Shown one piece after another: positions 1-33,116 of a DNA stretch of 33,116 bases. Origin of the DNA: a virus; IMG/VR virus record IMGVR_UViG_3300023240_000064, positions 1 through 33,116 of that record; one strand, given 5' to 3'. The position numbers and the translations under genes were made by a program. Each line of letters starts with the position of its first letter. Within the stretch, counting starts at the first letter, position 1. The notes under the pieces are model-generated. The model was not told the DNA's origin. It saw only the letters and a program-made list of their open reading frames with translations, and did no database searches.

Positions 1-813
1 ATTTTTAGCCAACTCAGCTAGTATAGGTACTCATGCAACAGTGAAGTCTCTTAGCTCTCTTCCCGTTAACTTCCCCTGTGCTATTACTTGTCCATAATTA
101 AGTGCTAATCTTTCAAGAGGTACAGATAATCAAGCAGATACATCTCATAAAGATTTTAGAGTTGGCAATAAATCATCAGACGCAATACCCATCGCTAATA
201 ATTGTTTAGCGTTTTGTCTAATACCAGTCAATTCAAATGGAGTTTTTGCTGCGAAAGCAGAAAGTTCTTTTAGTTTTATATCAGCTTGTTCAGCACTACC
301 TAACATAGTGGTAAATGCTATCCTAGCTTGCTCAAGATTTCCTGCCAAAGTAATAACTCATTTAGCAACAGCTTGTATTCCTGCAATAGCTCAAACAGCA
401 ACTAATGCTTTCTTTAACTGCTCTCACATTTTTTTTGCTCAATCTCATAGTTGGTTAAATTTTGTTTGTAGTCTACTCAAATCTTTATCTCAAGTATTTA
501 CATAATTTCTTAGCTGTCTTTTTGCCTCAGTCAGATCGCTTGAAAGTCTATTCGTTTTTAACTGTGCCTCTAATGTAGCGTCTCTATCTCAAGACTTCTT
601 TGCATCCCTAAGTAATTTTCTTGATTTAGATAGCGATAGTTGTAGTCAAGCAACATCTAATTCTAGTTTTTGTAATAAAACAGGGTCAAGCTCTTTTTGA
701 ACATCTCTAGCAAACTTTTTAATATTACCTTCAGCATTATTTGTTTTTACCGTTACTTCAATTGGTGCTTCCAGTTCCTCTATTTGTACTACCATTTTTT
801 GCAAAGTATTCAT
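1..813 (-). CDS. Tail tape measure protein, N-terminal part (cut by window edge)
   Basis: The tape measure protein sets tail length and is threaded through the tail tube. About 271 residues are present and the gene runs off the low-coordinate edge. A coiled-coil N-terminal region (about residues 1-115, rich in K/L/R/E) leads into the conserved tape-measure core, with motifs such as ARIAFTTMLGSAEQAD, ELTGIRQNAKQLLAMG and GQVIAQGKLTGREL. In-frame TGA codons fall on core glycines (for example in VAVGAIAG and KGVITLAG). The start at 813 overlaps the upstream gene by 77 nt; a Met at residue 7 is an alternative start. It follows tail tube and chaperone genes, as in most siphoviruses. Confidence 0.9.
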
Positions 814-1399
814 CTAAAAATTCTTTTGTAGGTCACTTCCTTGCGTAATCCATCAACTTCCTGTTTTCCTCTCTCTCGTTATACTTATCTACCATCGCTT
901 GTCTATTGTATATTGTGGTTTTAGGATTCAACCTATAATTACTAAACCTTATTCATTCCACCATTCGTTCATACTGCTCTAGCGTATATCAATCTAATAA
1001 GTCCTTAGGTCAGCTTATACCGTATTCTTTACAGACATACATCATAGTAGAGCTAAGCAACATCTTGTCATCTGACGAATCCTCGTCTCTTATCCTTACA
1101 TTCTTGTATATAGTTTCGTGGTTTCTGTTTAGATTATTCCATACCCTATCAAATACCAAAGTAGGATTATCCATAAGAAATGCAATGTATTTTTGTTTAC
1201 TCTCTTTTTCTAATAGTACCTCTAAACTATCTATCAAAAATCATTCTAGTCGTTGCTCTAAATATCATTTTACGCTATAATTGTTCATCATAATCATAGT
1301 ATCTTTGATTGTATTTTGTTCATATTTCAAAATACACCCACCCATTGGAGTATGGATAGGTGTACTAAATTTGCGTGTGACTGGATAATCATAGTACAT
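737..1399 (-). CDS. Putative tail assembly chaperone
   Basis: A 220-residue protein lying between the tail tube and tape measure genes, the place of the lambda gpG/gpGT tail assembly chaperones. It is helical and charged, with no recognised catalytic motif; the C-terminus (GSTNRGTG then GSNGKNK) is a low-complexity tail. Its last 77 nt overlap the tape measure gene in another frame. The function is inferred from position and length. I looked for the programmed -1 frameshift typical of this gene: the A-run near the tape measure start would lead to a TAG within a few codons, so none is called. Start ATG 1399 follows the tail tube stop by 17 nt. Confidence 0.55.
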
Positions 1400-1416
1400 A
1401 CGCTATAATTTATATA

Positions 1417-2271
1417 TTAAACAGCTACATCTTCATAAGAGAATATAACTTGTCCTCCTAATGCTCCTTGTAGTGATACAGGACTTCCTGTTAGTTCTGA
1501 AGTCGATAGGTTTATGAACGCTTGTGTTAGTTCAGCGTTAGGGTAATGTTTTACAAAGTAGTATGTGTATGTTCTTGTCATTGCTGTAGATCAATCCATA
1601 AACGGGATAGGACAAGATACGAATTTATATAATCCGTAAGGTATAGAAGTCTTCTCATAATTGTATCAAGTAATCTGACCTTCCATAACATCATAGTCGT
1701 ATGCTATTTCAATATCTCCGAATGTTTGTGCTGTGATAGGGATTATATAAGTTAATCCACCTTCTTGGTAAATAGAGTAATCTGTGTCTAATACCAATGT
1801 ACTAGGTCATGCTGTTTCTGTAACCACGATAGTTCATGTATCTACATTGTTAGGGTTAGCTAACAAAAGAGGTACTCACAGATCCCAAGACGCAACAGTT
1901 TCTCCTGTTATATTTACAGTAGAAGCTACTACATTACTAAGTATAATACCAAACATATCAGCAAAAGCTGTTAGGTTACCCGTATCCACCCAATCAAATG
2001 TAACAGTAGCTAATTTCTCAGCACTTCTATCGATCTCTCCTGCTCAACAGTTATCTACGATAGTTACTGTTTCATTTTCAAGAGTATGAGTCGCTACCCA
2101 ATTCTTGATAAATCATACAGATGTAAATGTTAGTCAATCCAATACATTCCTGATCGCTAATTGATTAGAACCTGCAGCGTTTTGTACAGGGATAGTAGGT
2201 GCGGCAGATAATCCTCAAGGGAAATAATAGAAATCTCCTGCTCTAGTTAGTTGGTTTTCTGTAAAAGCCAT
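1417..2271 (-). CDS. Major tail (tube) protein
   Basis: A 284-residue protein placed directly before the chaperone and tape measure genes. It begins MAFTENQLTRAGDFYYFP and is rich in beta-branched and small residues (V, T, I, A) with repeated short strands, as expected for a tail tube beta-sandwich. Gly is encoded by both TGA and GGN. The assignment as the polymerising tube subunit comes from gene order, size and composition; no family-specific signature was identified. Translation starts at ATG 2271 after an AT-rich leader without a clear Shine-Dalgarno sequence. Confidence 0.65.
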
Positions 2272-2298
2272 GTTTATAATATATAATAGATAAAGGGT

Positions 2299-2505
2299 TT
2301 AACAATCTTTGCAATCTTTTTTCTTTCTTCTTCTTTTCTTCTTTGTTGTAGTTGTGTTCTCTTCCTTGTCTTTACAACAATCACAAGGAGCAGTAAACTT
2401 AGCTAATGATGATGTGTAATCTCAATCAGGTATCTCCATAGTAGATCCGTTTTGATAAGTTTTACCTTTGTAGTTTAAATTCTGACATATAACTTTTAGT
2501 TTCAT
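2299..2505 (-). CDS. Small basic Cys-containing protein
   Basis: A 68-residue protein between tail terminator and tail tube genes. The N-terminal half is a short beta-rich segment (KLKVICQNLNYKGKTYQNG). The C-terminal half holds a CDCC cluster, a Thr run, and a strongly basic KKKRRRKKK tract ending DCKDC. The two Cys pairs could bind metal or form disulfides, and the basic tract could contact nucleic acid; these are inferences. No family recognised. Position within the tail operon suggests a minor structural or assembly role. Confidence 0.6.
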
Positions 2506-2572
2506 ACGGTCTATTAAATAATAAATAGCCTACTTTCTATATATACATAGTAATACTATATGCAAGACCTTT

Positions 2573-3010
2573 TTATTGTCTAGCCGAATATAATATATCG
2601 TATGTTTTAACCTTAATTGGTCTGTTCTTATTCGTATATCACATAGGGCTATCTCTCCTAGATGTTATGTTTTGTATTCTTACATCATCTATTTGGTCTA
2701 TACTATCACATATATATGTTATTAGTTCCTCGTCAATGATATTAATTACATCATCTACAACGCTTTCATCTAATCTTGTTGGGTCGTTGGACGGTCAAAC
2801 AACATATATATTTAGTTCACATTTACGGATCGCCTCTCAATAATTATCAAACTCAGTATTATTGCTATTTGTGCAATCAAAATACATATACGCTGTATCA
2901 GGTACTCAATCCTCGTTGGGTTTATACGAGAAAATAGTAGCTACATTCGTCACAGGAACAAGCGTAGACATATATGTATATATATTCTTGGGTGTTATTT
3001 GTTTAATCAT
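2573..3010 (-). CDS. Putative tail terminator / tail completion protein
   Basis: A 145-residue protein encoded immediately after the HK97 gp10-like gene and overlapping its end by 16 nt. Siphoviruses usually place the tail terminator (lambda gpU-like) here. It starts MIKQITPKNIYTYMSTLVPV and has alternating strand/helix composition. Identification rests on synteny and length; I see no diagnostic motif. Confidence 0.5.
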
Positions 3011-3393
3011 CTATTCAAAGAATTAACAATAAGGTCTATAGTCTGTTGCTTAGTATCTTCCACAGTACGGTTCATAACCCTAGCACCTACACCACTATAT
3101 ATAACAGTAGAGCTATTTCTAGGTGGTCACTTATGTCGATTAACAGGTGTCTTTCTAAATCAGAACTCTACTCCAAACGCATGCTCGCTATCATTTATAT
3201 TTGCTCACTTAACGCTGTTTCAAGATATAGTAGCCTGCTTAGTCTTATGTGACCTTATGTAATCGCCAGTATCTGTAGGACTTATCACTTTCATTGTTTC
3301 GTTTCTTAGTTTCAATGCCTTATCTATTCAAGACTTAACATTTCTAAGATAGAAGTTAGATATAGATGTATTGGATAATAATATTTTAACCAT
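2995..3393 (-). CDS. HK97 gp10-like head-tail/tail completion protein
   Basis: A 132-residue protein. The segments VISPTDTGDYIRSHK, then GVEFGF and NRHKGPPRN, follow the pattern of HK97 gp10-family proteins (an 'aP.DTG.Lr.Si' block, then an internal 'vEfGt' block). These complete the neck or tail end. It overlaps the end of the upstream head-closure gene by 8 nt and the downstream gene by 16 nt, indicating translational coupling. Several Gly are TGA, including the one in VEFGF. Confidence 0.6.
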
Positions 3394-3742
3394 TCCATAC
3401 CTTTATTGTTAAAGCTATGTTATCTATGTCTCAATGTAAGTTGGGATATTGGATAGTATCAAGGATAATGTAGCTTCCCATTGGAGAGCCGTTGCGTTCA
3501 AAGAGCTTAAGATAATCTCAGGGTATTATGTCCACATACTGTCATTTTACATTCGCTGTGTAACTCCTTGCGTCTTCTTCTAATGCTCATATTCATTCTT
3601 TGAAGTTGCTTTGCTTTACTCTCCAAAAAGCACAAGGTATTTCTGTATAGATTACAGATTGTGTAGCTTTGGTTCCTCAATCAACTATTGATTGTGATAC
3701 TCTATTTATCGTACAAGTCTTATCGTAGAAATAATCCATCAT
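3386..3742 (-). CDS. Putative head closure / head-tail adaptor protein
   Basis: A 118-residue beta-rich protein beginning MMDYFYDKTCTINRV, located between the gp6-like connector and the gp10-like protein. This is the slot of SPP1 gp16-type head-tail adaptors, which close the portal channel. The opening 'YDKTCTI.R' and the middle 'VDIIPGDYLKL' resemble that family's strand pattern, but I rely mainly on gene order. Two tandem ATGs are available (3742 and 3739); the first is used. Confidence 0.55.
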
Positions 3743-3751
3743 TATATGATA

Positions 3752-4345
3752 CTACACAGGTGGTAAAATAGACAATACATTGAACAGTCAAGTTGTTTCC
3801 ATAAGTCATTGTAACGAAGTTATATCATTTGCCATTCAATCTCTATCAGCAAATGTAAATGACCTATCTCACAGTTTGTAACTCTTGACATCAAAGCCAT
3901 TCTCTTTTGCGTATAATCATTCTACCATAAGAGTCTGTAAGAATCATAAGAACTCATACTCAGAACTTCAACTAACATACCCACAAATAACCTCTATAGG
4001 AAACTTTGGGAAGCTATTAGGGTTAGTGTTGTAGTCTCAAAAATCTTTGATATACAATACACTATTGTATGGTGGAAGTATTTGGTAGTCTGTATCTAAT
4101 ACACCTGTGTATGCTATATTGTTTATATTTGTGATAGCTGTGATATTACGAGCCAAAATTCTTATAAAATAGCCGTCATAGAAATCACAAAAAGAGATAT
4201 AAAAAACTCTAGCACCTTGTGTCAAATCTCATAAATAAACATCTAAGATAGCTTTAGTCTGTGCAAGATACATATCTATTCTTGTGTCGCTATTGTTATC
4301 CGTTATGCCTAAGAATATTTTAACATCAGCTAGAGTTGTGTACAT
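3752..4345 (-). CDS. Head-tail connector (gp6-like)
   Basis: A 197-residue protein. The N-terminal MYTTLADVKIFLGITDNNSD, followed by helical DTRIDMYLAQTKAILDVYLG, is typical of phage head-tail connectors of the HK97 gp6/SPP1 gp15 type, which dock a dodecameric ring on the portal. It ends at TAG 3752, 10 nt before the adaptor gene. TGA encodes Gly at several sites, including a probable loop in VEGLYAKENG. Confidence 0.65.
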
Positions 4346-4371
4346 CTCTTCTATGTGTTATATATAAATAA

Positions 4372-4890
4372 CTATTTTTTATCTTTCTGCTCTTCCTTTA
4401 TTTTCTTTTGTAATCGTTCTATATCGTTCTTCTTATTGTTTGGCACATCATCGCCTGTAATTTCTTTATACTCTATCTGCACTTTCTCTAAATCGCTAAG
4501 TTCTACTTCAGCTTCTTCTTCCTCTTTTGATTCTCATTTTTCAGCAAGTGCGTTCTTTAGCTTTATGATAGTTTCTTTATTTGTATTTATAATATCCTCT
4601 AAAGCACTATTCTTTTCGCTAAGAGTGTTTATATTTCAAGCTAATATCTTATTCTCTTCTTGAACTACGGATAATTGGTTTCTTAAAGATTCTTTATCTT
4701 TATTTACTCATTCTATCTTATCACTATCACTCTCTACTTTCATAAAGATATGTCAGTAATTAGACAATAATCATTTACCTACCAATTCATTAACTTCAAT
4801 ACTCTTTCAAGGTCATACTTGGACATTGCGACCCAGTACTTCAACTCATATATGCTGTTCTTGTGTACGGTTCTTTAATATCATTCTCAT
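4372..4890 (-). CDS. Coiled-coil head-region protein of unknown function
   Basis: A 172-residue protein directly downstream of the major capsid gene. Residues 1-50 form a small beta domain (VEVLGRNVQVGPGKSIEVNE). Residues 55-125 are a heptad-rich coiled coil, followed by an acidic EEEEAEVELSD stretch and a Lys-rich tail. No family recognised. A capsid-accessory or connector role is possible from position only. Confidence 0.65.
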
Positions 4891-4900
4891 ATATTTAAGA

Positions 4901-4940
4901 TTAAAAAAAGGAGGTAAGGTAGGCGTAACCCACCTACCCC
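4901..4940 (-). terminator. Possible terminator after the major capsid gene
   Basis: On the minus strand a 6-bp inverted repeat GGTAGG/CCTACC (plus 4918-4923 and 4933-4938, 9-nt loop) is followed after 8 nt by seven T. It lies 10-50 nt beyond the capsid stop. The stem is short and the T-tract displaced, so it may be a partial terminator that raises capsid mRNA relative to downstream genes. Confidence 0.4.
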
Positions 4941-4950
4941 CTTATGGTAA

Positions 4951-6159
4951 CTATCTTTGTACTACTGCTGTAGCAACAGACGGTCCAAATCCTGCTTCTC
5001 TTGAAGCAACATTACAACCTGCTCGCATTGATACATCAAATATGATTTGTTGTGAATCTTCGTGCATTACTATTTCCATATCTCTACCAAACACAATCTG
5101 TGGTGCAGCTTTGTGGATAAGAGATAATTGATTGAAGTCATTAGCAGCTCCAACTCCTTGCTCTACCTTACCACTAACACCAACAAATGATGGGTTATGT
5201 TTAGCTGTGTAGAATCTGATTCCTTCAGGAGCCATTACTTGTCCTCCTATTGTATTAGTTGGGTCGTTGAATTTCTCCATAGTAGAGTATTCAGCAAGTC
5301 CTCTAATCTTAGTAGCAGTCTTACCATTACCGATCCAAAGAAGATTGTTATAGTCATCAAGATAGTCAGACAATCTATCCATAGTAGATAGAAGCGTTCC
5401 TCTTGTGAATGCAACATTACCTCCAACGATTCCGTCAACATCTTCGATACCGTTGTATCTAATACCTTGATCACCACCTAAGTAGTAAGCGTCAGCAGGG
5501 ATAGTTCCAGTAGTTGGAATATCGTAGAAGTTTACATTAGCTGTAGCTTCAACATCTTTAGTCAATCTATCATCAGCGTTGATAATATATGCTTCAAGTG
5601 TTCTTTGTGCAGCCAAAAGGATTCTGTTCTGTACGAAACTATAGAAGTTTTGTCCTCCCATAATAGCATCGTGCATTTCCTTTTTAGTTATACCTACCTT
5701 AGTTCTGAAAGATTTAATCTTAACGGCAACATTACCAGTAGCTACTGCGTTATCAGTAGTAACATCAACAAGAGTTTGTGAACCTGTAGGTTCAGTAGCT
5801 GTATTCATTAGTCCAGCTTCTCCGTAGATAGCTACATTAACAGTATCTCCTTGTTTCTGTCCATGATTAGACGGAAGCAATGGAAGAAGTCCTGGCATCT
5901 GTGAAATCATAGAATACATTTCATCAGTTCGTACTTGTCCAACAACTGCTTCAGCACCATATCCTACATTACCTGTAGACATAGTTTCGTCTGGTCAAGA
6001 GTTTGTCTTTACATTAACAAGACCACCGTTAGCTTCTCTGTTAGCTTTTGATTTTTCTACTGCGTTCTTGAAAGACTCTATTGCTTCAACCGAATCAGTA
6101 TTCATTAACTTAGCAGCCTTTTCAATAGCATTTAACATTGATTGATTTACTTTACTCAT
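4951..6159 (-). CDS. Major capsid protein (HK97 fold, inferred)
   Basis: A 402-residue protein following the protease-scaffold gene. The first ~60 residues are a helical charged segment, probably a cleaved delta/scaffold-like region. The body has E-loop and P-domain-like alternation (KIKSFRTKVGITKKEMHD, NRILLAAQRTLEAYIINAD) and an A-domain-like end with HEDSQQIIFDVSMRAG. A striking point is codon use: of 40 Gly only one (residue 54, SGP) is TGA, the others are GGA/GGT/GGC/GGG, unlike most other genes here. Using Met 5982 as the start would remove the only TGA but also the N-terminal region; I prefer ATG 6159. Confidence 0.85.
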
Positions 6160-6184
6160 AATAATTTAATTTTAATATAAAAGT

Positions 6185-7483
6185 TTATTCTGCTCTTTTG
6201 ATTCTATTCTCAAGAATCGTTTTCTTTTTATCACCGTTAGCGTTAGCCTCAGCGTCAAAAGAAAGTCATAGAGATATTACATAATCGTTAGCCATCTTGA
6301 TAAGTTTGTCCTTATCCTCCATAGCGTTAGACATGTTTACTATTGTTTCCTCTGCTTTTTTCAGCAAAGACTTATGCTCTTCTAACTCGTTTGTTAGTTG
6401 AGTAACCATATCATTTTCAGATATGTTATTATCTTTTACCTCTTCCCCCTTGGCAATTTCAGCCTTGTTTTCAGAAGTATCTTCGGGAGTCTGGTCTTCT
6501 TCTTCAGTTGTTTCTTCCTTAGTTTCTTCTTCTGCTTCTTCTTCAGTAACTTCTTCAGTAACTTCTTCCTCTACTTCCTCTACTTTATCTTCATCATTAG
6601 TTTCAACAGATTCTACTTTGTCTTCCACTTTCTCATCTGTCTTTTCTTCAGTAATTTTCTCTTCAGTTTCTTTTTCTTCTACTTTGTCTTCTACTTTGTC
6701 TTCTTCATTAACTTTAACATCTTCTAACTTTTTGTCTTCAGCATTTTTTTTCATCTCTTCTAATTTATTAATTAAAGGTGCGTGTCTGTTTAACGCATAT
6801 TTACCTATCGCATTTGGTAATGCAATAGCTTTTTCGTTAGAACCAATAGTAACCAAACTATTCTCGATAGCTTGTGCCTTAGTAACTATATATGTATATA
6901 GATCACTTCCTCACATAAAAGCAGACCATACATTCTCCCATCAAAACTTCTCCATAGCGTCTTCTATAGAATATACTTTACCTGTTTTGTTGTCTTCGAT
7001 TCCGTCTTCTTCAGTAATATGTCCAGTACTTATAGCACTAATATATCCATTCTCTACTTGGTATCTTGTCTTGTCGTCTAATGTGTTCAGATCGACAAAG
7101 AACAGTATATTCAAACCATCATTATTAATATCAAACTTGATAGCCTTACCTATACCTCCTGTTGAAGCGTTATGTTGCAACAAGATTATAGGGTTGTTCA
7201 TGTAGTTTGTGAAATCCCAACCGTTTGGGTCTATCTTATAGCCGTTCCTATTCTTACCACCTTTCTTGTATGCTTGTGAAGCCAATCACTTAAATATCAT
7301 TATGTTCTCTCCTGTTGGTACATCTATCTTAGTCTCTATAGCGTTCTTTGTGAAATCATCTAACGCTTCTTCCATATTCTCTTTACTGATTGAGTTAGCA
7401 ACCATATTAAAGAAAAATCCATTGTCATTAACAAAGTCCTTTAGCTCTTTTTTATCTCAAAAGTCCTCTAATTTTTTATCCAT
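6185..7483 (-). CDS. Prohead protease fused to acidic scaffold-like domain
   Basis: A 432-residue protein with two parts. Residues 1-210 match the HK97-type (S78) prohead protease pattern: IFKGLASQ near residue 63, catalytic-type His in ILLQHN (H104) and Ser in ISAISTGH (S149 or S152). Residues 225-430 are an extremely acidic E/D/K-rich region (about 235-345) followed by a heptad-rich coiled coil (about 350-400), typical of scaffolding proteins. Both parts are one frame once the TGA codons are read as Gly. It precedes the capsid gene by 25 nt. The protease would mature the prohead and digest its own scaffold. Confidence 0.8.
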
Positions 7484-7549
7484 AAGCAGGTATAAATATA
7501 TAAAGCCTATCTTCTTATTAACTAATCCAAACGATATTACAATACTTTT

Positions 7550-8845
7550 TTATTCTACCGTCTCCTCCTCTTTCTTTGTGCTGTTAGATACTCAACCTAT
7601 AATAGAAAACATATTCATATCCTCTTCAGTAGCTTCTACCATATCAAATTTCTGTCTATATTCGTTAGGAGTTATCAATCATTTCTCCCTCTCTTTTATT
7701 CATAGTTCCTTATCTTTATATATATTCTTAAATTCTGCGTTCTTTAGCTTTATATAATATTGAAATGTTGGGTCAATAAATTTCTTGTATACTGCTGTTA
7801 TGAAATCAGAGAACATATAACCGTATGCATCTATCTGTTCGTTACCTTGTGTGATTGTCGTTACCTCAACCTCTCCGTAAGAGCCACTATCTTTTTGTAA
7901 ACCGATCAATCTAGAGTCTAACATAAATACTGTAGACAAACTAGCGTCGTTATCTTTCCTTAAATTGATAAGGTCTAAATCCACATTAGATAAATCCAGG
8001 GTCTTTATATCGTTAGCTACATAAGAAGAGTGATATTTACCTGTATTGTCAGGTCAGCTATACTTCTTATCCCATTCAGTATCAAACTGTTTCTTTTTCT
8101 CAGGTCAATCTTGTCACTTGAACGCTTCAGGATTCAACATAATAAACAAATTTGGTTGTGCATTATTCTTAAAGAAATACATCTGGGTTCTACTCGCTTC
8201 ATCATTAGTTATAGCGTCCATAACTACAGAACGATACAAACTCTCTCCTCTATATACACAATCTATATCTCTATATGCTATGTAATCTACAATCTGTGTA
8301 GGAAATATAGTCTCCATTCAGTATTTAGATTTATATTCATACGATACAGGGTTGTCATACTTATCTGTCTTAATTGACATACCCCTACCATCTAACAACT
8401 TTATCCAATCATCTGTGCTAGCCAATAATCAAAATCAGTTTATCTTTGTAGGTACAGCAAATACCTGCCCATTAGCAAACGCTTGATCAAAGAACTGTTT
8501 GATAAACTCATTCATCTCGTGTTTCCTTCACACATAAGAATATAATGTTTCTAATACTTTCCTCTGCTCTGATTCAGAAATCTCGTTCTCTTCATAATCT
8601 ATAACAGAAAATCATTTAGCTCCAACCATCTGCGAAATCTTTTGTGTGTAAGAGAACGCCATCTTGTTTGTCTTATGTACTCTATACATTGTATGTCTAT
8701 CTATATTGATTCTACCACAAGAGGTTATATCCTGTCATACATATTGGTATCCTCTATTCGATACATTAGTGATAAAATTATCTTCAGTCTTTACTTGTTT
8801 ATTATCTCATATAGTGAATGTCTTCCCTAAGAAATTGAATTGCAT
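7550..8845 (-). CDS. Portal protein
   Basis: A 431-residue protein between the large terminase and protease genes, the usual portal position. It forms the 12-mer ring through which DNA is packaged. Portal-like blocks include a clip/wing region (FIKQFFDQAFANGQVFAVP), VDYIAYRDIDCVYRGESL ('G.S.l' helix), and NLFIMLNPEAFKG, followed by helical SVTQG-like text (VTTITQGNEQIDAYG) and a C-terminal acidic tail. ATG 8845 is chosen because upstream sequence in frame has no better start. A gap of 72 nt separates it from the terminase stop. Confidence 0.8.
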
Positions 8846-8917
8846 AACTCATAACAAGGAAATAAAAGCTCATATTGTAAATAACTTTTGTAGATTGATA
8901 TGCAAGAGATTTTATGT

Positions 8918-10378
8918 TTATGCTACAATTACCCATTCGTTCTCTTCTTCCCAGAAACTTAGCATAAGTGAATCCACCATATCATCAAATTCTCAATTAG
9001 GGAAAGCCAACAACTCCTCTATCAAGTCTTCACATCATTTGGTGTTGAAGAATATATTGCCACTCTCAAACTCTCATTGATACTCCAACAACCTCGTAAC
9101 CTTATCTCTATTAGTTTTTATTGGATTGACTGCCATGTGTTCTTCTTTTAGATAATCAGCCAACACTTCTTGGAACGCTACGGTCTCAACATTCAACGAT
9201 ATGTTATCTGTATGAGAGCCTCGTTTATTGTACAACTCTTTTGCTACCTTAATCTGATTCCTCATTCTTTTAGCTTGTCATTCAAGCTTAATAGATTCTA
9301 ACACATACTTCTTTCATTCGTCCCATCAAGTAACTGTCATACCAACTCTATCGCTCTCTGTCTTCTTCGATATTGCTGTATCTATACCTATCCTTACCTT
9401 ATCGAAATAGAAGCCGTCTACATTTACCTTATTTATTAAATGTAATGGAACAATAACCATTCATCTCACATATGGTTGCAATAGATAGTTCTGTCCAAAC
9501 GATATACTACCCAACCTCTCACGCTCTTTCTCTAACGAAACATACATAAAATGAGGGTTCTTAATTCATTGGTTCTTCTCCTCTGCTTCAGCGTTAGTCT
9601 CAACAAACCTATCCCATACTATCTTTCAATCTTGGTCGTATATTGGTTGTCTAATAATAAGCCAATCTTCATCGTTCTCAAAATGTTGTCTAAGTCTTGG
9701 GATAAGTCAGTCTTCATAAATCGTGTTACCAAGAACTATAAGCTGTGTGCTAGGATTTATACCACCAAAGATTTCCTGTGTAAGGAAATCTCGATTCTTA
9801 TCTATAAGCTTTTTGCTTCTTGCTGATTTACTGGTATCTATATCATCAAACACAATGAGATCTGGTCTATACTTTCAGTCAGTAGCAGTATAGTTCTTTC
9901 ATCTAGGAGACATACCCAAAGACATACCAGACAACAAACATTCGTTCTCTGTTATATACTTACTCTTACCTTTTATCGTCTTACTCTTAAACTTAGTAGG
10001 ATTCTCATCATAATATAGATGTCAGTAATCTCTAATAAATCTATCATTCTCGATAAAACTATTCGCAACATACATAAGATTATCTGTACTACCCTCTCCT
10101 GTATCAGAATACCACATTATATGTCTACGCTTCCTATTCGCTACGACATTATTTAGATACATCTGAGCTAATGTAGTTTTTGCAGAATATCTAAACGCCT
10201 CAAAAAAAACATTCTTTCATTCTTCGAGTGCTTTGTAAACAGGCAGAATAAACTCAGGCGTAGGGAATGTATAATAATTGGAAAAATAGTATCTACAATA
10301 ACGGTATAGGTTCTTATTCATATAAGCCCTACGCAACTTCCTGTTATTCAGTATCTCTTTCTTTATATCTCCAATCAT
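8918..10378 (-). CDS. terL: Terminase large subunit
   Basis: A 486-residue DNA-packaging motor. The N-terminal ATPase has a Walker A-like loop (FRYSAKTTL, residues 62-70) and a Walker B with catalytic acid (LIVFDDID, 174-181). The C-terminal RNase H-like nuclease has RIGIDTAI (about 335-342) and DDMVDSLML (about 468-476), which supply the metal-binding acids. Length and motif order match TerL proteins. It follows the putative small subunit by 68 nt. Gly positions use mixed TGA and GGN codons. Confidence 0.93.
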
Positions 10379-10446
10379 AATTGTTAGTACCAAAAGTAAA
10401 GTATAGTTACCTTTTAGATCGGCAGAGTATCAAGTATACTATACTT
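10379..10446 (-). repeat. Inverted repeat between small and large terminase genes
   Basis: This 68-nt gap carries imperfect complementary arms: AGTAAAGTATAG at its start and CTATACTTTTACT at its end. They could pair into a hairpin around a loop of roughly 30 nt in the terminase mRNA, just upstream of the terL start. No T-tract follows, so a terminator is unlikely; a translational or stability element is possible. Confidence 0.35.
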
Positions 10447-11028
10447 TTACTCTTTTCAATCTTCCAGTGCTTCCATAGTATCTATCATCTCTATTATCTC
10501 AGCCTCTTCATCCGACAACTTCTCGTTCATATCTATAGTAGAATGTATCTTACTTATAGTCAACGGCTCTCATAACTCACGCTTTACTGCATTCATTATC
10601 TCTATAACCTCGCTACTCTTTACCTCATCAGGTTTATATCACTCTCGCTTTCATTTCTTTGGGTTCTTATCCCTCTTCCATTTAATATACTCTACCCATT
10701 CTTTAGCCCTAAACCCCAGTTCGTTTAGCTTAGCTTTGAGCAATTCAACGGTATTCTTCTTCATGGCGTATAAATCCTCAACTGGAACAATATATTCGTC
10801 TACGCCGTCTTTTATTATCTTGTCTTTAGCTAACTCTGTAATCTTATCCAACATCTCTTGTTTCTCTGTAAACCATCAATTAGTATAGGTTTCGGTAGTC
10901 TTATCCCAGCTGTAGCCTCGTGCATTCATAAAATCCTTAACAACAGGAATATCTGAGGCAAAGAACTGCTTCTTTAGTGTTACCCTCTCGTTTTGCTTCA
11001 TTTTCTTATACTCAGTTTTATTAGCCAT
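10447..11028 (-). CDS. Putative terminase small subunit
   Basis: A 193-residue, highly charged and helical protein directly upstream of terL. It has no recognised catalytic motif. Segments such as DIPVVKDFMNARGYSWDKTT and VELLKAKLNELGFRAKEWVEY could form the helical DNA-recognition and oligomerisation core of a small terminase. The assignment rests on position, size and helical composition. It ends at TAA 10447. Confidence 0.5.
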
Positions 11029-11040
11029 ATCGTTGTTTGA

Positions 11041-11226
11041 CTTATACTAAAATAATGATATTACAACAATTCTTTAGTAACCACATATCATACCTTTACT
11101 CAGCGTTGGTTATCTATTTTTTTTATCCATCATTGAGCATATCGCTTATTTGCAATATATTTAGATACTTGATACCTATCTGCTATAGATTGTATAGTTG
11201 TGTAGATTATCATTTTTTAGTATAAG
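11041..11226. repeat. 12-bp inverted repeat flanking the small HTH gene
   Basis: CTTATACTAAAA at 11041-11052 and its exact reverse complement TTTTAGTATAAG at 11215-11226 bracket the 50-residue HTH ORF. One arm lies in the intergenic space before the small terminase gene, the other in the end of the ParB-like gene. Paired operators for the encoded HTH protein are a natural guess. Confidence 0.5.
11061..11213 (-). CDS. Small helix-turn-helix protein
   Basis: A 50-residue protein. TTIQSIADRYQVSKYIANKR reads as a helix-turn-helix (excisionase/MerR-like recognition fold) and is followed by a basic strand segment GWIKKIDNQRGVKVGYVV. The ATG overlaps the ParB-like stop (ATGATAA), so translation is probably coupled. 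A 12-bp inverted repeat flanks the gene. It may regulate the packaging operon or be a minor DNA-binding partner. Confidence 0.6.
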
Positions 11227-11779
11227 AAATAGAATTTTCGTCTAAGTATTGTTCTAGTAGAATACAATCATCTGCTGATGGTTTAATTATATATACAGAC
11301 TCTCCGTCTATATTAGTATCTCATTCTTGATCAGATTGATAATCATCAGGATTATAAGTTGGAGCATCTAAGTAAGGTGCTAGTTCTGTTATACTTGTAT
11401 CTAATTGTTCTAGTATAACACTCATTCAAGGTATCTCTATAGCTATAGCTTCAAGATTATCTTCTGTATCGTATCTTGATATTTCGTTATGTAAATATCT
11501 AAGAGCTATAGCGTCTTCGGTGTCTATATCCATTACTTTTACCTCTACATCATCATATCCCATTTTAGCTAGAGATTTTAATCTTCCGTGTCCAGCTATT
11601 ACTATATTGTTCTTATCTACAATCACTTCATCAGTATAAGAGAACTTATCTATTATATTTGCCAATAAATCCACTTTCTTCTCTCAATGTATTTTGTTAT
11701 TCAGTTCATACGGAATAAGTTTATCTATTGAAAGAATCTTTTTTTCTAAAGTCATTTGTGCTACTTTTCTTTCTGCCAT
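11207..11779 (-). CDS. ParB/Srx-fold protein next to DpdA
   Basis: A 190-residue protein with an N-terminal ParB/sulfiredoxin domain: ILSIDKLIPYELNNKIHG, then NIVIAGHGRLKSLAKMG with the nucleotide-binding GHGR motif (about residues 65-68), then VEVKVMDIDTEDAIALRY. The remainder is acidic and lacks the HTH of partition ParB. It lies 8 nt downstream of dpdA. In bacterial dpd clusters the DpdB partner of DpdA also carries a ParB/Srx-type domain (family knowledge), so a role in inserting the deazaguanine base is a reasonable inference. The alternative is the ParB-like nuclease/adaptor often found next to small terminases. Confidence 0.75.
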
Positions 11780-11787
11780 AGTAATAA

Positions 11788-12639
11788 TTAATGATTAAAA
11801 TAATCCATCTTCTTTGCTTTATGTAATGCGCTAAGGTATGTCATATACTTATACAGCTCTATAATATTAGAGTTATTCTTCTCTGAGTAGTGTTTAACTC
11901 AAAAATCAATCCCATATTTATCCCTATATTCTTTGGCTCAATATCCAGTTAAATATGGAGATTGGAATCTATATAATCTATTAAACTTTCATCAAGCTAA
12001 CCATCAAGTGCTATCTATAGAATAGAATGGATATTTAGCCATTAGCTTTGGATTTGTCATTCCTCGTCAATGGCATTTAGTTTTTAAGTTATGTTTATTA
12101 ATATACCAAAAACAATAATCCAAGAATTGTTTAATTTTCTTTGGTTTGTTTGCATAAGGAACCATTCATCATAACCCTATATAATCATAATTATGAACAT
12201 AATGCTCAAAGAATTTTTTATCACTTCATAAATGGTAAGTAGGTAAGGGAGATAATCCTCTTCTTTCTAACTCTTCTTGGTTCTTTAATGTAGAGTCTCA
12301 ATCTCAGATAACATCAAGATTTGCATATAACTCAAGATATTGCTTATTCTCTTTAATGAATTTCTCGTAATCATCTATAGAGATAGAGGTTCATTGCGTC
12401 GCCGCAGAGAAAGCTCAACTATCAAGAAAGAACTTTTTATTGAATAACTTATAGTCGTGAGCTAATCATTTATTTTTAACGGCAAGATAGGTTTCAAGAA
12501 AATTACATTGAGCTAATGTAGCACTAGGTAATAGTGGATATGCCTTCTTTCCTGTACTATATCAAGCTAAGTATAATTTCATATTTGCTTTATTAAATCA
12601 TAAATTACTTCTTTTTTCTCAAGCCAAATATAATTTCAT
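11788..12639 (-). CDS. dpdA: DpdA-like DNA-guanine transglycosylase
   Basis: A 283-residue member of the phage DpdA/TGT superfamily, which exchanges guanine for a 7-deazaguanine base (here presumably preQ0 or a relative) in DNA. Key blocks: FLDSGAFSA with candidate Asp73, NLDVIG, YIGLGGMVPY (155-162), CHGRGMTNP, and SIDSTGWL with candidate Asp209, the two Asp expected of TGT-type enzymes. The Gly in DSGAF, both Gly of LGGM, and the Gly of CHGRG are TGA, strong evidence for UGA = Gly. MKLYLAG occurs twice (residues 1 and 20); the second Met may be the ancestral start. The start overlaps the queC stop as TAATG. Confidence 0.88.
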
Positions 12640-13349
12640 TATTTATTTTTGTAAACATTTTCTTGTGATAAAGCATATCCTTTTGCTTCTTCCCATAATT
12701 CATCTGAATACAATGGGTCTTTAACTCATTGTCCTATAAACGCTAGATTTCTTTCTACAGAACTACCTGTTTTATAATTAGGTACTTCTCCTCAATCGTA
12801 ATCTGTCCAAGTTAATGCGTAATCTACTCATAGCTCTATTCATTCTTTTAAGATAGTATTCTTATCTCCTCATAAGAATGGAGCATAAATAGCTACTTTT
12901 TCATAATTAGCTAATCAAGCTATTCTATTTAATGCTTCTATAAATACTGGTCTACAATCAGGATATACATCATGATCTCAATCGTGTACTCATAAAGCTA
13001 CTTCTTCAGCTCAAATATTAACAGCATATCAGATAGCTATACTCGCCATAATCATATTACGATTAGGAACAACAGTCTTCTTCATATTGTCGTCAGCATA
13101 ATGTCATTCAGGCATAGCTATATCACTCGTCAATGCTGAGTTTGATATAAGTTCGGTTATGCTTGTAAGGTCTACAATCCTATGAGGTACTCATAATTTC
13201 TCACAAGATTTAGCTGCATACGACAATTCTTTTTTGTGTTTTTGTCAGTAATCAAAAGATACAGCAAAAACTTCTTTTCATTCGGCTTTCAGTTTGTATA
13301 GCAATGTTGTGCTATCCATTCATCAAGATAATACGATTACGCTTTTCAT
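12639..13349 (-). CDS. queC: QueC-like 7-cyano-7-deazaguanine synthase lacking zinc cysteines
   Basis: A 236-residue enzyme of the QueC family, which converts 7-carboxy-7-deazaguanine to preQ0 with ATP and ammonia. The PP-loop is intact (VLSGGMDST, residues 6-14; both Gly are TGA), as are VVPNRNMIM (93-101), ALGVHDGDH and YPDCRPVFI. In the C-terminal zinc region, usually TW.CY.GG...CG.C..C.ER, this protein has D183, N191, T194 and S197 at the four Cys positions, while TW, Y, GGE, VER and AF are kept. Zinc binding is therefore probably lost. It may stop at the amide intermediate or fold without zinc; activity cannot be judged from sequence. Confidence 0.9.
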
Positions 13350-13395
13350 AATAATGTATAAAATATAAAAGTAGGTTTATAGTCACTATATCGAC

Positions 13396-13827
13396 TTAAT
13401 TCTCATAATAGAAGTCTATCCATTCATCTCATTTCTCTCTACAATATATATCAGGAGTAAATGATGATTGCTTAAACTTAAATAATATTCAATAATCTAT
13501 TTCTCTATCAATAGGCATTTTACTTTTTACCCAAGATAAAGTCTCTCAAGTATCAGTCAATTCATCAAAAACAAGAATATTGTCTGTATCTATATCAGGC
13601 ATATAATGTATTTGTAATGAGCTTTGATTTTTCCCTATATAACTATTTACACATATAGTTCTAATATCTTTTATTCAAAGCATATCAGCAATATAATATC
13701 AAGGGATTAATGCTCATTTAGTTATAAGTATAAGAGTTTTATATTCTTTTCACATCTTTTTTACTTTTTCACAAAATTCTTTACATAAATATTTCAGTTC
13801 TTTAGCTGATACAAATAATTTTTTCAT
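13396..13827 (-). CDS. Purine phosphoribosyltransferase (Gpt/HPRT type)
   Basis: A 143-residue type I phosphoribosyltransferase, which joins a purine base to PRPP. The PRPP-binding motif is seen as ILVFDELTDTGETL (residues 84-97), and LILITKGALIPGYYIADMLG (32-51) is the usual upstream strand-loop-helix. Length fits small xanthine-guanine PRTases. It sits inside the deazaguanine cluster between queE and queC. In the toyocamycin pathway a PRTase of this family (ToyH) acts on preQ0 (family knowledge), so a deazapurine substrate is possible; purine salvage is the alternative. Confidence 0.82.
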
Positions 13828-13909
13828 TATATTTTAGATAAATAAGATAAGCGAGATCAGAGTTTTTGTTTTTTATGTAATATATGCATATTATAAATAG
13901 ATTATAAAA

Positions 13910-15649
13910 TTAAACACCTCTTTTAGCTCAATCCCACATTATATTTTGAGCTCTAATCGTTACATTAACTCCTTTAGATAGAATATAATCAATCGTATTT
14001 TCAAACACTTTAGTGTTCTCTTCTTTCGTCACTCATTCAGGCATAAACCAAATCATATCCAATGGGATAATGTCTTTATATGTCTCTAATACATAATCAA
14101 CATCTTCTTTTGTTAAAAATACAAACTTAAATATAGCTTTATTTGTTGCGACTAATTGTTTCAAAACAACAGGATTAAATGCTATCTTTGTTTCATTATC
14201 AGAACTAGGTATTTTAGGACTACAATTATAATAACATCATTTCAATCTTTTATCTAATACAGGAATAGTTCAATTTGTTTCTATTTGTATATTCGTAAAT
14301 TCATCTCAATATTCTTCTATAAATTGTCATATAGTTCTTTGTTGGAGTAATGGCTCTCATCAAGTAAAGGTTAGACTTTTACAGATATTAGTGAGTCCTT
14401 TTTCTCTTTGAGATTCTATTATACGAGTATATAATTCTAATCAATCTATATTTTCGCTTTCATAATATTCCTTTTCATCTTGTTTTCGTGTGTACCAAGC
14501 ATCGCAATTTTCTACTAAGTAGTTCTTAGCAAAGAAATTTCAAGTAGTTGTCTGGATATCATAGACATCTTTCTCCTTAATATTTTCTATTACCTCAGTA
14601 ACTAAAACATTACTAAGTACATTCCTTTTATCTTTAGGTATTTTTCTAGTAATTTGTATAGGTATAATATCAAAGAAAGTGTTAATATTATTCTTACCTG
14701 TTATATAAAACTCTGATGCTCTTGTTACTGGTTTTATGTCACTTGTAACTATTCAAAACTCAAAAAGCATTCATTTTAATCTTTTTAGTATATTCTGGTC
14801 TTTCTGTGAAAAAGATATCTGATTTCTTCACGTATGTCATTCCGCATCATAAAATCAAGCTATATACCCTATAGCACTTTCTCTTGTCTCTATAGGTTCT
14901 AAGACTTGATTTATAACTGATTTTTTTCAGGTAGTTACTCTATAAATCGTTTTTCCGACAATAGTTTTTCTACTACTCTCTGTTATACTTACATTGCCTC
15001 ATAAAAGATTGATACAGTACTGAATAGCTTCGGCAAACTCTAAGTCACATACTTGAAAATACAAATGACTATTACTTATATTACCATCTCATACATAAGC
15101 TCATTTAAGATAACCACGAGCAAATTGTTCATCCAACTTAATTTTAGAATGATATCAATGGAAATATTTTATATGCTCTCCCTTTAAATCCTTAGCCATA
15201 CATCTCTGCGTTCGCTTTTTACCTGTACGTCTGTTAGTATAGAACATATGATCTGGAGTACATTCAATCTTGTCGCCATTCTCAGTCACTATAGTAACTG
15301 TTTTACTTTTACGAACAAAACCTTTTTCTACTCAGCTCTCTGTTATTTTTTGGTCTTTATGAGAAAGAACCTTATCTCCTATTTGGAGTTCCTCAATGTT
15401 TTTCCAACCTCCATCTGATAACATTACGGGAGTACTTCCCACAAAGCATCGACTACAAGCAAGATTGCAATTATTGAGTCTAATAAAAGTAGTTGGCTTT
15501 CATATAAAAGTTCATTCTCATTGTATTGTATGAAAAACTCAATCTCAACTTAACTTAAATTTTCAAGGAACAAACATCTTATTTTTCTTCTCCTCTTCAG
15601 TTGGGATATATCCTCACTTTGTATCACTTGCTTTTAATATCACAGCCAT
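13910..15649 (-). CDS. queE: QueE-like radical SAM enzyme interrupted by an intein
   Basis: The 579-residue precursor contains a ~265-residue QueE extein and a 314-residue intein. QueE (7-carboxy-7-deazaguanine synthase) contracts carboxytetrahydropterin. Extein features: TIQGEGTFIG (41-50), radical SAM cysteines C61 and C65, the third Cys C382 directly after the intein, TFTGGEP (427-433; the GG is TGA TGA), IQIETNG and CSPKIP. After splicing the cluster motif reads CNLACSRCDAW, i.e. CX3CX2C. The start overlaps xapX by 16 nt. Splicing is required for an FeS cluster, so enzyme activity depends on the intein being active. Confidence 0.92.
14507..15448 (-). mobile_element. Intein with LAGLIDADG homing endonuclease inside queE
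   Basis: Residues 68-381 of the queE product. Splicing block A begins CFVGSTPVMLSDGGW (Cys1), block B has ECTPDHMFYT with the TxxH motif, and the C-terminal blocks read VYDIQTTTGNFFAKN then LVEN before Cys+1. The final Asn is kept but the penultimate residue is Glu instead of the usual His. Two dodecapeptide motifs mark the endonuclease: YLKGAYVGDG (180-189) and YIAGFYDAEG (262-271), with acidic residues present. Several motif Gly are TGA, so the element is already adapted to the recoded alphabet. It sits exactly at the third radical-SAM Cys codon. Confidence 0.92.
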
Positions 15650-15792
15650 TTTTTAATAAACATATATCAAATAAAAACTCATAATATTCAAACCACTCAA
15701 TTTATATGTCAAGGAGCTGGTAATGGAAGTTTTAATAAGGCAAAAATCAATCATAGAACAGTTCAAGCAACTAAAGACAATAAAGTTTGCAT
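15634..15792 (-). CDS. XapX-like small membrane protein
   Basis: A 52-residue, two-segment hydrophobic protein: LLSLVAGTVLGLIFALL, then LPLPAPGHINGVVGILGVFIGYMF. The pattern 'G.l.GLi.all...P.PAP....vvGilGv..G' is that of the XapX/DUF1427 family, short inner-membrane proteins of unknown function. Six Gly are TGA. The start overlaps the folE stop (TAATG) and the end overlaps queE, so it is translated as part of the deazaguanine operon. A transport-linked role is speculation. Confidence 0.8.
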
Positions 15793-16355
15793 TATATTTT
15801 AAGTAAAGCTAAAAACTCTTGTCTTGATTGACTACTATCATCTCTAAAAACTCAAGAGAGATTACTTGTTACTGTATCACTACAAGGGTCTTTTACTCAT
15901 CTCAGCTTCATACAGAAATGTTCTGCTTTAATAATAACAGCTACATCTTCAGTCTCTAATACATCTACTAAGAAATTATGTATCTGCATAGTTAATCTTT
16001 CTTGTACTTGTGGTCTACGAGCAAAATAATCGATTACTCTTGCAAATTTAGATAATCATACAACCTTATCTTTTGGGATATATGCTATATATGCTTTTCA
16101 AATAAAAGGTTGAAAATGATGTTCACATAAACTTTGTACTTGAATATCTCTAACTAACACCATTTGGTCATAACTTCAGTCATTTGGAAATACTGTTATT
16201 CTAGGTGGTTCAGTAAATAATCAATTACAAGTTTCATCAATAAACATTTTAGCTACTCTTTTTGGAGTATCTTTTAATGAAGCATCAGTTAAATCTAAAT
16301 TCAATTCTTTCATAAATTGTGAAAATATATTCTCTAATTTGCTTTTATCTCACAT
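15792..16355 (-). CDS. folE: GTP cyclohydrolase I
   Basis: A 187-residue type I GTP cyclohydrolase, which opens GTP to dihydroneopterin triphosphate, the first step toward preQ0. Zinc ligands are visible in [10 protein letters not shown] (C77, H80) and in [15 protein letters not shown] (C148). [25 protein letters not shown] (99-122, in parts) and the C-terminal SNLSGVF are family hallmarks. Length is normal. It overlaps the queD stop by 11 nt. In this context it supplies deazaguanine synthesis rather than folate. Confidence 0.95.
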
Positions 16356-16794
16356 TATCGTTAGGAGAATATAAAACATAACTTGTCGGAGTCTCTCGTA
16401 ATTTAATACCTTGCAACCTTAGATTAGATTTATATACATCATCAAACATAGGATTTAATATATCAAACAGATGTTTTGCTATATTCTCTGCTGTGGGAAT
16501 AAAAGAAACCTCAATAGCTTTCATTCACATATTTTCTGCTAATTCTCATATAGCATCTCAAACATAATACATATATCAATGGTCTCGGTTTTCATCTACA
16601 TAACCATTAGCTATATTTTTTATATCAGAAAAATCTATAACCATTCACTCTTCTGATTTACCTTTTTCTTCTATAATATCTCATTTCATAATAATTTCTG
16701 CTTTGTATCTATGTCAATGGAGATTTCTACACTTGCTTTTATGGTTTGGTACTCTGTGTCACATATCTCGTTGAATTTCTTTTGATATTAACAT
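16345..16794 (-). CDS. queD: 6-carboxytetrahydropterin synthase QueD
   Basis: A 149-residue QueD/PTPS-fold protein that makes 6-carboxytetrahydropterin. CRNLHGHRY contains catalytic-type C22 and zinc ligands H26 and H28, with H13 (DMGHRV) as the third ligand. GMVIDFSDIK (50-59), PTAENIA (101-107) and the terminal ETPTS motif are typical. It is the first gene of the deazaguanine cluster and is preceded by an AT-rich leader with a TATAAT box. Confidence 0.93.
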
Positions 16795-16818
16795 ATATAG
16801 GAATTAATATATAAATAT

Positions 16819-16850
16819 ATTATACTTAATGATTTTGTTTATAAAAGCAA
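16819..16850 (-). promoter_or_regulatory. Possible promoter of the deazaguanine cluster
   Basis: On the minus strand TATAAT (plus 16819-16824) lies about 25 nt upstream of the queD start. No good -35 hexamer is found at 16-17 bp (CTTTTA or TTTTAT only), so this is a weak or activator-dependent candidate. It overlaps the end of the HNH ORF. Confidence 0.3.
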
Positions 16851-17230
16851 ATTATTTTATTCTTTACTATCTCCTTTGCCTTCTGTTTCCATTCCCAGCC
16901 TCATTTGTCCTGATGACACTTCCTACATAATAGGATAAGATTCGCAGGGTCGTACATTCTATTCTCTGTGTTATGTTTGCCACCTCTTCAAAAAATGTGG
17001 TCTGTATCTTGTGCCTTTACTTTATTACACCATTCACATATAGGGATATTGAATACACTAGGTGTTATTCATCTGCTCTCAAAAGCTATCCTTACATACT
17101 CTTTCATATAACGTGAACGATAAATAAATATGATAGGTATATCATAACATAAGATATTAGTACATACGCTATCACTAAGAAAATCTCTAGGTAAATATTC
17201 TTGCTTTGTATGTAGTAAGTTTTTTGTCAA
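16826..17230 (-). CDS. HNH endonuclease domain ORF (C-terminal half of a split gene)
   Basis: This frame encodes a classical HNH nuclease: ICEWCNKVKAQDTDHIF (first CxxC and catalytic His), then NLILLCRKCHQDKGGWEW (second CxxC and HxxD-like end). It opens with TTG at 17230 just after a TAG. An internal ATG at 17107 is the only good ATG. The upstream part of the protein appears in the +1-offset ORF 17092-17385, so this is probably the C-terminal part of a frameshifted or programmed-frameshift gene. HNH enzymes near terminases may help packaging or act as homing nucleases. Confidence 0.75.
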
Positions 17231-17385
17231 GAACTATTAACTCATGTTCTTATATCGTGACCCTTTTTTATTAACCTCTGTATACAAATCCTACCATAAT
17301 CTCAATAGGTGTGTTTTAATAACTTCTTTGCTATCCCTACATTAGATAACCTTAACAAAGTAAGCACTCTTTTTTCTTTTGTCAT
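17092..17385 (-). CDS. N-terminal DNA-binding half of the split HNH gene
   Basis: A 97-residue ORF whose first ~60 residues (VLTLLRLSNVGIAKKLLKH, then QRLIKKGHDIRTGVNSSGQKTYY) look like a winged-helix domain as found before phage nuclease domains. After about residue 62 the frame becomes an unlikely hydrophobic stretch, while the -1 frame continues as the HNH protein. A run of six A (minus strand, CAAAAAAC near plus 17220-17230) is a possible slip site. It may be a genuine -1 frameshift, a decayed gene or an assembly indel. Confidence 0.55.
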
Positions 17386-17389
17386 TATA

Positions 17390-17450
17390 TATATAAAGTA
17401 TAAAGCAAAGTTTACATATATACACTATAACACTAAACATACTTTATATA
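17390..17450. repeat. AT-rich inverted repeat upstream of the HNH gene
   Basis: The arms ATATATAAAGTA (about 17390-17401) and TACTTTATATAT (about 17439-17450) are reverse complements separated by ~37 nt. They sit in the 70-nt space between the terminator and the HNH gene. An operator pair or promoter-proximal element is possible. Confidence 0.35.
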
Positions 17451-17451
17451 T

Positions 17452-17496
17452 ACAAAAAAAATAATCAAGCCGTTACTCACATAATGGCTTGACATA
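17452..17496 (-). terminator. Strong intrinsic terminator after the endolysin gene
   Basis: On the minus strand TCAAGCCATTA, a 6-nt loop, TAACGGCTTGA (one mismatch in 11 bp), then TTATTTTTTTT. This is a well-formed rho-independent terminator. It separates the endolysin/methyltransferase unit from the downstream HNH and deazaguanine genes. Confidence 0.8.
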
Positions 17497-17599
17497 TCTT
17501 ATTTCAGTTTTTTGACATCTACATTTACTCCCATCCGGATACACTCAATCATATCTACATACATACTCATACAATACTCAATCGTATATTCAATAACAA
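17497..17599 (-). other. Short gap after endolysin
   Basis: About 100 nt between the endolysin stop and the terminator. A 23-codon reading frame starting MSMYVDMIECIRMG is open here but too short to support as a gene. Nothing else is recognised. Confidence 0.4.
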
Positions 17600-18049
17600 C
17601 TATTTTCGTACGAACTCGTTCTTATATTTATTACGAACATTATAACCATAAAGGCGATTACCAATAATACCACGCTCATACCGTATTTGGTACGATCTCC
17701 AGCATTGGTCAATCTGTCGTTTAGCGTCTTTAAAATTTGGGTCATCTATTAGTCGGTTTCGTCAATGTAAATCGTTTCGTTGGCATACTCAGAACGCATG
17801 ACCATTATCTCATTCTGCTCATGGTCTAAATCCACTCTCTGCTCTGATAGTCAAAACAAAATCAAAGTCTTGTGAGATCGCTCGTGCGTATGCTACTAGA
17901 GAATTTGTGTATACATCTCAATGGATGTAATATGGTATAGGGTCGTTATACCATTCTTCTAGCTGTTCTATCTGTTCTTGTGTGTGTGTGACAGCGTTAG
18001 TCTGTCATAGTATCAATAAGAGTAATAATCATATGATGACTAATCTCAT
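17600..18049 (-). CDS. Secreted lytic-transglycosylase-like endolysin
   Basis: A 149-residue protein with an N-terminal hydrophobic signal/anchor (VIIGLLLLLILGQTNA, residues 4-19). The lysozyme-like (SLT) core follows: VLTIRAESGFRPGAEG with catalytic-type Glu71, then DNGHAFGVCQRN (81-92). The E...ES.F.P / GDNG.A.G..Q pattern is typical of lytic transglycosylases that cleave peptidoglycan. The signal segment suggests Sec-dependent or SAR-type export instead of holin-dependent release. No holin is recognised nearby. Confidence 0.8.
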
Positions 18050-18055
18050 AGGTCT

Positions 18056-18170
18056 ATTAAGATACAAAAACTAATCGAGCTGTTTGGCTACCATAGTATT
18101 ACTGCAAGGACTATAATATAAGTATATAATATACAACAATCAATACATTATTGTTTAGATAATATAAAGG
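18056..18170 (-). promoter_or_regulatory. AT-rich gap with weak promoter-like sequence
   Basis: A 115-nt spacer before the endolysin. On the minus strand TTGATT and TATATT are separated by 17 bp (around plus 18104-18135), a modest match to a sigma-70 promoter that would serve the endolysin. It lacks the extended -35 block seen in the early promoters. Confidence 0.3.
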
Positions 18171-18365
18171 TTATCACTTAAACTTCTCTAGCTCTTTTAT
18201 TATCTTCTTGAAAAATAATATATGCTCCTCTTTAGATTTCCACCTTTCACTTCGTCACTTTACAAGTATGTGGTTTGTGGCTTCCTCGTTTACTTCTATG
18301 TGGATAGTATCTCGACTATCTCAATCTCAGATGTTCTTATAATATATGCTCTTCGATTTCTTCAT
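18171..18365 (-). CDS. Small hypothetical protein
   Basis: A 64-residue charged protein (MKKSKSIYYKNIGDGDSRDT ...) ending KELEKFKG. Two or three short strands are followed by a helix; no motif recognised. It starts 23 nt downstream of the methyltransferase stop and may be cotranscribed with it. Confidence 0.6.
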
Positions 18366-18387
18366 AATAGTATATAGAATATAAAAG

Positions 18388-20871
18388 TTAGTTTTTAATA
18401 TTTTTTTTAATATGTTCAGCAGCCAAATCAAAATATAGGCTATCCAATTCTGTTCATAACCCCTTACGACCATTATTTACAGCAACATAAACAGAAGTTC
18501 AACTTCACAAAAACGGATCAAAAACAATATCACCTTTTTTAGTAAAAGTCTTAATAGAAAGTGAGGGCAAAACCACAGGATAAGGAGCCGTGTGACCAAA
18601 TAAATTCTCTCACTTACTATTTATTTTAATCACAGGTCAAAATTTTTGTATATTGTTTTTTATCATTGGAGTTATAGACAATCTTAGTTTTCACGGTTTT
18701 TTAAATATAAACATATGTTCATAACAATTTGCTGGCTTTTGATAATATGGCGTAAAATTTCCATCATTCTTATGTCTATTACTTTGTGTTTCTCACTTAT
18801 CCCAAATAACATTATCCAACAATTCAAAACCTGCTTTTTTAAAAGCAAGGATCATATAAGCTCACAGAGCAATTCTTTTTTCACCCATTTTAGACTTAAC
18901 AAATGTATTTGGATTATCAAAAATATCTCAAATATTATAAAAAAACACACCTCCATCAACCATTACATCAAATGAAGATTTACATATTTTATACATATCA
19001 TTTAAATAATTATACAAATTCTTCCATTGAGAATACTCTCTAGCATTATAATATGGAGGAGAGGTGACCATACCATCAATTGAGCTCTTAGGCAACTGTT
19101 TTAAATAAGATAAACAGTCTGAATTTTCTATTCTAAATGAACTTAAATCATCTATTTTGATTGTTTTTAATTTTTGTGATCATTCATTATCATAAATAAA
19201 CTTATTTACTAATGCTCCATCTATAAAATCTATAAATAAGTTAGGTTGGTAAGCATCAATTGGCAATACCCCAAAAACACTATCAAATATAATATTACGA
19301 CTTATATTTAAATCTGAACAAACATTGGATTTCTCAAAATTTAAAAACAAAACATTTCATCAATCATACGAATAATATCTTATAAGCATTTCATATAAAG
19401 AGTTGTATGATGATTCCGAAACGATATCCCTTCTCCATTTAGAGATTAAATCTTTTGATATAATATTAGATCTTAAATTACTAGCAGCTCACATCTGCAT
19501 ATCATTACTCCTAGCTGAATAACGTTTTCATCTATTAGTCTTACTACGATCAGAACATAAATTATTTTTACATTCCCAACTTTTTATACCTATAGATGTA
19601 TAAGAATTACCAGATATCTTTAAAGAAGCACATACAGGACAAGGGATCATTCTATCATCAACTTGATGTTTAACAAAAATCAATAAAAGTTCATTTTTAT
19701 TTTCAATAAAAGCTATTTCCTTAGTATTTTCAAAACAATTATCAGATTTTAGAATAATACAATCAACGAATTGAAAGCCATTATACATATATTTAAAATA
19801 ATCTATTTCACCCTTTAGTAAACTCAAACCGCAAAAACTATTCAATTCTCAAATATTTAGATTTCATTCAAAATATCCTTTCAACTTATTTTTATTTTCA
19901 GCTGTATTTCATAATCAATATCTATGTTCTAAATAATCAATACAGATTTCCTCAGATTTATAATATTGTCATTTTTCACCATATGAAATAAAGTTTTCTG
20001 CATAAATAGTCAAATAAGAATATAATTCCCATTTTATATTTATGTTATTATCTATAATATTGTCTATCTTAACCACTAAACTTCTATGGTTATTAAGATC
20101 TGAATAAATTTTACCAAACAATCAAAAACAATATGAAATAAATTCACTCTTAGATCAAAACTTATTGAATAACTTCTGGTCTAACTTAAATATTACAACA
20201 TCACTTAAACTGTTTCAATCATTCAGTATCTCATCATTATATAACTTATTAAACAAATTGACGGCTTCCATATATGGAAGTTTCTTTTTATAACCTATAC
20301 AAATAGACTCAAACCTTCCCAACAATTCTAATGAATTATTCTTTTCTAAAATAACCTTATTATCTTGGAATATATCATAAATACTTCTATTTTTATATTC
20401 AACATATTTAAGAACCTTAGAATAAAGGAAATTAATATAGTCAGAAACTCTTTTCTTATTGTTATTTTTTATTGCATCCTGCAAGTTTTCAAAGAATATA
20501 TTTTTACAATCAACTATTTTTTGGAAATTATCCTTTCTATGATCTATAACCAATTGTTTTAAATTTATCTTCTTTATTTTTGGATCTATAATGGCATCTA
20601 AATCATTTTTATAGCCATAATCAAGAGATTTTTTAAGAACTATTTTTTCTTGTCTTCCCAAAAAGACTCCTGTAGTAGCGTGTATATAGTTTGATATATC
20701 TTTTACATCTTCTGAGAAACCATTATATGCATCAACAATTATAGCATCAAAAATAGATATATTAACATCCACATCACAACATCATTTCAAAATATTTATA
20801 TATTCACTAATATTAATATTAATATCATTATCTTTCAAAAAGATTTCTACTAAATCTCTGCTATTTTTCAT
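18388..20871 (-). CDS. Large N4-cytosine/N6-adenine DNA methyltransferase with zinc ribbon
   Basis: An 827-residue protein. The C-terminal third is an amino-methyltransferase of circularly ordered beta type: catalytic motif IV TSPPYYNAREYS (603-614), later the SAM-binding motif I DPFLGSGTSVYVA (785-797). A serine in TSPPYY favours N4-cytosine, though N6-adenine is not excluded. A Cys4 zinc ribbon precedes it: CPVC (411-414) and SWECKNNLC (C432, C437). The first ~340 residues are helical and unrecognised, perhaps target recognition. No partner endonuclease is visible, so it may be an orphan protecting phage DNA. Fewer TGA than neighbouring genes in the N-terminal 200 residues. Confidence 0.9.
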
Positions 20872-20878
20872 ATGAAAC

Positions 20879-20905
20879 TTGGAGGTAAAATATACTCTAC
20901 TTTTC
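20879..20905. repeat. 27-bp direct repeat, copy A (upstream of methyltransferase)
   Basis: The sequence TTGGAGGTAAAATATACTCT and the next seven bases (CTACTTTTC end) recur exactly at 22025-22051. On the minus strand it forms the leader just before the methyltransferase ATG. It spans the stop codon of the zinc-ribbon gene. Confidence 0.8.
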
Positions 20906-21076
20906 CAGACAATCAGACCGCTCTTCTATTATAGCTTCGTATTGGGATACCACGGACAAAGTCATATCAACACCACATTTAGAACATTGGAATGTTGCTC
21001 CTCCTAATCTCAAAGGATTTACAATTCCCTCACACTTAAAACAATAATATTGTCTTATACATTTTCCATTATCCAT
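20897..21076 (-). CDS. Small zinc-ribbon protein
   Basis: A 59-residue protein with two CxxC knuckles, YYCFKCEG and FQCSKCGV, forming a zinc ribbon likely to bind nucleic acid or protein. ATG 21076 avoids overlap with the upstream gene; ATG 21166 would add 30 residues but overlap it by 62 nt. It contains no TGA at all. It ends in the 27-bp repeat. Confidence 0.65.
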   Translation of the reverse strand: MDNGKCIRQYYCFKCEGIVNPLRLGGATFQCSKCGVDMTLSVVSQYEAIIEERSDCLEK

Positions 21077-21104
21077 GCTGCTTGTATAAATTATAAAGAT
21101 GTTG

Positions 21105-21356
21105 TTACCATACCTCCCATCAATATATTGGTATTTCCTTATCCACTTTGCTTGATATATTATCATAACATCAAGTTCAATTGTACTCGTGATTGAATAT
21201 GAATCATCACTTACCTTCGCAATACTCTTCAAAAGACATATCACAATTGTCAATCTTCTTAGGCAACATATCTTCTGGTCACACAACTACTATCATAACA
21301 ACAGTGGCTATCATTCATAACAAGAAGCTAAACACTATGATATGTGATTTGTTCAT
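21105..21356 (-). CDS. Small membrane-anchored protein
   Basis: An 83-residue protein with an N-terminal transmembrane segment (IIVFSFLLGMIATVVMIVVV, residues 6-25). A Cys-containing exposed domain follows (DNCDMSFEEYCEGKGG, then GTGCYDN); the three Cys may form disulfides outside the cell. The frame is open only with TGA as Gly. No family recognised. Confidence 0.65.
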
Positions 21357-21359
21357 ATC

Positions 21360-21659
21360 TTACTTAATTAGATTATAAAGATATTCTACTATGTCTTCTC
21401 GTTCAGTTCATCACTCAAGAGGGAGTGGTTTATGTAATCAGTTCTCGAACCATAGTGCAAATAGTTCTAATACTATTTCTTCTCTCTCCTCATAATCTAC
21501 ATAGACTCTGTATATATACTCCAAAGCATCTCATATCCTTATAGGTTCTATCTCTTGCTTAGTACCTCACTTTGATTTTATGCAATATACCATTGTACTT
21601 TCTGTAGGTATCTTCTCGTAGATCGCTTTTATCTTGTCTTCTTGTGTTGGTGTAGTCAT
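21360..21659 (-). CDS. Hypothetical acidic protein
   Basis: A 99-residue protein, MTTPTQEDKIKAIYEKIPTE at the start, with a helical acidic C-terminal half (EEREEIVLELFALWFENG). No motif recognised. Its start abuts the YopX-like stop (the TAG and ATG are separated by a few bases), so the two are probably cotranslated. Confidence 0.65.
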
Positions 21660-22013
21660 CTATTTGGCATTAGAAAATAAATCATAATTTTCGTATATGT
21701 TCCCAACAACTATATAATCTTCTATTTTATAATCCATGCTTATCTCAGCATTTCAAAAATCATAAGCCAGCACAAACATTCATTTTTGGAATACAACTCA
21801 CATAATATTACTATTTCATGTTTCCATCAAATCTCACTCATACACATCTTTTCAATTCTTATCTTTTAGTCAGGTGTATTGTAATAATACTCCACTAGAT
21901 ATATCTCTTTGGTCTCCATCAGATAGCCATACAAATCACTCTATGAAGTATATTTCTTCTACAGTATGCATTCATCATACACTTCGGAATTTGAATTTAA
22001 TTTCTCTAGTCAT
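21660..22013 (-). CDS. YopX-family protein
   Basis: A 117-residue protein matching the YopX pattern common in phages: REIKFKFRSVGGMH at the N-terminus, [20 protein letters not shown] in the middle, and VVGNIYENYDLF at the end. The conserved '[15 protein letters not shown]' and 'viGNIyEnpeLl' blocks are present with Gly from TGA. The function of the family is not established. It is preceded by the second copy of the 27-bp repeat. Confidence 0.85.
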
Positions 22014-22024
22014 CTATTGGTTGG

Positions 22025-22051
22025 TTGGAGGTAAAATATACTCTACTTTTC
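22025..22051. repeat. 27-bp direct repeat, copy B (upstream of YopX-like gene)
   Basis: Exact second copy of the 27-bp element at 20879-20905. On the minus strand it ends 12 nt before the YopX ATG, a position similar to copy A before the methyltransferase ATG. A shared leader or operator is likely. Confidence 0.8.
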
Positions 22052-22076
22052 TTTACCTATTCCTATGATAGGTAAA
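22052..22076 (-). promoter_or_regulatory. Perfect 9-bp hairpin in the YopX leader
   Basis: TTTACCTAT and ATAGGTAAA pair across a 7-nt loop, directly upstream (on the minus strand) of the 27-bp repeat. It is not followed by a T-tract. It could be an operator or an RNA hairpin controlling the next gene. Confidence 0.5.
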
Positions 22077-22129
22077 CACTGCTTTACTTTACAAAGGGTA
22101 AAAGGTTATTCTCAAGACCAAGCTAATTC

Positions 22130-22312
22130 TTAGTCTTTCTCTTTTGTTCTTTCTATCAAGTTATCTATTTGTTTACTAGCTAACTCAAAACTCATATTCT
22201 CTATAATATCATTTTCTTCTTTTGTTATACACTTATGATAGTGCTTATCCAAAGTTCTTATATAAGACAATAGATTTTTTATAGATATCTTTTGTCTAGC
22301 TGTGGCTTTCAT
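22130..22312 (-). CDS. Small helical protein
   Basis: A 60-residue protein, MKATARQKISIKNLLSYIRT at the start, entirely helical and charged, without TGA codons. No family recognised. Gene-sized and in the right orientation within a packed operon; the leader upstream contains the recurring AAAGGGTAAAAGGTT string (plus orientation). Confidence 0.55.
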   Translation of the reverse strand: MKATARQKISIKNLLSYIRTLDKHYHKCITKEENDIIENMSFELASKQIDNLIERTKEKD

Positions 22313-22338
22313 ACTCGCATAAACAAAGGGTAAAAGGT

Positions 22339-22917
22339 TTACTTCTTAATCTTAATATCTTTTCATAACATCTTACATACTTCTTCTAGTGTATATTCTT
22401 CTACTTCCTTCGATACATCTATACCAGTGATAAACTTAAATCATTCAGCATTGAAGTGAGGGATGTTTAGATATTCTTGTTTTTGTGATGTCGTCAATCA
22501 ATCTCGCATCTTCTTGAACGCTGTTTGGTATCTTGTAGAAGGGTCTTCTCCACTATCAAACTCTAGTCTGTGATATAACTTAGGTATCTTATGATATTCT
22601 TCCTCAGTTAATTGTACATTGAATACTCTGTATTTCGGTTGTTGATATCAATCTACCTCACTATTTTCAGCCCAACAAAAGTAGTTTAGCTCTGTCATCC
22701 TTAGGTTTTTACAGTAGTGACAGTTGTAACAGTAGTTACAGTTGTAACAGTTGTAACAGCAGTTACTGTTGTAACAGTAGTTACAGTTGTAACAGTTGTA
22801 ACAGTTGTGACAGTTTTTACAGTTGTTACAGTTGTTACAGTTGTGACAGTTTTTACAGTTGTGACAGTTTTTACAGTTGTTACAGTTGTAACAGTTGTTA
22901 CAGTTTTTATTCGACAT
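22339..22917 (-). CDS. Asn-Cys repeat protein
   Basis: A 192-residue protein. Residues 5-70 are a run of NCxNC units (N, K, H or Y between), about 24 Cys in 66 residues. A conserved-looking C-terminal domain follows: YRVFNVQLTEEEYHKI, IPHFNAEGFKFITGID. The repeat could be a left-handed solenoid or a metal/disulfide-rich rod; this is inference. Similar NC-repeat proteins with an 'IPHF...ITGI' tail occur in other phages (from memory, unchecked). The plus-strand shadow is a Val-Thr repeat. Confidence 0.75.
22700..22908 (-). repeat. 9-bp-period DNA repeat encoding the NC units
   Basis: On the plus strand, units related to TTACAGTTG / TGACAGTTG / TAACAGTTG recur with a 9-bp period. They encode three residues each (NCx) on the minus strand. 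The near-identity of units suggests recent expansion by slippage and probable copy-number variation between isolates. Confidence 0.8.
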
Positions 22918-22950
22918 AATCTATAAGTTAGTTGTAAAAGGTTTATATAG

Positions 22951-23048
22951 GGACAGTCAAATCCCACCTCTCCATGCCTTACAGTACCTCGAAGTTAATG
23001 GAGATGTTTGCTAGCTTCTTCCTCCAAAGTAGTCTGGTCTGACTGTCC
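22951..23048 (-). ncRNA. Candidate structured RNA element, 98 nt
   Basis: The ends GGACAGTCA and TGACTGTCC pair perfectly over 9 bp. Inside, TCTCCAT (22969-22975) and ATGGAGA (22998-23004) form a second stem. No ORF of useful length covers the interval on the minus strand. It lies in the 170-nt gap upstream of the NC-repeat gene and could be a leader RNA or small RNA. It lacks a TTCGANTC T-loop, so it is not a tRNA, and does not resemble a preQ1 riboswitch that I know. Confidence 0.45.
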
Positions 23049-23086
23049 TTATTTAAAGGCAAGATGCTATCCTGCTCCTACGGTTA

Positions 23087-23233
23087 TTAATAATCGTATA
23101 TTGGAATTATTGATATATAGTTTACACCACCATGCATTAGCTCCTCTATTAGCTCATCATTAGTCATTTCGTCTGATGATATATTATCATATTTTATACT
23201 TCTGCTAGTTACTATTCGATACTGTAATTCCAT
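23087..23233 (-). CDS. Small hypothetical protein
   Basis: A 48-residue protein, MELQYRIVTSRSIKYDN at the start. No TGA codons and no motif recognised. The beta-strand start plus acidic helix (SSDEMTNDELIEELMHGG) is plausible as a small folded domain. Its stop leads into a hairpin similar to that behind the upstream gene. Confidence 0.5.
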   Translation of the reverse strand: MELQYRIVTSRSIKYDNISSDEMTNDELIEELMHGGVNYISIIPIYDY

Positions 23234-23256
23234 CTCTCTACATTACAAAGTAAATA

Positions 23257-23277
23257 GGCAGGTATATCGTTCCTGCC
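23257..23277 (-). terminator. Hairpin after gene 23284-23571
   Basis: GGCAGG and CCTGCC pair over a 9-nt loop just after the TAA of the membrane-protein gene. On the minus strand it is followed by TATTTACTTT, a weak T-rich run. It may be an attenuator. A related hairpin (GCAGGAT/ATCTTGC, 3-nt loop, near 23058-23076) follows the next gene in the same context, TTATTAACCGT versus TTATTAATAACCGT. Confidence 0.45.
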
Positions 23278-23283
23278 AGACGG

Positions 23284-23571
23284 TTAATAATTAGCTCTAT
23301 TGTATAATACAATATCACTATCTAGTAGTGCATGACATAGAGATATTTGTTCAAAATCTACTGAAGCCTCTACACAACTTGTGAAATCGTATATAATAGC
23401 TTCTGCCTGTCTTATTTGCTCATCTTTCTGCATACTCATTCAAAAGATTGCAAGAAGGACAAACAAATAGGCAAATAATCAAGCTACGAATTGTCGAGTC
23501 TGTCATCTCATCTTAAATCGTATGAAAAAGACGAATGGTGCTGTTAAAATAATTATTCATAGTAATAACAT
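23284..23571 (-). CDS. Small membrane protein with two hydrophobic segments
   Basis: A 95-residue protein. Segments LLLGIIILTAPFVFFI (2-17) and FVAGLFAYLFVLLAIFGMSM (26-45) are transmembrane candidates, with a short basic loop RFKMRGQTR between. The tail is acidic and Cys-containing. A Met at the RFKM position could be an alternative start. It might act in lysis (holin- or spanin-like topology) but is far from the endolysin; no function is claimed. Confidence 0.6.
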
Positions 23572-23596
23572 AATAATATATAATAATAATATAAAG

Positions 23597-23716
23597 CTAA
23601 TCTATTTTTTCTTCTAATTCTTCCCATGTTTCTATAGGTTTTTCTTTTTTCTTTACTGGTCTATCTAGTATATATCTATCCTTCCTGCGTTTTTCTTCCC
23701 TTCTTTCATCTTTCAT
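23597..23716 (-). CDS. Very small charged protein
   Basis: A 39-residue Lys/Arg/Glu-rich ORF (MKDERREEKRRKDRYILD...) ending in WEELEEKID. It overlaps the end of the upstream ORF by 41 nt in another frame. Only its tight placement supports it as a gene; there is no homology evidence. Confidence 0.4.
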   Translation of the reverse strand: MKDERREEKRRKDRYILDRPVKKKEKPIETWEELEEKID

Positions 23717-23894
23717 TCTCAAGTAAGGAAATTAACATATTTATTTCTACATCTAATAGACAACCTATAAAACCCATGATATCGTGGTTCTCTATGTATT
23801 TATCGATTATCTTAGTAGTACAACGAAAAACATCATCTATACCATATGGTCATTCACATTCTGATGATGATTCTTCTAATTGTTCTTTTTTCAT
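23676..23894 (-). CDS. Small hypothetical protein
   Basis: A 72-residue protein, MKKEQLEESSSECEGPYGID at the start, then a helical segment with Cys residues (FIGCLLDVEINMLISLLENE) and a basic tail. It is the first gene behind early promoter P4 and has the same AT-rich leader as the Ubl gene. No family recognised. Confidence 0.55.
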
Positions 23895-23899
23895 AATAT

Positions 23900-23923
23900 A
23901 TAATAATAATATAAAATAAATTG
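23900..23923. repeat. AT-rich leader repeat, copy A
   Basis: TAATAATAATATAAAATAAATTGT (plus orientation, 24 bp, described here in two parts: TAATAATAATAT then AAAATAAATTGT) recurs at about 27680-27703. On the minus strand it is the leader ending just before the ATG of gene 23676-23894, as copy B is for the Ubl gene. It may act as an unstructured, S1-type ribosome-binding leader. Confidence 0.55.
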
Positions 23924-23930
23924 TAACTAT

Positions 23931-23958
23931 AGTATACTTTTATATGGTTCAAAATCAA
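23931..23958 (-). promoter_or_regulatory. Early promoter P4
   Basis: On the minus strand: -35 TTGATT (plus 23953-23958), 16-bp spacer, -10 TATACT (plus 23931-23936), inside the shared block CACTTGATTTTG. It starts right after the stop of the E1-like gene and would drive the small genes from 23894 downward. Confidence 0.75.
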
Positions 23959-23963
23959 GTGTT

Positions 23964-24617
23964 TTATGTGATTTGTAGATTATGTAAATCTACCCATAAC
24001 TCAAACTTATCTAATATATGTTTTTCTTCCTTTATTATTCATTTAACAATTCTTGCTAATATACTAGCTATTCATAAACAATTATAACTTACTCACTTCA
24101 ATGTACATTTTTCTTCATCTGCTTCATCATCAGAGTATCGTTTTTGTAAGTATAAGTCCAGTTCGTACTGTGGTATAAAGTTGTATATGACAAAGAACTC
24201 TGCCTTCATGCGACAATCTATAAGTCTAGATACATTGCTACTCTCACAGGCTTCTGCTATCTCCTTTCTTGTTTTCATATTATCTACTCACATTATCACT
24301 ATATCCATTCACTCTACATACTCTGCTTTGAATAATCATTCTATAGTTTTTATCTCAACTCAAGTAAATTGCTTAACATTCTCTTTTAATGATTCCAACT
24401 TTCATTTTCATAACTGGTCTTCCCTATAGAATTGGGTAGCTATATTATGATTCTCTAATTCATCAAAATCTATTACTGTTATATCTATTATACCCATCTG
24501 TGCTAAAGCATATGTAGTCGTGCTTCATATTCATCAAGCTCATACTATCAGTACACTCTTTTGTCAATCTATTTCAGGGTCGTATATATCTAACTGGTTA
24601 CGGTGTCTTTGTGTCAT
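23964..24617 (-). CDS. ThiF/E1-like ubiquitin-activating enzyme
   Basis: A 217-residue adenylating enzyme of the ThiF/MoeB/E1 superfamily, which activates the C-terminus of a Ubl with ATP. The Rossmann nucleotide loop is VLIVGAGGIGST (22-33), followed by DITVIDFDELENHN (45-58), QFYREDQLGKGK (62-73; Arg65, Lys71/73) and MGVDNMKTR (109-117; Asp111). Candidate catalytic or zinc Cys are C171 and C180. It is shorter than MoeB. 14 of 15 Gly are TGA, including all four of GAGGIG. It is the last gene of the Ubl operon, 20 nt after the JAB gene. Confidence 0.92.
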
Positions 24618-24637
24618 CTCAACAATAAATAATAAAA

Positions 24638-25585
24638 TTAATCAAATAGGTTGTTATATTTATCCCAATATTTCTTTTTGCTTTTTGTAAATCATCATTC
24701 TTTATTATGATTTGTATTTCAATAATATCCTCAAACTATATATTCTGATTTCTCAATCTCATTATCTTTTAATTCTTTGATTTTTGTGTCATAAATATTT
24801 CATCAAAAAGCAGATATAATCTCGTATCTATCTCTATCATACTTTTTAGTAAGCGATTCTCTTTTTTTAGATAATAAAGAAACCTTACTATCTTCTACTA
24901 TATCCTCCACCTCTGTAGAATCTAATCACATAAGTAAATCTCATAGATAATCATTAACATCAGAGAAATCTATACTTCAAATGTCTAATGACTGCTCTTC
25001 TTGTAGATGTACTTCTTTCAACGATTCTAAAGCAGTTTCTAAGGACGAATAATCTTCAACCCTATCTCTCATAATCTCATCAGGACTATATTGTTCTACC
25101 TCTATTCGAACATTAAACGCTAATCTTGTTGGTATAAACACATCTAATCAACATTTATAATTCATCTTACCTCATTGATAAGAAGTAACAACAGACCACC
25201 AATGCTTTGTATTTCAATCATTAAATCAATTTCTTGCTTCCCAATCTGTTTCACTCCAAAATACCGCCATATTGTGATGGCTGTGTAATCGGCAATTCCA
25301 TTCGTGCATATTTAGTGGGTCTACTTCCATAATCTTTTCAGCTATAGAATCTAACCCCTCTTTTGTCATCTCTGTATTGCTTGCAGAATTCTCCTGTTCA
25401 CAAAACAATATATCGCTTAGTAGATAATATCAATCTTTTTTCTCTACTTTTGCAATACCACTCCATTCTTTGTTTGGGTGGTCTTCGTGTAATCTAGCTA
25501 TTAATTCATTCATATATCAACTAACCTTCATAGTTACTGATACATCTATTTCTTTTATTGCTCATGTGTTTTTTTTCTTTCACAT
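24638..25585 (-). CDS. JAMM/JAB-domain deubiquitinase-like peptidase
   Basis: A 315-residue protein with an N-terminal JAB (MPN+) metalloprotease domain. The full zinc motif is present: Glu40 in NKEWSGI, then H101-S-H103, seven residues, S111-E-T-D114 (LHSHHNMAVFWSETDWE). Such enzymes remove or process Ubl tags, or trim a Ubl precursor. The remainder (residues ~165-315) is acidic and helical, with no recognised domain; a short Gly/Tyr-rich patch lies near the end. It stands between E2 and E1 genes, 30 nt after the E2 stop. Confidence 0.92.
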
Positions 25586-25615
25586 ACTTGTATAATTTAT
25601 TAAATTAAAGGATAT

Positions 25616-27136
25616 TTATGCTGTAAGTAATTGCTGTGCAGTTACTTTATGATCTATAGCTTTTATAAAACTATCTGTAATGGCGTTTGTATCGTTTTTA
25701 GGAGCTACATACTGCTTATATAATACATCATTATATATCATATACTTATCCCATATTGATTTTCATTTTGCTCTTTCTTGTACTTTACCCATAATCCACA
25801 TATAGTCATCTGCTTTTTTTGATGGTACGCTTCTTGCTACTCTTTCAGGGGTAGAATTTCAAAGTAATTGGTACTCGTTTCTTAATTTTTCTATATCTAA
25901 TTCTATATAGGTAAGATTATTTAATTCGATTCAAACGATACTAACTCAATCAACAATAATTTCTGTTTCTTTTATTTTAGCACTAAGCTCATCTTGTATA
26001 GATTGATCTAATTTTGGTTTATGATTAGACACGAAAGAATCTCTACTCTGGTAGACACTATCTGCATAATAACTTTGTAAATATTCTAATATTGCATATC
26101 AATATGCTATATAGTCTTGTGCTTTATATAACTTAGATAATATTGTTGCGTATTCTCAAAGACAACAATCTCAAGAAATATTTATATGAGGGTGGTGGTA
26201 TACTCCACCTACATCAACTACAGTATTCTTAATATTCAAGGAATAATTAATTAGATCAATATATATTTTATATCTTCATAATGGGTATTTAGAATCTCAT
26301 TCACTATATATATTTCGTGTATATATAGTTATAGATTTGTTAGGTATGAAAATAACTTTATCAACTAAATTATGTTTTTCTAAAATACTTGATAGGTTTC
26401 TGATATTCTCATATTGTTTATCTACCTCTGTCTCCAAATCTTCAGACAAAAAATCTCATAATTTTTTAGCGTTCTCCATAAACTCTCTTAATGATAATCT
26501 ATATAGATTATTGATTTCTTCTTCTTTGTATTTTCTATTATCTTCTATCCTTAATCTAATGGTATTCTTTATCTTCATATCTATAACCTCTTCAAGACTA
26601 ACTACATCAGACCCAGTCAATAATGATTGTGGAACTCAAACAATAGTTCATTCAATATTTTTAACATAAACCGTCTTTCATCAGCTAAACATTACAGCAT
26701 ATTGACCTTCATATCATATACATTCTACATATTCAGACGCAAATTTACTCATATCAATAGCAACATTCCCAATTAATCTACATATTTCCTCTCCACTCTT
26801 AAATTTCAATATCTCTCATTTATCAAACAATGGGTCTTCGTGTACATATATAGTTTTTATTTTTTGTAATAATGGTTCTCGTAAATATAGTTCTGTATCT
26901 GTCCATATATAATCTATATCTATTCATCTTATAGTTCATAAGAAACTTCAACGTATTCTATTTCAATCTTTGGTGTAAAGAATAATATTGTTTCTAATAA
27001 TGAATCATGATATAGCAACAGCTAAACTTTCATTCCTAGCATTATCAAAATCTTCTATTCATAAATGATTTTTAATAAATCATTCTATAGATAATAAGGT
27101 ATCTTTGAATTTTGGGGATATGTGAATATGTGCCAT
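25616..27136 (-). CDS. E2-like conjugating protein with extended N- and C-terminal regions
   Basis: A 506-residue protein. Its E2-like core is seen at 303-330: strand VVDVGGVYHHPHINI, then SGDCCLGEYA, with H314-H317 and candidate catalytic C324 or C325. This HPH...G.xCLG arrangement is that of prokaryotic E2/UBC-fold proteins (Prok-E2 groups, recalled as PRTRC-B-like), where Cys forms the thioester with the Ubl. About 300 residues precede it (two beta-rich domains and a coiled coil near 200-255) and a charged helical region follows (395-506). Being longer than stand-alone E2s, it may bind substrates itself. Start ATG lies 21 nt after a terminator. Confidence 0.8.
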
Positions 27137-27157
27137 ACTTGCAAAATATTAACTTGT

Positions 27158-27182
27158 AAAAAAGAGGTGTGGTTACACCTCT
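27158..27182 (-). terminator. Strong intrinsic terminator between Ubl and E2 genes
   Basis: On the minus strand AGAGGTGT, loop AACC, ACACCTCT form a perfect 8-bp stem, followed directly by TTTTTT. The stem begins within the Ubl stop codon. The E2 ATG comes 21 nt later with no promoter visible, so some readthrough must supply E2, JAB and E1. This would give much more Ubl than enzyme. Confidence 0.85.
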
Positions 27183-27675
27183 AGTAATCTTCTTCTATTC
27201 TTTCACTAATACCTTTATAAAATATCTTATAAGATTCTCAATTTAATGCGACATCTCATAAACTAACTTTCTCTCATTCTGAATCTATAATTCAAGCAAA
27301 ACGACTCATAGATACATTCTTTTTATGTAATTCACATTTAACTAAGTCTTGCAATAGAGAACCTTCAGAAAAAGCTATCTTTCAATCATTTACATTAATT
27401 TCTTTATTGGCTTCCTGCAGATCAAAAGAAGCAAAATACACATCTTTTTCTTTTACTTCTTCCGTACCTCACTTAATTTTTTCTGTAGAAATTAATAACA
27501 TATCTCAATCATCTACTTGTGTGTCAAGAGATATAATAGAGCCATTTCTCTTTACATCTGTGATAGAATCTACATTAAACCCACCTTCTACGAGTGCATC
27601 TAACGCAGTACCTCAATTTTCCAATACTACAGATACTGGAGAACTACCTAATTTTACAATGTTTACAGTTGTCAT
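27181..27675 (-). CDS. Tandem beta-grasp ubiquitin-like protein
   Basis: A 164-residue protein made of two probable beta-grasp domains. Domain 1 (1-70) has the MoaD/ThiS/Prok_Ub pattern: VNIVKLGSSPVSVVLENG, helix TALDALVEGG, VKRNGSIISLDTQVDDGDML, then ISTEKIKGG ending in Gly69-Gly70 (TGA GGT). Domain 2 (~78-160) repeats strand-helix-strand features with SLLQDLVK and VSLGDVALNG. The GG at the domain boundary suggests the JAB enzyme or another peptidase could cut there. It is the first clear gene behind promoter P1 and ends in a terminator. Confidence 0.8.
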
Positions 27676-27679
27676 AATA

Positions 27680-27703
27680 ATAATAATAATATAAAATAAA
27701 TTG
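27680..27703. repeat. AT-rich leader repeat, copy B
   Basis: Second copy of the 24-bp AT-rich leader (see 23900-23923), here directly ahead of the Ubl ATG on the minus strand. No Shine-Dalgarno sequence is present between it and the start codon. Confidence 0.55.
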
Positions 27704-27706
27704 TTT

Positions 27707-27850
27707 TTATACTGCCAATACAGTTGTAACATATAAATATAGAGATAATCGAATTATAGCACCAATACCATAAGATAACTTCTCCGTATAAATAAACTGA
27801 TATAACTTGTGAAGAAGCTTTATTCATAGTACTAAAATAAGAATATTCAT
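27707..27850 (-). CDS. Small hydrophobic protein
   Basis: A 47-residue ORF, MNILILVLGIKLLHKLYQ at the start, with a hydrophobic N-terminal segment and a second one near the C-terminus (LSLYLYVTTVLAV). It is the first ORF after promoter P1. A longer overlapping ORF in another frame (start 27860) is also open, so the choice is uncertain. No family recognised. Confidence 0.4.
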
Positions 27851-27939
27851 ACTTATACATTACAGATAAAACTTGTTTATGAGATAACTTGCTCCTTGTG
27901 TTTTTTTGGATTGTAAGGCTATCAATCTCTTATCTCAAC

Positions 27940-27986
27940 TACATTCTTATTATACGGGTTATTATATCAAAATCAAGTCTTTTTTA
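27940..27986 (-). repeat. 47-bp promoter repeat, copy 1
   Basis: An exact 47-bp duplicate of 31099-31145. It contains the TAA stop of gene 27984-28202 and promoter P1. The identical extent, including the T/A run beyond the -35 box, suggests recent duplication or gene conversion. Confidence 0.9.
27949..27976 (-). promoter_or_regulatory. Early promoter P1 (Ubl operon)
   Basis: Minus strand: -35 TTGATT (plus 27971-27976), 16-bp spacer, -10 TATAAT (plus 27949-27954). Transcription would start near 27942. About 90 nt of leader follow before the first small ORF, with an AAGGAG string near plus 27890. Confidence 0.85.
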
Positions 27987-28202
27987 TCTTTTATCTAATT
28001 TTAGATATAATCAATGAGTTTCTTGGTTCAATCAAAGCTCTCTTCTTGTTCAAACAACAAAATTTACATAATCTTTTCAATTCCTGCTTCTTTTTATCGA
28101 TTCTCTTGGTATATCATCAAGACAAATCTGACATATAACTATATCTTTATTGGTGCTACTCTCTTTTCAACTACCAATATACACTTTGTTTCTCACTACC
28201 AT
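27984..28202 (-). CDS. Small hypothetical protein
   Basis: A 72-residue basic protein. It contains one Cys pair, CQIC (residues ~25-28), and the segment GKDYVNFVVGTRRELG. It may be a small nucleic-acid-associated protein. The terminal codons overlap the 47-bp promoter repeat. No family recognised. Confidence 0.6.
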
Positions 28203-28219
28203 AATTTATCATCTATATA

Positions 28220-28642
28220 TTAAAGTCTTTTTGCATCTGCTAACATACCAATACGAGCACTATTTGCATAATCTCAATATCTTCTAGCACTCCACAACTT
28301 ATCGTTTATTCAGTCAATAAGATTCTTTTGTAGTTCAACTTCTGTTATACTCAATCTTAGATCTGTATTTATTAGTTTTGTGGTCGCTAAATCACTATTC
28401 ATTTGTTGCCTTAATTGATTAAATAACCTGTCTTTTTCTATAGCAAGCAATCTTTCGTTACTATTCAATAAGAGTTTTAGCCTCCACACTTCATTTGCTA
28501 AATGATATATATTAACTTCTAATTCTCATATACCCTCTTGGGTTATTTCTTTATCTAGCTCCTCTACATATTTATCTATTTCATTTACCAATTCTTTAGT
28601 TTCTGTTATATCTATTTCTGTGAGCCTTAAAGAATTTCACAT
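28220..28642 (-). CDS. Coiled-coil protein
   Basis: A 140-residue helical protein; residues 10-105 are heptad-rich. The C-terminal part, KLWSARRYGDYANSARIGML, is the most distinctive. It sits among recombination genes, where phages often have small helical accessory proteins. Opens ATG TGA, so Gly is residue 2. No family recognised. Confidence 0.6.
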
Positions 28643-28664
28643 ACAAAAATCATTAGAAAATAAA

Positions 28665-29249
28665 TTATTCTTCAAATATTAGTCATGGTATATCTATTCA
28701 TATTTTCAAACTATTCTTTATCTCTTTTTGTTTTGGCGTTATCTCCATATCTTTTATGTTTCGATACTGTTTTGGTAACAACTCCCAGTCTACCTTTATA
28801 ATCTTTTTGTTGTAATTTACTCATCTCTGCACTTTTTGGATATTTGCTTCTTGTGCAATAGTCATTTTCTCGACTTCAGCTTCCTCCTTTCAATCATTCT
28901 CTATTGCTAACTTATCCATTTCAGCCTGTTGTTTTCTTTTCTCTTCTTCAATAGCTTCATTATAAGCTATCTGCTTTTTGTTTAATAATTTTTCAGATCG
29001 CTCCACAGGTTCTATCAATATTTTAGCTTTTGCATTTATCTGTTTAACTATATCGTTGTATGGTTTTACTAAGTCTTTTCTTGTTTTCTCTATATCTATT
29101 CTGCACTTACTCAATATATTCTTTAGTATTTCAGATTGCATAGCGTCTTGCCTATCCTCTATATTCATACCACTTTTTTCAATAGCTTCTTCTATAGTAG
29201 GATTCATATATATATTTAACTGTGCCAGTTCCTTAATCTCTTTATTCAT
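28665..29249 (-). CDS. Coiled-coil phage recombination-region protein
   Basis: A 194-residue protein, helical and coiled-coil over residues 15-145. The C-terminal block, VDWELLPKQYRNIKDME, followed by KIGIDIPGLIFEE, resembles the 'vP.eYl.pd...i....k.G..IPGv' ending of coiled-coil proteins found beside phage recombinases and exonucleases. Here it is near a PD-(D/E)XK nuclease gene and an SSB-like gene, which fits. Function of that group is not established. Confidence 0.65.
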
Positions 29250-29261
29250 ACTTGTATAATT

Positions 29262-29453
29262 TTACATAACTAAAAATAATCAATGTTTTTTTGCTTTATT
29301 TATCCTCTCAAAAGTTATTCAATCCCATAACAACATATCCATAGCTTTACTCTCCAATACCCTATTATCTCTTGTGCTTGAATTAAAATAATAGTAAACA
29401 ATATTTCATTTATCTTTAATATCTTGAAACATTACACAATATCTATAATTCAT
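29262..29453 (-). CDS. Small hypothetical protein
   Basis: A 63-residue protein, MNYRYCVMFQDIKDKGNIVY at the start, of alternating strands and helix. No motif recognised. Tightly placed between the nuclease stop (29459) and the coiled-coil gene. Confidence 0.55.
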
Positions 29454-29458
29454 CAAAT

Positions 29459-30127
29459 CTACAAAATAGAATTTAAAGGTAATGATTGTAGCCAGTCAGC
29501 CTTTATTACACATTTTCTTATTGTCTCTTCGTTCTCTGTTATTATATCATCAGATCGCTCAAACTTAATTATATTTACATCTCATTCGTCTACTGGTATC
29601 TCTATAACTTTCCAATCTAGTTTCTGTAATGTTGTTTTATACATAACATATTGATAGAATCTAATAGATTCTCAATACTTTTCTTTTACCCTATCCTTTG
29701 GTGTTATCTTAGAAACAAACTTATAATCTCATCATCAATTTTCTCGTATTCAATCAACCTTAATCTTTAATCAATATCATCTATAGTCTGATAAACTGTA
29801 TTTTATGGTCTTTTCTGCAACATTTGGTTTAGGATAATCTAATGCAATAAATTTATCTAGTGCATTATTAAATCTTTTCTCAAAGTCTATATCATCATAT
29901 ATCAAACTACAATTTTCTTTTTCAAAATCTCTTTTCATTTCATGTAAGTATAGTTCTTTATTATACACACCGTCTATTGCTCGATTCTCTAAAGATTTAT
30001 GAAGATATACTCATACTTTCATATATGGGTTAAATCAAAACTCCCAAACATTTTTGACATATCATTTATACCAAGCGAGGTTATCTTTCTTTAACATAGA
30101 TATAGACCAAGGAGAAAAATATATCAT
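29459..30127 (-). CDS. PD-(D/E)XK nuclease (RecB/Cas4-like)
   Basis: A 222-residue protein. YFSPWSISML near the start, then KIKVDGIRENGGG and DYKFVSK (about residues 122-143) give the D...(D/E)-x-K active-site core of the PD-(D/E)XK superfamily; ESIRFYQYVMY is the usual motif-IV helix Q..Y. Phage versions act as exonucleases with recombination proteins. The core GGGD uses three consecutive TGA codons. No Cys4 FeS cluster is evident, so it is not a full Cas4. Confidence 0.8.
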
Positions 30128-30142
30128 AATAAGACAATAAGA

Positions 30143-30667
30143 TTAAAACTCTTCTACCTCATCTGATTTAATAGATTCAGCGATAGGATAACCTCACTTA
30201 TATAGAATATCTAAATCTACCTTTCAAGCTAAGTTGGTTGCTTCTTTAATTTCATCACTAAGTTCCTGTTCTGTATCTCAGTTAGATACTGTGTACTTTG
30301 TTTCTAATCAGTCTCCTGTTCTGTTTACATACAAATCATATTTAGTTATATCTTCCTTTCATTCTATTTGTAATATATTTGCTATATTCTCTTGTATAGA
30401 TTTTTGAGTAACGACAAGAATCTTTATTCTCTCTTCTTCGTAATCATAAATACAGAAAGCCCAAAAATGCTTCTCGTTCTCTTCTCCAGTTGGTTTTTCT
30501 GTTCTGTTTGGTTTCCTTTTAATCTCTCAATTTACTTCTTCTTCACTCCAATGCTCGTAACCAACTAAACATTCAGATACTACTCTAAATTTGTTTTTTC
30601 ATTTTTTTAGTTTGTAAAATTCGTTTCCTGTTTCAGGTGCTTCGTAATTGTTTGGTAAGAATCACAT
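30143..30667 (-). CDS. Putative single-stranded DNA-binding protein
   Basis: A 174-residue protein. NKFRVVSECLVGYEHW, KHFWAFCIYDYEEERIKIL and DITKYDLYVNRTGDGLETKY fit the pattern of phage OB-fold ssDNA-binding proteins, which have aromatic residues on the strands and an acidic C-terminal tail (here KSDEVEEF). Such proteins coat replication intermediates. It lies upstream of the exonuclease gene. The assignment is from pattern and context. Confidence 0.6.
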
Positions 30668-30700
30668 AATAATTTAATCAAAATAATAAAATAGAGGGTA

Positions 30701-31000
30701 CTATATATGAGATACCCTTTTTTCGTAATCACATTCTTCTTGTAGAGCTTTGTATCTCTCTACTGCTTCCTGTGCAACCTCTCGTGAACTAAATCCACAT
30801 AATTCTGCATACTCATCTTTTGTGTAGTTTATGAAGTCCACATCTATATCCCCATATGTAGGAATATAAGCAAATACAATAAATACAAACAATGACTTCT
30901 TCTCATCTCGTCAATAAGATTTTAGCCTTCTGATATGAGAAGACGGGTTCATAAACTTCTTAACATTTGTGAGATACTCTGTTTTTGTAGAATTAAACAT
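30701..31000 (-). CDS. Hypothetical protein
   Basis: A 99-residue protein, MFNSTKTEYLTNVKKFMN at the start. It has a hydrophobic strand SLFVFIVFAYIPTYG and an amphipathic end (SSREVAQEAVERYKALQEE). First substantial gene behind promoter P2. No family recognised. Confidence 0.6.
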
Positions 31001-31031
31001 AGATACTTGTATAACTAGATAAAAAGATTTG

Positions 31032-31091
31032 TTACTGTTCTGGCAATGCGTTTTGATTTAATACCCAGTACGACTGGTCTTTCGTTTTCAT
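31032..31091 (-). CDS. Possible 19-residue leader peptide behind P2
   Basis: A very short ORF (MKTKDQSYWVLNQNALPEQ) begins ~15 nt after the expected start of P2 transcripts and has GGGA just before the ATG. It could be a leader peptide; nothing beyond position supports it. Confidence 0.25.
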   Translation of the reverse strand: MKTKDQSYWVLNQNALPEQ

Positions 31092-31098
31092 TCCCAAA

Positions 31099-31145
31099 TA
31101 CATTCTTATTATACGGGTTATTATATCAAAATCAAGTCTTTTTTA
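31099..31145 (-). repeat. 47-bp promoter repeat, copy 2
   Basis: Exact copy of 27940-27986. As in copy 1, the repeat begins (minus strand) with the TAA of the upstream gene and carries the whole promoter. Confidence 0.9.
31108..31135 (-). promoter_or_regulatory. Early promoter P2
   Basis: Minus strand: -35 TTGATT (plus 31130-31135), 16-bp spacer, -10 TATAAT (plus 31108-31113), identical to P1. It would drive the recombination genes from 31000 down to about 28000. Confidence 0.85.
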
Positions 31146-31424
31146 GACTTTTTTTGTCTTATTTGGTTTTGGTCTATCTATTCATTTATATAATCTCTCA
31201 TAGAGAGGGTCTCAACCATATAAACTATCTAATATACGCTTTGTTTTGCTATACATAGAGTTATTCCTCTTAATAGGAAATAGTGTACTGTAATTGATTC
31301 ATACTACCTCCTTCACATACTCCATAAATGGTCTTCACTCCATAAATGATTGCATTTTCATATATCAATGTAATCTATTTCAATCTACCTTATAAACATT
31401 ATTACGTCTGTTTGTCATCATCAT
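31143..31424 (-). CDS. Small possible HTH protein
   Basis: A 93-residue basic protein. The region FMEYVKEVVGINYSTLFPIK could form a helix-turn-helix; the tail RPKPNKTKKV is basic. Three tandem ATGs open the frame; the first (31424) overlaps the RusA end by 23 nt. May be an early regulator; low certainty. Confidence 0.55.
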
Positions 31425-31821
31425 AAACACTAATAAATATTTCTGCTCTTGGATTCTCCTTATCATATCCTCAAAATGTTTCTCTAGAATCTGGAATATA
31501 CTCTACTGTATCGTCTCGTATCCTTCATAGCTCAACTATAGCATCAGGGAAGAACTTGGATATTACACTATGGACATTATTCAAGTCTGTTCACTTTCTT
31601 TTGAGATAATAAACATAGTGTATAGATATCTTTTTCTTAAATGGTTTTAATTCTACTATCTGTTCTGTTAAAATTCTCTTAAACCAACGCTTAACTTTAT
31701 TTTTTAGCATATAGTGAGCGTCCCTATACCAGTTCATTCATAATAGGATAGTTTTATCCTTCTTGGTCTTATATTCTATAGTGTAATGTATTGGAGCTAC
31801 TATTTTAATCAAAACGACCAT
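31402..31821 (-). CDS. RusA-like Holliday junction resolvase
   Basis: A 139-residue protein of the RusA family, which cuts Holliday junctions during phage recombination and packaging. SIHYVYYLKRKGTDLNN carries the conserved Asp-Asn, SKFFPDAIVELGRIRDD the conserved Asp and the 'DD' catalytic pair, and ENPRAEIFISV the final strand. Length matches RusA (about 120-140). Driven by promoter P3. Confidence 0.85.
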
Positions 31822-31869
31822 AACAGATAAAAAGATATATTTTTATTAACCACAAGACTAAACATTGTA

Positions 31870-31897
31870 ATTATACAGTTTCGTACTACAAAATCAA
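31870..31897 (-). promoter_or_regulatory. Early promoter P3
   Basis: Minus strand: -35 TTGATT (plus 31892-31897), 16-bp spacer, -10 TATAAT (plus 31870-31875), within AAGACTTGATTTTG shared with P1 and P2; the spacer sequence differs. The -35 box overlaps the last codons of gene 31886-32062. The RusA ATG is about 45 nt downstream. Confidence 0.8.
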
Positions 31898-32062
31898 GTC
31901 TTCTTTTGTTAATACTAATTCACTTCATAATCTCCAAGCTCAAGCAACAAAATATATATCCTCCAGATCTCATCTTTCATCTATATAAGTTCAAGTTATA
32001 TCCTCTACTACAGCTTTTGATATTATTTTTACTGGTATATATACGAGATCTCCTATCTCCAT
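31886..32062 (-). CDS. Small hypothetical protein
   Basis: A 58-residue acidic protein, MEIGDLVYIPVKIISKAVV at the start, beta-rich (possibly a small SH3-like barrel). Its last codons encode the promoter P3 -35 region. It overlaps the upstream stop by one base (TAATG). Confidence 0.6.
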
Positions 32063-32394
32063 TATTTTTCTTGTTTAGATTGTAAATTTTTTATATAATT
32101 TACAGCATAATCAAACGACATATCTTTATTCATCTCTGATTTTAGCCGTTTTTGTTTTTCTCTGATTTTAGTTTGTATTTCTTTTTGCTGATTTAGTATA
32201 AGTCACTCTACATCATCAATCTTAGCAGGTAAAGCACTTATAATATCATACTTTGAGTGCAACTCTCACTCTATAAGAATATGAGAATTGTTATTTATCC
32301 AATCGTTTATTTCCTTTGGGGAGCTTTCAGAAATAAGTATTCTTCCATCTTTCAATAAGATATGCGTAAGCTGTTTTCGTTTTTTGATTTCCAT
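32062..32394 (-). CDS. Hypothetical charged protein
   Basis: A 110-residue protein: an N-terminal beta part (THILLKDGRILISESS, then NNSHILIEGE) followed by a helical Lys/Glu-rich tail. No family recognised. Position in the replication module is the only hint of role. Confidence 0.6.
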
Positions 32395-32409
32395 TTTTAT
32401 AAAGATAAA

Positions 32410-33116
32410 TTAAAATTCTTTTGCTTCTTTTCATTTTTCTTTTTGTATATCTTGTTTACATATTTGCATCAATCAAGCTAATTCATAATATATCTTCTTC
32501 GGTCAGACTATCTTATGACTATGGTATTCGCTTTTGCTTACAATATTTAATATTATGTCTAATAAATTGGTAGCACTATATTTTCAATTTTCGACACTCT
32601 CTATTTTATTTACCTTATTCAGAAGTAATTTTCAATATCTACGCTGTTCTTTTACGGTTCAGTCAATTATTCAATTATTATATATCTTTATTCTTTCTAA
32701 AATATCATTTATGTCATTATTTCAGTAAACAGGAGCTTGCTCTAATACGATAGTATTATTATTATTAATATCATTAACATTATCATTAACATTAACATTA
32801 TCATTATCAGTTATTTTTGTTATGTCTTTTATAACACTCTTATTATTTGTTATAACAGTGTTATTATTGGTTTTGTCTACTCACCACCTAGACTTCATTC
32901 ATTTCTTACCAGCTTCACTTCTTTTTTTCTTTTCTTCTTGCCATTTCTTCTTATCTTCATCTAATTGTTTTTTTATTCTCGGAAATATCATTCTTATAAC
33001 AATGTTATCATTAGTTATAGGTTTTCAATTTTCGTGGTCTAAAATAGCTTGAAATAATATTCATTTTTCTTCGTTTGTCATTTCTTCTGTATAGTCTATC
33101 CAATCAGTGTAGAAAA
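32410..33116 (-). CDS. Replication initiator / organiser-like protein, C-terminal part (cut by window edge)
   Basis: At least 234 residues; the N-terminus is beyond the window. The visible start (FYTDWIDYTEEMTNEEKG, ILFQAILDHENGKP) and the following KKRSEAGKKGMKSRWG resemble the DUF6291-type N-terminal domain of phage replication proteins, linked through an Asn/Asp low-complexity stretch (NVNVNDNVNDINNNN) to a C-terminal helical domain (ELAGLMQICKQDI). It may recruit the host helicase. Assigned from pattern and position at the head of the replication module. Confidence 0.6.

Follow-up and report, generated by a model that had tools for sequence, protein, structure and literature searches.

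A predicted ubiquitin-like conjugation operon in a code-25 phage genome and its counterparts in other phages

Ubiquitin-like (Ubl) conjugation in bacteria is discussed mainly as a bacterial, often defensive activity, and Bil is a bacterial Ubl system in anti-phage defence. The CBASS proteins Cap2 and Cap3, and likewise Bil, use the same kind of chemistry as is predicted for the phage locus described here: bacterial Ubl-type conjugation, with deconjugation by a JAB. In the part of the source used here, Cap2 is an E1-E2 fusion within the CBASS operon (PMC12355090). The portion of Iyer et al. 2006 drawn on below describes a type 6d, in which Ubl, JAB, E1 and E2 are separate genes in bacteria, the JAB has an N-terminal domain and the operon has an alpha-helical protein (PMC1779556). 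The same portion describes Lambda/T1-type phages in which a Ubl (TAPI) and a JAB (TAPK) serve tail assembly (PMC1779556).

The locus studied here lies in IMG/VR record IMGVR_UViG_3300023240_000064, positions 1-33,116 of which (33,116 nt) we call the window. The first-pass annotation had claimed four consecutive Ubl, E2, JAB and E1 genes at 23964-27675, and all four were found there on the minus strand when read with genetic code 25. They are tightly spaced, being transcribed in the order Ubl-E2-JAB-E1 with intergenic gaps of 44, 30 and 20 bases (Table 1). The catalytic motifs claimed for them are likewise present: GAGGIG in E1, E40, H101, H103, S111 and D114 in the JAB, HHPH...CCLG in E2 and an internal Gly-Gly in the Ubl. 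The window also carries queuosine-type genes.

Table 1. Genes, domains and motifs of the operon, in window coordinates.
Feature	Position	Strand	Remarks
Ubl gene	27675-27181	minus	164 aa
Ubl domain 1, residues 1-70, predicted beta-grasp ending KIKG-G70	27466..27675	minus	AlphaFold2 and fold comparison
Ubl gene C-terminal tail/domain, residues 71-164 and stop	27181..27465	minus	fold of this part low-confidence
E2-like protein gene	27136-25616	minus	506 aa
Predicted UBC domain, E2 residues 234-374	26015..26437	minus	AlphaFold2 and VIA-align
Putative E2 active site, H315-P-H...C325	26162..26194	minus	conservation in 25 sequences
Predicted JAB/JAMM (MPN+) isopeptidase gene	25585-24638	minus	315 aa
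JAMM motif H101-x-H103-x7-S111-x2-D114	25244..25285	minus	E40 at 25466-25468
E1/ThiF-like activating enzyme gene	24617-23964	minus	217 aa
E1 nucleotide-binding GAGGIG, residues 26-31	24525..24542	minus	all four Gly are TGA
E1 Cys171, candidate catalytic cysteine	24105..24107	minus	conserved among phage E1s

The genome is read with genetic code 25, in which UGA is Gly. Coding density on the minus strand (ORFs of at least 60 aa) is 0.875 with code 25 and 0.205 with code 11, and TGA makes up 354 of the 615 Gly codons of the code-25 reading, including 8, 23, 17 and 14 in-frame TGAs in the Ubl, E2, JAB and E1 genes. In an E1 alignment of 82 relatives, Gly accounts for 38% of the residues where the window has TGA, compared with 4% in other columns, and Trp for 0.1%, so UGA is Gly, as had been proposed. 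The same test on the JAB alignment, JAB being less conserved than E1, gave no Gly signal. Standard-code annotation was expected to break every gene, and none of the four survives under table 11, where the sole ORF of at least 100 aa in the operon stretch is a 110-aa TTG ORF on the plus strand. From the genetic code alone we infer a host among the Absconditabacteria/Gracilibacteria. Record IMGVR_UViG_3300022851_000031 was considered as an independent near relative (95% by tblastn) and rejected: it is the same virus, because 18,476 of its bases are 99.96% identical to the end of the window. It was excluded from the phage profiles against which the window proteins were scored, which were built without the window's own genome, and from the E1 TGA-column test.

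Set against type 6d, the window has four separate proteins of the same kinds, a Ubl with a C-terminal glycine and a sporadic distribution (PMC1779556). However, the 6d E2, as characterized in the portion used, has no His ahead of its Cys but a conserved one behind it, whereas H315 and H317 precede C325 in the window E2, and we therefore rejected 6d membership (PMC1779556). The 6d table, in that portion, lists bacteria and no phages (PMC1779556), whereas the window system is in a phage. Types 6a-6c of Iyer 2006 and CBASS Cap2 need an E1-E2 fusion, and in the window the two are separate, in ORFs of 506 aa (E2) and 217 aa (E1); Cap2, moreover, sits in a CBASS operon and the window genes in a phage, with no CD-NTase among the ten window proteins run against PADLOC. 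Type 6e, in which the JAB is mostly fused to E1, Ubl repeats number one to three and any E2-like domain lacks the Cys, was set aside because the window JAB and E1 are separate and the E2 Cys is present. The PRTRC cassette, to which the operon had been likened, did not hold as a match: E1 scored 45.8 bits against a cut-off of 144.75 (NCBIfam PRTRC ThiF) and JAB 12.0 against 101.8 (PRTRC A). Lambda/T1 TAPI and TAPK are, like the window pair, a phage Ubl with a JAB, but they are tail genes, and the portion used describes no E1 or E2 with them (PMC1779556).

Protein 4 is by sequence a member of the E1/ThiF superfamily. It scores 86.3 bits against Pfam ThiF (cut-off 28.1, E 2.3e-24) and 139.9 bits against a profile built from 65 E1 rows of other phages, and its D50, D52, N58, K73, D112, C171 and K174 are invariant in 12 diverse phage E1s. 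Fixed regular expressions found the Cys motif as C[ST].K in 59/65 group A rows and as C.AK in 16/27 group B rows, missing it in 6 and 11 (the groups are defined below). PADLOC matched the window E1 to E1-E2 models in all 25 matches listed of 34; the window Ubl, E2 and JAB had no PADLOC match. Protein 3 is a putative JAMM/MPN+ peptidase, as all of its zinc ligands are present and invariant in an alignment with two crAss phages. It scores 28.1 bits (E 8.8e-7 at Z=10000) against a profile built from 64 JAB rows of other phages, and a Pfam search with the window JAB itself gave no Prok-JAB match.

Protein 2 is predicted to be an E2, with a UBC fold and a His-Pro-x...Cys at what we take to be the classical spacing of the E2 HPN...C. 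Its active-site stretch reads HHPHINISGDCCLG, the second Cys being C325, and H315, P316, C325 and G327 are invariant in 25 aligned sequences. The AlphaFold2 model has block pLDDT values of 81-91 over residues 241-300 and 321-360 and of 65-77 over 301-320 and 361-370. Compared by VIA-align it reached a best Z of 9.0 with UBE2K and UbcH8 (UBE2K, 125 residues, rmsd 3.5), modestly above the 7-8 reached by unmatched models, and E2/UEV structures make up nearly all of the 50 matches listed. Foldseek alone was weak, any E2 match having an E of 0.26 or above. Against the group B phage profile the window E2 scores 37.4 bits, and the top score among 800 shuffled window proteins was 11.8. Nothing useful came from Pfam, NCBIfam and PHROGs for the window E2 or from Pfam and NCBIfam for the E2s of five relatives, and profiles A8 and A9 gave no E2 or ubiquitin match by sequence in the PDB. 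The window E2 is missed by the E2 profile of group A and picked up by those of groups B and C. For group C this is partly by construction, since the pattern that located its loci came from the window E2 motif; the E1, JAB and Ubl of those loci were not chosen in this way.

Protein 1 is probably a ubiquitin-like modifier, with a modelled beta-grasp and a glycine that processing, which is predicted, could expose; Gly69-Gly70 fall in a low-confidence stretch. AlphaFold2 predicts the beta-grasp for residues 1-66, with block pLDDT of 89-96 over residues 1-60, 74 over 61-70 and below 50 from residue 69 on, as for a flexible end. By VIA-align the model matches ubiquitin and TtuB folds at Z 7.6-8.8, residues 1-69 being the only part that many of the matches span. 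In most ubiquitin matches these residues superpose with an rmsd of about 2.0-2.4 over 65-69 residues. In matches such as 9d1y_D, residue 69 aligns with the last residue (76) of ubiquitin; Gly69-Gly70 of the KIKGG at residues 66-70 stand where ubiquitin ends. The sequence score is weak (11.1 bits against the Ubls of group C phages, compared with 6.8 for the best shuffled protein) but ranks first among window proteins. Structure prediction, put forward in the first-pass annotation as a check, thus left both the UBC fold over residues 234-374 of E2 and the beta-grasp of the Ubl standing. Of the tandem beta-grasp claimed there, the first domain is confidently modelled and the second is not borne out, residues 71-160 having block pLDDT of 39-77 and being barely covered in the fold comparison. 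The tail, residues 71-164, is presumed to be removed after Gly70 before activation. Group A Ubls have tails of 1-217 aa past an [SA]G, wherever this could be located by the pattern; a Gly that is conserved and a tail that varies are consistent with processing by JAB.

Other phage contigs with the Ubl-E2-JAB-E1 order fall into three groups, A, B and C. All four families are present in 53/61 loci of group A, which includes crAss-like and Flavobacterium phages (54/65 before three loci that belong to group B and one repeat are taken out), in 26/28 IMG/VR loci of group B and in 7/15 loci of group C (L111-L119 and L121-L126), several of which end at contig ends. An E2 family member occurs together with E1 in 58/65 group A loci, the remainder being contig ends or group B loci. 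The motifs are largely kept: in group A, EWSG...JAMM in 52/57 JABs of at least 250 aa (the five misses are halves of split genes), H.H...C.G in 48/56 E2s (eight missed by the fixed regular expression) and [SAG]G, a loose pattern, in 54/55 Ubls; in group B, E2 HP...C.G and JAMM each in 27/27 proteins tested (length limits left two loci out). The cultured gut phage phiCrAss001 encodes the same quartet as gp79-gp76, which match the four group A profiles with E 2.7e-53 to 4.5e-107 (Z=10000). This operon and that of Flavobacterium phage Fpv1 have the families and order of the window, but use the standard code, have an HSH...C.G E2 with a longer loop and end the Ubl in KSG rather than KGG; the Fpv1 JAB gene, unlike the window's, is split. 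Group C resembles the window in its HPHIN..G..CLG E2 (the search pattern itself), its EWSG...HSHHxM JAB and its E1, and differs in its standard code and in Ubls of 66-95 aa without a long tail.

Thus, of the new setting claimed for the operon, the code-25 genome is new and the phage setting as such is not, the quartet being found in many standard-code phages. The window is the only code-25 member seen among the quartet loci; the collection searches apparently back-translate Gly with standard-code codons, so code-25 loci may be missed. A scan of 84,980 species genomes for a host-borne version gave four loci, three on phage-like contigs in Spirochaetia MAGs and one in a planctomycete. An E1 tree without group C places the window outside A (99/96), as its sister (97/88). 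With group C included, A, C and the window fall on one side of a branch (96/88); the test rejects neither C (p-AU 0.405) nor B (0.397) as the group that the window joins, and a grouping with A is unsupported (77/48). The bootstrap of this tree is still unsettled and the window E1 is a very long branch. The window thus appears to be a long-branched member near A and C.

We consider a complete, phage-encoded, reversible Ubl-conjugation pathway to be the best reading of these genes, with a probability of about 0.8. The chemistry and order of events that we infer from the families and motifs are as follows. JAB would trim the Ubl precursor after Gly70; E1 would adenylate the exposed glycine with ATP and then bind the Ubl through a thioester, with Cys171 as the probable site; the Ubl would be handed to Cys325 of the UBC-fold E2 and on to lysines of target proteins, from which JAB could also remove it. 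That the Ubl is instead a sulfur carrier in the manner of ThiS or MoaD, serving the modification of cofactors, tRNA or DNA, seems very improbable. The best NCBIfam matches of E1 are ThiF/MoeB models, though far below cut-off, one group B Ubl matches Pfam ThiS, and the queuosine-type genes would suit such a role; but sulfur carriers need no E2, which accompanies E1 in most group A loci and has a predicted UBC fold in the window, and no sulfurtransferase was found among 19 window proteins searched in Pfam.

As to what a conjugation pathway would tag, early-infection proteins, either phage replication and recombination proteins or host factors, are our tentative preference over virion parts, although we would not put this at even odds. 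The neighbourhoods of group A lean towards replication: among its 65 loci a primase-type gene is near in 55, a PD-(D/E)XK-type nuclease in 50 and a uracil-DNA glycosylase in 42 (gene names taken from representatives and the crAss001 record). No synteny was detected between the window's early genes and the primase, PD-(D/E)XK, UDG, ATPase or SSB-like neighbours of groups A and C, so the link to replication comes from the relatives. Those same neighbourhoods speak against a rather doubtful alternative, in which the pathway sabotages Ubl-based or other host defence by tagging defence proteins, or JAB strips host-made Ubl from phage parts. The Ubl system CBASS Cap2 does act against phages, according to the part of the source used (PMC12355090). 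Stripping would, however, need no more than JAB, and these phages retain E1, E2 and Ubl as well, their active-site motifs for the most part intact. Attachment of the Ubl to capsid or tail proteins, aiding assembly or protecting particles, is less likely still. It has a precedent in the tail-assembly TAPI and TAPK of Lambda-type phages (PMC1779556), but the operon is distant from the portal, terminase and presumed head and tail genes within 1-10378, and in the crAss001 virion atlas a term search of the main text did not return gp76-gp79.

Among the matches listed in a full-text literature search there was no description of a phage Ubl-E2-JAB-E1 operon. The PHROG families matched are all of unknown function, and the phiCrAss001 and Fpv1 records annotate the quartet genes as 'ThiF', 'metalloprotease domain' or hypothetical; such labels, and in the window a code that hides the genes, would explain why the system went unnoticed. 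We think it probable that several deep lineages (crAss-like, Flavobacterium, group B, group C and the code-25 phage) carry a complete working Ubl pathway as a standard gene set and use it while infecting to tag host proteins or those of replication. It would be a virus-owned system in bacteria that had escaped notice until now. The roles would then be reversed, the pathway belonging to the phage and the virus doing the tagging. Gene order is conserved and active sites largely so across very diverged genomes, including that of a cultivable gut phage, and four poorly annotated crAss001 genes would gain a specific, testable biochemical role. Separate-gene E1/E2/Ubl/JAB sets may offer simple material for studying how such cascades evolve, and code-25 genomes can conceal whole pathways from standard annotation.

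The ubiquitin-like conjugation operon proposed in the first-pass annotation is real and more extensive than had been recognised: such operons recur among phages, and the one in the window is a divergent representative that uses code 25. Its four genes, their order, code and motifs are borne out, and the order Ubl-E2-JAB-E1 is also complete in 53 of 61 loci of group A (relatives that include crAss-like and Flavobacterium phages), a count from which three group B loci and one contig counted twice have been subtracted and which still contains near-identical phages.

Coordinates of the features discussed, in the window and in related loci (L-numbers)
Source	Feature	Coordinates	Strand	Remarks
Window	Operon	27675 to 23964	minus	Consecutive open frames, NCBI table 25
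Window	Ubl	27675-27181	minus	164 aa
Window	E2-like	27136-25616	minus	506 aa
Window	JAB	25585-24638	minus	315 aa
Window	E1-like	24617-23964	minus	217 aa
Window	Presumed major capsid gene	4951-6159		
Window	QueC, GTP cyclohydrolase I, QueD/PTPS genes	12639-16794		Adjoin QueE-like gene
Window	QueE-like protein	13910-15649		Radical SAM and 4Fe-4S domains; intein with LAGLIDADG domain inside
Window	192-aa protein	22339-22917		NC-x-NC (Asn-Cys) repeat over the N-terminal third
L072	E2, JAB, E1 of group B type	5165-7660		
L031	Group I intron	4097-4309		
L042	Group I intron	3501-3760		
L104	Operon of other layout	2751-6630		
L065	Group B E2	3798-5006		
L052	Group B E2	4073-5203		
L068	Group B E2	3420-4781		

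As that annotation held, the operon is readable only with code 25. Within the 33,116 bases of this IMG/VR virus record, table 25 opens all four genes, spaced by 44, 30 and 20 bases, and table 11 gives no minus-strand frame of 100 aa across them. Coding density on the minus strand (ORFs of at least 60 aa) is 0.875 in code 25 versus 0.205 in code 11, and TGA accounts for 354 of the 615 Gly codons. Across 82 relatives, E1 columns at the window’s TGA codons are 38% Gly, against 4% elsewhere, and 0.1% Trp; TGA writes all four glycines of the E1 motif GAGGIG. The same test on JAB, which is less conserved than E1, shows no Gly signal. Because its portal and terminase exceed their respective Pfam cut-offs, the genome is assigned by sequence to a tailed phage. 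The presumed major capsid protein has no Pfam match; TGA is 1 of 40 Gly codons in its gene, versus 58% genome-wide and 93% in E1, which shows avoidance of UGA in what is presumably a highly expressed gene. Elsewhere in the window, the Que-type genes make up a preQ0-type pathway, which perhaps serves DNA modification.

The window E1 belongs to the ThiF family (86.3 bits; cut-off 28.1), and D50, D52, N58, K73, D112 and C171 are invariant among 12 diverse phage E1s. JAB carries E40-W-S-G followed by H101-S-H103-x7-S111-x2-D114. The E2 carries H315-P316-H317...C325-L-G, and in an alignment of 25 sequences H315, P316, C325 and G327 do not vary; the His-Pro to Cys spacing is the same as in classical E2s. 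The AlphaFold2 model of the E2 (506 residues, mean pLDDT 56.8) has block pLDDTs of 81-91 at residues 241-300 and 321-360, and of 65-77 at 301-320, which hold HPH, and 361-370. In VIA-align, where unmatched models often reach Z 7-8, residues 234-374 cover a complete UBC domain (UBE2K and UbcH8 both score Z 9.0), and E2 or UEV proteins make up nearly all of the best 50 rows. Foldseek matches the whole model poorly, placing Rad6 second at E 0.26, and a sequence-profile search of the PDB with two of our profiles, A8 and A9, found neither E2 nor ubiquitin.

The first domain of the Ubl closes with K66-I-K-G-G70. Its AlphaFold2 model, for which 30 phage Ubls were aligned, shows block pLDDTs of 89-96 at residues 1-60 and 74 at 61-70, with secondary structure in the order beta-beta-alpha-beta-beta. 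Residues 69-83 have pLDDT below 50, so the GG is predicted to fall within a flexible stretch. In VIA-align, residues 1-69 find matches, with a best Z of 8.8, among ubiquitin, sulfur carriers, SAMP1, and TGS and Ras-binding domains. The rows for ubiquitin itself give Z 7.6-8.0, with rmsd about 2.0-2.4 in most, and residue 69 pairs with ubiquitin’s last residue in rows such as 9d1y_D; the bacterial multi-ubiquitin filament 9d5b gives Z 7.7. These Z values alone are middling, and the weight for the predicted fold comes from most rows being ubiquitin-fold domains that span the whole domain, with few exceptions such as transcobalamin. Of the tandem beta-grasp Ubl originally described, the first domain therefore holds, but the second is not established, residues 79-154 having low to moderate model confidence and hardly any coverage in VIA-align rows. 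The UBC fold around E2 residues 300-330 and the Ubl beta-grasp, on which refutation of the operon had been made to turn, are both predicted by the models, and the proposal survives.

By tblastn, the window E1 matches 82 of 50,697 phage records, all below 60% identity and chiefly from crAss-like Bacteroides phages and Flavobacterium phages; the first three records examined have the same kinds of neighbour gene, arranged alike. Alignment searches of IMG/VR returned 60 loci with E1 and four with JAB, the window’s own virus accounting for one in each, and in the profile search the four-gene order is complete in 54 of 65 loci outside its own genome. In phiCrAss001, the four profiles are matched by gp79 (Ubl, E 2.7e-53), gp78 (E2, E 1e-91), gp77 (JAB, E 4.5e-107) and gp76 (E1, E 2.3e-104), all at Z=10000; in its record gp79 and gp78 are hypothetical, gp77 is labelled metalloprotease domain and gp76 ThiF. 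A second search yielded group B, with all four genes in 26 of 28 IMG/VR loci. A TGA-tolerant pattern built from the window E2 motif found 17 stretches: one from the own virus, one group B contig and 15 new ones, group C, of which seven have all four genes, several are truncated at contig ends and four lack a recognised JAB.

The window appears to be the only code-25 member among these relatives, because their frames fit the standard code: group A genes lie in standard-code ORFs, the E2 frames of group C are fully or almost fully open, and in the nine group B loci whose frames lengthen when TGA is read through, the TGAs sit towards frame ends. On a Sedimentisphaerales (planctomycete) MAG contig (L072), E2, JAB and E1 genes of group B type are open in the standard code and the Ubl candidate is uncertain; group B is therefore not strictly viral. 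The JAB gene is split in seven loci (L004, L018, L020, L031, L036, L042 and L071), in six of which the first part breaks off at one or other His of the JAMM HxH (for example, ..GLIH / SHNNM..). According to Rfam, two of the seven contain a group I intron, and the remaining five yield none at its cut-off. Xanthomonas phage PhiXhv-15 (L104) has an ORF ending in SGG, an 892-aa HPH...CLG protein with a Cys-rich end, and an E1, with no JAB among the ORFs read.

Scored with profiles built without its own genome, the window E1 reaches 139.9 (A), 123.8 (B) and 78.2 (C) bits; JAB 28.1 (A), 7.3 (B; best shuffle 8.6) and 26.2 (C); E2 37.4 (B) and 24.9 (C, the motif being shared by construction of the search), with no match to the group A profile; and Ubl 6.3 (A), 7.5 (B; best shuffle 7.2) and 11.1 (C; best shuffle 6.8). 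With the group B and C profiles, each operon protein ranks top among all window proteins. In a tree built from 71 E1 rows, A, B and C form separate groups, and the window is a long branch by itself alongside A and C (96/88), a position that the tree suggests without fixing it more finely.

Most likely, JAB would cut the Ubl precursor after Gly70, E1 would adenylate and then thioesterify Ubl, Cys325 of E2 would take it over and ligate it, and JAB would undo conjugation. We favour this mechanism because the active-site motifs are largely kept and the Ubl [SA]G bears a variable tail. All 27 group B E2s tested keep the E2 motif, and all 27 group B JABs tested keep the JAMM; 52 of 57 group A JABs keep the JAMM, the misses being split genes. 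Fixed regexes find the E2 motif in 48/56 of group A and the E1 Cys motif in 59/65 (A) and 16/27 (B). The conserved [SA]G of group A precedes tails of 1-217 residues, as would be expected of a precursor. No E3 was recognised. In three group B E2s whose complete sequence was read, the UBC part is followed by a Cys-rich C-terminal domain that is absent from the window E2; judged by eye, this domain (L065, L052, L068) is CxxC-rich, and its resemblance to treble-clef/RING-type zinc binding makes a built-in E3 possible.

Membership in the PRTRC system, which the operon had been said to resemble, is rejected, as the window proteins score far below PRTRC model cut-offs. Iyer types 6a-6c and Cap2 have an E1-E2 fusion, whereas the window has none. 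As defined in PMC1779556, the type 6d E2 lacks a His upstream of its Cys, which the window E2 has; in type 6e, JAB and E1 are usually one fused protein and the E2-like domain has no Cys, neither of which is seen in the window. Of ten proteins from relatives, six match PHROGs families, none of which has a known function, and the remaining four match no family. Among the open-access papers listed by literature searches, none describes a phage-encoded E1/E2/JAB/Ubl set, and priority, judged on these papers, is not certain. In term searches, ubiquitin, thiamine and metalloprotease are absent from three crAss papers (PMC7886860, PMC6235969, PMC10136315), gp76-gp79 from the crassvirus virion atlas (PMC10172136), and ubiquitin and ThiF from a study of code-25 hosts and their phages (PMC10746230).

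Near the operon in the 65 group A search loci lie primase-type (55/65), nuclease (50/65) and uracil-DNA glycosylase (42/65) genes, named from one representative each and the crAss001 record, with Toprim and UDG above the Pfam cut-off and nuclease DUF3799 below it; the window’s own operon neighbours do not match these families. The group A gene context suggests that the operon is expressed early and that its targets belong to replication or host takeover. A cultured relative makes the phage Ubl-conjugation operon testable, and it is this that gives the operon its high interest.
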